Assembly (NCBI GenBank): GCA_903907745.1
Contig: CAIVPF010000159.1
Location: 1-54,689, forward strand
Direction: 5' to 3'
Length of the DNA: 54,689 bases
Origin: an uncultured Cytophagaceae bacterium
Lineage (GTDB): Bacteria; Bacteroidota; Bacteroidia; Cytophagales; Spirosomataceae
The stretch's first letter is position 1; each line of letters begins with the position of its first letter. The notes beneath the pieces were generated by a model that was given only the letters and a program-made list of their open reading frames with translations, made no database searches and was not told where the DNA came from. Both the position numbers and the translations under genes were made by a program. Shown here piece after piece: positions 1 to 54,689 of this stretch.

Positions 1-888
1 CTCATTTTTCACGGGCTTCACATCTTTTGAGCGGACCAAATTGACCACTTGGTCTGCGAGGCTATTTCCATGTTTTGTAGCAAGTTCCACTGTCCCGCGG
101 GGTTCCGGGTTTTGATCCCCAGCGCAACCTAAAATAAAAAAGGCAGTGGCGGTAGGAATTTTTTTCTCAATGTCAATCTGCGCAAACCCCGCATAGTCGC
201 CATTGATTAAATAATTATTTCCCATCAATGTGGTATTATGACAGGCATAGCCAAATAAAACTGCCTTGATTTCACCCGACGAATTCATGAATTTTAGGAC
301 GGGAACATCGTGATCGATAGGCCCAGGAAGGTTAATGCCATTTTTCTGGGCGGCCAAAGCTCGTCGATTGATGGCAAAGTCGGCCGACGTATGTCCCACA
401 AATACCTGCATAGGTTCCTGATGCTCATAAGCATTGACAATCACAGTGACCAATTTGTCCACCAAAACCTGAGTGTATTCCGAAACGATTTTTTGGTCCT
501 CTGGGCTATATTCTGAAATGACACTTAAAGACGGCCATATCATAGGCCCAGAATGCGTATGGGAGGAATTGAACATGAGTTGGCGCCTCTCGATCCCCAA
601 TTTTCCCTGAATTTTTTCAGCCACCTCCTCGGAAACTTGATGCGAAAGCCCCAACAAATCCGTGGTCACGATGATCATTTTTTCTTGTTTGTTGGAAAGC
701 ACGATGGCCTTCGCCCACAAATCATGTAGAACTCCTTCTGATGGCTTATCGCGGTTCGCGTAGCCCGTCATAAATGCGGGGGATTTGGGTGTAATGTTGA
801 TTTTGGCAATACCCACGTGCATCGCCGACTGCGAAAAACAAAGGCTCAGCGTCGTAACATATATAAATAGTGTAAGCCTTATTTTCAT
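1..888 (-). CDS. Neutral/alkaline ceramidase-like hydrolase, N-terminal part (cut by window start)
   Basis: The reverse strand is open from an ATG at 888 to the window edge, giving 296 residues with no stop. The first 19 or so residues are a signal peptide ending near CFSQ, so the product is exported. The conserved blocks of the neutral/alkaline ceramidase family (PF04734) are visible: NSSHTHSGP at residues 107-115, whose histidines would bind the catalytic zinc, ACHNTT at 215-220, and CAGDQNP at 255-261. Characterised members cleave the amide bond of ceramides, but many environmental relatives have unknown substrates, so the substrate here is open. The start ATG overlaps the stop of the upstream propeller gene as ATGA, implying translational coupling. 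Family membership is fairly sure. The missing C-terminus cannot be judged. Confidence 0.8.
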   Translation of the reverse strand, partial: MKIRLTLFIYVTTLSLCFSQSAMHVGIAKINITPKSPAFMTGYANRDKPSEGVLHDLWAKAIVLSNKQEKMIIVTTDLLGLSHQVSEEVAEKIQGKLGIERRQLMFNSSHTHSGPMIWPSLSVISEYSPEDQKIVSEYTQVLVDKLVTVIVNAYEHQEPMQVFVGHTSADFAINRRALAAQKNGINLPGPIDHDVPVLKFMNSSGEIKAVLFGYACHNTTLMGNNYLINGDYAGFAQIDIEKKIPTATAFFILGCAGDQNPEPRGTVELATKHGNSLADQVVNLVRSKDVKPVKNE

Positions 889-2156
889 GCTTCTAATTTG
901 ATTAAATCCGTGACGGTCCGACCCTTTCGATTTATTCTTGCCAATGTATATACATTTCCTGATGTATCCACGGCTATCGAATTTACATATAAGGGTCTCT
1001 CCCCATTTTCGTAAAATATGGCACCATGATCACGGTAGGTGTTAGTCGGTATTTCGTAGGTGATTAAGTGCAGGTTTTCTAAGCCTTTCGCTGCGCCTTT
1101 GGCAATGGATTTTTCTCCCTCAATCCTTTTGCCATGTTCATAAATAGGCCCGCCGGTTAAATAATAAATGGTTTTTCCGTCGGGCTCCAACGCAAATCCC
1201 AAATAGCCATAACTGAATTGATCGAAAAAACCTGATTTTTTTGAGGGTAGGGAAGTGATGCGATCGACGATTTCCACGGTCTGCGCTTTTGGGTCAAATT
1301 TAAATAAGTAACCCGAATTCCCATGAACGCCATAAGCTACATGTTCTGGGGCATACCAAAAGATTTGTCGCCAATGATAGCCCATCGTTCCCGGTAACGT
1401 GGGATCGTATTTTCCGAAGTAATCCAAACGTAAATGAGCCCCTTCCAATGGGCTAATTTTCATGTCAAAAGGATTCATGTAAAATATGTCTCCTTCGATG
1501 GTCGTATAATAACAAAAACCCGTGTCTTCGTCGACAAGCAGCGACCGACATAAAGAACGGAAATCGACGCCTGGCATTCCCGCTTCCCCGTTCTCTGAAA
1601 TCTTGTCCAACAGCGTCAGCTTTTTTTCGTTGACCTGATAGCAGAAAAAATGTCCCGTGGGCCAAGTAATCCCAAAGATGTTTCCCCTTTGGGTATCCAT
1701 CACCATGGTGACAACGCCCTCTCCATTGGGGATCATGGCTAAATCGGCAAAGGATTCTTCTTGTAAATCATAGGATAAAATATGCCCTCCAGGATATAAA
1801 TCAAAACCATCCGGGGCCTGCTCCGGCAAACGATCCATGCCGTCGATGAGTTGGTAATATCCGACATGGGTAGAAAAGTACAGCTTGTTTTGAAATTCAT
1901 AAAATAGGACGTGGCTCTTTCCTTGGGCGATGCTTTTTTGATGGGCTTCGCCACAAATGACATTCAGGTCGCCTAAGAATTTGATCTCTTCTTTTAAAGG
2001 ATCAAAGCGAAACATTTGACCCGCAACATCAAATTTGTCTGACGATAATACATAATATAAGCGCCCGTCGCTCGCCACCGACATGGCATTATAAGTATCA
2101 TGCGCCTCAAAAAAGCCAGAATCAAAACAGGATGCAATCAATGGGGCTTGTTTCAT
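885..2156 (-). CDS. Beta-propeller-like protein of unknown function
   Basis: 423 residues without a signal peptide or membrane segment. The sequence has repeated blade-like units of the type SxDGRLYYVLS, GHILSYDL, GNIFGITW, GFCYYTTIEGDIFY, GNSGYLFKFDP and GNVYTLARIN, each pairing an aromatic strand with a G-rich turn. That suggests a six- or seven-bladed propeller. I do not recognise a named family or catalytic motif. It lies between a Tat-signal aminotransferase-like gene and a ceramidase-like gene and overlaps both by four bases (ATGA at 2153-2156 and 885-888), so the three are almost certainly one transcript. Oddly, both neighbours carry export signals and this one does not. It could be a cytoplasmic sugar or lactone enzyme or a sensor; function unknown. 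Confidence 0.7.
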   Translation of the reverse strand: MKQAPLIASCFDSGFFEAHDTYNAMSVASDGRLYYVLSSDKFDVAGQMFRFDPLKEEIKFLGDLNVICGEAHQKSIAQGKSHVLFYEFQNKLYFSTHVGYYQLIDGMDRLPEQAPDGFDLYPGGHILSYDLQEESFADLAMIPNGEGVVTMVMDTQRGNIFGITWPTGHFFCYQVNEKKLTLLDKISENGEAGMPGVDFRSLCRSLLVDEDTGFCYYTTIEGDIFYMNPFDMKISPLEGAHLRLDYFGKYDPTLPGTMGYHWRQIFWYAPEHVAYGVHGNSGYLFKFDPKAQTVEIVDRITSLPSKKSGFFDQFSYGYLGFALEPDGKTIYYLTGGPIYEHGKRIEGEKSIAKGAAKGLENLHLITYEIPTNTYRDHGAIFYENGERPLYVNSIAVDTSGNVYTLARINRKGRTVTDLIKLEA

Positions 2157-3517
2157 TGTAGCTTCTTATTGATTTCATCGGCATGTGTATGAATGCGCTG
2201 GATCGCTTGGAAAATCAAATCCATGTCGTTTTTGGTGCCCAACAGCATATTCTGCGTAAACCAAACCGCCTCATTACATAGGGTATCATTTAAGGGACAT
2301 TGGTTCTGCTCCATATATTGGGAGTAATTCAGTTCACCCGAATGGTACATCTTTTTGAAATTGACCGATTCAAACGTCTGTTTCAAAAACGGTTGGGTAT
2401 TTAATGCCGTATATCCGCCCATGCAAGGAACTCCTTCTGCGTCTAATGCCTGTAAAAATTGGGCTCTAGTCAAACCTTTGAATGCTGCTTGATCATATCG
2501 AAAGGGATATAAATGATAGGCGGCTTTAGTCACCTCTGGGTACAAACGCAAAACATGTATGCCCGGAATGGCCTTTAATAAGGAAGTTAAATAAGCCGCA
2601 TTTTGATTTCTCGTTTCCGTTTGCGCTTCCAATCGGGTCAATTGGGCTAGGCCAATCGCCGCTTGATATTCTGAAAATCTCAATTTATTGGCTTGCATTT
2701 GGCTTCCAGCGGTCACAGATCCCGTGGCGATTCCATAAGGTAAACCTAAATTATGGTAGGAATAGCAGGCATCCATGAACGCGTCATCGTCGCTGATGAT
2801 GGCGCCCCCTTCGCCGATGGCAATGTTTTTGGAGTTTTGGAAACTAAAGCAAGCTGCATTGCCGAAAGTCCCTACTTTTTGATGATTGATTTCAGCTAAG
2901 GGGGCTTGACACGTATCTTCAATCACAATTAGATTGTGCTTTTTAGCGATATCCATGATGCGAATCATATCGGAAGGAAGACCTAAAATATGGACCGGCA
3001 TAATGGCTTTTGTCCTTTTAGTAATTTTAGCTTCAATTTTTGAGGGATCCATCTGGAAAGTCGTGGGGTCTACATCCACAAAAATGGGGATCGCCCCATT
3101 CGCTAAGATGGATTGTATCGTAGCGATGAAGGTATAAGGAGTCACAATGACCTCATCACCGGCATTAATTTTAGACTGATTTAATGCTATAATGAGTGCA
3201 TTTGTACCATTAACCACCGTCATGCATCTTTTAGAACCGATCAATTTAGCCCAAGCCTGTTCGAATTGGATCACTGTTTTTGATCTCGACCAAACCCCAC
3301 TTCGCATCACTTCTAATAGAATCTTTTCATCTTTCTCCGCATCCCAAATGGGCCATTTAATCCATTGGCCTGGATTTATGGTTTTCTCACCCCCTAAAAT
3401 AAATGGCTTATTGGATTTTTTAGAAATGATCGAAAAATTCGATTTTGATAGAATTCCAGCGTTTAAGCTAAGTATTGATGCTTTTTTGATAAAATCTCTT
3501 CGGTTGGCATGTTTCAT
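2153..3517 (-). CDS. DegT/DnrJ/EryC1/StrS-type PLP aminotransferase with Tat-like signal
   Basis: 454 residues. The body matches the DegT/DnrJ/EryC1/StrS family of PLP-dependent sugar aminotransferases, with the block VNGTNALIIAL that binds the cofactor phosphate, EDTCQAP, and SFQNSKNIAIGEGGA with the presumed Schiff-base lysine at residue 230. These enzymes normally transaminate nucleotide-linked keto sugars in the cytoplasm. Here the N-terminus reads NRRDFIKKASILSLNAG, a twin-arginine motif followed by a weakly hydrophobic stretch, which would send a folded, cofactor-loaded protein to the periplasm. The start codon is preceded by TAACCTATG, a variant of the motif described in the findings. 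It is the first gene of the coupled trio. The substrate is unknown, and a periplasmic role is inference from the signal. Confidence 0.85.
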   Translation of the reverse strand: MKHANRRDFIKKASILSLNAGILSKSNFSIISKKSNKPFILGGEKTINPGQWIKWPIWDAEKDEKILLEVMRSGVWSRSKTVIQFEQAWAKLIGSKRCMTVVNGTNALIIALNQSKINAGDEVIVTPYTFIATIQSILANGAIPIFVDVDPTTFQMDPSKIEAKITKRTKAIMPVHILGLPSDMIRIMDIAKKHNLIVIEDTCQAPLAEINHQKVGTFGNAACFSFQNSKNIAIGEGGAIISDDDAFMDACYSYHNLGLPYGIATGSVTAGSQMQANKLRFSEYQAAIGLAQLTRLEAQTETRNQNAAYLTSLLKAIPGIHVLRLYPEVTKAAYHLYPFRYDQAAFKGLTRAQFLQALDAEGVPCMGGYTALNTQPFLKQTFESVNFKKMYHSGELNYSQYMEQNQCPLNDTLCNEAVWFTQNMLLGTKNDMDLIFQAIQRIHTHADEINKKLQ

Positions 3518-3731
3518 AGGTTAGGATTCATTTTAACAAAAACCATTTGACACGGTTTATTTTATTTTTTTATTTTTTGGGCCCATAATTTAATCCAATA
3601 AAAATCTATGTTAAATCTCATTATTGCATAAAATAAATTTATGGAAATCATGTAAATATTTAATGAAAAAATATTGTTATAAAAATATATTTTTGAAGGT
3701 AAAAATTTATCTCATCTAAATTAATTTAATC
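3518..3731. promoter_or_regulatory. AT-rich divergent promoter region between DegT-like gene and susC-like gene
   Basis: This 214-base gap separates two divergent operons, so it should hold two promoters. It is strongly AT-rich. On the plus strand TATTTTTG at 3688-3695 matches the Bacteroidota -7 element TAnnTTTG. A TTG lies at 3674-3676, but the spacing is shorter than the usual distance to the -33 element. No clear operator or RNA structure was seen. Element assignment is tentative. Confidence 0.35.
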
Positions 3732-6700
3732 ATGAAAAAAAATTACCTAAGCAAAATCTTGCTTTTGCTGGTATGCCTAGTCTCCGTGTCTTGGAGTGTC
3801 ATGGCCCAGTCCCAAACCATTAGTGGTAAGGTTACCGATGAAAAAGGCGAAGCCTTAGTGGGTGTTAACATCATCCTAAAGGAAACCAACCGAGGAACAA
3901 CCACGAACATAGATGGAAAATACACCATCTCCGTAGCAGGTGCGAAAAGTCAATTAGCATTTTCTTCGGTAGGTTATGATGGGAAAACCATCACGGTAGG
4001 AAATCAATCGGTAATTAATGTCGTTTTAGCAGCAAACGCACAGAATTTATCTGAAGTTGTCGTGATCGGTTACGGTACCCAACGGAAATCAGATTTAACC
4101 GGTTCTGTGAGTTCGATTAAAACGGATCAATTATTAGAGCGTCCGGCATCTTCCTTAAACCAAGCCTTGGCGGGTCGTATGGCGGGTGTTCAAGTGAACA
4201 ACAACTCAGGTCGTCCGGGTGGTCGTACCACGGTTCGTGTTCGTGGATTTAGCTCCATTAACTCATCAAACAATCCCTTGTATGTGGTTGACGGCGTCAT
4301 GCTTCCTCAAGGAACATTGAATCAGTTCTCCAATGCGATAGATTATTTGAACCCAAATGACATCGTTTCAGTGGAGGTATTGAAAGATGCATCATCCACT
4401 GCTATCTATGGTGCTCGTGGAGCGAATGGGGTGATCTTGATTACGACTAAAAAAGGTAAGTCGGGCGAAGGTACCGTAACCTACAATTCAGATTTTAGTG
4501 TAAACGTAACAGGACCCAATAAGCCAGAGGTTTTAAATGCGAAGCAATACATGGCTGTGGAGGATTTGGCTTGGAAAAACATGGAAAAGTACGATCCAGC
4601 TGGTTGGAAAGCAGGTAAATGGGCGTATTTGAATCCAAAATTGCGTCGTACAGATCCACGGGTGTTTGATTCAAACGGCAATCCACTATATGATACGGAT
4701 TGGTTTAATGAAGCCACGCAGGCTAAATTGTCTCAAAATCACCAATTAGGTTTTAATGGGGGTAACGACCGTACTCAATATTCATTCTCATTAGGTTATC
4801 GTGATGATCAAGGTTTAGTAAAAACAACCTATTCAACGCGTTATTCAGCAAGATTCTCCATCGATGATCAAATTAAGTCTTGGTTAAAAGTAGGGGGAAC
4901 TTTATCTTATAACAATCAAACGGAGCGCTTATCCGATGTAAACGATGCCGTATCGCGTCAAATCGTAGAGGATTTTCCTTTCTTGCCTGTTCGCTACCAA
5001 GATGGAACCTTTGCTGATAACCGGGATTTCCCATATGCGGAAGGTACATTCAGTTCAGTACACCGTTTGATGGATCGTCAGTATATTTTGAATACGCAAA
5101 CTACCACAGGTAGTATTTATTCGAACATTACCTTCATGAAGGGTTTAGAAATGAAGACGATTTTTGGGGCGAATGTTTTCACTCAAGAAAACAACGTATC
5201 TCAGACGCGTACTTTGGCGATTGCCAACCAAGGGGAAGCCTCAGCTTCAAATTCGAAAGAGACTTTTTGGTCTTTGGAGAATTACTTGACTTATACGAAA
5301 CAAATCAATGATATTCATTCGATCACGGCTTTGTTAGGTCTTTCTTGGCAACAAACAGATGCGTTCAGTATCTCTACATCGGTAAAAGGATTTGCAACGG
5401 ATTATTTTGGATTTAATAACTTAGGTGCGGCTGCAACGGTATTATCTGCTGGTTCAGGGGCTTCCAAATTCGCCTTTAATTCGTATTTCGGCCGGGTGAA
5501 TTATAGCTTAATGAATAAGTATTTAGCGACGGTTACTGCCCGTGCGGATGGTTCTTCTCGATTTGGAGAGAATAACAAATTTGCGATTTTCCCTTCAGGT
5601 GCTTTAGCTTGGAAGATCTCCGAGGAGGATTTCTTGAAAGGAAATACGACCATTTCTAATTTGAAATTAAGAACATCTTATGGTTTAACGGGTAACTCGG
5701 AGATTCCTTCGTATTCTTCCCTTTCCTTGTTGAGCTCTAACTATGCTTCTGTAATCAATGATGCGCGTGTGTCAGGAACAGGTATTTCCCGTTTAGCGAA
5801 TCCCGATTTGAAATGGGAGAAAACAGCACAAACCGATATCGGTCTTGAATTAGGATTATGGAACGGCCGTTTAAATTTGGAAGCAGACTACTACTACCGT
5901 TTGACTACGGACATGTTATTGGATGCTCCGGTACCGACAACCTCAGGTTATGCGACCATTCGTAGAAACGTAGGTTCGATGGAAAATAAAGGTTTTGAAT
6001 TTTCTATTACTTCAGTCAATGTAAACACGAAAGGCTTCCAGTGGAATTCAAACTTTAATATTTCATTGAATCAAAATAAAGTATTATCGCTTGCGACTCC
6101 ATCGGATATCTTCAACGTGGGAGGTCCTAACTTTACGAACCCGACGAACATCATCCGGATCGGAGAGCCCGTAGGTTCATTCTGGGGATTAACTCGTTTG
6201 GGTGTTTGGAGTGAAGCGGAGCGCGATCAAGCCGCTAAGTTTACTTCTTACCGGAATGGTTTGACTATTTTACCGGGTGATATTAAATACAAAGACTTTA
6301 ATGGGGATAATGCGATCACAGACGCTGACCGTTCGATCATTGGAAATGGTAGCCCTAAATTCTGGGGAGCTTTCACCAATACATTCAAGTATAATAATTT
6401 TGATTTGACTTTGGAACTAGCCTATTCGTATGGAAATGATGTGATGTTGATGAATCTTCACCCATCTCAAGATCGTCAAGCCTTAGCGAACAGCTATGCA
6501 TCTGTTTTGAATGCTTGGACTCCAACCAATCAAAATACAATGATCGCTGAAATACGTGATACACGTGCAGGTTATGTGACCAACGTAGATACTTGGTGGA
6601 TTAAGGATGGTTCATTCCTTCGTGGAAGAAACTTGTTATTAGGTTATACCTTCCCAAGTATTATGACAAACAAATTGAAATTAAGCCGTTTACGTGTATA

Positions 6701-6869
6701 TGCAACTGCGCAAAATTTCTTCCTTTTAGTTAAGGACAAGGACGTGGGAGATCCAGAAACTACACCAACAAACCAGGGTGGTGGTAACAGTGCATTCTCA
6801 CAAGGTATGATTTGGCACAATTATCCAAAGCCAACGATTTACATGGTGGGTCTACAAGTTGCATTTTAA
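3732..6869 (+). CDS. SusC/RagA-family TonB-linked outer membrane transporter
   Basis: 1045 residues with a cleavable signal peptide (MKKNYLSK... to VMAQ, about 25 residues). A carboxypeptidase-regulatory-like domain follows (about 27-110, GKVTDEKGEALVGVNI). Next comes a TonB-box region around SEVVVIGYGTQRKSD, a plug domain (about 115-230, with ALAGRMAGVQV, VRVRGFSS and NPLYVVDGV) and a long beta-barrel ending in an aromatic-rich strand with terminal Phe. This is the standard SusC architecture and length. It imports glycan or peptide fragments across the outer membrane with TonB energy and a SusD-type lid, encoded 30 bases downstream. No sigma/anti-sigma pair or hybrid regulator lies beside it. 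The nearby sialidase suggests, but does not prove, sialylated or amino-sugar glycans as cargo. Confidence 0.95.
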   Translation: MKKNYLSKILLLLVCLVSVSWSVMAQSQTISGKVTDEKGEALVGVNIILKETNRGTTTNIDGKYTISVAGAKSQLAFSSVGYDGKTITVGNQSVINVVLAANAQNLSEVVVIGYGTQRKSDLTGSVSSIKTDQLLERPASSLNQALAGRMAGVQVNNNSGRPGGRTTVRVRGFSSINSSNNPLYVVDGVMLPQGTLNQFSNAIDYLNPNDIVSVEVLKDASSTAIYGARGANGVILITTKKGKSGEGTVTYNSDFSVNVTGPNKPEVLNAKQYMAVEDLAWKNMEKYDPAGWKAGKWAYLNPKLRRTDPRVFDSNGNPLYDTDWFNEATQAKLSQNHQLGFNGGNDRTQYSFSLGYRDDQGLVKTTYSTRYSARFSIDDQIKSWLKVGGTLSYNNQTERLSDVNDAVSRQIVEDFPFLPVRYQDGTFADNRDFPYAEGTFSSVHRLMDRQYILNTQTTTGSIYSNITFMKGLEMKTIFGANVFTQENNVSQTRTLAIANQGEASASNSKETFWSLENYLTYTKQINDIHSITALLGLSWQQTDAFSISTSVKGFATDYFGFNNLGAAATVLSAGSGASKFAFNSYFGRVNYSLMNKYLATVTARADGSSRFGENNKFAIFPSGALAWKISEEDFLKGNTTISNLKLRTSYGLTGNSEIPSYSSLSLLSSNYASVINDARVSGTGISRLANPDLKWEKTAQTDIGLELGLWNGRLNLEADYYYRLTTDMLLDAPVPTTSGYATIRRNVGSMENKGFEFSITSVNVNTKGFQWNSNFNISLNQNKVLSLATPSDIFNVGGPNFTNPTNIIRIGEPVGSFWGLTRLGVWSEAERDQAAKFTSYRNGLTILPGDIKYKDFNGDNAITDADRSIIGNGSPKFWGAFTNTFKYNNFDLTLELAYSYGNDVMLMNLHPSQDRQALANSYASVLNAWTPTNQNTMIAEIRDTRAGYVTNVDTWWIKDGSFLRGRNLLLGYTFPSIMTNKLKLSRLRVYATAQNFFLLVKDKDVGDPETTPTNQGGGNSAFSQGMIWHNYPKPTIYMVGLQVAF

Positions 6870-6899
6870 TTCTAAGGATCATTTAAATTTAAAAATGTC

Positions 6900-8456
6900 A
6901 TGAAAACAAAATTAATTTCCAAAATATACCATATCGCTTTGGCAAGCATATTCGTATTTGGACTATCGTCTTGCTCAGATTTTTTAACTGAAAAGGCACC
7001 GTCCAATTTAACGCCTGAAAGTTTCTATACTATCCCGGATCATGCGGAAGCAGCGATTGCGGCTACTTATTCTGAATTGAGGTTTATAGGTAATGGAGCG
7101 GGTATTTTCTCGGCCAACTGGCAATTGTTAGAGGCTCTAACGGGAACTTCTACCACGGAGACTGCTCAGAATTCAGATTTGAACAACCTGTATGGTTTGG
7201 TTCATGATGGATATACCGTTCATTTGGTTCAATATTGGAGTGGATTATATAAAGTAATCGCTCAAGCAAACCAAGTTATAGAGAAAGTTCCAGGGATTAC
7301 GCCGATGGATGCGAAACAAAAAAGTAAGATCTTAGGAGAAGCTCGTTTCTTACGTGCATCTGCTTATTTTACTGCGGTTCGTTTATGGGGCGATGTGCCT
7401 TTGATCACCAAACCACAAACAGCTTCTTCTGAAGATTTTCTTCCGGCAAGAGCTCCTGTAGAATCAGTTTACAAATTGATCGTGGAAGATTTAATCGCTG
7501 CGGAAGCTGCTGGATTAGATTGGATGGATACGCGTGGTCGCGTGGGAACAGCTGCGGTAAAGGCTCAATTAGCTGAAGTGTATTTAACGATGGCAGGTGG
7601 TTCTTTGAAAAAAGGAGCGAGTCATTACAAATTAGCTGCGGATAAGGCATTTGAAGTAATTAGCTATGCGAAGAGTAATCCTTCATCGGTTGGTTTGTTT
7701 ACAACGTATATGGATGTACACAAAGAAAGCTTAAAGAATCGTTTGGAGCATTTATACATGATTCAATACAATACAACGGTTTCTGGAAATCCAATGGGTA
7801 ATTTCTTCCCTAACTTTAAGCCGGTAACCTATTCGGGTCCTGGAGGAACGGGATCTTCGGTACCTACTCCTTCTTTCTATAATTCATATGAGACAGGAGA
7901 TCTGCGCACGAAGAATCAAGAAGGTTATTTCTACACCAGTTATTATACAAACGGTAACGGAGCTCCTTTTGAATTAAATGCACCATATGTATTTAAGCAC
8001 TTTAATACAACGGCTAATGGATACTCGGGTGTAGCTGGAACACGTAATGATAATTTAAACGTTCCTCAAATTCGCTATGCGCAAGTATTATTAACTTATG
8101 CAGAAGCTCAAAATGAAGTGGGTGGTCCAACGGCTGATTCATATGCTGCTTTTAAAGCGATTCGTGATCGTGCTAAATTAACTACTCCTGATTTGGGAAC
8201 GTATTCACAGGCTAGTTTCAGAAATGCGGTTTGGAAAGAGCGCTGGCATGAATTATGCTATGAGCAAATCACTTGGTTTGACATGGTGCGTTTGAGAAAG
8301 GCGTTTAATGAAACCACAAGAACGTTTGAAGATTTTGTGGGTCATACCAACCTTAGCTCCAATCAAAAATTACAAGACAAGCATTTGTTGCTTCCTTTGC
8401 CAAAGGCAGAGATGTTGAACAATCCTAAATTAACTCCTCAGAATCCGGGGTATTAA
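6900..8456 (+). CDS. SusD/RagB-family outer membrane glycan-binding lipoprotein
   Basis: 518 residues. A lipoprotein signal ends at LSSCSDF with the lipidated Cys at about residue 25. Typical SusD blocks follow: FLTEKAPSNLTPESFY at the mature N-terminus, an alpha-helical TPR-like core with EARFLRASAYFTAVRLWGDVPL, and a C-terminal region with VWKERWHELCYEQITWFDMVRL and LLPLPKAEMLNNPKLTPQNPGY. The protein forms the lid of the SusC channel encoded just upstream and helps capture substrate. The two genes form one transcript that ends at the hairpin near 8478-8515. The actual ligand cannot be read from the sequence. Confidence 0.95.
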   Translation: MKTKLISKIYHIALASIFVFGLSSCSDFLTEKAPSNLTPESFYTIPDHAEAAIAATYSELRFIGNGAGIFSANWQLLEALTGTSTTETAQNSDLNNLYGLVHDGYTVHLVQYWSGLYKVIAQANQVIEKVPGITPMDAKQKSKILGEARFLRASAYFTAVRLWGDVPLITKPQTASSEDFLPARAPVESVYKLIVEDLIAAEAAGLDWMDTRGRVGTAAVKAQLAEVYLTMAGGSLKKGASHYKLAADKAFEVISYAKSNPSSVGLFTTYMDVHKESLKNRLEHLYMIQYNTTVSGNPMGNFFPNFKPVTYSGPGGTGSSVPTPSFYNSYETGDLRTKNQEGYFYTSYYTNGNGAPFELNAPYVFKHFNTTANGYSGVAGTRNDNLNVPQIRYAQVLLTYAEAQNEVGGPTADSYAAFKAIRDRAKLTTPDLGTYSQASFRNAVWKERWHELCYEQITWFDMVRLRKAFNETTRTFEDFVGHTNLSSNQKLQDKHLLLPLPKAEMLNNPKLTPQNPGY

Positions 8457-8477
8457 TATAAAGCTTTGATGCGTTTG

Positions 8478-8515
8478 AAATCCCCTTACATGAAGATGTT
8501 AAGGGGATTTTTTTT
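8478..8515 (+). terminator. Rho-independent terminator after susD-like gene
   Basis: The arms AAATCCCCTTA (8478-8488) and TAAGGGGATTT (8500-8510) form a perfect 11-bp stem with an 11-base loop, followed by a run of T. It lies 22 bases past the SusD stop and separates the SusC/SusD transcript from the sialidase gene. Confidence 0.85.
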
Positions 8516-8552
8516 AACTTGTCCGCAGGAATTCCCTTGATGACCTAAACCT

Positions 8553-9728
8553 ATGAGAAAAAATTTACTCTTCGCCATTTTACTGATTTCAAGCTTGTCT
8601 ATTTCTGCACAAACTCCATTTTCAGTCGTATATACCTCGGGCCAAGAGGGCCATAAAACTTACCGCATTCCCGCCATCATCAAAAACAAACAAGGACATT
8701 TACTGGCCTTTGCCGAAGGGCGCGTGCATGGATCAGGGGATTTTGGCGATATCAATATCGTTCTGAAAATGTCCCGCGACCAAGGTCGCACGTGGTCAGC
8801 CCCCCAAACGCTTGTCGATTACGATTCGCTCCAAGCCGGGAATCCCACCCCCGTTCTCGATACTACTGATCCTCGATTTCCCCAAGGCCGAATTTTTCTC
8901 TTTTATAATACGGGCAATAACCATGAAAATGAAATTCGAGAAGGGAAGGGGCTACGGGAGGTTTGGTATAAAACGTCTACAGATGGCGGTTTAACTTGGT
9001 CTACAGCCGTGAATATTACTTCACAAGTTCATAGGCCAAATCAACCTGCGCGAAATCCTACCTATACCTTCAAGGAAGATTGGCGGCATTATGCCAATGG
9101 ACCAGGCCATGGGATGCAATTCACCCAAGGGCCACATGCAGGTCGAATACTCATCGCTGCCAACCACTCCGAAGGTCCTCGCGGCGAACGAGGATCCGAT
9201 TACCGCGCTCATTCTTTTTACACAGATGACCACGGAGCTACGTTTCACCTAGGGGCCTCCATTTCAATCCCAGGAAGTAATGAATCCTCGGCTACCGAAA
9301 TTTCGGGGGGTCGGCTTATGATGAATATACGCAACCAACGAGGGGATATACGCCAACGAATCATCGGCCTCAGCGACGACGGCGGCGCCACCTGGAAAGA
9401 AACCTATTTTGATGCTCAATTGCCCGATCCTATCTGCGAAGGAAGTATTTTGACAATCGCTCAGGCGAAGGGTAAAAATATCCTTGCTTTCTCTAATGCA
9501 GCTGATGTCAAAAGGCGAGATCAACTCATTTTGCGTATTTCATATGACGATGGCAAAACCTGGCCAAATGCCAAGCTCATCGCTCAATCGAGCACAGAGG
9601 AGGAAGCCAAACATGATTTTGCGGCCTATTCTGATTTGGTTCTGGTTAATAAAAAAACGGTCGGGATCCTATATGAACGGAAGGATTATTCGCAAATTGT
9701 ATTCTCCGCGATTCGCTGGAACGAATAG
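8553..9728 (+). CDS. nanH: Secreted exo-alpha-sialidase (GH33)
   Basis: 391 residues with a signal peptide of about 20 residues ending SISAQ. The family hallmarks are present. YRIP at 37-40 supplies the first Arg of the carboxylate-binding triad (Arg38), and SGDFGDI places the acid/base Asp at about residue 63. At least four Asp-box repeats (SxDxGxTW type) are visible: SRDQGRTW at 74-81, STDGGLTW, SDDGGATW and SYDDGKTW, with a degenerate copy in TDDHGATF. This is the catalytic six-bladed propeller only, without an added carbohydrate-binding module. The enzyme would release terminal sialic acids from glycoconjugates outside the inner membrane. It follows the SusC/SusD genes but sits behind a terminator and has its own start region with TAAACCTATG overlapping the ATG. 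No sialic acid catabolic genes (nanA, nanE) are in the window. Confidence 0.9.
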   Translation: MRKNLLFAILLISSLSISAQTPFSVVYTSGQEGHKTYRIPAIIKNKQGHLLAFAEGRVHGSGDFGDINIVLKMSRDQGRTWSAPQTLVDYDSLQAGNPTPVLDTTDPRFPQGRIFLFYNTGNNHENEIREGKGLREVWYKTSTDGGLTWSTAVNITSQVHRPNQPARNPTYTFKEDWRHYANGPGHGMQFTQGPHAGRILIAANHSEGPRGERGSDYRAHSFYTDDHGATFHLGASISIPGSNESSATEISGGRLMMNIRNQRGDIRQRIIGLSDDGGATWKETYFDAQLPDPICEGSILTIAQAKGKNILAFSNAADVKRRDQLILRISYDDGKTWPNAKLIAQSSTEEEAKHDFAAYSDLVLVNKKTVGILYERKDYSQIVFSAIRWNE

Positions 9729-9814
9729 GTGAGCTGTAAAAATCTTTTTTAATTGGCCTCAGGGCGTAAATTAGCCGATATATTTAAATAATTTTACGAT
9801 TTAACGGATGAACC

Positions 9815-11071
9815 ATGACACCAAACAAAACAACTTTTAATTTATCTGAAGACTGGACTGTCGTGCTGCTCGGTTTTTTAATTATCCTAGTTTCGCTTAG
9901 CGGTTTTCAAATCCCTATGCCGACTTTCGGTTGGGAAAGCCCCACGGACCTATCTGAAAAAGTTTTAACGGTGGCGAATTTGGCCAAATTAGGTCAAGTA
10001 TTCCTTTTTACCTTGATCATTGCCTTATTGGCCTCTCGCGTGCTAGGAAAAAGCCTCGCGGCTAACGCAAAAGGCTTCCCCATTGTTTTTGTGCTTACCT
10101 CGCTTGCTTTGATTTTAGCTGGAAATGCGTTTTTGAAAAATTGGAATTTAGAAGCAGTAATTTTTAGTTTGACGATCGGCTTGTTGTTGAGTAATTTTTT
10201 CACATTGCCGACTTGGTTGACGGATTCTTTATCGACCGAACTATTCGTCAAGATTGGTTTGATTTTATTAGGTACAAGCGTCATTTTTGGTGATATCTTA
10301 AAAGCAGGATCACTCGGTTTAATTCAAGCTTTAATCGTGGTGATTTCGGTTTGGTATTTTGCGTTCTGGGTATCGAAAAAATTGGGTGTCGACGAGGAAC
10401 TCGCACTCATGATCTCCAGTGCGGTGTCGATTTGTGGGGTTTCCGCGGCCATTGCCACCTCTGGCGCGATCAAAGGGGATTCCAAAAAATTATCCTATGT
10501 GATTTCCGTGGTGTTAATTACAGCGATTCCCATGATCATTTTCTTGCCTTTTCTTGCCAAAGCCCTTGGCTTATCACAGGAGGTGACAGGCGCTTGGTTA
10601 GGAGGAACGATTGATACGACGGGTGCGGTGATTGCCTCTGGCTCATTGGTCGGGGAGACGGCCTTGAAGATTTCGACTATTGTTAAATTTTCGCAAAACG
10701 TATTGTTGGGATTCGCGGCTTTTGCGATCTCGATTTATTGGACATTTACGAATAATCAAACGGAGACGGTGAAGCAAGCAAAACCTACCGTTGGGCTTAT
10801 TTGGGAACGCTTCCCTAAATTTGTGTTGGGTTTCATTGCCGCTTCTTTGCTTTTCTCTTTTGTGATTTCATCGGAGACGATTGATTCGGTGAAGGGAGGA
10901 TTTAAGGCGCTGCAAGGGCTGTGGTTTGCCTTGGCTTTCACCAGCATCGGTCTAGAAACAAAGTTTGCTGACTTATTTTCCAAAGAAGGAAAAAAACCAT
11001 TGTATGCCTTTTTAATTGCCCAGCTTTTTAATGTGTTCATTACGCTGGCCGTGGCTTACGTTTTATTTTAA
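9815..11071 (+). CDS. YeiH/UPF0324-family membrane protein, putative sulfate exporter
   Basis: 418 residues with about ten hydrophobic segments spread over the whole length. The family block SSAVSICGVSAAIATSGAIKGD and the later GAWLGGTIDTTGAVIASGSLVG match the conserved-hypothetical-698/YeiH family (PF03601). Members are annotated as putative sulfate exporters and found with taurine or sulfonate degradation genes. The biochemical function is not settled. The N-terminal cytoplasmic stretch is short, as usual. No sulfonate degradation gene or sulfatase lies nearby, so the physiological substrate stays open. The gene is monocistronic, with about 130 bases before the next gene. Confidence 0.85.
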   Translation: MTPNKTTFNLSEDWTVVLLGFLIILVSLSGFQIPMPTFGWESPTDLSEKVLTVANLAKLGQVFLFTLIIALLASRVLGKSLAANAKGFPIVFVLTSLALILAGNAFLKNWNLEAVIFSLTIGLLLSNFFTLPTWLTDSLSTELFVKIGLILLGTSVIFGDILKAGSLGLIQALIVVISVWYFAFWVSKKLGVDEELALMISSAVSICGVSAAIATSGAIKGDSKKLSYVISVVLITAIPMIIFLPFLAKALGLSQEVTGAWLGGTIDTTGAVIASGSLVGETALKISTIVKFSQNVLLGFAAFAISIYWTFTNNQTETVKQAKPTVGLIWERFPKFVLGFIAASLLFSFVISSETIDSVKGGFKALQGLWFALAFTSIGLETKFADLFSKEGKKPLYAFLIAQLFNVFITLAVAYVLF

Positions 11072-11072
11072 T

Positions 11073-11120
11073 TTTTTTCAATGGGCAATGGGGCCAATCG
11101 GCTATTTTTCATTGAAAAAA
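11073..11120. repeat. Inverted repeat in the gap after the YeiH-like gene
   Basis: TTTTTTCAATG (11073-11083) and CATTGAAAAAA (11110-11120) are perfect 11-bp inverted arms with a 26-base spacer that itself contains GCCAATCGGC. It lies directly behind the YeiH stop. The T-run is on the wrong side for a classical plus-strand terminator, so the role is uncertain. Confidence 0.4.
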
Positions 11121-11201
11121 GAATACGCTTGTTTTTCAAATAGCTTCTTTTGGGGTTGGGCTATTGATATGTTTATTTGATTAAAATCTGGAAAATATCC
11201 G

Positions 11202-11522
11202 ATGTATCTTGACGAAATGCGCGATTTCTGTTTAGGCCTGCCAGAGGTGGAGGAATGCATGCCTTTTGGTCCGAATCATTTAGTGTTCAAACGAAAATTG
11301 AAAATGTTTTTGTTGGTAGGCATCGATGAATATCCCTTGCGATTCAATGTCAAATGCGATCCCGAAAAGGCGTTCGCCCTTCGGGAAGAATATCCTGACA
11401 CCATTTTGCCGGGTTATCATATGAACAAAAAGCATTGGAATACAGTCTACGTGGATGGGCGCTTGACGGATCAGCAATTACAAGCCTTCATCCACCATTC
11501 CTATGATTTAGTGCATAAATAA
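11202..11522 (+). CDS. MmcQ/YjbR-family small protein
   Basis: 106 residues. The sequence starts with LDEMRDFCLGLPEVEECMPFGPNHLVFKRKLKMF and ends with a region containing MNKKHWNTVYVDG, the conserved features of the YjbR/MmcQ family (PF04237). These small CyaY-like-fold proteins are often labelled DNA-binding, though no clear cellular role is established. No signal or membrane segment is present. The length fits the family. It stands alone between the YeiH-like and GT9 genes, with gaps of about 130 and 140 bases, so the context gives no functional hint. Confidence 0.85.
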   Translation: MYLDEMRDFCLGLPEVEECMPFGPNHLVFKRKLKMFLLVGIDEYPLRFNVKCDPEKAFALREEYPDTILPGYHMNKKHWNTVYVDGRLTDQQLQAFIHHSYDLVHK

Positions 11523-11663
11523 ATCCTTATGCGAGTGAAAAATAGGGTTTCACCTTGGAAATCAGCCCCAATGGGTTATAAAGTATTTCTTGCATATAAA
11601 ATCATTGATTCTTTTCTGAAAAATGCGTAACTAGGGTACAATTTAAACCTATTTGATCACGCT

Positions 11664-12656
11664 TTGAAAGTCCTTTGGTATCGGATTCGAACGCTTACGT
11701 ATTGGCTTCAAATCTATTTTACTTTTGTTTTCCTTCGCCTACGTTTTCCTCGAAAGACCTTCATCGGCATCGCCATGGACGGAGATTTAGGAGATATGGT
11801 CGCTTCTGAGCCTATATTGCCTGCCCTGGCCGCTAAATTTGGACATACCCATATTACATGGATTTGTGATCCCAAACATTTCCCCGTCTATCAGTTTCAT
11901 CCCTTAGTGAACCGATTGTTGCCACAGCAATTTACGTTATTGACCCAACTCCTTTTGCGCTTAAATCCTTTTCATCATTTTTATTCCCTTCATTTAAGTG
12001 GATTTCGCCAGGATTCGGTCACGAAAACGATCATTTGTAATCCCAAAGCGGATGCGCTGAATTTGACTTTGACGAATTATTATGATCACCACACGTTGCT
12101 CGAAGTGGCCTCTTTATTAGCTGATCTAGGAAAATTAAATGCGCAGCCTCATGTCTACCTAGATCCCGAGGCGGATTACGTAATCCCAAAAGGTGCCTAT
12201 TGGGTTATCCACACCAAGTCCAATGAAGGCCTGCGCGATTGGAAAGACGAACATTGGATTCAATTAATCAATTATGCCATCGAAACCTGGGCCGTACAAA
12301 TTATTGAAATCGGGCATGTGAATCCGCTGCCTTTTGAACACCCTTCCTTTCGCAATTTAGTGGGAAAAACTACCCTCATGGAGACCATGAAAATCATCCA
12401 TGGAGCCTCCTTTTTTATGGGCTTAGATTCAGGCCCCACCCATATCGCCAATGCCTTTCAGATTCCAGCGCTCATTTTATGTGGCGCATTTAAAAATTTC
12501 AATATATACCATTCCTATTCGGGAGCCTATCAGAATCCGGATATCGCTCAGGTGCTTTTTAATCCCATAGGGAGGACGGAAGGCTTGGATTTTGAAAGTG
12601 TAAAAAATGCGTTGGAAATTATGGTCAGCAAAACACAAAAAAATCTTGAAAAATAA
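11664..12656 (+). CDS. Glycosyltransferase family 9 (heptosyltransferase-like)
   Basis: 330 residues. A start at TTG 11664 gives MKVLWYRIRT followed by a hydrophobic stretch. There is no ATG nearby that would keep the N-terminal domain. MDGDLGDMVASEPILPAL corresponds to the GT9 N-terminal nucleotide-sugar and acceptor region. The C-terminal donor-binding half has GLDSGPTHIANAFQIPALILCG, the family signature. The enzyme should add a sugar to a lipopolysaccharide core or related surface glycan at the cytoplasmic face of the inner membrane. The donor (ADP-heptose or another) cannot be decided. TAAACCTAT occurs 12 bases before the start. The TTG start is the least certain part of the call. Confidence 0.85.
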   Translation: MKVLWYRIRTLTYWLQIYFTFVFLRLRFPRKTFIGIAMDGDLGDMVASEPILPALAAKFGHTHITWICDPKHFPVYQFHPLVNRLLPQQFTLLTQLLLRLNPFHHFYSLHLSGFRQDSVTKTIICNPKADALNLTLTNYYDHHTLLEVASLLADLGKLNAQPHVYLDPEADYVIPKGAYWVIHTKSNEGLRDWKDEHWIQLINYAIETWAVQIIEIGHVNPLPFEHPSFRNLVGKTTLMETMKIIHGASFFMGLDSGPTHIANAFQIPALILCGAFKNFNIYHSYSGAYQNPDIAQVLFNPIGRTEGLDFESVKNALEIMVSKTQKNLEK

Positions 12657-12716
12657 ACAGATAAAAGCCATTTCCTTCAAAAAAAATCTTTAGTTTTATG
12701 CACAAATTTTAAACCT

Positions 12717-14168
12717 ATGGAAAATAAAAAAACGAATACAGATCGGCGGGACTTTCTCAAGACTGCCACATTAGCCTCAGCCGGTTTCATGATTGTTCCT
12801 CGCCACGTATTAGGTGGAAAAGGATTCACTGCACCGAGCGATAAATTAGTTGTCGCAGGTATCGGCGCCGGCGGAAAAGGAAAATCCGATTTAAAATATT
12901 TCTACGACAGTGGAAAGGCGGATATCGGTTACCTCTGCGACGTAGATGATCGCATGGCCAAAGACTCCGTAGCGGCCTATCCGAAAGCCAAATACTACAA
13001 AGACTGGCGTGTGATGATGGAAAAAGAATCGAAGAATTTCGATGCGGTTTCTGTTTCTACCCCAGATCATAACCACGCGGTGCAAGCCATGGCCGCGATG
13101 CAATTAGGCAAGCACGTATACGTGCAAAAGCCAATGACGCATGATATTTTTGAGGCACGTATGCTGACCCAAGCCGCCGAAAAATACAAAGTGGTGACCC
13201 AAATGGGAAATCAAGGTTCATCCGGCGACGGAGTTCGTCAGCTCGTAGAATGGTACGACGCCGATATCATCGGGGATGTACATACCGTACAAATTTGGAC
13301 GAATAGGCCGATCTGGCCTCAAGGGATTCCTTGGTCCACCGCGAAGCCACCGGTTCCATCGGAATTGGATTGGAATTTGTGGTTGGGAACGGCTCCTTAT
13401 AAAGATTACGTAGATAATTTAATTCCAGGCTCATGGCGTGGATGGTGGGATTATGGTACAGGTGCTTTGGGTGATTTAGGTTGCCACTTAATGGAAGCTC
13501 CTTTCCGGGTACTTGGTTTAAAATATGCATCAGATGTCCAAGCGAGTGTGAGCAGTGTGTTCACGGCCTTCGGAAAACGTGGTGTCTTCTTAGATTCTTG
13601 TCCTCCAAGTAGCCATGCGACATTGACATTCCCGAAAACAGATAAGACCAAAGGTCCTATCACCATGCACTGGATGGATGGTGGTATCAAGCCAGAGCGT
13701 CCGGAAGAATTAGGTCCAGATGAGATGTTTGGCGACGGAAACTCAGGTATCTTATTCATCGGTACCAAAGGAAAAATGATGGCCAGCGAATATGCAGCTA
13801 ATCCACGTTTATTGCCTTTATCTCGCAACCAAGAAGTGAAAGTGCCTCGTAAATTAGAGCGCGTTCCAGGTAGCGCAGACGGTCACTACGCCCAATGGGT
13901 AGAAGGTGCCATCGCTGGATATGGTAAAAAACAATTGAGTTCTCCTTTTGATTTAGCAGGTCCATTGACCGAAGCGATCCTAATGGCGAATTTAGCGATT
14001 CGCGTAGCGGATATGCCTTTCCCTCGCAAAACAGGAAACGGCATGCATTACCCAGGTTCAAACACGAAATTGTTATGGGATAACCAAAACATGCGTGTGA
14101 CCAACTTCGATGCCGCAAACCAATTCGTTAAGCGTACATACCGCGAAGGCTGGACCTTAGGCGTTTAA
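12717..14168 (+). CDS. Tat-exported Gfo/Idh/MocA-family oxidoreductase
   Basis: 483 residues. The N-terminus TDRRDFLKTATLASAGFMIVP is a clear twin-arginine signal, so a folded cofactor-bound enzyme is exported. A Rossmann domain follows with VAGIGAGGKGKSDL, then VSVSTPDHNHAVQAMAAM and the catalytic-lysine motif YVQKPMTHD, where the usual EKP reads QKP as is common in the exported clade. The C-terminal substrate domain contains GSWRGWWDYGTGALGDLGCHLMEAP. Family enzymes oxidise or reduce a sugar hydroxyl with tightly bound NAD(P). A 14-bp hairpin terminator follows, and the next operon, with a c-type cytochrome and a second enzyme of this family, starts soon after. The start overlaps a TAAACCTATG motif. 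The substrate is unknown. Confidence 0.9.
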   Translation: MENKKTNTDRRDFLKTATLASAGFMIVPRHVLGGKGFTAPSDKLVVAGIGAGGKGKSDLKYFYDSGKADIGYLCDVDDRMAKDSVAAYPKAKYYKDWRVMMEKESKNFDAVSVSTPDHNHAVQAMAAMQLGKHVYVQKPMTHDIFEARMLTQAAEKYKVVTQMGNQGSSGDGVRQLVEWYDADIIGDVHTVQIWTNRPIWPQGIPWSTAKPPVPSELDWNLWLGTAPYKDYVDNLIPGSWRGWWDYGTGALGDLGCHLMEAPFRVLGLKYASDVQASVSSVFTAFGKRGVFLDSCPPSSHATLTFPKTDKTKGPITMHWMDGGIKPERPEELGPDEMFGDGNSGILFIGTKGKMMASEYAANPRLLPLSRNQEVKVPRKLERVPGSADGHYAQWVEGAIAGYGKKQLSSPFDLAGPLTEAILMANLAIRVADMPFPRKTGNGMHYPGSNTKLLWDNQNMRVTNFDAANQFVKRTYREGWTLGV

Positions 14169-14180
14169 TTTTTATTCTTT

Positions 14181-14212
14181 AAAAAGACCCAAGGAGCCTT
14201 GGGTCTTTTTTT
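14181..14212 (+). terminator. Rho-independent terminator after first Gfo/Idh/MocA gene
   Basis: AAAAAGACCCAAG and CTTGGGTCTTTTT form a long perfect stem with a four-base loop (GAGC), followed by more T. It lies 12 bases after the stop and separates this gene from the operon at 14274-20577. Confidence 0.9.
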
Positions 14213-14273
14213 ATTCGAATTCCGATTGCCAATTACCAATTTGAAAATCAAAACCTGTTTAATCAATCTAATC

Positions 14274-17200
14274 ATGTCCATCAAAATTAAAGGAGGATTA
14301 CTTTTAGCTGTCATTGCTTTCAGTTTGATCAGCTTTTTTCAACCTGAAGCACCCAAAACCATTGCCCTCAAAGATCACGCCCAAATCGCGCTCATCGGCG
14401 GAAATTTAGGTTCTCGGATGATCAATTACGATCATTTTGAAACCGAATTACATCTACGCTATCCAAATAGCCAATTGGCCGTCCGCAATCTATGTGACGG
14501 TGGCGATACCCCCGGCTTTCGACCTCATTCCGCCCGAAATTTACCCTGGGCTTTCCCCAATGCCGAACAATTTCAAGATGAATATGCCAATAAATCCGGC
14601 AGCGAAGGCCATCTCGATACCCATGACCAATGGATGAGCCGCCTGAAAACGGACATCGTCATCGGATTTTTTGGTTTTTCTGAATCCTATGAAGGGGCCT
14701 CTAAAATCCAGCGTTACAAGGATGAGTTGACCGCCTTTATCCAACACACCCGTTCTCAAAAATACAATGGCGTTTCCGCACCTACCTTAGTACTCGTTTC
14801 GCCCATCGCGTTCGAAGATGTAACAGCTCTTTACGATGTACCCAAAGGAACCGCTGAAAATATTCGCTTAGGTCAATACACCGAAGCGATGAAGGAAGTT
14901 TGTCTAAAAGAAAATGTGCTTTTCATTGATGTTTTCGCAGCTTCCAAGGCTTGGTATGCAGCGAGCAAATCGCCTTTGACCATCGACGGAATCCAATTAA
15001 ACAACGATGGCTATAAGAAATTAGCCCTTTATTTGACCGATCACGTATTTGGTAAGAAATCTGCGGAAGTAGAAGCGCGTCGCGCGGATGTATACGCCGC
15101 CGTAGCGGAGAAAAACTGGATGTGGCACAATGACTTCAAAATTCCAAACGGAGTTCACGTATATGGCCGTCGCTACAATCCTTTCGGACCAGATAATTAC
15201 CCCGCTGAAATCGAAAAAATTCGTCAAATGACCGCAAATCGGGAAGCGGCAATTCAAGCTGCGATTCAAGGAAAAGCATTTGACTTAGCTGCAGCCGATT
15301 CCAAAACGCGAAGCTTGGATCCCGTGAAAACGAATTTTAATCCGCAACAGAATGGAAGTTTAACGTATTTATTAGGTCAAGAGGCCTTGAATGCCATCAA
15401 AGTAGCTCCCGGTTATAAGATAGAGCAATTCGCCTCCGAAACCGAATTCCCTGATTTAGCGAAACCGGTTCAAATGACCTTCGACAACAAGGGCCGTTTA
15501 TGGGTCGTGTGTATGCCAAGTTACCCGCATTACAAACCCGGTGATCCAAAACCAAACGATAAAATCATCATTTTAGAAGATACAAATAAGGATGGGAAGG
15601 CCGACAAAGAAACGGTTTTTGCCTCCGGATTGCACGTGCCCGTGGGCATGGAAATCGCCCATAATGGCGTCTATATTAGCCAAGGGACAAATTTGGTTTT
15701 CTTACAAGATACCGACGGCGATGACCATGCCGATAAAAAAGAAGTGATTTTGAGTGGTTTCGACGATCACGATACACACCATGAAATCTCGGCTTTTGTG
15801 ACGGATGAGTCCGGTGCGATTTACATGGGTGAAGGGGTCTTTTTACATACGAATGTGGAAACTCCTTATGGAACGGTGCGTGCGACGAATGGTGGTTTTA
15901 TGCGCTATAACCCAGCACGTAAACATTTAGAGCGCGTGGCACAATTGTCCATTCCAAATCCTTGGGGCATCGCCTTCGATAAATGGGGACAAAATTTCTT
16001 CGCAGAAACCTCTGGACCCGATGTCCGTTGGATGATGCCTGGAACGACCAAAAACCGGTATGGACAAACAGGCCATAAATCCTTTAGTCTAATCGAGGAG
16101 AAACATTTGGTTCGCCCGACCTCCGGTTTGGAATTTGTATATAGCCGTCATTTCCCGGATAATGTGCAAGGTGATTTTTTAATTAATAATACAATTGGAT
16201 TTTTGGGGATGAAGCAGCACGAGTTGACCGACAAAGGTACCGGCTATGCCTTCAAACACCGTCAAGATTTGATCGTTGGGGAAGATCGTAATTTCCGCCC
16301 GGTGGATATGGAATTCGCACCCGATGGTTCCCTATACGTCATCGATTGGCATAATATTTTGATTGGTCACATGCAACACAATGCCCGCGATCCTTTGAGG
16401 GATCACTCGCATGGTCGGGTGTATCGCATCACCTATCCGTCTCGTCCATTGGTTACCCCGGCGAAGGTGGATGGTGCGTCGATCGACGAATTATTGGAAA
16501 ATTTGAAATTACCGGAATACCGGACGCGTTATCGGGTTCGTCGGGAATTACGTGGTCGCAATGCCGCGGATGTCTTGCCTCGGGTACGCACATGGGCTGC
16601 GAAATTGGACAAAAAAGACCCGAATTACGAGCATAATTTGTTAGAGGCTCTTTGGGTGACTTGGGGAATGAATAAGGTGGATCAAGTTTTATTGAACCAA
16701 TTATTAAATGCCAAAGATTACCATGCCCGCGCTGCGGCCGTTCGTGTCTTGCGCTATACGGGTCACCAAGTGCCGAATCAAGCAGCTTTATTAGCCAAAG
16801 CCGCACAGGATGAACATGGTCGGGTACGTATGGAGGCTTTCGTGGCGGCATCTTGGTTGCCGAAAGAAAAGGCTAACCCGATCTTTGATCTAGCGAAAAT
16901 GAAGCCATTGGACGAATGGATGGATAAGCCTTTCGAGATCGCTGTCGCACATGCCAATGGCGTGAATGTGGCCAAGAAAAAGGCGGCAGCTTTGGTAACG
17001 GATTTAAAAGGAAATGATTTAGACCTATTTACAGAAGGTCAAAAATTGTATGCCAAAGAAGGCTTTTGTAATACCTGTCACCAGACTAACGGAAAAGGTC
17101 TTACCGCTTCCGGATTCCCGCCATTGGCCGGGTCTATCTGGGTCACAGGAAATCAGGAGCGTTTAATCAAATTAGTGATCAAAGGAATAATGGGACCGAT

Positions 17201-17429
17201 GGAATTAAATGGCGTGAAATATGCTGGCCAGGTTCCGATGACGCCTTATGGAGGATTGATGACGGATAAGGAGATTGCGGCTGTTTTGACTTATGTTCGG
17301 AATTCATTTGGAAATAAGGCCAGTTCGATAGATCCTGCCAAAGTGAAGGAAATCCGTAGTAAAATAGCTGACAAAAAGGATTTGTATAACGCGAGTAGTT
17401 TATTGTCTGAACACCCTATTGAAAAATAA
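14274..17429 (+). CDS. PVC-type heme-binding protein: SGNH-like domain, propeller, HEAT region and cytochrome c
   Basis: 1051 residues from ATG 14274. A start at 14199 would put a second start inside the upstream terminator and lose the signal peptide that begins MSIKIKGGLLLAVIAF. Domains in order: signal or anchor (1-25); an SGNH/GDSL-hydrolase-like domain (about 35-270); a PVC-type membrane-bound-dehydrogenase propeller (about 370-730, with FDNKGRLWVVCMPSYPHYKPGD and GIAFDKWGQNFFAETSG); a HEAT-like helical part (about 740-900); and a cytochrome c domain with CNTCH at 932-936 and a likely axial Met in QVPMTPYG. Proteins of this type are thought to pass electrons from periplasmic sugar oxidation. 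The SGNH block I reads IGGNLGS and block V DGIQLN, so the expected Ser and His are replaced (Asn44, Gln241). That domain is probably catalytically dead or altered. It heads an operon with gaps of 2, 6 and 11 bases. Confidence 0.9.
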   Translation: MSIKIKGGLLLAVIAFSLISFFQPEAPKTIALKDHAQIALIGGNLGSRMINYDHFETELHLRYPNSQLAVRNLCDGGDTPGFRPHSARNLPWAFPNAEQFQDEYANKSGSEGHLDTHDQWMSRLKTDIVIGFFGFSESYEGASKIQRYKDELTAFIQHTRSQKYNGVSAPTLVLVSPIAFEDVTALYDVPKGTAENIRLGQYTEAMKEVCLKENVLFIDVFAASKAWYAASKSPLTIDGIQLNNDGYKKLALYLTDHVFGKKSAEVEARRADVYAAVAEKNWMWHNDFKIPNGVHVYGRRYNPFGPDNYPAEIEKIRQMTANREAAIQAAIQGKAFDLAAADSKTRSLDPVKTNFNPQQNGSLTYLLGQEALNAIKVAPGYKIEQFASETEFPDLAKPVQMTFDNKGRLWVVCMPSYPHYKPGDPKPNDKIIILEDTNKDGKADKETVFASGLHVPVGMEIAHNGVYISQGTNLVFLQDTDGDDHADKKEVILSGFDDHDTHHEISAFVTDESGAIYMGEGVFLHTNVETPYGTVRATNGGFMRYNPARKHLERVAQLSIPNPWGIAFDKWGQNFFAETSGPDVRWMMPGTTKNRYGQTGHKSFSLIEEKHLVRPTSGLEFVYSRHFPDNVQGDFLINNTIGFLGMKQHELTDKGTGYAFKHRQDLIVGEDRNFRPVDMEFAPDGSLYVIDWHNILIGHMQHNARDPLRDHSHGRVYRITYPSRPLVTPAKVDGASIDELLENLKLPEYRTRYRVRRELRGRNAADVLPRVRTWAAKLDKKDPNYEHNLLEALWVTWGMNKVDQVLLNQLLNAKDYHARAAAVRVLRYTGHQVPNQAALLAKAAQDEHGRVRMEAFVAASWLPKEKANPIFDLAKMKPLDEWMDKPFEIAVAHANGVNVAKKKAAALVTDLKGNDLDLFTEGQKLYAKEGFCNTCHQTNGKGLTASGFPPLAGSIWVTGNQERLIKLVIKGIMGPMELNGVKYAGQVPMTPYGGLMTDKEIAAVLTYVRNSFGNKASSIDPAKVKEIRSKIADKKDLYNASSLLSEHPIEK

Positions 17430-17431
17430 AT

Positions 17432-18316
17432 ATGAAAAATTATATCAAATTATGCCTTGGGATTGCCTTCGTTTTGCTTGCTGCTTTCTCTGGTTTTTCA
17501 GGAAATCTAGCACCCAAAAAGGCTAAAAAACCCTTCGTGGTTTTTGTTTGTGGGGATCATGAATATTCGGGGGAGTCGACGCTTCCATTATTGGCCGCCA
17601 TCTTAGAAAAACAATACGGCATTCGTACGAAAATTTTAAAATCCTTTCCTGATCAAAATGCCGAGAAAGATATTCCTGGATTAGAGGCTTTGGCTGAAGC
17701 GGATTTGGCCGTATTCTTTTTGCGCTGGCGTTTATTGCCTGCGGAACAGGTAGCCATGATGGAGGCCTATTTGAAATCAGGTAAACCGATGATGGGTTTT
17801 AGAACATCCACCCACTCATTCAATTATCCCAAAACGGATCCTTTATTTTCGTATAATGCTTGGGCCGAGCGCGCTTTCGGTGCGCCTCCGGGATGGGGTG
17901 GAAAAGCTCAACACACCCATTATGGCCACAACGCTTCCACAGATGCCAGCATTATTCCAGCCGCAGCGAAACATCCTATTCTAACGGGTGTGGATCCGGA
18001 ATTCCATGTGCGCTCTTGGTTATATCGTGTATTGCCGGATTTCCCGGTGAAAGGCACGGAATGGTTGCTCATGGGCAAGGCTGTGAATCCAGATAAGGCT
18101 GCGACGGACCAACCGATCGCCTGGACTTGGAAAAACGAATATGGGGGACGTGTATTTTTTACCACGATGGGGCATCCAGAAGATTTTTCTGTAGAACCTT
18201 TTCAGCGTTTAGTCGTCAATGCCATTCACTGGGAATTAGGCCTTTCTGTTCCTAAAAAATGGGCTGGTAAATTAGATATCAATGTTCCTTACCGAGGAAT
18301 GGTTAATTCAAAATAA
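17432..18316 (+). CDS. Secreted ThuA-domain protein
   Basis: 294 residues with a signal peptide (MKNYIKLCLGIAFVLLAAFSGFSG). The rest fits the ThuA-like fold (PF06283), a class I glutamine-amidotransferase-like domain. Visible blocks are VFVCGDHEYSGESTLPLLA, ADLAVFFLRWRLLPAEQVAMMEAYLKSGKPMMGFRTSTHSF, and GRVFFTTMGHPEDFSVEPFQRLVVNAIHWELG. ThuA was linked to trehalose and sucrose 3-keto metabolism in rhizobia. Secreted relatives occur widely beside Gfo/Idh/MocA dehydrogenases and PVC-type cytochromes, with no settled activity. Only 2 bases separate it from the cytochrome gene and 6 from the epimerase-like gene, so it is firmly part of this operon. Confidence 0.88.
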   Translation: MKNYIKLCLGIAFVLLAAFSGFSGNLAPKKAKKPFVVFVCGDHEYSGESTLPLLAAILEKQYGIRTKILKSFPDQNAEKDIPGLEALAEADLAVFFLRWRLLPAEQVAMMEAYLKSGKPMMGFRTSTHSFNYPKTDPLFSYNAWAERAFGAPPGWGGKAQHTHYGHNASTDASIIPAAAKHPILTGVDPEFHVRSWLYRVLPDFPVKGTEWLLMGKAVNPDKAATDQPIAWTWKNEYGGRVFFTTMGHPEDFSVEPFQRLVVNAIHWELGLSVPKKWAGKLDINVPYRGMVNSK

Positions 18317-18322
18317 ATCAAC

Positions 18323-19159
18323 ATGAAGTACAAAATTGCCATGAACACCCTGGTTTACGGACCAGATATGAACGAATCCATTATTCAGCATTTGTCCTAC
18401 ATCAAGGACGTAGGCTACGATGGCGTCGAAATCCCCATTTTTGTGACAGCCATGGATTATTGGAAACCTTGGAAGGCGGAAATTGATCGCCTCGGTTTGG
18501 AGGTTTTCACCGTGACCTTTTTAGGTGCGGATATGAATACCATTTCATCAGATTCTGCGGTACGCCAAAAAGGCATCGATTTTCTTAAAGAAGCTGTGGA
18601 TGTCACAGCCTATTTAGGCGCGTCCTATTTGTCGGGCCCTTTCCATTCCGCCTTGTCTGTATTTTCAGGCGCGGCGCCGGTCCAACAAGAACTGGATTGG
18701 TCCAAAGAAAGCATGTTAGCCGTCGCAGAACATGCGCAGAAAAAAGGGGTCATCCTAGGCTTAGAATATTTAAATCGCTTTGAGAATTACGTGGTTAGTA
18801 ACGCGGATCAATTGTACGCTTTGGTGAAAGCCATCAATCATCCCAATGTGAAAATCATGTTTGATACCTTCCATGCGCACATCGAGGAATTTAATACCGG
18901 TGAGGCCATGGTCCGCATTGCGGATGAAGTGGGTCATATCCAATTATCGGAAAGTACGCGCGCCACCTTAGGCGAGGGTCAGGTGCATTGGGACAATGTC
19001 TTCGATGGTCTTTCGCGGATGAATTATTCAGGTTGGTTAGTCGTGGAGGCATTCACGCCTTTGTTGCCAGCGGCTTGTATCTGGCGTAAAAACTATACGA
19101 CCGAGGCGGAATTAGTCAAAAAGAGTTACGAACATATTCAAAAGTATGTAGGAGTATAA
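18323..19159 (+). CDS. Sugar phosphate isomerase/epimerase-family TIM-barrel enzyme
   Basis: 278 residues, no signal peptide. It is a xylose-isomerase-like TIM barrel (PF01261) close in layout to ketose 3-epimerases, with YDGVEIPIF, LGASYLSGPFHSA, LGLEYLNRFENYVV, IMFDTFHAHIEE and WLVVEAF. The predicted divalent-metal ligands are Glu148, Asp181 and Glu242. The fourth position, His in D-tagatose/D-psicose epimerases, is Gln207 in GHIQLSE, as in hydroxypyruvate-isomerase-type members. It may interconvert keto sugars or act as a lyase on 3-keto-sugar compounds; related barrels do this beside Gfo/Idh/MocA enzymes. It is the only clearly cytoplasmic product of this operon, suggesting it acts on an imported product of the exported oxidoreductases. 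Confidence 0.85.
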   Translation: MKYKIAMNTLVYGPDMNESIIQHLSYIKDVGYDGVEIPIFVTAMDYWKPWKAEIDRLGLEVFTVTFLGADMNTISSDSAVRQKGIDFLKEAVDVTAYLGASYLSGPFHSALSVFSGAAPVQQELDWSKESMLAVAEHAQKKGVILGLEYLNRFENYVVSNADQLYALVKAINHPNVKIMFDTFHAHIEEFNTGEAMVRIADEVGHIQLSESTRATLGEGQVHWDNVFDGLSRMNYSGWLVVEAFTPLLPAACIWRKNYTTEAELVKKSYEHIQKYVGV

Positions 19160-19170
19160 ACGAATTTGCT

Positions 19171-20577
19171 ATGAAAAATAATCGTCGGGATTTTCTAAAA
19201 TTGAGCGGCCTTGGGGCTGTTGGCATGACCCATAACTGGTCAACCAAAACCACCGATATGGCACAAGCGCCGATGTCGGTGGCGCCGAAACAAATTTTTA
19301 ATATGTCGGGCTACGCAGCTCCGAAATTGGACGTCGTTCGAATCGGTTTTATCGGTTTAGGAAATCGGGGTTCAGGAGCCATTACGCGGGTGAACCGCAT
19401 CGATGGCGTTCAGACCATCGCGATTTGTGACATACGTCCTGAAAAGGCGCAGGCGGGAGCGAAGGCTTTGAAAAAAATGAATATTGAGCCAGTCGTGTAC
19501 ACGGAAAAGGAGGAGGCTTGGAAGGAAATGTGCCAGCGGGATGATATTGATTTGATTTACATCTGCACGCCTTGGTACTTACACACGCCCATGGCAGTCT
19601 ATGCGATGAAGCAAGGAAAACATGTGGCGATTGAGGTACCGGCGGCGACGACCTTGGATGAATGTTGGCAATTAGTGGAGACATCTGAAAAGACGAAGAA
19701 ACATTGTATGATGTTGGAAAACTGTTGCTACGATTTCTTCGAGTTATTGACCTTAAACATGGCTCGCCAAGGCTATTTCGGTGAACTTTTACACGTGGAA
19801 GGAGCCTATATTCATGATTTATTGAGCGCGAATTTTAAGCAAAATCAGTATTATGACAATTGGCGTTTGAAGGCGAATTTGCGTAATGGTAATTTATACC
19901 CGACGCATGGTTTAGGGCCGATTTGTCAGTTGCTAAATATTAATCGGGGCGATCAAATGGATTATTTGGTTTCCATGCAATCCAACGATTTTTCGATGCA
20001 CAATATGGCGGTGGAGCTTTCTGAAAAGGATCCCTATTACAAGACATTTGTAGACAAAACCTTCCGGGGTAATATGAATACTACCACCATCAAAACGAAC
20101 AAAGGCAAAACGATCATGGTTCAGCATGATGTGTCTAGTCCACGCCCTTATTCGCGCATTCATTTATTGAGTGGAACGAATGGGGTAGCGATGAAATACC
20201 CTGAGCCTCGCATTTCGGATCACCATCATGAATGGGTGAAGCCGGAGCAAATGGCGGAATTAGAGAAAAAATACGCTCCGCCGATCGTTGCGAAAATTGG
20301 TGAATTAGCCAAGCAAATCGGTGGCCATGGCGGCATGGATTTCATGATGGATTGGCGCTTAATCGATTGCTTGCGCAATGGATTGCCTTTAGATCAGGAT
20401 GTGTATGACGCGGCGGCTTGGAGTTCGATTGTGCCTTTGAGCGAAATGTCGGTGAATAATCGATCTAAATCGATCGACATCCCTGATTTCACCCGTGGTT
20501 CATGGAAAAGCAACGCGCCTTTGGATAATACCTTGAGTCAAGGAGGAACAACGGGGGTGAAGGTAGTCAAGAGTTAA
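19171..20577 (+). CDS. Tat-exported Gfo/Idh/MocA protein resembling GH109 alpha-N-acetylgalactosaminidase
   Basis: 468 residues. NNRRDFLKLSGLGAVGM is a twin-arginine signal. The NAD-binding motif is FIGLGNRGSGAI. The segments CTPWYLHTPMAVYAMKQGKHVAIEVPAATTLDECW and MMLENCCYDFFELLTLNMARQG, continuing to FGELLHVEGAYIHDL, recall GH109 glycosidases. Those cleave terminal alpha-GalNAc by an NAD-dependent oxidation-elimination-addition cycle at C3 with recycling of the cofactor. The activity would be periplasmic. It is the last gene of the operon and is closed by a terminator at 20605. With a sialidase in the same window, mucin-type or similar glycoprotein glycans are a plausible substrate. The exact specificity is not provable here, because GH109-like sequences include enzymes for other sugars. 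Confidence 0.78.
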   Translation: MKNNRRDFLKLSGLGAVGMTHNWSTKTTDMAQAPMSVAPKQIFNMSGYAAPKLDVVRIGFIGLGNRGSGAITRVNRIDGVQTIAICDIRPEKAQAGAKALKKMNIEPVVYTEKEEAWKEMCQRDDIDLIYICTPWYLHTPMAVYAMKQGKHVAIEVPAATTLDECWQLVETSEKTKKHCMMLENCCYDFFELLTLNMARQGYFGELLHVEGAYIHDLLSANFKQNQYYDNWRLKANLRNGNLYPTHGLGPICQLLNINRGDQMDYLVSMQSNDFSMHNMAVELSEKDPYYKTFVDKTFRGNMNTTTIKTNKGKTIMVQHDVSSPRPYSRIHLLSGTNGVAMKYPEPRISDHHHEWVKPEQMAELEKKYAPPIVAKIGELAKQIGGHGGMDFMMDWRLIDCLRNGLPLDQDVYDAAAWSSIVPLSEMSVNNRSKSIDIPDFTRGSWKSNAPLDNTLSQGGTTGVKVVKS

Positions 20578-20604
20578 ATTACCTTAAACGCAAAAACTAA
20601 AAAG

Positions 20605-20637
20605 AAAGCACGAAGAAATTCGTGCTTTTATTTTTTA
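20605..20637. terminator. Bidirectional terminator between GH109-like gene and DEAD-box helicase
   Basis: AAAGCACGAA (20605-20614) pairs with TTCGTGCTTT (20619-20628) over a GAAA loop. T-rich stretches follow on the plus strand, and the complement gives a T-rich stretch on the minus strand. It lies between two convergent genes and can serve both. Confidence 0.85.
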
Positions 20638-20668
20638 TGCAGAAAAATGGCTGTCTCCGATGAGTTCC

Positions 20669-21895
20669 CTAGCTCTTTTTTTTCCAGGGTTTTTTCCCGT
20701 TTTTAAAGGGTTTTCCTTTGCCTTCTGGTCGAGGAGAGGAGGCAGGATTATAGGTTGGCACTTCGCCAAATTCCTCTGGTACTTGCGCTTTTTCTACTTC
20801 TTTTTCTAATAGGGTTTCGATGACGGCGAATTTTCGTTGTTCAGTCGGACTGATAAAGGTATACGCCGTTCCTTGGCTCTGCGCACGTGCGGTCCGACCG
20901 ATCCGGTGGATATAATCTTCTCCGTCGTTCGGCACATCGTAATTGATGACTAATTCGATTTCATCGATGTCGATTCCCCGACTCAAAATATCTGTCGCCA
21001 CCAATATCGTAAGATTTTTATTTCTAAAATCTTGTAATACTTTTTCCCTTTGGTCTTGTTGGAGATCTGAATGTATTTCTTCCACCTTAAATCGGGCACG
21101 TTTTAATTCAGAGGCTAATTGCTTCACATTCTGCTTTTTAGAGCAAAATATGATCACGCGCGTATAGTCCTTCAGTTTTAAAATATGCTTGATCAGCGGG
21201 GCTTTTTGGTTTTCAAAAACGACAAAGGCCTTCTGAACGATTTGCTCTGGCGGTTTCGACACGGCGATGTTAATTTCCACCGGTTCGTTCAATAATTTCC
21301 GGGCCAAATCCCGCATTTTATGTGGCATCGTGGCGGAGAAAAGCAGATTTTGCCGTTCTGGCGCTAGGAAGGAAATGATCTTCATGAGCTCGTCTTGGAA
21401 TCCCATGTCGAGCATGCGATCTGCCTCATCTAAGACCAAATATTTCACTTCTTTTAAATTCACATAGCCCATGTTTAAATGGGCAATCATCCGTCCTGGT
21501 GTGCAAACTACCATGTCGACGCCGCTGGTAAGGGCTGTTTTTTCGGTGGTAAAGGAATTTCCATCCCCACCTCCATATACGGCGATGCACGAGACATTGG
21601 TGAAATAGCCGAGGCCTTCCATGTTATCCGCAATCTGAATGGCTAATTCCCTGGTGGGAACGATGATTAAGGCATTGATTTTATTTTCATCATGGGGTTC
21701 CGTGATGATTTTATGAATGATGGGCAATAAAAATGCGCCCGTTTTACCTGTTCCAGTTTGCGCGGAGGCGATAATATCACGGCCAGCGAGAATAGGTAGG
21801 ATCACTTGTTCTTGTACAGGGGTTGCCTGTTTGTAGCCCATCGAGTCGATGCCCGCTAATAATGTATCTGTTAATCCGAGTTCTTTGAATGTCAA
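20669..21895 (-). CDS. DEAD-box ATP-dependent RNA helicase (RhlE-like)
   Basis: 408 residues. All DEAD-box motifs are seen in order: TPVQEQVILPILAGRD (Q motif), ASAQTGTGKT (I), VPTRELAIQ (Ia), TPGRMIAHL (Ib), VLDEADRMLDMGF (II), FSATMP (III), IIFCSKKQNVKQLA (IV), LVATDILSRGIDID (V) and YIHRIGRTARA (VI). A short basic tail rich in Lys, Gly and Pro follows (about 375-408), as in RhlE-type proteins that act in ribosome assembly and RNA remodelling. The core is complete and the length is normal for small members. The gene is transcribed alone, divergent from the aldolase gene across a 95-base gap with an inverted repeat. Confidence 0.93.
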   Translation of the reverse strand: MTFKELGLTDTLLAGIDSMGYKQATPVQEQVILPILAGRDIIASAQTGTGKTGAFLLPIIHKIITEPHDENKINALIIVPTRELAIQIADNMEGLGYFTNVSCIAVYGGGDGNSFTTEKTALTSGVDMVVCTPGRMIAHLNMGYVNLKEVKYLVLDEADRMLDMGFQDELMKIISFLAPERQNLLFSATMPHKMRDLARKLLNEPVEINIAVSKPPEQIVQKAFVVFENQKAPLIKHILKLKDYTRVIIFCSKKQNVKQLASELKRARFKVEEIHSDLQQDQREKVLQDFRNKNLTILVATDILSRGIDIDEIELVINYDVPNDGEDYIHRIGRTARAQSQGTAYTFISPTEQRKFAVIETLLEKEVEKAQVPEEFGEVPTYNPASSPRPEGKGKPFKNGKKPWKKKS

Positions 21896-21990
21896 AATAA
21901 ATTGTATAAATGAATTTTATAAAATTAGCTAATTTTAGCTAGCTTTGAGCTAATTCATTGAATATTAAACCTATTTAACCAAAAAACGCT
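21896..21990. promoter_or_regulatory. Divergent promoter with inverted repeat and TAnnTTTG element
   Basis: TAGCTTTG at 21940-21947 matches the Bacteroidota -7 consensus for the plus-strand operon. It lies inside an inverted repeat with AATTAGCT (21923-21930) and AGCTAATT (21948-21955), plus an internal TTAGCTAGC. TAAACCTAT follows at 21966-21974. An operator overlapping the promoter is a reasonable reading, but no regulator is encoded beside it. Confidence 0.45.
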
Positions 21991-22824
21991 ATGGTCGGTC
22001 AGGACTTTCGGCATGCCTTGCATGCGGGCAATCGGGTGTATGGAACGCTGATCACCAACACGTCCCCCAAGATGTTTGATTCGGTCCTAAGTCTTGGATT
22101 GGATTTTGTGTTTTTATGTACGGAACATTCAACCTATAATCCGGAGACATTGAGCTGGATGTGTCGGGCCTTCAAAGCCGCCGGTATCAATCCCGTCGTG
22201 CGCATCTTAGAACCGAGTCCCTTTTTAGCAACCCAAGCCCTGGATGCCGGTGCATGTAGCGTTCTAGTTCCTTATGTAGAAGATGTGGAGGATGTCTTGG
22301 CTTTAATTGGGGCCGTCAAATACCGACCCTTAAAAGGTAAAAAATTACAAAGAATCTTGCATGGTGATGAGACATTGTCTGCGGAAATGCAAGCTTACAT
22401 ATTGGCTCATAACCGACATAACTCCTTGTTAATCAATATCGAAAGCCCAACGGGCGTTCAAAATTTAGATACTTTTTTATCATATAAGGCCCCTGGTGGC
22501 TCAGGGGTAGATGGCATTGTTTTGGGTCCGCATGACTTATCGACTTCCTATGAGATGCCAGAAAAATATGCCTCGGAAGAATTTTTGAGACTGAGTCGGG
22601 GCATCATTCAAGATACGCGGGCTAAGGGCGTCGCGGCTGGGGGGCATACGGGATATCGAAATAGTTTGGATTTGTCGATCGACTGGGCCCAACATGGGGC
22701 CAACATCATCCTGCATTGTTCTGATTTCTATTTTGCCGCTGATAAAGCGCAACATGATTTTAATCGCATCAAAAATTCCCTCGGCGAATCCTCAACTAAT
22801 TCCACGAGTCAAGAAAGTATCTAA
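21991..22824 (+). CDS. HpcH/HpaI-family aldolase
   Basis: 277 residues, cytoplasmic. It has the class II pyruvate-type aldolase signatures of the HpcH/HpaI family (PF03328): LDFVFLCTEHSTYNPETL near the N-terminus, ACSVLVPYVEDVEDVLALIGAVKY, the metal-binding Glu in LLINIESPTGVQNLD, and the Asp in GIVLGPHDLSTSYEMP. Related enzymes split 2-keto-3-deoxy acids or 4-hydroxy-2-ketoacids to pyruvate plus an aldehyde. The substrate is unknown. It heads a plus-strand operon with two secreted glycosidase-like proteins and a phosphoesterase, so a keto-deoxy sugar acid from glycan breakdown is plausible. The gap to the next gene is 11 bases. The C-terminal tail after residue 262 is Ser/Thr-rich and not conserved-looking. 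Confidence 0.87.
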   Translation: MVGQDFRHALHAGNRVYGTLITNTSPKMFDSVLSLGLDFVFLCTEHSTYNPETLSWMCRAFKAAGINPVVRILEPSPFLATQALDAGACSVLVPYVEDVEDVLALIGAVKYRPLKGKKLQRILHGDETLSAEMQAYILAHNRHNSLLINIESPTGVQNLDTFLSYKAPGGSGVDGIVLGPHDLSTSYEMPEKYASEEFLRLSRGIIQDTRAKGVAAGGHTGYRNSLDLSIDWAQHGANIILHCSDFYFAADKAQHDFNRIKNSLGESSTNSTSQESI

Positions 22825-22835
22825 ACCCATAGCGC

Positions 22836-25142
22836 ATGAAAAAATGTAGCATTCTATTCTTTTTGAGCTTTTTTTGCTTTCCCATCTTCGCTCAGCTCAT
22901 CGATCTAAGTAAGTCGACTTTGCTCGTTTCAAATTCCATCAAGCTACAACAGCGAGCTACCTATGTGCGGGTCCTTCAGGAAGAAATCCGCCTTCGAACG
23001 TCGCTAAACCTCCCGATCAGCGCGGGAAAATCTCCGCACATCGCCTTGGCTTTAAGCAGTGATCAGGCGGTGGACGGCTACCCCTTACCTGCACTTCCGG
23101 TGAATTCACCAGCCCGAAAAAAAGAGGGATTTGCGATGGTTCAATCAGGAGAAGTCCTATGGCTTATCGGCGCGGATGAACGGGGCGTTTTATTTGCCAT
23201 CGGGGCGTTTTTGCGCCAGGCGAATTTGACGAAGTTAAAAATACAATTTGACAAAAAAGACGAGATTCAAAGCGCACCGGCCTATGCTTTGCGGGGCCAT
23301 CAATTAGGCTATCGAAATACGGCCAATTCCTGGGATGCTTGGGATTTTACACAATACGAGCGATACATTCGTGAATTGGCCCTTTTTGGGACGAATGCCA
23401 TCGAAAATATACCCTTCCAAGATGGCGCGCCAGGTCCGCATATGAAGATTCCGCGGGATGAGATGAACCTAAAGATGAGCGAAATCTGTCGGGATTATGG
23501 CCTCGAATATTGGGTTTGGACGCCGGGCGACGTGGATTTATCGGATCCGGTGAAGTTCAAGGAAGAGGTGCGCCAACATGCCGAATTTTATAAAAAATGT
23601 CCCCAATTAGACGGCGTATTTTTCCCAGGCGGAGATCCAGGAAGCAACCATCCCAAAGATGTAATGCCCTTCTTAAAAGCCATCGCGGCGGAATTGAAAA
23701 TTTCCCATCCCAAAGCCGGCATATGGATTTCTTTGCAAGGATTCAGCGATGCTGATGTGAATTATTTTTATGCGTATTTGACGAAAAATCGGCCGGATTG
23801 GTTGACCGGCGTCGTCTCAGGGCCCAGTAGTCCCGACATGGCGAATACTCGCTTCCGTTTACCCAAGCAATACAAACACCGGCATTATCCGGATTTGACG
23901 CATACGGTGCGTTGTCAATATCCGACGGAAAACTGGGATCAGGCCTTTGCCTTAACGGAGGGTCGTGAAGTATCGAATCCGCAACCCTATTATTATGCGA
24001 AGGTTCACAATCGCTATGCGGAGCTGACCGATGGTTTTTTGGCCTATTCGGATGGCGTCCATGATGATGTGAATAAGGTGGTTTGGAGCCAAATGGCTTG
24101 GGATCCGACCAAAGATGTGCGCGAGGTGATGGTCGAATATGCCCGTTTCTTTTTCGGTTCGGGGGTAGCGGAAGCGGCGGCGGATGGGGTGTTGGCTTTG
24201 GAGCGCAATTGGGTAGGACCCGTGGAAGAAAATGGGGGGATCGAGACGACATTTGCTTTTTGGCAAAATTTGGAAATGAAAAATCGTGATCTGGCGGCGA
24301 ATTGGCGCTGGCAACAAATCGTCATGCGCGCCTATTACGATACCTATGTGAAACGAAGAAAAGCATATGAACAACTATTGGAAAAACAAGCCAATGTCAT
24401 CTTAGCCAATGCCAAGGAATTAGGCGCGGAAAAGGCCATAGAATTAGCGCTTGCGAAGGTCAATGAAGCGGATCAAAAACGGCTTCATCCGGAATTACGT
24501 CAAAAAATAGTTGACTATTGTGCCGCACTATTTAAGTCGATCGGCATGCAAACCAGCGTGCCTTTATATCAGGCCTCTGGCGCGGAACGTGGGGCGATTT
24601 TGGATTTCATTGATTATCCCTTGAATAACCGTTGGTGGCTCGCCGACGAATTCGAGAAAATCAAAAAAATGCCTTCTGAAGAGCAAAAATTAGCGCGTAT
24701 ACATGTGTTAGCCACTTGGGAAAACCCGGGCCCTGGTAGTTATTATGACAATATTTCGGATTTATCGAAAGGCCCGCGTGTGAAAACACGGACGGAGGAT
24801 GCGACGGATGTGTTATGGGAAAATAACGGGATGAGTCGGAAGCGTTTATCGACCCAGCTCTACCAAAATTTCCCCAAATTAGACTATGCGGATTTAGATC
24901 CCAATGGACAATACCTCATTCGGATTTCGGGATATGGGGACGCGCTATTGCGCGTAGATGGGGAGCGGATCGAGCCCACGGCCTATCCCAAAGGTTTTGA
25001 GGAATTCAAAGAATTTCCATTAAGTCCCAAATATGTGAGTGATGGGAAATTGTCGATTAGCTTTGATGAGCCAGAGGAATCGCATTTAAATTGGCGTCAG
25101 CATTCTAAGGTTTTTGATATATGGGTCTTAAAAATCAATTAA
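22836..25142 (+). CDS. Secreted glycoside-hydrolase-like protein (GH20/GH67-type N-terminal domain plus TIM barrel)
   Basis: 768 residues with a signal peptide (MKKCSILFFLSFFCFPIFAQ). Residues about 25-150 resemble the alpha/beta domain that precedes the barrel in GH20 and GH67 enzymes, with IALALSSDQAVDGYPL and VLWLIGADERGVLFAIGAFLRQ. A barrel-like region follows (about 155-420) with YALRGHQLGYRNTANSWD, YERYIRELALFGTNAIENIPF, YGLEYWVWTPGD, LDGVFFPGGDPGSNHP and GIWISLQGF, then a helical domain and a C-terminal beta domain. Acidic residues in the barrel are candidates for catalysis, but I cannot assign a known family or catalytic pair. It overlaps the next gene by 22 bases. I am sure it is a secreted carbohydrate-active-type protein, not of its reaction. 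Confidence 0.75.
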   Translation: MKKCSILFFLSFFCFPIFAQLIDLSKSTLLVSNSIKLQQRATYVRVLQEEIRLRTSLNLPISAGKSPHIALALSSDQAVDGYPLPALPVNSPARKKEGFAMVQSGEVLWLIGADERGVLFAIGAFLRQANLTKLKIQFDKKDEIQSAPAYALRGHQLGYRNTANSWDAWDFTQYERYIRELALFGTNAIENIPFQDGAPGPHMKIPRDEMNLKMSEICRDYGLEYWVWTPGDVDLSDPVKFKEEVRQHAEFYKKCPQLDGVFFPGGDPGSNHPKDVMPFLKAIAAELKISHPKAGIWISLQGFSDADVNYFYAYLTKNRPDWLTGVVSGPSSPDMANTRFRLPKQYKHRHYPDLTHTVRCQYPTENWDQAFALTEGREVSNPQPYYYAKVHNRYAELTDGFLAYSDGVHDDVNKVVWSQMAWDPTKDVREVMVEYARFFFGSGVAEAAADGVLALERNWVGPVEENGGIETTFAFWQNLEMKNRDLAANWRWQQIVMRAYYDTYVKRRKAYEQLLEKQANVILANAKELGAEKAIELALAKVNEADQKRLHPELRQKIVDYCAALFKSIGMQTSVPLYQASGAERGAILDFIDYPLNNRWWLADEFEKIKKMPSEEQKLARIHVLATWENPGPGSYYDNISDLSKGPRVKTRTEDATDVLWENNGMSRKRLSTQLYQNFPKLDYADLDPNGQYLIRISGYGDALLRVDGERIEPTAYPKGFEEFKEFPLSPKYVSDGKLSISFDEPEESHLNWRQHSKVFDIWVLKIN

Positions 25143-26446
25143 TCCTCGGCCTATTTCTGCTCGGATTTTTTCCTGCCCTTTCGCAATCTAAATCATTGAT
25201 TTCAGAGGTGGATTTACAGTTTTTGCAGGGGATGGCGAAGGATGTCACGGAGGCATCTCGGATTTATCCGGGTCAAAAAATTAGCCAGGACTTTGGCCCT
25301 AATCAAACGGGTGGGGTGCTGATTCGTCCCGGTGGCAGGTCCAGTTATCCCGCATTTTGGATTCGGGATTATGCGATGTCCTTGGAGGCAGGATTTGTGA
25401 AAGCCTCTGAACAAAAGCATATGCTTCTTTTGACCGCCAAGACCCAAGCGGATCAAACAATGCAGACGAAGTGGGGCACGCAGATTCCAAAAGGGGCCAT
25501 CGCAGACCACATCCGGATCGATGATTCGGAGCCGATTTATTTTCCGGGCACCTATGATGCGTTTAATCAAGGGAAACCTGTTTGGGGCATGCAGCCGCCT
25601 TTTTGCGATGCCTATTTTTTTATTCATATGGCCTATTATTATGCAGTTCATGAAAAGCTAGGGAAGGTATTAAAGGAAAATAAGTTAGGTATCCGATTAA
25701 TTGATCGCTTGGAAATGGCTTTTGAATCGGTTCCTCAAGCCGAAAATAGTCCCTTGGTTTCGGTGACGGATGCGAATCGTGGTGTGGATTTTGGTTTTCG
25801 AGATGCGGTGTATATGACGGGGGATTTATGTTATTCGTCTTTATTGAAGTACCAAGCAGCCCGCCAATTAGCCGAAATGCAACGTGACCTCGGTGATTTA
25901 AAAAAATCCCAACACTATACGCGCATCGCTTTAGCGCTCAAAAAAGCTATTGCGGATCGTTTTCAACTTGATTCCGGATTTTTGAAAGCCAGTACGGGAA
26001 CCAGTGGGCAGGCGGATGTATGGGCGACGAGTTTGGCCCATCGGCTCGGTATTTTACCTAGGGCAACGGTTCAGAAAGCCTCTAAAAAATTGAATGATGG
26101 CTATGAAAAAGGCGATTTAAGTTATCGTGGAAATATTCGCCATATCTTACGAAGCGATGATTTCAGTGCGGAAACCGCCTGGGAAAAAAGCGAAGCAAAA
26201 AAGGATAGCTATCAAAATGGAGCCTATTGGGGTACACCGGTGGCTTGGGTGGCGAATCTGATGGCTGAGACGCGGGTTGATCTCGCAAAAAAACTTATCC
26301 AAGAATATATACATGAATTACGTGAAGGGGATTTCCGGAAAGGGGAGGGCTTTGGCGCTCCTTGGGAATGTTTCTCTCCTCAAAGCGCCCAAAATCCCGT
26401 TTATATGACTAGTGTTACCTGTCCTCTCATCGCATTAAAACCATAA
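25121..26446 (+). CDS. Secreted six-hairpin glycosidase-like protein
   Basis: 441 residues with a signal peptide (MGLKNQLILGLFLLGFFPALSQ). The start lies 22 bases inside the preceding gene and is supported by this signal. The sequence has the (alpha/alpha)6-barrel look of six-hairpin glycosidases: RPGGRSSYPAFWIRDYAMSLEAG with the typical WIRD, PPFCDAYFFIHMAYYYA, DFGFRDAVYMTGDLCYSSLLKYQAARQLAEM, QADVWATSLAHRLGIL and NGAYWGTPVAWVANLMA. Candidate acid and base residues are Asp in WIRD and Glu in PWECF, but this is a guess. It is probably co-transcribed with the GH20/GH67-like protein upstream and the phosphoesterase downstream, and would act on glycan in the periplasm or outside. Confidence 0.78.
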   Translation: MGLKNQLILGLFLLGFFPALSQSKSLISEVDLQFLQGMAKDVTEASRIYPGQKISQDFGPNQTGGVLIRPGGRSSYPAFWIRDYAMSLEAGFVKASEQKHMLLLTAKTQADQTMQTKWGTQIPKGAIADHIRIDDSEPIYFPGTYDAFNQGKPVWGMQPPFCDAYFFIHMAYYYAVHEKLGKVLKENKLGIRLIDRLEMAFESVPQAENSPLVSVTDANRGVDFGFRDAVYMTGDLCYSSLLKYQAARQLAEMQRDLGDLKKSQHYTRIALALKKAIADRFQLDSGFLKASTGTSGQADVWATSLAHRLGILPRATVQKASKKLNDGYEKGDLSYRGNIRHILRSDDFSAETAWEKSEAKKDSYQNGAYWGTPVAWVANLMAETRVDLAKKLIQEYIHELREGDFRKGEGFGAPWECFSPQSAQNPVYMTSVTCPLIALKP

Positions 26447-26449
26447 AAA

Positions 26450-27289
26450 ATGAAAAAGCAAGTAGATCCATCCCGCCGAAAATTTATCCAACAAATTTCC
26501 TTCGCCTCAGCTATTTTCCTCGGAGGGAACATACAATCCCTATCCGCACAGGATGTGGAAGCGATGAAAAAGAAGGTCAGTCTCCGGTTTGTCGTGGCGT
26601 CTGATGCCCATTATGGTCAACCAGATACGCCTTACGAAGCGATGATGGATACGATGATTCAAAAAATCAATGGCTTTCATCAGGCAAATGCACTCGATTT
26701 CTGTGTGATAAACGGAGATATTATTCACAATGAGAAGAATTTTATGGCGCAGGCCAAACAAAAATTAGATCAATTCACGATGCCTTATTTTGTAACCCGA
26801 GGTAATCACGACATGGTTTCGCCCGCCTTTTGGCAAAACATTTGGGGAACGCCATTGAACCACCAAGTAAAGGTGAAAAAATCGCTGGTTTTACTTGGTG
26901 ATACGGCGACGGAAGAAGGGAAATATGTATCTCCGGATTTGGAATGGCTACAAACACAGTTGGATGCGCACAAGAACACCAAAAATATCTTTTTGTTTTT
27001 ACATATTCCCCAAGCCAAATGGACTAAGAATGGAATTGAAACGCCTGCTTTTTTTGAGCTGATTAAAAATTATCCGAATATTCGGGCCGTATTCCATGGC
27101 CATGAGCATGATCAGGATGGGGTTCAAATGGTTGGGAATGTACCCTTTTTATTTGATTCGCACATAGGGGGGAGTTGGGGTACGCCACACAAAGGCTTTC
27201 GGGTGGTGGAATTATTGAACGACGGAACGGTCATCACTTATTTGATGAATCCGACGGACAAATTGATCGAGTTAAGCTACCCTGCTTAA
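26450..27289 (+). CDS. Calcineurin-like metallophosphoesterase with Tat-like signal
   Basis: 279 residues. The N-terminus DPSRRKFIQQISFASAIFLGG is a twin-arginine-type signal. The metallophosphoesterase metal ligands are all present: VASDAHYG, VINGDIIHNEKNF, TRGNHDMV, LFLHIPQ and FHGHEHDQDG. It should hydrolyse phosphoester bonds in the periplasm using two metal ions. The natural substrate is unknown, and members of this group include nucleotide and sugar phosphatases. It follows the six-hairpin gene by 3 bases and is the last gene of the operon. Its TAA overlaps the TAA of the convergent gene through a shared TTAA at 27286-27289. Confidence 0.88.
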   Translation: MKKQVDPSRRKFIQQISFASAIFLGGNIQSLSAQDVEAMKKKVSLRFVVASDAHYGQPDTPYEAMMDTMIQKINGFHQANALDFCVINGDIIHNEKNFMAQAKQKLDQFTMPYFVTRGNHDMVSPAFWQNIWGTPLNHQVKVKKSLVLLGDTATEEGKYVSPDLEWLQTQLDAHKNTKNIFLFLHIPQAKWTKNGIETPAFFELIKNYPNIRAVFHGHEHDQDGVQMVGNVPFLFDSHIGGSWGTPHKGFRVVELLNDGTVITYLMNPTDKLIELSYPA

Positions 27290-28350
27290 AATTTGATCAC
27301 ATAATCGAGGTAGGGAATGCCCGTGGCAGATGAACCACCGCCCGCGGGCGAGAGGATTCCTGCGTCTAAGGATGTATTGTTCCACATGATTCGAACGCCT
27401 CCGGATATGATTCCGGCTCTGCTGCTTTTCGTTCCGTTTATTTGCTGCATGTTGTCTAGCGTGTTTTCATTGACCGAGAAAAGCCAATTTTCAGTGATCA
27501 ACATGCATCTTTTCGAAATGCGGGTCATGCCTGAAAAGGTAAACATGGGTTTGTTGGCCATACCCCAGGTACTTGAACTTTGGGAGGTCATGGCGTTGTA
27601 GGTATTTTGTTTGGTAGCGCCCCAGCCTGCGTTTAGGGTGACATTATGCTCCCTCGTGCCCAGTGTGAAGGAACCATAGGCGACCCCAAGGCCTAAGGGT
27701 AGGTCATTGATGAAAGAATTAGCTAGTAAAAGACCGCCCCCGACATGTACATATGGAGACACTTGAAATCCGATTTTGGGCGTAACAAAAAACAAAAATG
27801 GAATCACGACACCACCGCCGATGGACAGGTGGTCGGTCAAACCTATTTGCATGCTATTGGCTAGGATATAGGCATTTTGGAAATATTTTTCTCCTTTTTT
27901 AAGTGGTATGGCGGAAGGTCCGAAAAAATAGCGCGTAGGATGCGGATTCGGAAAAACGTAGGAATCTCCTTGGATTTGATCTTTTTGAATGCGTTGAATC
28001 CTTTTGATTTGGCTTCTGGAAATATCGAGTAGGCCTGTTTTCTCGGTTAAAAGCTGAATGGATGTGATTTGGAAATCTTGTAAAATCCCCACGATGCTTC
28101 GGTCATTGATTAAGCCTAGTTCGACATAAAGAACTTCCTGAATGGGTGTTTCGGACTTAATGATTGTCTTCGGCAACGTGATTTTGCCCAAGACTAAATC
28201 CTCTAGCACCAGTTCATTGGCTTTCCGTTCTACGATTTTGGTGATCCAAGTTCCTTGATCTTTGACCTCGATGGAATAAAATTCGGGTTTTTGTTGGGCC
28301 CTGGCTGCTAGAGCTATGCATAAAAACAAGCCTACCATGAAATTTTTCAT
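27286..28350 (-). CDS. Secreted envelope protein, probable beta-barrel C-terminal part, unknown function
   Basis: 354 residues with a signal peptide (MKNFMVGLFLCIALAARAQ). Residues about 20-130 are a soluble beta-rich domain (YSIEVKDQGTWITKIVERKANELVLEDLV) that resembles stimulus- or ligand-related domains only loosely. From about 150 on, the sequence alternates strands and glycine-rich turns: HLSIGGGVVIPFLFF, PKIGFQVSPYVHVGGGLLL, LPLGLGVAYGSFTLG, ending YLDYVIKF with terminal Phe. That suggests an outer membrane barrel. No known family is recognised. It follows the DUF1080 gene by 3 bases and closes a three-gene operon. The convergent stop codons with the phosphoesterase gene overlap. Confidence 0.7.
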   Translation of the reverse strand: MKNFMVGLFLCIALAARAQQKPEFYSIEVKDQGTWITKIVERKANELVLEDLVLGKITLPKTIIKSETPIQEVLYVELGLINDRSIVGILQDFQITSIQLLTEKTGLLDISRSQIKRIQRIQKDQIQGDSYVFPNPHPTRYFFGPSAIPLKKGEKYFQNAYILANSMQIGLTDHLSIGGGVVIPFLFFVTPKIGFQVSPYVHVGGGLLLANSFINDLPLGLGVAYGSFTLGTREHNVTLNAGWGATKQNTYNAMTSQSSSTWGMANKPMFTFSGMTRISKRCMLITENWLFSVNENTLDNMQQINGTKSSRAGIISGGVRIMWNNTSLDAGILSPAGGGSSATGIPYLDYVIKF

Positions 28351-28353
28351 ATC

Positions 28354-29142
28354 CTATCGTTTTTTGGTAGGTTTCAATTCTAAAATTTCAATGTTTCGAA
28401 AATCGATTTCTTGCCCTTCACTTTGCAGGGCGATAAAGCCTGATTTTAAGGGTTTTCCATTGATTTTAATCGCAGGATCGAAGCGATTCGCGGTACCACC
28501 ACCTATTTGTGGTTTCGTATATTCCAACACTTTTTCTCCATTGATGTAGTGGCTGACGATTGAATCGCCTAGGACCACTAATTCTGCTTGGATCCATTGG
28601 TCGCCCGTATATGTTTTGGAGCTGGAATTAATGCAATGCCTCGGGTCGACGCGCCCTTGGTAAACGATATCTGTTCCGGGTGAGCACATGTTTCCGGTGG
28701 GTCTCGGTTTGCCATCGGCTAGACCGCCTAAAAATTGCATTTCGACGGAGATGGGCCAGTCTTGTTCTTTCAGGATGGTCTTAGGATCTTGTGAATGGAA
28801 CATGATACCGGAATTTATCTCGGTGTAGTTGGGAGCGTCCTTACGCCATATTCCTGTAAACCGATATTCTAGGCGAAGGCGGTAATTAGAAAAAGCTTTA
28901 TTGAAAAACAAATGGCCATATCGTTCGTTGAAATGATCATATTGGTCATATCGCACCTGAATCACGCCATCTTTGACCCGAAATGTTTCACCATAATTGT
29001 CACCGACCTCATGATGGTGAATTTTAACGGTCCAATCATTCAAATCTTTGCCATTGAATAATTTAACCCAGCGCTCTTTTTTGGGCGAGTTAAAAGCCAA
29101 AAGACCGATACAGCTAAAAATTAAAAGAAGCGTGGATTTCAT
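28354..29142 (-). CDS. DUF1080 / 3-keto-disaccharide-hydrolase-like protein
   Basis: 262 residues with a signal or lipid-free export sequence (MKSTLLLIFSCIGLLAFNSP). The family signature (PF06439) is clear: WVKLFNGKDLNDWTVKIHHHEVGDNYG, GHLFFNKAFSNYRLRLEYRF, NSGIMFHSQDP, ISVEMQFLGG and GFIALQSEGQEIDFRNIEILELKP. Members form a concanavalin-like fold; some act on 3-keto-disaccharides or as hydratases in 3-keto-sugar glycan cleavage, others have no known activity. This gives a possible link to the exported Gfo/Idh/MocA enzymes at 12717 and 19171, though it is in a different, minus-strand operon. Neighbours are an Lcl-domain protein (9 bases upstream) and a barrel-like protein (3 bases downstream). 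Confidence 0.88.
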   Translation of the reverse strand: MKSTLLLIFSCIGLLAFNSPKKERWVKLFNGKDLNDWTVKIHHHEVGDNYGETFRVKDGVIQVRYDQYDHFNERYGHLFFNKAFSNYRLRLEYRFTGIWRKDAPNYTEINSGIMFHSQDPKTILKEQDWPISVEMQFLGGLADGKPRPTGNMCSPGTDIVYQGRVDPRHCINSSSKTYTGDQWIQAELVVLGDSIVSHYINGEKVLEYTKPQIGGGTANRFDPAIKINGKPLKSGFIALQSEGQEIDFRNIEILELKPTKKR

Positions 29143-29151
29143 AAGTTCAAG

Positions 29152-29583
29152 TTAAAAGGTTCGTACGGCGATGACATAACATTTGAAGTCTTTGAAATAG
29201 GTGGATTGGAGTCCATTATTCAGGTTGTGCGTCCACGCATTGTCCTTGTCTTTTTCGGTCGACGTCCAGTACCAAGAGGATTGAAATAAACCTCCTTGAC
29301 CCATTTTTTTGAAGTTTAATTTTGGATGAATTAGATCAAATTCCTCTTTTGTGGGCAATTTCCAATCCTCAAATCCCACTTCCGAATAAGCTTCGCAAGC
29401 CTTTAAGGCTTCGTTGAAATCCATTTTCCCTAAATTTTTCACCGAAGCAATTAAACCATGTCCATTCTTTTCATAAATCAAATAGCCTCCCTGCTTGAGT
29501 GGAGGGGTTCTTTTGGGATTATCCTGGGCAAAGCAAAGCACAGAGGAGAAAACAAAAAACATGAGTAATGTAAATTTGTACAT
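29152..29583 (-). CDS. Small secreted Lcl/DUF1566-type domain protein
   Basis: 143 residues with a signal peptide (MYKFTLLMFFVFSSVLCFAQ). The mature part has GGYLIYEKNGHGLIASVKNLG, the alternating EALKACEAYSEVGFEDWKLPTKEEFDLI, and WYWTSTEKDKDNAWTHNLNNG. This is the C-type-lectin-like DUF1566/Lcl pattern, in which a WxLP-(T/S) motif is followed by W-W-S/T-ST-D. Such domains occur in secreted binding proteins. The function is not known. It is the first gene of a minus-strand operon with DUF1080 and a barrel-like protein, and could bind a carbohydrate or peptide ligand in the same pathway. Confidence 0.75.
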   Translation of the reverse strand: MYKFTLLMFFVFSSVLCFAQDNPKRTPPLKQGGYLIYEKNGHGLIASVKNLGKMDFNEALKACEAYSEVGFEDWKLPTKEEFDLIHPKLNFKKMGQGGLFQSSWYWTSTEKDKDNAWTHNLNNGLQSTYFKDFKCYVIAVRTF

Positions 29584-29608
29584 AGTGAAATCTAGTTCTA
29601 TGGCAAAC

Positions 29609-29616
29609 CAAATTTA
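29609..29616 (-). promoter_or_regulatory. TAnnTTTG-type -7 element for Lcl/DUF1080 operon
   Basis: On the minus strand TAAATTTG matches the Bacteroidota -7 consensus exactly and lies about 26 bases before the ATG at 29583. The -33 element is not clear. The rest of the 145-base divergent gap (29584-29728) is AT-rich and must also hold the plus-strand promoter of the TPR gene. Confidence 0.4.
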
Positions 29617-29728
29617 ATTAAAAAAAATATGGGAAAATATTTAATTATCACATTTAGTTCGTTAACAGAGAGAATGAATTTAAATTTAAAGTCGTATTAT
29701 TGTATTAATCCTAATTATATTTTTTTGG

Positions 29729-32700
29729 ATGAGAAATCGCGTAGTTCAGTTTATATGTATTTTCCTTTTCGTAGCTAGTTCTTCAGTCAATTTATTGGGT
29801 CAGCTAACCTTGAATAATTTAGATTATTCGCTTCATTTTCGCCAAGGTAAAAGCTATTTCGACGAGAAAAATTACGTTGCGGCGCATGAGGAGTTTAGCT
29901 CCTACTTGTCAAATTTGCGAAACGGGGCCCAGGACCAAGCCAGCGAAAAAACCCTCGCAGAATATTATGTGGCTATTTGCTCCATTTATTCCATGCGCCC
30001 TGATGCGGAGGTCGTTGCCGATCGTTTTGCCGCAAGCCATCCAGAAACCCCTCAATCCGTCAAATTAATCAAAGAAATCGGTTCGTTTTTTTATGAAACC
30101 GGCGATTGGCCACGTGCCATTAAATACCTTTCGAATGCCTCGTTTACAAATCTAGAATGGAAATATAAATTAGCGGTCTCCTACTTTAAATCGAATCAAC
30201 TTAAAGAGGCTTTGGACTTATTTTCTGAAATCAGAAAAGTAGAATATGAACCAGAATATGCCATTCCTGCCGCTTATTATGCCGGTGTTTTGCATTTTGG
30301 AAACCAACAATACAGCGAGGCCATCGAGGATTTTAAATTAGCGACCAATCATCCCAAATATGGGGAAGATGTGCCTGCTTGGATTACTTCGGCCTATTTA
30401 AAACAGCAAAAATACAAGGAATTAATCGCCTATGCAGAGCATTTATTGGACAAGCCTGTTGGTGAGATCAAAACGGGTAAAATCGCTTTCATTTTAGGAG
30501 AATTACTATTTAATGAAGGCCTATATGCGAAAGCCTCTAAGAGCTTTTCGATTTTATCCGTTCAAAGTCCCGAACTATTTTCTCGCATTACGCAATATAA
30601 ATTCGGATATTCCTTATACAAATTGGAACAGTATCCTCAGGCCTTACAAGTGTTCGATCAAATGCCGATTGGCATTGATTCACTCAGTCAATCCATCGCT
30701 TTTTCCAAAGGGCTCATTCAGGATCAATTGAACCAATTGGACGGTGCCTTATTTTCATTCGACCTAGCGAGTCGTTCTAGTTTTAATGAGCACATTCGCC
30801 ACCAGGCCTATTTGCATCGATTAGACATATTATATCGCACGAAGAAGTACAAGGAAGTTTTGGTGGACATCAAGGCCTATTTGGACCGATATGAAAAATC
30901 GGAAACGTCCAATACCCTGGCTGCGATGGCGGTCGGCTCATTAGCGGCATTGGGCGACATGACCTTGTTGGAAAATTGGATGAAAGAAATTCCGGAGATT
31001 CAAACCAAATTAAAAGCGCTAGCCCAACGATTTGCTTTCAATAAAGGTGTCTCATTTTATAATAAAGGCGATTTTAAAAATGCTTTATTATCCTTTAAAA
31101 AATCCCTTGAATATCCAGAGGATAAATCCATCGTTCGAGAAATTCGATTTAACCAAGGAGAAATTTTAGTAAGAAACAAGCGGTATTCGGATGCAATTAA
31201 GGTGTATATGCCATTAATTACGGAGGTGGATACGATTCCCGAACAGGCGGAATTTGCGCAAAAACTTCGTCTTAGTTTAGCCCATTCCTTCACTGACATC
31301 GCTATGTATGATCGTGCCAAAACTTATTTTGATGATTATACACGGATCGGGGAAAATACAATCAACAATTACGAAGACTTCTTAAATTCTGCCGAGGTTT
31401 CGATCGCAGCCGGTAAATTAAGCGATGCCCTACCGATGTTCGATAAGGCAATCGCCTTGGCCAAGACAAAAAAAGATGAAATTTTATTGCGCAAAGCAGA
31501 TGTCTTAAAGAAAGATTTGCAATATGAAGCGGCGATAGACATTTTGCAGGTATTAATAACTCAATTTCCTGATTCGCCGGTCGCCGACGAAGCGGCCTTC
31601 ATGCAAAATGAATGTCTGTTTAAATCCCAAAAGCCTGAAAATTATCCAAAGGCTTTGGAGGGATTAGGGCGTTTAATCGGTACAGGCAAATCATTGAAAT
31701 TTCAAGCGCCAGCCCTCTTATATCGGGCTCAAACCTATGAAATTTTAGATCAAATAACCGCCGCACAGGCAGATTACGGGAAAATCATCATGGAATTTCC
31801 AAAGGATTCTACCGCAGCGGACGCCTTGTCGGGACTTGGCGATTTATTTTCTAGAATCGGGCAGCCGGAGGCCATTATTCCTTTTCAGGAACAATTTATC
31901 AAGTTTAATTCCTTAAATTATTCTGATGCAGAAATGGCCTTTGATATATGCCAACGCATTTTCGCTTCGAGGCGGTTCATAGAAGCCATCCCTCCTTTAC
32001 AAAAATTCATCTCCGAGCATCCCCATGTACATCAAACGGAAGCCTTAGAATTATTAGCCAAGGCCGCCTATGAAACAAATGAAAAAGAGTTGGCTCTAAA
32101 AACCTATGAATTACTTTCAAAAAGTCCAAAAGCAGATGCTAAGGTACGGGCGAATGCTTCGTTGAAACTAGGCGATATTTGGCTGACTAAAAAGGAGTAT
32201 TCATCCGCCTACCATGCCTATGTGCAGACTTTGAATGAGGACCCATCTGCGAAAGATTCTACGAGTATTTTTGCCGTTCGAGGGGTATTGAGAACCTTTG
32301 AAGCGCAAGGGAAATTGGACTCAGCGTCCTATTTCATGGGCAAATTACCTAGCAAGGGAATCATGGATGCCGACTATATGGCCACTTTATATATCGGATT
32401 AGGAGAACGTTATCAAGCGGCTGGAGCACAGGTGAAAGCTAAAATAGCTTACAATCGTTCCTCGGAATTAAGCCCAGATGAGCCGGGTGCGCGGGGCCAA
32501 TTGGCATTAGCTCGGATGTGGAGAAAATCAGGTTCTTTTTCGGAGTCCAATGAAATTTTAATTGCCCAATTTGTCAATGAAAAAGGCCGTTACTTTGCCG
32601 TGGACGGTTTAGTATTAGGTGAAGCATTTTTATTGTTGGCTGACAATTTCATTAGCCTCAAGAATGTAGCACAGGCAAAAGCCATTTTACAATCCATTTT

Positions 32701-32764
32701 AAAGGATTCGGATTCTGATGACGCGAAGAAAAAGGCGCAAAAACTATTGGATAGACTGCGATGA
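29729..32764 (+). CDS. Large secreted tetratricopeptide-repeat protein
   Basis: 1011 residues with a signal peptide (MRNRVVQFICIFLFVASSSVNLLGQ). The mature protein is a long array of helical TPR-type units from about residue 30 to the end. Examples are YVAAHEEFSSYLSNL, YSEAIEDFKLATNHPKYGED, YAKASKSFSILSVQSPELFS, FKNALLSFKKSLEYPEDK and YSSAYHAYVQTLNEDP. The protein should sit in the periplasm or at the inner side of the outer membrane as a docking scaffold. Large exported TPR proteins of this size in Bacteroidota often pair with outer membrane barrels. Here the downstream 557-residue barrel gene overlaps it by four bases (ATGA at 32761-32764). No enzymatic motif is present. The exact partner is an inference. 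Confidence 0.88.
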   Translation: MRNRVVQFICIFLFVASSSVNLLGQLTLNNLDYSLHFRQGKSYFDEKNYVAAHEEFSSYLSNLRNGAQDQASEKTLAEYYVAICSIYSMRPDAEVVADRFAASHPETPQSVKLIKEIGSFFYETGDWPRAIKYLSNASFTNLEWKYKLAVSYFKSNQLKEALDLFSEIRKVEYEPEYAIPAAYYAGVLHFGNQQYSEAIEDFKLATNHPKYGEDVPAWITSAYLKQQKYKELIAYAEHLLDKPVGEIKTGKIAFILGELLFNEGLYAKASKSFSILSVQSPELFSRITQYKFGYSLYKLEQYPQALQVFDQMPIGIDSLSQSIAFSKGLIQDQLNQLDGALFSFDLASRSSFNEHIRHQAYLHRLDILYRTKKYKEVLVDIKAYLDRYEKSETSNTLAAMAVGSLAALGDMTLLENWMKEIPEIQTKLKALAQRFAFNKGVSFYNKGDFKNALLSFKKSLEYPEDKSIVREIRFNQGEILVRNKRYSDAIKVYMPLITEVDTIPEQAEFAQKLRLSLAHSFTDIAMYDRAKTYFDDYTRIGENTINNYEDFLNSAEVSIAAGKLSDALPMFDKAIALAKTKKDEILLRKADVLKKDLQYEAAIDILQVLITQFPDSPVADEAAFMQNECLFKSQKPENYPKALEGLGRLIGTGKSLKFQAPALLYRAQTYEILDQITAAQADYGKIIMEFPKDSTAADALSGLGDLFSRIGQPEAIIPFQEQFIKFNSLNYSDAEMAFDICQRIFASRRFIEAIPPLQKFISEHPHVHQTEALELLAKAAYETNEKELALKTYELLSKSPKADAKVRANASLKLGDIWLTKKEYSSAYHAYVQTLNEDPSAKDSTSIFAVRGVLRTFEAQGKLDSASYFMGKLPSKGIMDADYMATLYIGLGERYQAAGAQVKAKIAYNRSSELSPDEPGARGQLALARMWRKSGSFSESNEILIAQFVNEKGRYFAVDGLVLGEAFLLLADNFISLKNVAQAKAILQSILKDSDSDDAKKKAQKLLDRLR

Positions 32765-34434
32765 AAGAAATAAAGATAAAAATCCTGGGGATCGTATTAT
32801 TGTTGGCTCCATGGGTACTTTTCGGACAAAAAGAAGCGACGATTGATAAATCGGTGGTGACAGTATTTGGGGGGGCAAAACAAACGGTTCCCTTGCGCTT
32901 GACGGAGCGTAAATTTTTCCCGATGAAGTCAGTGCGCCTGCCTTTGGAATCCTTTGAATTAAATTTTGAGGAACAGGGTACTTGGCCTTTGCAAAAATTA
33001 CCCCAACTGAATCTTGTGGCCATCGATATGCGAGATGGGGACGAAAAAAATTCTGCCTATGGGTTTAAATTTTCCAATGCGCTTAAAATTGGAGCGGGGA
33101 ATTATGGTCGGACTTTATTGAATTTTAATGCCGGCTACGCCCCTAAAGACAATTCGTTTCTGGGCATTTATGTCAATCATGATTCAAATTTAACGGGGCC
33201 CATTGCGGAAGAAATGTCGGGTCGTAGTGAAAATCAAGTGAAGGTGTTAAGTCGGTATTTCGGTGAAAAAACTTTATGGGATAGCCAGGTGAATTACCAA
33301 CGAACATTGGCGCATTACTATGGCCTCAGTGAAATTCCAAAGTACTTTATACCCAAAGACCTCGAATTGAACAATGAGCGCTTTTCGTTTTATGGCCGTT
33401 TTAGTAATGCTCAAAAAGAGGCTAAGTCCGACTATTCCTTGTCGACCGATGTAAATTTTTTCAGAAACCTGCGTAGTGAAACTGAATTAGTGACTTCATC
33501 TCAATTCAATTATTCAAAAAATTATTCAAGCAGTATGAAAGGCAATTTCGTGGCCGATTATATCCTTTCGGAATACACGGCGCCCAAATCCGTCACCAGG
33601 AGCTTGTATCGCCTAAAACCAAGTGTGGTGTTCAAGAGTTCTCGAGTAGCCTTTACCGCCGGATTAAACATCATTCAATCGAAAGAAGGGAATGCACAGG
33701 CGGTCAATAGTATTTTCCCGAATATCAATTTAGATGTGGGCTCCACCGATTTCTTTCATTTTTTCGCAGGCTTCGATGGGGATGTGGAGTTTAATTCGCT
33801 GAATTCATTTGCGAAAGAGAATATTTGGTTAGCCCCGTCCATCGAATTACGAAATTCCGACAAGCTCGGCCATATATACATTGGAATTAAAGGCTCAGAA
33901 GATCAGAAGCTCGATTTTGAATTTCGATATAGTTATTCAGAATATGCCAATCTGCCCTTCTTCATGAATACAATCAAGGATATTTCCCAATTTGAAATGC
34001 AATATCTTGGCGGCTTGAAAAAAGTCGAAGTGACTAATTTAGGGGGTCATTTTAATTATCATCTAGGTCCTCATGTTACCTCGGGAATTAAATTTGATTA
34101 TGTGGAATATCAGCAGTTACAATCTTTCGACAAAGCTTTTCATAGGCCTAATTTGACCCTTTCTTGGACCAATACTTGGCATTTGACGGATTTTATGATC
34201 ATTTCGCCCGACATATATTATATCCAAGGACTTTATGCACTTAATCCCAAGTCTGGAAAAACGGTGGCTTTGGATAATATCCTAGATGTCAATTTGAAAT
34301 TGAATTTTTCAATCAAAAAGAACATTAATTTTTCGATTCAAGGCAATAATTTAACCGGAAAATCCTACCAACGCTATTTGCAATACGCCGTTCAAGGTCT
34401 AAATTACAACGCAGCACTAGGTTATTCTTTTTAA
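32761..34434 (+). CDS. Plugless outer membrane beta-barrel protein, TonB-receptor-like
   Basis: 557 residues with a signal peptide (MKEIKIKILGIVLLLAPWVLFGQ). The rest is a series of beta-strand-like segments separated by polar turns: FSNALKIGAGNYGRTLLNFNAG, DSQVNYQRTLAHYYGL, ERFSFYGRFSN, LGHIYIGIKGSEDQKLDFEF, ending with NYNAALGYSF and terminal Phe. It has no carboxypeptidase-like or plug domain, so it is not a classical TonB receptor. Instead it resembles the barrel half of one. It is translationally coupled (ATGA) to the large TPR protein before it, which suggests the two form a complex. Function unknown. Confidence 0.75.
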   Translation: MKEIKIKILGIVLLLAPWVLFGQKEATIDKSVVTVFGGAKQTVPLRLTERKFFPMKSVRLPLESFELNFEEQGTWPLQKLPQLNLVAIDMRDGDEKNSAYGFKFSNALKIGAGNYGRTLLNFNAGYAPKDNSFLGIYVNHDSNLTGPIAEEMSGRSENQVKVLSRYFGEKTLWDSQVNYQRTLAHYYGLSEIPKYFIPKDLELNNERFSFYGRFSNAQKEAKSDYSLSTDVNFFRNLRSETELVTSSQFNYSKNYSSSMKGNFVADYILSEYTAPKSVTRSLYRLKPSVVFKSSRVAFTAGLNIIQSKEGNAQAVNSIFPNINLDVGSTDFFHFFAGFDGDVEFNSLNSFAKENIWLAPSIELRNSDKLGHIYIGIKGSEDQKLDFEFRYSYSEYANLPFFMNTIKDISQFEMQYLGGLKKVEVTNLGGHFNYHLGPHVTSGIKFDYVEYQQLQSFDKAFHRPNLTLSWTNTWHLTDFMIISPDIYYIQGLYALNPKSGKTVALDNILDVNLKLNFSIKKNINFSIQGNNLTGKSYQRYLQYAVQGLNYNAALGYSF

Positions 34435-34480
34435 TCTATTTTTATTTGGATTAAATCTAAATAGACATTAAGTTTGTGGC

Positions 34481-36646
34481 ATGATATGCCTTATAACTTC
34501 AATTTTCGCCTTTATTTTAGAATCGCCGATTGATTCCACCCGTTCATCCACAACTTTGTCAGAAGTTACCGTCCGGAGCGCTCCTCGGTTTTTAGGAACA
34601 AGATCCTTACCTGATATGGATAAAACGCTCATTTTTTTGGGTAAGAAGACAGAGGAAATTTCATTGGCTAAATTAGATGCGAATTTGGCTAATCAATCGT
34701 TTCGACAAGTCTTTAATCGGACTCCTGGTCTGCACGTCGTGGAAAGCGATCCTTCAGGATTTAATACAAGTATTGCGATCCGCGGCTTGAGTACGAATCG
34801 TTCTTGGGATTTCAACATGCGCCAAAACGGCTACGACATGACGCCCGATCCGATGGGATACAATGAGGCCTATTATACGCCTGCCTTGGAATGGGTGGAT
34901 AAAATTCAGTTGATTCGTGGCGCTTCTTCCTTAGCCTTTGGGCCACAAGTGGGCGGAATGCTGAATTATGTTTTGGAAGCGCCTGTTTTTGAACAGGCCT
35001 TGAAGGGCTTGGTGCAGCAAAGTGTAGGCTCCTGGAATTTAAGCTCATCCCTTTTGAAATTAAAAGCTGGGAATCAACGGATAGCTTGGCTGGCATCCCA
35101 TCAATTTCGACAAGGAAATGGATTTAGGCCTAATTCAGCCTTTGATTCCAACCAAAGTTATGCTCGTCTTGATCTTAAATCAGGGAAGCAAAATCGCTTG
35201 ATTTTCGAACTTACTCGCTCCGAAGTTCTTTCCAAACAAGGAGGTGGCTTAAGCGAAGCCCAATTTGTCTCGAATCCTAAGTTCTCCAATCGCTCTCGTA
35301 ATTATTTCCAGGCACATTGGCTCATGCCCGTTCTTAAATTTCAATTCCAAGTAAATCCGCGTTTGCAAGGAGACGTTCAAGTCCTAGGCATTTTCAGCGG
35401 TAGGAGCCAGGTAGGATTTACAAAATCCAATGATGTGGTGGATTTACCTTTAGCCGAGGGGGCCTATGCTACGCGTCAATTAGACACCGATCGATATACA
35501 TCTTTTGGCTTAGAAGGTCGTTTTGGATATCAAGATAGTTTGGCAGGAAGACCTTTCTTTTTGTCAACGGGCTTCCGACTTTTTGATGGAAAGATGCAAC
35601 GAGGACAATTGGGTACCGCAAATGCATCCGTGGATTTTACCTTACAACCGATTCAGGATTTCACGCGAAAATTTTCGTTTGAAAATCAAAATCTGGCTTT
35701 TTACATCGAGAATTTGTTGAAAATTAATCCACGCTTAGCCTGGACCTTTGGCCTTCGTGGAGAATTTATTCGTTCCTTCGCGACCCAAGAGCTAAGTAAT
35801 CCAATCAGCTCATTTCGGAGCCGGCAATTTTTATTGATGGGAACGGCAATTGCTTATCGGGTAAATTCGGACATAGAAGGCTATGTCAATTTTTCTCAAA
35901 GTTTTCGACCCGTTAGCTTTTCCGATTTAATTCCGAGCGCAACCACAGACCAAGTGGATCCCAATCTCAAAGACGCTAAAGCACAAAATATGGACCTTGG
36001 TTTTAAAGGCCAAATTTCTACTCATCTTCGATTCGACATCAGTTATTTTCTGCTCAAATATCAAAATCGGATAGGCCAAATAAGCCAAAAAAATGAGCTC
36101 ATTCAAAGCTATTTATACCGGACTAATGTAGGTGAATCCACGTCTCATGGCTTGGAAGCCTATGTGGAATGGGATCCATTGGCAACGATTTTAGATCATG
36201 AATCTAGGTTGGGTCATCCGTCCTTTTTTGTGTCAACCTCCTTGCTACAAGCCAACTATGGTGATTTTCCATTAGCTAATGGCCAAAATTTACGTGGAAA
36301 AAATATCGAATACGCCCCCCAAGAAATTATCCGGACTGGAATTACCTATCGGATCGCATCCATGTCCTTAACGTATCAAATTAGCTCCACATCGGCGGTT
36401 TTTTCAGATGCACAAAATACCATCATCGCAAGTCCGCAAGGTACCGTCGGTCTTATTCCCGCGTATCAGATACACGATGTCTCATTTTCGTATCGTCAGG
36501 GGAAACATGTATACATGAAAGGATCTTTAAATAATGTGTTGAATGCGTCCTATTTTACACGTCGGGGTACGGGTGCCTATCCGGGTTTTGGAATTTTACC
36601 TGCTGAACTGCGAAATATCAGTTTTACTTTTGCATATACTTGGTAA
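34481..36646 (+). CDS. FecA-like TonB-dependent receptor
   Basis: 721 residues. A plug domain (about 55-170) contains QVFNRTPGLHVVESDPSGFNT, IAIRGLSTNRSWDFNMRQNGY and WVDKIQLIRGASSLAFGPQVGGMLNYV, the pattern of ferric-dicitrate receptors of the FecA type. A 22-strand barrel follows, ending FTFAYTW. A TonB-box-like TLSEVTVRSAPR stands near residue 25. The N-terminus MICLITSIFAFILES is hydrophobic but lacks a positive n-region, so it is an atypical signal peptide. An in-frame TAA just upstream excludes a longer form. No FecR/FecI signalling domain is present. It lies 46 bases after the barrel gene and is followed by a lipoprotein, so all four may share a transcript. Iron-chelate uptake is the family-based guess. 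Confidence 0.87.
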   Translation: MICLITSIFAFILESPIDSTRSSTTLSEVTVRSAPRFLGTRSLPDMDKTLIFLGKKTEEISLAKLDANLANQSFRQVFNRTPGLHVVESDPSGFNTSIAIRGLSTNRSWDFNMRQNGYDMTPDPMGYNEAYYTPALEWVDKIQLIRGASSLAFGPQVGGMLNYVLEAPVFEQALKGLVQQSVGSWNLSSSLLKLKAGNQRIAWLASHQFRQGNGFRPNSAFDSNQSYARLDLKSGKQNRLIFELTRSEVLSKQGGGLSEAQFVSNPKFSNRSRNYFQAHWLMPVLKFQFQVNPRLQGDVQVLGIFSGRSQVGFTKSNDVVDLPLAEGAYATRQLDTDRYTSFGLEGRFGYQDSLAGRPFFLSTGFRLFDGKMQRGQLGTANASVDFTLQPIQDFTRKFSFENQNLAFYIENLLKINPRLAWTFGLRGEFIRSFATQELSNPISSFRSRQFLLMGTAIAYRVNSDIEGYVNFSQSFRPVSFSDLIPSATTDQVDPNLKDAKAQNMDLGFKGQISTHLRFDISYFLLKYQNRIGQISQKNELIQSYLYRTNVGESTSHGLEAYVEWDPLATILDHESRLGHPSFFVSTSLLQANYGDFPLANGQNLRGKNIEYAPQEIIRTGITYRIASMSLTYQISSTSAVFSDAQNTIIASPQGTVGLIPAYQIHDVSFSYRQGKHVYMKGSLNNVLNASYFTRRGTGAYPGFGILPAELRNISFTFAYTW

Positions 36647-36690
36647 ATTGCGTCTTCATTCGTGCATGCAAATTAGATAACATAGAACCC

Positions 36691-37368
36691 ATGAAATTTT
36701 TCCCCCTGCTGATTGGCTTAATGATGTTGGCGGCTTGTCAACAAGAAAAGGCCACTACGCCACCGACCGAAATTTTAAATGAAGTTTTAGCCGCTCAAGA
36801 TGTGGCCGGATTGCAAGCTAAATATGGCAAGGAGAATTTGAGCTTAGATACGACTTGGTTTATTGGAGATGATACGTTAAGGGGCAGTATATTATTCCCA
36901 AATACACCCAAACAAGCCTTTATTTACTACCACGAGGGTAGAATTGCCGATGTAACCATTCAAGGTGAATCTTCTGCTTGGAAAACATCCAGTGGTTTAT
37001 TTTTAGGAATGTCATTAACAGAGGTGCAAAAAATTAATTCCAAAAATTTTACCATATCAGGATTTCATTGGTCACATGGGGGTTCGGTGGTTAGTTGGGA
37101 AGGCGGAAAACTCAGCGGCGATAGCAGCTTAAGTCATTTAGCCAGCTTTTCGAATGCAAACAATGCGCACGAGGGACTAAGGGATGAAGAATATACCCTG
37201 ATTTCGGGCGAAGCGGAATTTGATATACGTCATCCCTCCATTCAAAAACTAAATCCGCGATTGGATTTAATTTCCATCATTAAGCCATTTATTCCTTCCA
37301 AATCCGAGGGAATTAAAATGGGACATCAAATCGAAAAAAGCCAAATCCCACCGGTTCGAGGGAATTAA
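36691..37368 (+). CDS. Small lipoprotein of unknown function downstream of FecA-like receptor
   Basis: 225 residues from ATG 36691. An earlier in-frame start at 36640 would lie inside the receptor gene and hide the lipoprotein signal, which reads MKFFPLLIGLMMLAACQQEK with the lipidated Cys at residue 16. The mature part has no domain I recognise. It has a repetitive beta-type look (TLRGSILFPNTPKQAFIYYHEGRI, WKTSSGLFLGMSLTEVQKINSKNF) and ends in a Ser- and Pro-rich tail. Position after a TonB-dependent receptor is typical for an accessory surface or periplasmic lipoprotein. Its stop overlaps that of the convergent dehydrogenase gene through TTAA at 37365-37368. Confidence 0.72.
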   Translation: MKFFPLLIGLMMLAACQQEKATTPPTEILNEVLAAQDVAGLQAKYGKENLSLDTTWFIGDDTLRGSILFPNTPKQAFIYYHEGRIADVTIQGESSAWKTSSGLFLGMSLTEVQKINSKNFTISGFHWSHGGSVVSWEGGKLSGDSSLSHLASFSNANNAHEGLRDEEYTLISGEAEFDIRHPSIQKLNPRLDLISIIKPFIPSKSEGIKMGHQIEKSQIPPVRGN

Positions 37369-38312
37369 TTGACACGATTATTTGCCTTTCCTTGGATGAA
37401 CATCGCCAGGGTTTCCAACATCGATTTAATAATTCGCTTTCTTGCCTCCAAGCTTATCCAAGCACTATGAGGCGTAATAAAGGCATTCCTCGTGCTAGGT
37501 AAGGTATGTGTTTTCGAAGGTGGCTCGACATCCAAGACGTCCAATAAGGCCGCCGCAATCATCCCATTTTCCAAGGCATATACCAAAGCTTGATTGTCAA
37601 TTAATCCGCCTCTCGAGGTATTAATCAGAATAGCAGATTTCTTCATTTTTGCCAAAAAATCTGCATTCACAAGGTTTTCAGTGGCTGGATTTAAAGGACA
37701 ATGCAAACTAATAACATCCGAATTTTGGGCTAATTCAGCCAGGGAAACATAGTTTCGGCCCGATAATTTCAAATCCTTCGTATGTGCATAAATCACGTTC
37801 ATGCCCATAATGGCCGCCATGTTGGCCAAACAAGAACCGATATTTCCCATCCCGACAATCCCGATTGTTTTTCCATGCCATTCTTGAATTGGATGTAGGG
37901 TATAACACCAATCTGCATGTTGAGACCAATCTCCCGAAGCGACCGAATTCACGTGTAAACCCACTTGATTGCTGTAATGAAGCATGAGCGCTAGGGCATG
38001 TTGGGCTACTGAAAATGTCCCATAATTGGGTACATTGGAAACTTGGATATTTCGTTCGGCACAGGCTTGTACATCGACTGAATTATAGCCGGTTGCCGCC
38101 ACTAAAATTAAGCGCAATGTGGAAAAATGAGCCAGTTCCTCGGCTCGAATGAGACATTTGTTTGTGACAATAACATCCACATCCGCCGGTAAATTTTTAA
38201 TCTCATCCCGGGAGGTTCTGTCCCGGTAAATTACCTCGCCAAACTCAGTAAAATCATCCCAAGCCAAGTCCGATTGAAATAAGGTATAACCGTCTAAAAT
38301 GAGGATTTTCAT
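37365..38312 (-). CDS. D-2-hydroxyacid dehydrogenase (glycerate-dehydrogenase-like)
   Basis: 315 residues. NAD-binding domain with TIGIVGMGNIGSCLANMAAIMG, followed by the classical DVISLHCPLNPATENLVN, AILINTSRGGLIDNQALVYALENG (the catalytic Arg lies here) and AALLDVLDVEPP (with the Glu), then ITPHSAWIS with the catalytic His. These are the signatures of D-isomer-specific 2-hydroxyacid dehydrogenases such as HprA. The enzyme is cytoplasmic and reduces or oxidises a 2-keto/2-hydroxy acid such as hydroxypyruvate/glycerate. It is the last gene of a minus-strand run. Its ATG overlaps the stop of the MazG-like gene as ATGA at 38309-38312. The substrate is not determined. Confidence 0.9.
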   Translation of the reverse strand: MKILILDGYTLFQSDLAWDDFTEFGEVIYRDRTSRDEIKNLPADVDVIVTNKCLIRAEELAHFSTLRLILVAATGYNSVDVQACAERNIQVSNVPNYGTFSVAQHALALMLHYSNQVGLHVNSVASGDWSQHADWCYTLHPIQEWHGKTIGIVGMGNIGSCLANMAAIMGMNVIYAHTKDLKLSGRNYVSLAELAQNSDVISLHCPLNPATENLVNADFLAKMKKSAILINTSRGGLIDNQALVYALENGMIAAALLDVLDVEPPSKTHTLPSTRNAFITPHSAWISLEARKRIIKSMLETLAMFIQGKANNRVN

Positions 38313-38638
38313 GCCTTTAATTTGGGATTATTGTGATGTCGATCCTGATCACGCTCGGTTTTTTTGGCCAAATTCTTACCGAATTCCTCGCTCAAATCGA
38401 TCCCCGTTTGATTCGCCAAACAAATCAAAACAAATAATACATCCGCCATTTCTTGGCCTAAATCCTTGGTTTTATCTGATTCTTTTTCGGATTGTTCCCC
38501 ATACCTGCGTGCGATGATGCGAGCCACTTCACCCACTTCCTCGGTCAGCATGGCCATATTGGTCAGTTCATTGAAATACCGAACGCCTACGTCTTTAATC
38601 CATTGGTCCACGATGGCTTGAGATTCCTGAAGGGTCAT
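38309..38638 (-). CDS. MazG-like nucleotide pyrophosphohydrolase
   Basis: 109 residues. The all-alpha NTP pyrophosphatase signatures are present: MLTEEVGEVARIIARRYG, with the EExxE metal motif, and DLGQEMADVLFVLICLANQTGIDL with ExxD. This is the single-domain MazG/iMazG type that removes pyrophosphate from nucleoside triphosphates, often non-canonical ones, as house-cleaning. The length is normal for this short class. It follows the dtd gene with a gap of one base and overlaps the dehydrogenase start by four bases. A small hydrophilic tail rich in His, Arg and Asn closes it. The exact nucleotide preference cannot be told. Confidence 0.88.
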   Translation of the reverse strand: MTLQESQAIVDQWIKDVGVRYFNELTNMAMLTEEVGEVARIIARRYGEQSEKESDKTKDLGQEMADVLFVLICLANQTGIDLSEEFGKNLAKKTERDQDRHHNNPKLKA

Positions 38639-38639
38639 A

Positions 38640-39089
38640 TTAGGGATTTTTTGAGTCGATCAAAATGGTGACCGGGCCATCATTGCATAAGTGGACCTGC
38701 ATATCTGCACCAAAAGTCCCTGTTTGAATCTGCTTTCCTGATTTAGTCGTTAATTCCTCAATCATCGCCTCATAAAGTGGAATGGCTTGCTCAGGTCTTG
38801 CGGCCTCGATAAAACTTGGCCGATTTCCTTTTTTCGTTTGGGCATATAAGGTAAATTGACTCACGAGTAAAATATCACCATCCACCGCCTGCAGGTCCAA
38901 ATTCATTTTTCCTTCTTCATCAGAAAATATGCGTAAACCGATAATTTTCGATGCCAAATAGGTGACATCCGATGGCTCATCTGAGCTATGAATGCCTACT
39001 AATACGACGAAACCTTTTTGAATGGAGGCCTTTAATTGGCCATCGATGTGTAAGCTTGCCTCAGAAACGCGTTGGATGACCGCCAGCAT
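38640..39089 (-). CDS. dtd: D-aminoacyl-tRNA deacylase
   Basis: 149 residues, full length for Dtd. Signature regions are VIQRVSEASLHIDGQ at the start, LLVSQFTLYAQTKKGNRPSF with the catalytic Thr and the conserved Gln-Phe, and LCNDGPVTILIDS with the Gly-Pro cross-subunit motif (NxGPVT). The enzyme removes D-amino acids and glycine from mischarged tRNAs by RNA-based catalysis. It is a core gene and lies in the middle of the minus-strand run from rsmA to the 2-hydroxyacid dehydrogenase, 3 bases after mgtE. Confidence 0.95.
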   Translation of the reverse strand: MLAVIQRVSEASLHIDGQLKASIQKGFVVLVGIHSSDEPSDVTYLASKIIGLRIFSDEEGKMNLDLQAVDGDILLVSQFTLYAQTKKGNRPSFIEAARPEQAIPLYEAMIEELTTKSGKQIQTGTFGADMQVHLCNDGPVTILIDSKNP

Positions 39090-39092
39090 AAT

Positions 39093-40472
39093 CTACAATA
39101 ATAAATAGACGATGAGGAAATATACACCATACCCCAATATGTCATTGGTCGTCGTAATAAAAGGTCCACTCGCTATGGCAGGATTGATTTTAAATTGGTT
39201 CAGCACCAAAGGCGTTATCGTACCCATCAGCGAAGCCAACATGACCACCGCAAACAAAGAAATCGAAACCGTGGCGGACAACATGATCTCGCCTGAATCC
39301 ACCAATAAGGAACATCCAAACGCAAATATCGCCGCAATCAAAGCATTGATTAAGGCCACCAACAATACCTTTTGCATACGTTTGCCCAAAGTCGTATCCA
39401 AACCACTCTTATCGGCCAAACTTTGCACGATTAAAGAAGAAGATTGAATCCCCACATTTCCTCCCGTAGAACCAATCAATGGGATAAAGGCCGAAATAGC
39501 GGGTAAAAGGGCAATCGTAGAATCAAATCGGTCGATGATTTTAGCCGCTAAAAAACTGCCGACCATCCCGCCGATCAACCAAGGTAAACGCGAACGAACC
39601 AATAACCAAACCGAGTCATCTTCCTCCACATCTTCCGAAATACCGGCCATCACTTGAATATCCTCCTGCGCCGACTCCGTAATAAAATCGACCACGTCAT
39701 CAATCGTAATTCGACCCAATAAACGCCCCTGAATATTCACCACCGGAATCGCTTCCAAATCGTATTTTTGCATCAAATCCGCCACTTCCTCGCCCGGCAC
39801 ATAGGTCTGCACAGAAACGATTTCGTCGTCTTCGTAGACATCTTGAATCTTAGATCCGCGTTTCGCCAAAATGATTTTTTTCAAGGAAACCGTCCCTAAT
39901 AATTTGCCGTCGTCATCGACAACATATACGGTGTAGACCTTTTCCACATCTTCGGCTTGCCGACGAATCTCCTCCACACATTCCGTCACCGTTTGTTTGA
40001 CGTTGATTTTAATCAATTCCTTCTGCATCAAACCTCCCGCACAATCTTCGTCGTAATGCATTAAGTCAATAATGAAGCGAGCCTGTTCACGATCCTTCAA
40101 TAAGGCGATAACCTCTTCTCGAATGCGAACGGGTTGTTCATTTAAAATATCCACCGCATCATCGGAATCGATGACATTGATGTATTCCGCTATTTCATTG
40201 GAATTAAAATTCTTTAGAAATTTCTTTCGATCATCCGCATCGAGCGTCGAGATGATTTCAGCAGCTATTTTGGTATCTAAAAGTAATACAATGTATTTCG
40301 CCTCTTCGCCCGTTAATTCATCTAAAATATTCGTGATATCGGCTGGAAAAAGTTCGCCCACTTGGGCAATAATTTCCTCATTCGCTTGGGTTTGAATCCA
40401 TATGCGAATCTCGGCAAGGAACTCTTTGGTGAGTTCGAAAGGAAGGTGTTGTGGATTTAAATCTTCCATCAT
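39093..40472 (-). CDS. mgtE: Magnesium transporter MgtE
   Basis: 459 residues. An N-domain of helical repeats (about 35-140, LFPADITNILDELTGEEAKYI) is followed by two CBS domains (about 145-265, MQKELIKINVKQTV, YDLEAIPVVNIQGRLLGRITIDDVVDF). About five transmembrane segments follow (290-459) with FIPLIGSTGGNVGIQSSSLIVQSLA and INPAIASGPFITTTNDILGYGVYF, the MgtE pore signature. This inner-membrane Mg2+ channel is gated by cytoplasmic Mg2+ through the N and CBS domains. It lies 59 bases after rsmA. That gap shows no obvious M-box riboswitch; it is too short for one. Confidence 0.95.
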   Translation of the reverse strand: MMEDLNPQHLPFELTKEFLAEIRIWIQTQANEEIIAQVGELFPADITNILDELTGEEAKYIVLLLDTKIAAEIISTLDADDRKKFLKNFNSNEIAEYINVIDSDDAVDILNEQPVRIREEVIALLKDREQARFIIDLMHYDEDCAGGLMQKELIKINVKQTVTECVEEIRRQAEDVEKVYTVYVVDDDGKLLGTVSLKKIILAKRGSKIQDVYEDDEIVSVQTYVPGEEVADLMQKYDLEAIPVVNIQGRLLGRITIDDVVDFITESAQEDIQVMAGISEDVEEDDSVWLLVRSRLPWLIGGMVGSFLAAKIIDRFDSTIALLPAISAFIPLIGSTGGNVGIQSSSLIVQSLADKSGLDTTLGKRMQKVLLVALINALIAAIFAFGCSLLVDSGEIMLSATVSISLFAVVMLASLMGTITPLVLNQFKINPAIASGPFITTTNDILGYGVYFLIVYLLL

Positions 40473-40531
40473 CCCGCAATTTATGCATTATTGCCTGAAA
40501 AAAATCCTAATTGCTTAAAGAAATGATTAAA

Positions 40532-41314
40532 CTAAGCGCCCGGATATCCTTGGCTTTTCCATAATTCGGTGAGTTCTGTAAATTCAGCTACGCCTAATTG
40601 TTCCGCTCGTTTCGTTAATAGAGGATGGTCGGGTAATTGCAAAGCTCGGAGCGCATTACGCAGCGTTTTTCGTCTTTGATTAAAAGCCATTTTAACCAAA
40701 GATTTGAATTTAGCAGGATCACAATCTAGTTTTTTGTCCCAATTTCGGACGAGGCGAATGACCCCAGAATTCACTTTGGGTGGTGGCGTAAATACCTCCG
40801 GTCCCAAACTAAATAAATATTCAATGTCATAATAAGCCTGCAAAAGCACACTTAAAATGCCATAATCCCTATTGCCAGGTTTGGCTGCCAGGCGAACGGC
40901 CACTTCTTTTTGCAACATGCCCACCACTTCCACACATTGATCCTTATATTCTAACACCCGAAAGAAAATCTGCGTCGAAATAAAGTAGGGGAAATTCCCT
41001 ACGATGGCAAATTTTTCATCCCCAAAAATAGTTTCAAGTGGATATCGTAAAAAGTCTCCATCGATGAGCCGCGGACCTGTGAATTCCAAATAATTTTTGC
41101 GCAAATAGGCGACGGATTCTAAATCAATCTCAATTAAGGAGGTTTGGTATTCCGTTTTTTTAACTAAAAATTGGGTTAAAACCCCCATCCCCGGTCCGAT
41201 TTCTAGCACCTTTTGATAAGCGCCGTTGGGTACTAAGCCGTCCACAATGCGCTCGGCCGCGTTTAAATCATTTAAAAAATGTTGGCCTAAACTTTTTTTT
41301 GCTCGTACTTGCAC
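40532..41314 (-). CDS. rsmA: 16S rRNA dimethyladenosine transferase
   Basis: 260 residues, full length. The start [22 protein letters not shown] is typical. The SAM-binding motif is [15 protein letters not shown], and the catalytic motif NLPY appears as [16 protein letters not shown]. The conserved [16 protein letters not shown] and [12 protein letters not shown] follow. It dimethylates two adjacent adenosines in the 3' hairpin of 16S rRNA during small-subunit assembly. It starts a minus-strand run (rsmA, mgtE, dtd, MazG-like, dehydrogenase). It is divergent from the hybrid kinase gene across 71 bases. Confidence 0.96.
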
Positions 41315-41385
41315 CTGCTCTTTGGGGTTTATTAAGTAAAATTAAGCCCTTTTTTGTACATTTAATCAAAAATTTAGAATTAAGC

Positions 41386-44300
41386 ATGGAGCAGTCGTCC
41401 ACGGTCAATTTGATTAAAACCCTCGGAGGCCTTAAACTTTTTGGAATCATCATGTCGACGGATGGTATCATTGTTTATGCAAATGACTTCACGCATCAAT
41501 TACTCGGTTACAATTCCAAGGAATTAAATGGCCTTGATTTTTTTTCCACCTTACTTCCAGGTGGTGAAAGTGAATCTCGTCGTACTTCTTTCAATAAAGC
41601 GATTGCCACAGGTGGACTTTTCGAAGAACGTGAGCGAAATTATGTAACCAAAACCGGACAAATCAAATGGGTCGAGGTGGCTTCTACCGTACTCAGCGAA
41701 GGGGATCAGGTGACTTATTTAAGCATCATCGGGGAGGATGTCAGCGAGCGCAAAAAGGTTTCCGAGGCCTTAAATCGATCCAATGCCCAATTGCAGGATT
41801 TGATCAATAATACCACCGATTTAATTCAAATTACAGGGATTACCGGACGTTTTTTATTCGTAAATCGGGCTTGGTTGGAAACCATGGGCTATTCGGAAGA
41901 AGAAGCGAAAGACCTTAAAATCCAAGATGTGCTTCATCCTGAATTTGCACATCTGACGTTGGCGCAATTTGAAAAACTAAGCAAAGGCCAAGATATTCCT
42001 GAATTTACCGCGGTATTTCGACAAAAAGATGGTCGGCGTTTATATGTCACGGGCTCGGCAACTTGCCGATTTGAAAAAGGAATTCCGACGGCCTATCGCT
42101 GTATTTTACATAATTCAACCGCCAAAGTACGGGCGGAACGAGCCAATAAATTATTTTCTTCCATCGCCCAAGTGACGATTAATTCGACCAATTTGGACGA
42201 TTTATATCTGAACATCCACAGGCAATTAGGCGAGGTGATCGATGTGAAGAATTTCTTCATCGCACAATATGACCCCGCCAAAAGTTTCCTCTATTTCCCC
42301 TATTACGTAGATGAATACTTTAATTCCCGCGTGCATTTCACCAAACGGAAATTAGGCAATGGCTTGACCGAATACGCCATTATGGCGAATAAACCCTTGA
42401 TTTTGCATGATGACGAGATACATCAATTAGCGAAGGATAAAGTCATTTACCTCTATGGTGTCGTTCCCAAGGTCATGCTTTGCGTGCCCTTGAAAATTGG
42501 GGATCGGGTGACGGGGATCATCGGGGTGAAATCGTATGAGCGTGCCAATAAATACGAGCGCCGCGATTTAGATTTATTGGATTTTATTTCAGGACAGGTG
42601 GCCTTGGCCATTGCTCGTAAACAGGCGGAAGAGGCTTTGGCACGGGAAACGGCTCGATTGAATGCGATTTTTGAAGGCAGTTCGCACTTGATGTGGTCGG
42701 TGAATAAACGCTTGATGTTGACGAGTTTTAACCATGATTATTCGGAATTACTGGAGGAACAATTGAACGTCTCCCCCCAGCTGAATTTATCCACCGAAAA
42801 GATGGGTTTCCGTTTATTGCCTCCTGCCGAACGTCGGCCTTTGGAAGATAAATACAAGGCGGCTTTTCGGGGACAAAAGCAGCATTTCGAGCTGGAACTA
42901 AAAACAAAGGAAGGTCATGAAAAATGGCTTGAGGTCTATCTAAACCCAATTTTAGCCCAAGGGATGATTTCAGAAGTCTCCGGAATCGCTCGGGATATTA
43001 CGGATTTAAAGAAATACCAGCGCGAACTCGTGTTCGCCCGAGAACAGGCGGAAAGGTCTTTAAAGGTGAAGGAGCAATTTTTAGCGAATATGAGTCATGA
43101 AATCCGTACACCGATGAACGGGGTGATCGGCATGGTAGATCTATTAAGTGATACCCGTTTGGACGAGGATCAAACGGATTATGTGCAAACCATACGCAAG
43201 TCTTCGGATACGCTCTTACATATCCTGAATGACATTTTGGATTTAGCCAAAATCGAAGCGGGCAAAATGGATTTACATCCGAGTGATTTTATATTGGAGG
43301 ATGTTTTGGTGCGGCTTATGGCGCTTTTTTCTCAGGTAGCAAATATCAAAGGAAACACCTTGCACTATGATATAGCCTCGGATATTCCTGAATGTGTCAT
43401 TGCAGATGAAACTCGTTTATTGCAAATATTGTCCAATTTAACCTCCAACTCCCTAAAATTCACCGAACGGGGGAAAGTAGTCATTGCGCTGACTATGGAA
43501 AATCGAAAGAAGGATTCTTTTGATTTGGTCGTTCGAGTGACGGATACCGGGGTTGGGATCAGCGAGGAGGATCGGAAGATATTGTTTAATGCATTCCAAC
43601 AATTGGATAATTCAACCACCAAGGTCCACGGAGGAACAGGTTTAGGTCTCGCCATTTCGCGTGAATTCTGTAAAATGATGCAAGGGGATATCGGGGTCGA
43701 GTCTGAATTGGGGAAAGGAAGTACCTTTTGGTTTAAGGTACATTTAAAAGAAGGAAATCCAAGCTTAGCTAATCAGCGAAAAACGGAAGATCGCTATGTG
43801 ATTGGAGGTAAATTAGCGGATTTGCGGCCGGATATTTTGTTGGTCGACGACAATGCGACGAACCGAAAAGTGGCCGGCCAAATTTTGATCAAAGCCGGCT
43901 GTACCGTCCAAATGGCCTCCAGTGGTCATGAGGCCATTGAAAAAATAAAAAATTCTAGTTTCGATTTGATTTTGATGGATATTCAAATGCCTGAAATGGA
44001 TGGGATGGAAACCACGGAGAGATTGAAACAATTGAACTTAGCCAATTTACCACCGATTATTGCCATGACAGCCTATGCGATGCGGGAGGACCGAGAACGA
44101 TTTATGGCCGTTGGGATGAATGATTATTTAGCGAAACCGATTCGCGCGCATCAATTAATTAACATGGTCATCGCTTGGGTTACAGGAGCAAAGCCTAAGC
44201 TGATCACCGAGGAAATTCCTTTGGCAACTTCGCTTGATTCAGGCGTGGATTATGCCGTTTTAGAGGCTCTTTCAATTGCATTGGGAGGAGATCAGGGATT

Positions 44301-44574
44301 TATGAAAGGGATGTTGGTCGATTTTATAGCGGAAGCAGAAGAACAAATTGCCCAATCGGAAATCGCTTTCCGTGCCAATAATTGCCAGGGAGTGCAGGTT
44401 GAATTACATACCTTAAAAGGTAATTCGGGAACCTTAGGGGCTGCTGCGGTGCACGTGATTTGCCAGGCCATGGAAAAAAATGCCAAATTGTGTAATTTTG
44501 AAAATTTTGAAACTGAAATTGTAACCTTAAAAAACGCTTTAAACCTATTTAAAACTTATGTGGACACGTTGTAA
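41386..44574 (+). CDS. Hybrid histidine kinase with PAS, GAF, receiver and Hpt domains
   Basis: 1062 residues from ATG 41386. A possible start at 41299 would overlap rsmA and add an implausible tail, so the later one is preferred. Domains in order: PAS (about 10-130), PAS (about 140-255, [19 protein letters not shown]), GAF (about 270-425), PAS (about 435-560), and HisKA with phospho-His571 in [16 protein letters not shown]. Then come HATPase ([30 protein letters not shown]), a receiver with phospho-Asp865 in [13 protein letters not shown], and Hpt with His1008 in [11 protein letters not shown]. No membrane segment is seen, so it senses a cytoplasmic signal through PAS/GAF. Its 3' end overlaps the start of the esterase gene by 17 bases. 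No separate response regulator lies near. Confidence 0.94.
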
Positions 44575-45853
44575 ATTTGTATTAGCCCTTTTGTTTGTTA
44601 GCAGCGGGATGCTTTTGGCTCAGCCAACGGAAAAAATTGTTAAGGTTGTCGTGACGGCCGACCATGCCAATTGGCAATACGCCATCGGCGAAAAAGTTAA
44701 TTTTAGCATTCAGGTCATTAAAAATGGAAGTTTGGTTCCTAATGCAAAGATTACGTATCAAGTCGGGCCAGAACGAATGACGCCTTCTTTAACCGGAACG
44801 GTGGTTACCCCATCGGGTTCCTTGGCACTCGCTTCTCAAAGTATGCCAAGTGCCGGATTTTTACGTTGCATCGCCACCACGGAAATTGATGGAAAAGAAT
44901 ATCGGAATTTAGCCACAGCGGGCGTAGCCCCTTTGACATTGAAACCGACGGTTCCGAACCCGGCGGATTTTGATGCGTTTTGGCAAAATGCCAAAGCAGA
45001 TTTAGCCAAAGTTCCCATGGATGCGAAAATGACTTTAATGCCTGAGCGTTGTACGGAGAAAACAAATGTCTATCACGTGAATTTGCAGAATTACAAAGTA
45101 GGTGCGCGCTTGTATGGTATTTTATGTGTACCCAAAAAGGAAGGTAAATATCCGGCGATTTTACAGGTTCCGGGAGCAGGCGTGAGGCCTTATGGAGGGG
45201 ATATTTCAACGGCAGATAAAGGCTATATTACCTTTCAAATCGGTATTCATGGTATTCCGGTGAACATGGATCCTTCGGTGTACACGGATTTAGGGGCGGG
45301 GATTTTAAGTGGCTATTGGAATTACAACATGGACGACAAGGATCGCTTTTTCTACAAACGTGTCTATATGGGCTGTGTCCGGGCCAATGATTTTATTACG
45401 AGCCTTCCCCAATTTGATGGGGTGAATTTAGCCGTGATCGGTGGAAGTCAAGGTGGTGCCTTGTCCATTATTACAGCGGCATTGGATTCACGCGTGAAGA
45501 GTTTAGCGGCCTATTATCCTGCTTTATCAGATGTGACGGGCGATTTATCGGGCCGTGCTGGCGGTTGGCCACACTATTTCGAGAAACCTAATCGGGAATG
45601 GAATGAGACCAAGGCTAAATTAGCGACCTTGCCTTATTACGATGTGGTGAATTTTGCTCGCCGACTTCAAATCCCCGGATATTATTCCTGGGGCTATAAT
45701 GATGAAACTTGTCCGCCTACTTCCATGTATGCGGCCTACAACGTAATCTCCGCTCCCAAGGAATTGTTTTTGGCTTTAGACACGGGGCATTGGACCTATC
45801 CGGAACAAAATGAAAAGGTGAATGCTTGGTTGTTTAGTCGCTTGAAACCTTAG
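44558..45853 (+). CDS. Secreted acetylxylan-esterase/cephalosporin-C-deacetylase-like esterase (CE7-type)
   Basis: 431 residues with a signal peptide ([22 protein letters not shown]). A beta-sandwich-like stretch (about 25-130) precedes an alpha/beta-hydrolase domain of the AXE1 family (PF05448). The nucleophile Ser lies in [11 protein letters not shown], the acidic residue probably in [10 protein letters not shown] and the His in [10 protein letters not shown]. The family deacetylates xylan side chains, sugars and cephalosporin C. The substrate here is unknown. The gene begins 17 bases inside the kinase gene, and TAAACCTAT lies 9 bases before its ATG. Other secreted carbohydrate enzymes in the window make a glycan-deacetylation role likely. 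Confidence 0.87.
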
Positions 45854-45964
45854 TAATTGAGACTTTTTGGCTGATTTTCCTCAGGTTTTGGGTAATTAAG
45901 CGACAATTTTTCCGATTTATTCGTGTGGCTGCGAATTTGATTCTACCTTGGAAAAAATAATTCC

Positions 45965-48570
<2,606 letters not shown>

Positions 48571-48571
<1 letters not shown>

Positions 48572-48598
48572 AAAAAGCCAGCGGAAGCTGGCTTTTTT
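48571..48598 (+). terminator. Terminator after clpB; first of two near-identical inverted copies
   Basis: AAAAAAGCCAGC, loop GGAA, GCTGGCTTTTTT form a perfect 12-bp stem with a T tail, directly behind the clpB stop. On the reverse strand it can also end the glycosyltransferase-like transcript. Its reverse complement differs by only one loop base from the terminator at 49976-50002. Confidence 0.9.
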
Positions 48599-48711
48599 GT
48601 TGGGTTTTATGGTTTGAAATTCGGCATGTAAACGTTGATAAAAAAAGTAAGATGTACAGCTTTAAAAGATTTAGAGACTAAATGTATGTTGGAACTTTGC
48701 GAAAAAATGTA

Positions 48712-49608
48712 TTAATCTAAACTTTCAATAAACTGATCAATGGAATTCAGTACAATTTCTTTAGCTAAATTTTCCTCCTCATAATATAGATTTTCATTTA
48801 TAAATGATGAATGTCCATTTCTGTTTTTATTAAAAAATGCATGCTCAGCAAACAATTGATGGCTTAAATGTTTAAATTTTAATCCTTTTCGAGATATTTT
48901 GGCAAAAAAATTAACCCCAGTCTCGAAGGAATTATATCCAATAGGTTCAATATTCCCCTTGGGGAAAGTGTATTTATCTAAAACTTCTCTATTTAATAAG
49001 GCTGCCTGTTCATTTAGCCTACACTCAGGTAATGGCCACCCCGTATACTTATCTTGAATAATTTTAAAAGCTCTCAGGTTTTCTTTTCCTTCATAGAGTT
49101 TGACGATTTCCTCTTTTGTGGGCCTAAATTGAAAATAGGTTTCACCAGAGCAAATTTCAGAGGCTGGGCAGTTCCAACATTGCCCAATAAATCCTATCCC
49201 CGCATGATCACCTATTTCAGCTATATAATTTTCGATTATATTTTGTCTATAAATCATGTCATTATGAGAAACAAATATCCAGTCTGATTTTGAATTTTCT
49301 ATCCCATATTGATATCTGATTGAATGCCTAAATAGGGGGATAAACCTAAAGAGGTACTTTAAATACCATCGATTATCCAAATTTTTGATTCCAATGGCAA
49401 TTTTAGAATAATATATTTCTACCTCAATCGACAATGTTTTCAAATAGTCGATTAATGGACTCATATCGTCATTAAATGCCTGTTTTTTTTCAAAAATTAT
49501 AAAAATTTTATGTATGTTATTTTTAGAATATTTGAGAAGGGAATAAATGGTCAAAATGCTTTGATAGGGCTTGCCACTAATGTTTAGGATAACATCAACA
49601 TCTTTCAT
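48712..49608 (-). CDS. Glycosyltransferase-like protein in AT-rich DNA
   Basis: 298 residues, no signal peptide. The layout recalls a GT-A-fold glycosyltransferase: a first strand VDVILNISGKPYQSILTIYSLLKYS, then KIFIIFEKKQ, and SDWIFVSHNDMIYRQNIIENYI, where SHND may act as the DxD-like metal motif. A later ICSGETYFQFRPTKEEI and PECRLNEQAALLNREV follow. I do not recognise a named family, and the glycosyltransferase call is by pattern. The DNA is clearly richer in A and T than the surrounding genes, and the codon choice differs, which suggests acquisition by transfer. It stands alone between two terminator copies, with about 400 non-coding bases in front. Confidence 0.55.
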   Translation of the reverse strand: MKDVDVILNISGKPYQSILTIYSLLKYSKNNIHKIFIIFEKKQAFNDDMSPLIDYLKTLSIEVEIYYSKIAIGIKNLDNRWYLKYLFRFIPLFRHSIRYQYGIENSKSDWIFVSHNDMIYRQNIIENYIAEIGDHAGIGFIGQCWNCPASEICSGETYFQFRPTKEEIVKLYEGKENLRAFKIIQDKYTGWPLPECRLNEQAALLNREVLDKYTFPKGNIEPIGYNSFETGVNFFAKISRKGLKFKHLSHQLFAEHAFFNKNRNGHSSFINENLYYEEENLAKEIVLNSIDQFIESLD

Positions 49609-49975
49609 TTAATTAGGTGGTCAGGTATTTTGTGGGCAATTCAAACGGACCAAACAATTAAAAAAAGAAATTTCAATTAAATATTATTTAACAGTTTTAA
49701 CATATTTTTTCAGTCAAATACGAACCTTTCAGTTCTACATTTTTTGACCATCACGTTAAAATCAGTCGGTATCAACATCAATTAAAAAATAATAATTTCA
49801 AATTTTATTATTTGAAATTATTCAAAGATGACTAATGAAATCTTCATGCCATGGAATCGAGTTTTCCTATGGCATGGAATAGCATAATTTTTTTGGTTTT
49901 AAGCCAATGAAGATTTTAGCTGGCGGGCGTTGATGATTTTATCGCTGCCAGCTAAATCCCTTGATTTTTTTAAAT
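49609..49975 (-). promoter_or_regulatory. AT-rich hairpin-bearing leader region ahead of the glycosyltransferase-like gene
   Basis: No open reading frame fits here. Three inverted repeats lie in a row: AATAATTTCAAAT (49791-49803) with ATTTGAAATTATT (49810-49822), ATGCCAT (49846-49852) with ATGGCAT (49869-49875), and TTTAGCTGGC (49915-49924) with GCCAGCTAAA (49947-49956). The rest is plain AT-rich sequence. A small RNA or an attenuator is possible. Nothing proves it. Confidence 0.45.
49791..49822. repeat. 13-bp perfect inverted repeat
   Basis: Arms AATAATTTCAAAT and ATTTGAAATTATT flank a six-base spacer (TTTATT). The length and perfect match in AT-rich DNA make it a candidate hairpin or a protein-binding palindrome ahead of the glycosyltransferase-like gene. 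Confidence 0.6.
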
Positions 49976-50003
49976 AAAAAAGCCAGCTTTCGCTGGCTTT
50001 TTG
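49976..50003. terminator. Terminator after aldehyde dehydrogenase; second inverted copy
   Basis: AAAAAGCCAGC (49977-49987), loop TTTC, GCTGGCTTTTT (49992-50002) form a perfect stem with T tails on both strands. It lies 4 bases past the stop of the aldehyde dehydrogenase gene (minus strand). In inverted orientation it nearly equals the clpB terminator at 48571-48598. Confidence 0.88.
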
Positions 50004-50006
50004 TCC

Positions 50007-51488
50007 TTAAGGAATTAATTCTGCGGGGAAATTTTGATAGCATATCGGTCGAGTAAATCGATAGATGGCTTGCGTTCCCACGGAGGTGGAACGTGAATCT
50101 GTCGTCGATGGAAAAGGTCCGCCATGTACCATGGCTTTGGAGACCTCCACGCCGGTTGGGAATCCATTTAATAGAATTCGGCCCACTTTTTGGCTAAGTG
50201 CATCGATCAGGTCGGGATGTAATTCTTGGGATTCACCGTGGATGGTGGCGGTGAGTTGGCCCGGTAAATCGCCGATAAAAGCGATTAAATCCTCCATGTC
50301 ATCGGCGACAATCGCCAAGGTACTCGGCCCAAAAACTTCCTCTAAAATAGCTGGATTTTTCCGAGCGCTATGGGTGCTGGCTGCGAACAATGTCGGCGCA
50401 GGAATGCCCTTAGTCGTTAATTTTTGAACACCGGCTTGTTTGGAAAGGTGTTCACATCCTGAAATAAAGGCCTTTTTGATGCCTGGAGTTAAAAAAGTTC
50501 CGAGGGCTATTGGGTCTAATTTTTGTGCCAAATTCTCAAGAAATCCTTCATTTTCCTTTAAGATCAACAATAAACCTGGATTTGTGCAGAATTGACCCAC
50601 GCCTAAACACACGGATTGGCTGAAGGCCTCTGCCAGTGAATCACTATTGTTTTTTAGTTTTTCGGGCAAAAGAACGACCGGATTGATACTGCCCATTTCC
50701 GCATAGACGGGGATGGGGATAGGCCGACGAACCGCCAAATCATATAAAGCTTTTCCGCCACGGTAAGAACCCGTGAAGGCGAGGGCTTGGCACATGGGAT
50801 GTTGGACCAAATAACCCCCAATATCATTTGAAACCGCATGGACCATAGAGAACACGCCTTCGGGCATTCCTGTTTTTTGGGCGGCTTGTTGGATCGCCAA
50901 ACCAACCATCTCGCAGGTATTCGGATGGGCGGGATGCGCTTTGAAGACAACGGGGCAACCCGCTGCTAAGGCCGACATCGTATCACCACCAGCCACCGAA
51001 AAGGCCAAGGGGAAATTACTTGCGCCAAAAACGACGGCTGGTCCTAATGGAATATTTTTCTGAAAAAGATCGGGCTTGGCGATTGGCTGGCGGTCCGCTT
51101 GTGCCGGATCGTGAATATCACGGGTCCAGTCACCGAGAATGTAATCAGCGAAGGCCTTAATTTGGCCTGTCGTCCGACCACGTTCGCCGGTGATACGTGC
51201 CTCAGGAAGACCTGTTTCGAGGCAAGCCATTTGGATGAGCGAATCACCAAGTGCTACAATTTCATCTGAAATAGCCATTAAAAATTCCGCACGTTTCGCA
51301 TGGCTTAGTTGGCGATAGGGTGCGAAAGCATTTTTGGCGAGACGCATGGCCTCATCCACTTCCTCGAGCGTGGCTTCGTAAAAAATTTGGTCGATGTTTT
51401 CGCCATTGCTAGCTTGAAGGCCTTGAAAGGTTCGTTGGCCTTTTTGTGACCAAGTATTTCCGAGGAGTTGTTTTCCTGATAATTTCAT
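50007..51488 (-). CDS. Aldehyde dehydrogenase, probable 2,5-dioxovalerate (alpha-ketoglutarate semialdehyde) dehydrogenase
   Basis: 493 residues, cytoplasmic. Key blocks are LGPAVVFGASNFPLAFSVAGGD for NAD(P) binding, CPVVFKAHPAHPNT, ALAFTGSYRGGKALYDLA, YAEMGSINPVVLLP with the general-base Glu, and GVGQFCTNPGLLLI with the catalytic Cys. The signature EMGSINP and the GVGQFCTNPG sequence fit the ketoglutarate-semialdehyde branch rather than ordinary aldehyde dehydrogenases. The enzyme would oxidise 2,5-dioxopentanoate to 2-oxoglutarate, the last step of non-phosphorylating pentose or hexuronate oxidation. It is coupled by a TAATG overlap to the dehydratase-like gene before it, which makes this role much more likely. 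Confidence 0.85.
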   Translation of the reverse strand: MKLSGKQLLGNTWSQKGQRTFQGLQASNGENIDQIFYEATLEEVDEAMRLAKNAFAPYRQLSHAKRAEFLMAISDEIVALGDSLIQMACLETGLPEARITGERGRTTGQIKAFADYILGDWTRDIHDPAQADRQPIAKPDLFQKNIPLGPAVVFGASNFPLAFSVAGGDTMSALAAGCPVVFKAHPAHPNTCEMVGLAIQQAAQKTGMPEGVFSMVHAVSNDIGGYLVQHPMCQALAFTGSYRGGKALYDLAVRRPIPIPVYAEMGSINPVVLLPEKLKNNSDSLAEAFSQSVCLGVGQFCTNPGLLLILKENEGFLENLAQKLDPIALGTFLTPGIKKAFISGCEHLSKQAGVQKLTTKGIPAPTLFAASTHSARKNPAILEEVFGPSTLAIVADDMEDLIAFIGDLPGQLTATIHGESQELHPDLIDALSQKVGRILLNGFPTGVEVSKAMVHGGPFPSTTDSRSTSVGTQAIYRFTRPICYQNFPAELIP

Positions 51489-52324
51489 TATTGAACGATA
51501 TTTTCTAAAATTCCGATGGGTTCGATTTGAATAAAAATGTGGTCGCCTGATTGTAAGGTAAAAGGCGGATCTGGCACGATGCAGGTTCCAGTCATCAAGT
51601 AAGCGCCCGCTGGAAAACTTAATTCCATGGTTAAATAATCGACTAATTCTTGGTGACCTCGTTTCATTTGGGAGATTTGGGTGTTGCCTTCAAAAACTTG
51701 TTGGCCCCCTCGTTTTATCCAAATGGCGATTTCCGTACTCGGATCTAATGGTTTTTCCGTGATTAATAAGCAAGGTCCTAAACCTGCTGCGCCGTCGTAA
51801 ACTTTGGCCTGGGGTAAATAGAGTGGATTTTCGCCTTCGATGTCTCGGCTGCTCATGTCGTTGCCGATACTATAACCTGCCAAAAGGCCTGCGGAATTGA
51901 TAAAGAGGGTTAATTCTGGTTCGGGTACATTCCAATGGGAATCTTTTCGAATCCGCACTTTGCCGCCAGGACCCACGGAACGTAATTTATTGCCTTTGTA
52001 AAATATTTCTGGTCGTTCGGCTGAATAGACTTTGTCGTAAAAGGTATCGCCTCCTGATTCTTTGGATTCTTCCATGCGCGCGACTTTACTCCGTAAATAG
52101 GTCACGCCCGCGGCCCAAATTTCTTGATGGTCGATCGGTGCTAGCGCCTTAAAGGGTGCTGCCTCAGCGGAACCATGGCTTTGAATAAGGCTTTGACATG
52201 TAGGGTATAAATCAGGCTGGTTGATGAAATCATCCCAGTTTTGATTGCTTAGGTTGGCTTGTTGGCCGGATTGGTCGCGTAAGTGAATGCCGGATTCACT
52301 CAAAAATATCTGAATGTAGTTCAT
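51488..52324 (-). CDS. FAH-fold 2-keto-3-deoxy-pentonate dehydratase-like enzyme
   Basis: 278 residues. It has the fumarylacetoacetate-hydrolase fold, with TYLRSKVARMEESKESGGD, YDKVYSAERPEIFYKGNKL, VPEPELTLFINSAGLLAGYSIGNDMSSRDIEGENPLYLPQAKVYDG and GLGPCLLI. The metal ligands would be the two Glu in VPEPEL and the Asp in GNDMSSRD. The ENPLYLPQAKVYDGAA block is close to archaeal 2-keto-3-deoxy-D-arabinonate dehydratase, not to FAH hydrolases of aromatic pathways. It would convert 2-keto-3-deoxy-pentonate to 2,5-dioxopentanoate for the adjacent dehydrogenase. The ATG is preceded by TAAACC in TAAACCTATG. The sugar source (arabinose, xylose or others) is unknown. Confidence 0.82.
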   Translation of the reverse strand: MNYIQIFLSESGIHLRDQSGQQANLSNQNWDDFINQPDLYPTCQSLIQSHGSAEAAPFKALAPIDHQEIWAAGVTYLRSKVARMEESKESGGDTFYDKVYSAERPEIFYKGNKLRSVGPGGKVRIRKDSHWNVPEPELTLFINSAGLLAGYSIGNDMSSRDIEGENPLYLPQAKVYDGAAGLGPCLLITEKPLDPSTEIAIWIKRGGQQVFEGNTQISQMKRGHQELVDYLTMELSFPAGAYLMTGTCIVPDPPFTLQSGDHIFIQIEPIGILENIVQ

Positions 52325-52331
52325 AGGTTTA
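52322..52331 (-). promoter_or_regulatory. TAAACCTATG start motif on the minus strand
   Basis: This exact copy of the recurring motif contains the ATG start codon of the dehydratase-like gene, and shows that the motif occurs on the minus strand too. Confidence 0.5.
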
Positions 52332-52335
52332 GTAT

Positions 52336-52932
52336 TTAGGCGGGGGCTTGTAGGTAGTATTCCAACAAAGCCAGCACCTCATTTTTTACTTTAATGGGGA
52401 AAGATAATTCAAATTTACATAGGTTGTCAATTTCCTGTCGCACTATTTTTATGGGCATTTTTTTACAAATTTTCATCACTTCATTTAATTCCGCGTAGGC
52501 AAATTGTATCTGAATTTGTACTTCTGGCTCTATTTCAATGATTTCTGCTTGTGACAGCGCATCCAAACTCGCTTCTTTATACGCATGAATGAGGCCGGGA
52601 ACACCGAGTAGGGTGCCACCAAAATAACGTACCACAGCCACTAAGCTAAAATGTAGGTTATGGGATAAAATTGTATTTAAAATCGGTTTTCCGGCGCTGC
52701 CAGCTGGTTCGCCATCATCTTGGGCGCGATTTTCTTCTGCGCTGAAACCTAAACGATAGGCGTAACAGATATGTCGGGCCTTCGGATGCTGTTCCTTTAA
52801 AAGTTCCAAATGGAATTTAATTTCTTCCAAATCCCTGACGGGACATGCGCACGAGATGAATTTACTACCTTTGTCCTTGTAAAGGCCTTCAGTGGGGGCG
52901 GCGAGCGTCAGGTAGGAATCGGGAATCGACAT
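52336..52932 (-). CDS. yigZ: YigZ/IMPACT-family protein
   Basis: 198 residues from ATG 52932, MSIPDSYLTLAAPTEG. A longer frame reaching 53004 would run into the divergent NFACT gene and is not needed. The family block is SKFISCACPVRDLEEIKFHLELLKEQHPKARHICYAYRLG, with DDGEPAGSAGKPIL and VAVVRYFGGTLLGVPGLIHAYKEA, then a ferredoxin-like C-terminal domain. This is the UPF0029/IMPACT family. YigZ-type proteins are often broadly conserved, and a link to translation or proline metabolism has been suggested. The role here is unknown. It lies 11 bases before the dehydratase-like gene and may be co-transcribed with it. Confidence 0.9.
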   Translation of the reverse strand: MSIPDSYLTLAAPTEGLYKDKGSKFISCACPVRDLEEIKFHLELLKEQHPKARHICYAYRLGFSAEENRAQDDGEPAGSAGKPILNTILSHNLHFSLVAVVRYFGGTLLGVPGLIHAYKEASLDALSQAEIIEIEPEVQIQIQFAYAELNEVMKICKKMPIKIVRQEIDNLCKFELSFPIKVKNEVLALLEYYLQAPA

Positions 52933-52953
52933 AGGCCTAAATTTACATAGAAT

Positions 52954-54516
52954 ATGCATAATAATTATTTTTTCTTGCGGGTATTGGTGCGTGAGTTGCG
53001 GCAAAAATTAATGTATGCGCGATTGAAGCAATGTTTTTCGCAAGAAAAGGAAGAACTCGTGCTCGGTTTTGAGCGACAAACGGGGGATGATTTTTGGATC
53101 AAATGTGCCTTTGGTTCGCAGTTTTCTACGCTGCAATTTCCGGAAAGCTTTCACAGGGCAGGCCGAAATTCGGTGGATCTATTTTCGGATTTATTATTGG
53201 CGGAGGTGCAGGATGTGGTCATGTTCGACAATGAACGGGCCTTTGGAATTCATTTATTGGGAGATTTTGTCTTAGTTTTTAAGTTATTTGGCAATCGCTC
53301 GAACCTAATTCTTTTTCGGGATGGCGATTACCAGGAACAATTTCAAAACCGCCTCAAAAAAGACGAGGAAATTATTCTTCGTGGCCTTGATAGGAAAATC
53401 GACCAAAGTTATGAGGCCTTTTTAGCGCATGACGCGGAGGCATTTGCTTTGTTTCCAACGTTAGGCAAGGAGGCCTGGGCCCATCTAAAGGCTCGAGGCT
53501 ATGAAGAACAAACGGCAAAAGCGCGTTGGGATTTATTGCAAGAGGTTTTAACGGAATTTGAGGATCCTAGCTTTTTCATCGTGTCGGAAAGTAAGGGTGT
53601 ATTTTTACATCTGCTTCCTGTTTCGGGTGAATTGTTATGGGAAGGGAAGGATCCCATTGAAGCGCTAAATCGTTTGTATGCCTACCATTATTCGATCGGG
53701 GAATTTAATCGGGAGAAATTTCAGGTATTGGCAGCGATTCAAAAGGCGATTTTAAAGACTCAGAACTATTTGGCGGATGTACGAAACCAACGGGTTATAC
53801 TAGACGCCAAAGTGCCCTTTGAGGAAATAGGGCATATTTTGATGGCTAATTTACATGCCATTCCTGCCGGTCAGAAGGAAGTGGAATTATATGATTTTTA
53901 CCGCGATAAGCCCATTCGCATCTCGTTAAACTCAAGTCTAAGTCCGGCTCAAAATGCCGAAAATTATTATCGCAAATCGAAGAATTTCTCCAAGGAATTG
54001 GCACATTGGCAATCGAATTTAGACCGTAAGGAACAGGCCCTAGAGGATTTATTCACGCAAGATAGCCAAGTGCAGATGGCCGAAACGCGGAAGCAATTGA
54101 AGCCTTTTTTGAAACTATTGATCCAGCAAAGCCCCACAGCCGCCGCACCAGCCGAAATTCCCTTCAAAGAATTCGCGGTGGATGGCTGGGTGATTTGGGT
54201 TGGGAAAAGTGCCAAAAACAATGATTTACTGACCCTGAAATACGCAAAGAAATTTGACTTGTGGCTCCATGCGCGGGATGTGGCGGGGTCCCATGTGATT
54301 ATTCGGAACCCGAACCAGCAAAAAGTTCCCGATTACGTCATCGAAAAAGCCGCAGGTTTAGCCGCCTATTTTTCGAAACGCCAACACGATACCTTATGTC
54401 CGGTCATTGTGACCCCCAAAAAATATGTGCGAAAAACACGGAATTTATTGGCAGGTCAAGTTATCGTAGACCGAGAGGAATCCGTAGTCCTGGTGGCCCC
54501 TGCGCTCATTGATTAA
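52954..54516 (+). CDS. NFACT-domain RNA-binding protein (Rqc2/RqcH-related)
   Basis: 520 residues. The N-terminal NFACT-N domain (about 1-200) has HNNYFFLRVLVRELRQKLMYARL and FGSQFSTLQFPESFHRAGRNSVDLF. A helical middle (about 250-380) with coiled-coil character follows, then an NFACT-R domain with the block LWLHARDVAGSHVIIR and VIVDREESVVLVAP at the end. Bacterial RqcH proteins of this family recognise split 50S subunits with stalled peptidyl-tRNA and add alanine tails. This protein is at the short end for the family, and tail-adding activity is not shown by sequence alone. Its start is divergent from the YigZ-type gene, separated by 21 bases. Confidence 0.9.
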   Translation: MHNNYFFLRVLVRELRQKLMYARLKQCFSQEKEELVLGFERQTGDDFWIKCAFGSQFSTLQFPESFHRAGRNSVDLFSDLLLAEVQDVVMFDNERAFGIHLLGDFVLVFKLFGNRSNLILFRDGDYQEQFQNRLKKDEEIILRGLDRKIDQSYEAFLAHDAEAFALFPTLGKEAWAHLKARGYEEQTAKARWDLLQEVLTEFEDPSFFIVSESKGVFLHLLPVSGELLWEGKDPIEALNRLYAYHYSIGEFNREKFQVLAAIQKAILKTQNYLADVRNQRVILDAKVPFEEIGHILMANLHAIPAGQKEVELYDFYRDKPIRISLNSSLSPAQNAENYYRKSKNFSKELAHWQSNLDRKEQALEDLFTQDSQVQMAETRKQLKPFLKLLIQQSPTAAAPAEIPFKEFAVDGWVIWVGKSAKNNDLLTLKYAKKFDLWLHARDVAGSHVIIRNPNQQKVPDYVIEKAAGLAAYFSKRQHDTLCPVIVTPKKYVRKTRNLLAGQVIVDREESVVLVAPALID

Positions 54517-54611
54517 ATATCATTTTCTCTGCAAATATTCACAAAACTTTTATTTTAGGTTGCTTTCGCCTAAATTAGTAATTCTATTGACCCTTTAAAA
54601 ACTAATACTTT

Positions 54612-54689
54612 ATGCAATCACAAGGTTTACAAACGTTGGATTACCTCGTTTTCCTCTTTTATTTTGTTGTAGTTGCCGGTTACGGATAC
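54612..54689 (+). CDS. Start of a probable sodium/solute symporter-family protein (cut by window end)
   Basis: Twenty-six codons are visible from ATG 54612: MQSQGLQTLDYLVFLFYF then VVVAGYGY. The sequence LDYLVFLFYFVVVAGYG is a first membrane segment of the type that begins sodium:solute symporter-family proteins in Bacteroidota. Only this N-terminus is visible, so the family call is tentative. The preceding 95-base gap contains no other gene. Confidence 0.5.
   Translation, partial: MQSQGLQTLDYLVFLFYFVVVAGYGY

Follow-up and report, generated by a model that had tools for sequence, protein, structure and literature searches.

The lactose 3-dehydrogenase LacABC combines a GMC flavoprotein with a cytochrome c and a Gluconate_2-dh3-like subunit, and in the ThuAB trehalose utilisation system of rhizobia ThuA is joined by a Gfo/Idh/MocA dehydrogenase that forms 3-keto disaccharides, in the cytoplasm and free of cytochrome. 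GH109 enzymes regenerate NAD inside one turnover, and we know of no cytochrome c outlet comparable to the one described below in the anaerobe that harbours the glycoside 3-dehydrogenase BT2158. As described in the available text of the sources, LacABC and a DUF1080 3'-ketolactose hydrolase occur in Caulobacter and Pedobacter (PMC9007349); BT2158 is part of the 3-keto-disaccharide pathway BT2156-BT2160 of Bacteroides and functions in an anaerobe (PMC11300592), and deletions of BT2157 and BT2158 leave growth on raffinose-family sugars unimpaired (PMC11501099). For cytochrome proteins of the DUF7133/TIGR02604 kind we found one biochemical report, the accessible part of which concerns Lac161_ORF7 (TIGR02604, HEAT_2 and cytochrome c), which derives from a cosmid attributed to Chthoniobacter (Verrucomicrobia): purified after expression in E. 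coli, it freed glucose from lactose with a Km of 1.8 mM and a kcat of 13.2 per s, and it was published as a novel beta-galactosidase on an assay that scored glucose only (PMC5342196). The available portions of PMC5673643 and PMC11495043 do not mention ThuA and 'PVC-type', respectively.

The locus described here lies in a window of 54,689 nt, the whole stretch of DNA analysed, from an Aquirufa-like MAG (Bacteroidota) of a freshwater bacterium. The initial annotation had placed two Tat-exported Gfo/Idh/MocA enzymes, one of them GH109-like, around genes for a cytochrome, a ThuA-like and a TIM-barrel protein, and this arrangement is borne out by coordinates, Pfam scores and the RR-DFLK motif with which both oxidoreductases start; TatC has one match in the host genome. 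All five genes are present on one strand and tightly spaced (gaps, in order, of 105, 2, 6 and 11 bp). The N-termini of the propeller-cytochrome protein and ThuA are hydrophobic and the TIM barrel lacks such a stretch, judged by eye from the translations, in keeping with the signal sequences and the cytoplasmic location claimed for them. The DUF1080 gene, said to lie about 8 kb away, was found 7.8 kb past the operon end on the minus strand. The features are as follows.

3732..8456, plus strand: SusC/SusD pair, possible part of the system (67-68% identity to the SusCD of locus L251)
12717..14168, plus strand: GfoA, Tat-type Gfo/Idh/MocA oxidoreductase, BT2158-like, kin of glycoside 3-dehydrogenases (PF01408 and PF19051; NF058561; 8tdf)
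14274..17429, plus strand: propeller-cytochrome protein, 1051 aa, SGNH-like domain, DUF7133/TIGR02604 propeller, HEAT and cytochrome c (profile models, structure model, fold search, relatives)
14376..15035, plus strand: its SGNH-like domain, approximately aa 35-254, limits set by us (PF13472 below cut-off; residue counts; esterase folds)
15378..16436, plus strand: its DUF7133 propeller, aa 369-721, resembling soluble PQQ glucose dehydrogenase (profile matches; Foldseek; hhalign)
17031..17303, plus strand: its cytochrome c domain, aa 920-1010, with CNTCH at 932-936 and M989 as likely axial ligand (PF00034, 37 bits, cut-off 21.3)
17432..18316, plus strand: ThuA, predicted exported (PF06283, 63.8 bits, cut-off 33.4)
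18323..19159, plus strand: AP_endonuc_2 TIM barrel, ketose 3-epimerase-like, no signal seen (PF01261, 142 bits, cut-off 31.1)
19171..20577, plus strand: GH109-like enzyme, Tat-type (PF21252, 150.1 bits, cut-off 27; 6t2b)
20604..20629, listed on both strands: terminator-like hairpin (hairpin scan)
21991..26446, plus strand: HpaI-like aldolase, GHx and GHy, probable part of the system (GHy adjoins GfoA-cytochrome in sister loci; GHy fold)
28354..29142, minus strand: DUF1080 gene of the 3-keto-disaccharide hydrolase family, putative member of the system (PF06439, 139.7 bits)

Terminator-like hairpins number 12 across the window and 12.1 are expected from shuffles, a class not above chance. A Bacteroidetes-type promoter pattern, with the consensus as we take it to be, matched once in the window (3.2 expected) and nowhere near the operon, and a sigma-70 scan of the window gave 9 sites compared with 20.3 in shuffles.

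The initial annotation described the 1051-aa product as a multi-domain cytochrome c protein. The cytochrome c is there but makes up just the final ~130 residues; the annotation had overlooked both its SGNH-like domain and its propeller, which resembles a dehydrogenase. Scores over the cut-offs for DUF7133 (PF23500, 249.7 bits, cut-off 27) and TIGR02604 (224 bits, cut-off 122.2), together with a C-terminal CxxCH (CNTCH), place the protein among the TIGR02604/DUF7133 PVC-type heme-binding proteins. This CxxCH is the only one among the open frames of at least 100 aa in the window. C932, C935, H936 and M989 are invariant in all 81 aligned propeller-cytochrome proteins, and the heme site is, at the level of its motif, intact. 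In SGNH/GDSL hydrolases the catalytic residues are the Ser of the GDS block and the His of the DxxH block. The SGNH-like domain scores 29.2 bits with PF13472, under the cut-off of 32.9, and esterase folds are among its Foldseek matches in the structure model; at the positions where we place the catalytic Ser and His stand N44 (80/81) and Q241 (81/81). With neither expected residue at the place assigned to it, the domain was rejected as an ordinary esterase.

Foldseek matched the modelled propeller to the sGDH entries 8re0, 5min and 1c9u at E about 1e-5, though loosely (TM 0.46-0.50 by target, 12-14% identity, rmsd 8-9 A). Its sequence found nothing better than E 0.067 among solved structures, and no PF07995 (GSDH) match was reported for the protein at 1e-3. 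One paralogue (C108) gives a borderline GSDH match (PF07995, 26.8 bits in one search and 24.9 in another, cut-off 25), and nine DUF7133 paralogues align with GSDH in hhalign at E 2e-12; for the window subfamily the values are E 0.12 and probability 0.49%. The PQQ-site residues of GSDH we take to be a catalytic His in the active-site loop and the Arg of the RNPQG motif. In the register given by the profile alignment of E 0.12, H499, H502 and H503 (81/81) correspond to the former and P561 (81/81) to the latter. The PqqE model gave nothing over cut-off in the 93% complete MAG or in any of 14 controls, a search with no positive control. PQQ could be scavenged.

Conservation was assessed in 80 relatives of the propeller-cytochrome protein retained from 285. 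The gene order 14274-20577, whose conservation the initial annotation proposed to check, is not widespread. Of the 72 loci whose upstream sequence spans 1.5 kb or more, 7 have a Gfo neighbour, and every one of these belongs to the Aquirufa group; ThuA, by contrast, sits next to the cytochrome gene in 62 of the 71 usable loci (50 upstream, 12 downstream). The five-gene order was accordingly dropped as a widely conserved system, as among the loci examined it was found solely in the Aquirufa group, where alone GH109-like and GfoA genes neighbour the cytochrome gene; the GfoA-cytochrome adjacency is retained in two deep cytochrome clades of that group. The widely conserved unit is ThuA plus the propeller-cytochrome protein, in either gene order. 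Reciprocally, the cytochrome protein lies no more than 1.5 kb from 14 of 17 ThuA orthologues (window counted). Distances of the two proteins correlate (r 0.80, n=67, 0/999 permutations), as common vertical descent would also produce. ThuA is absent beside the cytochrome gene in 9/71 usable loci, and a clade of five loci (L076, L101, L103, L105, L110) is without it; in L105 a distant ThuA lies nearby on the opposite strand. Against solved structures ThuA gave no match at E 1. Other neighbours are the TIM barrel (22/80) and a SusC/SusD-family gene (13/80; up to 3 kb upstream or 6.5 kb downstream), and DUF1080-like ORFs were seen by eye in four of the 80 loci; the window DUF1080 gene has no close counterpart by the cytochrome gene in them, with one 25% match (L106). 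In Dyadobacter the pair stands amid housekeeping-type genes with no obvious sugar genes, by our reading of the ORFs.

The link to 3-keto-glycoside chemistry drawn by the initial annotation is supported by the sequence of GfoA. Its closest solved structures are 8tdf/8tdh (E 2e-89) and its top NCBIfam model is that of the BT2158-type glycoside 3-dehydrogenases (NF058561, residues 9-469), although its 465.5 bits lie below the equivalog cut-off of 750. The second oxidoreductase clears the cut-offs for the GH109 C-terminal domain (PF21252, 150.1 bits, cut-off 27) and for the NAD-binding fold (PF01408, 70.9 bits, cut-off 24) and matches the GH109 structure 6t2b at E 2e-103, and the TIM barrel matches D-tagatose 3-epimerases (E 2e-29) and the 3-keto-D-glucoside 4-epimerase 6wn6 (E 1e-15). 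GfoA relatives exchange partners: among 30 loci (window counted), this cytochrome protein lies within 1.5 kb in 7, a GMC dehydrogenase in 6, and the beginning of a ThuA-GSDH-cytochrome c fusion in 4, where an opposite-strand gene intervenes; in 13, none of these lies within that distance. One GMC locus (L251) reads SusC-SusD-GfoA-GMC-Gluconate_2-dh3, and its SusCD, which comes from another family and is 67-68% identical to that of the window, directly adjoins the GfoA relative and the GMC dehydrogenase. In the window, tblastn with three GMC and three subunit queries (E 1e-3) found neither GMC nor Gluconate_2-dh3.

The 2.8 Mb host genome holds 13 DUF7133 matches. One is a ThuA-DUF7133-HEAT-cupredoxin fusion, the cupredoxin taking the cytochrome's place (L142); there is also a ThuA-GSDH-PKD-cytochrome c-CBM6 fusion (L153) and a paralogous pair of a Tat-type Gfo enzyme and a DUF7133 protein (L143). 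ThuA, Gfo, DUF1080 or AP_endonuc_2 is fused to or adjoins 7 of the 13, one of which is a marginal DUF7133 match (L152, 25.9 bits) while two share a single DUF1080 gene. The enrichment is rough (P about 3e-6 for 7/13, 2e-5 for 6/12), as it assumes 2400 genes, 15 DUF1080 genes and independent neighbours.

The explanation that we favour, at somewhat less than even chances, is that the operon is an Aquirufa-group set for oxidative, 3-keto type glycoside breakdown around a conserved core in which ThuA is paired with a cytochrome-linked enzyme complete in itself. In the scheme that we infer, with its cofactor, substrate, electron flow, role for ThuA and order of steps, a sugar or glycoside would be oxidised at the sGDH-like propeller, and its electrons would move to the cytochrome c domain of that polypeptide and from there into respiration; the SGNH domain, degenerate as it is, would serve for substrate binding and not for ester hydrolysis. 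Further processing of the oxidised glycoside would fall to ThuA, GfoA and the GH109-like enzyme, working in the periplasm with NAD that stays bound. In the cytoplasm, the epimerase-like TIM barrel would act on the keto-sugar after its import; that oxidised sugars are imported and not recycled was a proposal of the initial annotation. The propeller-cytochrome protein may thus fill the slot that a GMC (LacABC-type) dehydrogenase holds beside GfoA in some relatives, as an electron outlet through its own propeller and not a drain for GfoA.

The propeller may instead be a hydrolase, a doubt raised because Lac161_ORF7, of like propeller-HEAT-cytochrome architecture as described, cleaved lactose when made in E. 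coli (PMC5342196). It would then represent a separate type of glycosidase, similar to beta-galactosidases, whose HEAT and cytochrome c parts dock or signal while no sugar electrons pass through the protein; we regard this as a strong rival, though the less likely of the two. By our own reasoning, the Lac161_ORF7 activity seems independent both of PQQ, which E. coli does not synthesise, and of heme, which it may not have attached. However, with an assay that, in the accessible description, scored glucose only, oxidative cleavage would be indistinguishable, and the invariant CxxCH and Met (81/81) and the cupredoxin that replaces the cytochrome in a paralogue are hard to account for unless electron transfer matters.

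Quite improbable, in our view, is the form given in the initial annotation, where glycoside oxidation is the work of GfoA and the GH109-like enzyme, whose NADH electrons reach the cytochrome. A cytochrome-linked, dehydrogenase-like protein does stand beside GfoA, an adjacency kept in two deep Aquirufa-group clades and echoed by the paralogous Gfo-DUF7133 pair; but in the loci examined the pairing is seen in a single group only, GH109 enzymes regenerate NAD at each turnover, and the anaerobe of BT2158 has, to our knowledge, no comparable cytochrome outlet. The electrons need not come from the Gfo enzymes, because the cytochrome chain carries its own dehydrogenase-like propeller and BT2158 is described as active in an anaerobe (PMC11300592). 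It also seems unlikely that ThuA and the cytochrome protein form an independent two-gene system, for instance for oxidation of a non-glycan compound, that neighbours GfoA and GH109 in the Aquirufa group by chance. The Dyadobacter surroundings and the five-locus clade lacking an adjoining ThuA fit such a system, but the TIM-barrel and SusC/SusD-family neighbours and the paralogues with DUF1080, Gfo or TIM neighbours speak against it.

Beyond the favoured explanation, one may ask whether ThuA and the SGNH-like/propeller/HEAT/cytochrome protein constitute a Cytophagales module, so far undescribed, that couples glycoside cleavage to respiration: one ThuA-propeller pair would both oxidise and cleave, the carrier (cytochrome c or blue copper) would be swappable, and the module would take the place of the flavin GMC dehydrogenase in 3-keto-glycoside operons. 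We hold this to be doubtful; were it true, the 'beta-galactosidase' activity of the sister protein would be oxidative cleavage taken for hydrolysis. DUF7133/TIGR02604 cytochrome proteins are many in the host genome and have no agreed function. The ThuA pairing, cis fusions and cupredoxin swap suggest two partners, ThuA and propeller, and heme reduction as a readout that distinguishes hydrolase from dehydrogenase. If oxidative, the system would add a further type of electron outlet to 3-keto-glycoside breakdown and bear on the purpose of ThuA.

Compared with known systems, the window resembles ThuAB in pairing ThuA with a Gfo/Idh/MocA dehydrogenase, but ThuAB is cytoplasmic and without cytochrome. 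With sGDH/GSDH the propeller shares the Foldseek match and, in the register of the E 0.12 alignment, a His at the presumed active-site loop; it differs in having no reported PF07995 match, Pro at the PQQ-site Arg position in that register and a genome with no PqqE over cut-off in a search with no positive control. Lac161_ORF7, likened by its described architecture, belongs to the same propeller family, with its propeller, HEAT and cytochrome c parts arranged alike; unlike the window protein, it has no SGNH domain in the available report, and its named neighbours there (ORF6, ORF8-12, several 'hypothetical') include no ThuA or Gfo by name. The BT2156-BT2160 pathway is matched by a BT2158-like Gfo enzyme with a TIM barrel and DUF1080 nearby, but GfoA stays below the NCBIfam cut-off (465.5 vs 750 bits) and the window adds ThuA and the cytochrome protein. 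LacABC is similar in that a three-component dehydrogenase oxidises glycosides in the periplasm with epimerases and DUF1080 near, as described in the accessible text (PMC9007349); in the window, by contrast, a propeller forms the dehydrogenase-like part, fused to its own cytochrome and paired with ThuA, with no GMC or Gluconate_2-dh3 match. In other Bacteroidota, loci L251, L252 and L253 combine GMC, Gluconate_2-dh3 and a GfoA relative.

The five genes that the initial annotation had described were all found, on a single strand, with intergenic gaps of 105, 2, 6 and 11 bp. The operon and the features around it are:

8553-9728, BNR/sialidase-like gene (PF13088), between the SusC/SusD pair and the operon
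12717-14168, plus strand, GfoA, a BT2158-like Gfo/Idh/MocA enzyme
14274-17429, plus strand, cytochrome protein
17432-18316, plus strand, ThuA
18323-19159, plus strand, TIM barrel (AP_endonuc_2, ketose 3-epimerase-like)
19171-20577, plus strand, GH109-like enzyme
20604-20629, both strands, predicted terminator-like hairpin
22836-25142, GHx, 768 aa, with sub-threshold hints only of a GH20-type N-terminal domain and of DUF4838
25121-26446, GHy, 441 aa, with a hydrophobic N-terminus

Both oxidoreductases open with an RR-DFLK motif, and the source genome (2.79 Mb, 93% complete) has one TatC match alongside 28 Gfo, 22 AP_endonuc_2, 16 DUF1080 and 5 ThuA matches. By its cytochrome protein it stands closest to other MAGs, and the isolates in its clade of the cytochrome-protein tree are Aquirufa and Sandaracinomonas.

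To see how far this arrangement is conserved, we scanned the contigs of the genomes for relatives of the cytochrome protein and kept the best 80 of 285 matches. Among these, ThuA directly adjoined the cytochrome gene on the same strand at 62 of the 71 loci flanked by 1 kb or more on each side (upstream in 50, downstream in 12; not adjacent in 9). Conversely, a search of 148 genomes of the order gave 17 ThuA orthologues in 16 of them, the window's included, and 14 of the 17 have the cytochrome protein within 1.5 kb. The distance matrices of the two proteins are correlated (r = 0.80, 67 loci including the window, 0/999 permutations), a result that vertical descent alone would match. At 22 of the best 80 loci the next gene encodes a TIM barrel, 11 of them beyond the Aquirufa group at 36–41% identity. 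GfoA lies upstream of the cytochrome gene at only 9 of these 80 loci (7 of the 72 that have 1.5 kb or more upstream), and a GH109-like gene lies downstream at 6. Since the loci with these two neighbours all fall in one 21-row clade of the cytochrome-protein tree, the five-gene unit is young, while ThuA plus the cytochrome protein is the wide one. The complete order was seen in the window and at L032, L037, L038 and L043 (contig ends cut the end genes of L037 and L038). Sister Aquirufa genomes split the operon, with GHy-GfoA-cytochrome at one site (L179, L182, L046) and, in the sister genome G018, ThuA-TIM elsewhere (L178).

ThuA-cytochrome-TIM on a Flavobacterium-labelled contig (SUN052, L079:8003-13057) clusters with Spirosoma utsteinense in the tree, reflecting either horizontal transfer or a mislabelled genome. 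The Spirosoma fluviale titles of L032, L037, L038, L042 and L043 look wrong, because these loci are placed with Aquirufa, apart from the type strain (L086). In Aquiflexum and Cognataquiflexum (L101, L103, L110) the cytochrome gene is found without ThuA; by eye, DUF1501-type, planctomycete-type cytochrome, DUF1080 and propeller lipoprotein genes cluster near it.

The cytochrome protein (1051 aa) was initially described as a multi-domain cytochrome. The cytochrome c domain, a single one, is indeed present; overlooked were an SGNH-like domain behind the hydrophobic N-terminus, a DUF7133/TIGR02604 propeller and HEAT repeats. When its AlphaFold model (46 sequences, mean pLDDT 78, pTM 0.80, several loops with pLDDT <50) was searched against the PDB, the top match was BT4096 (7br2), an SGNH-type enzyme, and Axe2 acetylxylan esterases also matched. 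The propeller matched soluble PQQ glucose dehydrogenase (8re0, 5min, 1c9u) at about 1e-5 and also, at 1.1e-5, the propeller of luciferin-regenerating enzyme (5d9b); these matches are loose (12–14% identity, rmsd 8–9 Å). A match to the three-domain nitrite reductase 2zoo (31% identity, 5.6e-4) is probably due to the cytochrome part of the model. In profile comparisons (hhalign), the window's subfamily matched nine DUF7133 paralogues of its own genome (E 4e-67), and these nine matched a GSDH profile (E 2e-12); the subfamily compared directly with GSDH gave no significant match (E 0.12, probability 0.49%). Across 81 sequences (the window and the best 80 of 285 relatives), the heme CxxCH, M989 and H499/H502/H503 are invariant. 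With residue roles presumed after sGDH and SGNH enzymes, the GSDH Arg (RNPQG) is Pro in 81/81, in a window-GSDH register of hhalign E 0.12, and in the SGNH domain Gln replaces the expected catalytic His in 81/81 and Asn the expected Ser in 80/81.

The same genome combines these domains in other ways. Seven of its 13 DUF7133 genes are fused to, or immediately beside, ThuA, Gfo, DUF1080 or AP_endonuc_2, a count in which the two genes at L144 have a single DUF1080 neighbour in common and the L152 gene matches DUF7133 marginally (25.9 bits alone, cut-off 27). DUF1080 genes lie beside DUF7133 genes at L144 and L152, a Tat-type Gfo gene precedes one at L143, and a TIM barrel follows one at L147. A ThuA-DUF7133-HEAT fusion next to a Gfo gene (L142:5838-9479) lacks CxxCH and carries instead a copper domain of the plastocyanin/azurin type (PF00127, 43.1 bits against a cut-off of 21.2), and L153 encodes a ThuA-GSDH-PKD-cytochrome c-CBM6 fusion. 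The blue-copper domain at L142 occupies the place of the paralogues' cytochrome c.

Judging cofactor, substrate and electron flow from anatomy, we tentatively propose, at somewhat short of even chances, that the propeller would oxidise a glycoside or sugar and pass the electrons to its own cytochrome c. Outside the cytoplasm, ThuA and the Gfo enzymes would act on the resulting keto intermediate; the epimerase-like TIM barrel would take over following import. A strong though less probable rival is that the propeller protein is instead a glycosidase. It is suggested by Lac161_ORF7 (AGW45552), which has similar domains (TIGR02604, HEAT_2, cytochrome c); the purified protein liberated glucose when given lactose (Km 1.8 mM, kcat 13.2 per s) and was proposed as a new beta-galactosidase family (PMC5342196), which counts against the redox proposal. 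The assay does not distinguish oxidative cleavage from hydrolysis, but the protein came from E. coli, which makes a hydrolase the simple reading. The initial annotation suggested that the Gfo enzymes themselves could deliver sugar electrons to the cytochrome. Bacteroides is an anaerobe and, to our knowledge, has no such outlet. Because the periplasmic glycoside 3-dehydrogenase BT2158 functions in Bacteroides (PMC11300592), this route is the least supported and probably wrong. Deletions of BT2157 and BT2158 grew on raffinose-family sugars without defect (PMC11501099).

The full locus is probably larger than first annotated, about 12.7–26.4 kb, because GHy adjoins GfoA and the cytochrome gene elsewhere (5 of the 30 GfoA loci listed) and HpaI-GHx-GHy trail the operon in L040 and L043 too, GHx being beside GHy there. 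Perhaps the SusCD pair also belongs to it. GHy matched no Pfam family at 1e-3; its relative in L179 matched Glyco_hydro_94 below the cut-off (1.4e-5, 24.4 bits, cut-off 27). A search of 291 genomes of the order at E 1e-20 found GHy in 9, and its model (11 sequences, pLDDT 75.9) is a helix barrel nearest to neutral invertase, GH116 beta-glucosidase and GH37 trehalase (11–15% identity), possibly an unclassified glycosidase family.

Overall, the operon looks like a variant of oxidative glycoside breakdown. The theme of the initial annotation stands, without its conserved unit and probably without its electron route. No published description of the ThuA-cytochrome module was found in our searches of an open-access library.

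Of the order's 291 genomes searched, 136 contain relatives of GfoA (E 1e-100 or better), with differing partners. Within 1.5 kb, at the 30 loci listed (window included), we found the cytochrome protein at 7, all of one genus and counting the window, a GMC dehydrogenase at 6, the beginning of a ThuA-GSDH-cytochrome c fusion at 4, and none of these at 13. That fusion was seen whole at two of its four loci (L254, L255; Pfam on L254), where an opposite-strand gene separates it from GfoA. L251 reads SusC-SusD-GfoA-GMC-Gluconate_2-dh3, its SusC and SusD being 67–68% identical to the window pair (3732-8456). By BLAST to labelled proteins, L252 and L253 carry GMC, GfoA, Gluconate_2-dh3, TIM barrels and DUF1080, and L252 additionally a small cytochrome c (Pfam on the L252 subunit and cytochrome). 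Neither GMC nor Gluconate_2-dh3 was matched in the window; a GMC gene is present on another contig of its genome (L259). LacABC consists of a GMC flavoprotein, a cytochrome c and a Gluconate_2-dh3-like subunit. The GMC, Gluconate_2-dh3 and GfoA loci L251–L253 resemble the LacABC/DUF1080 3-keto-lactose system of PMC9007349, and the window therefore seems to encode a pathway of that type in which a different dehydrogenase is used.
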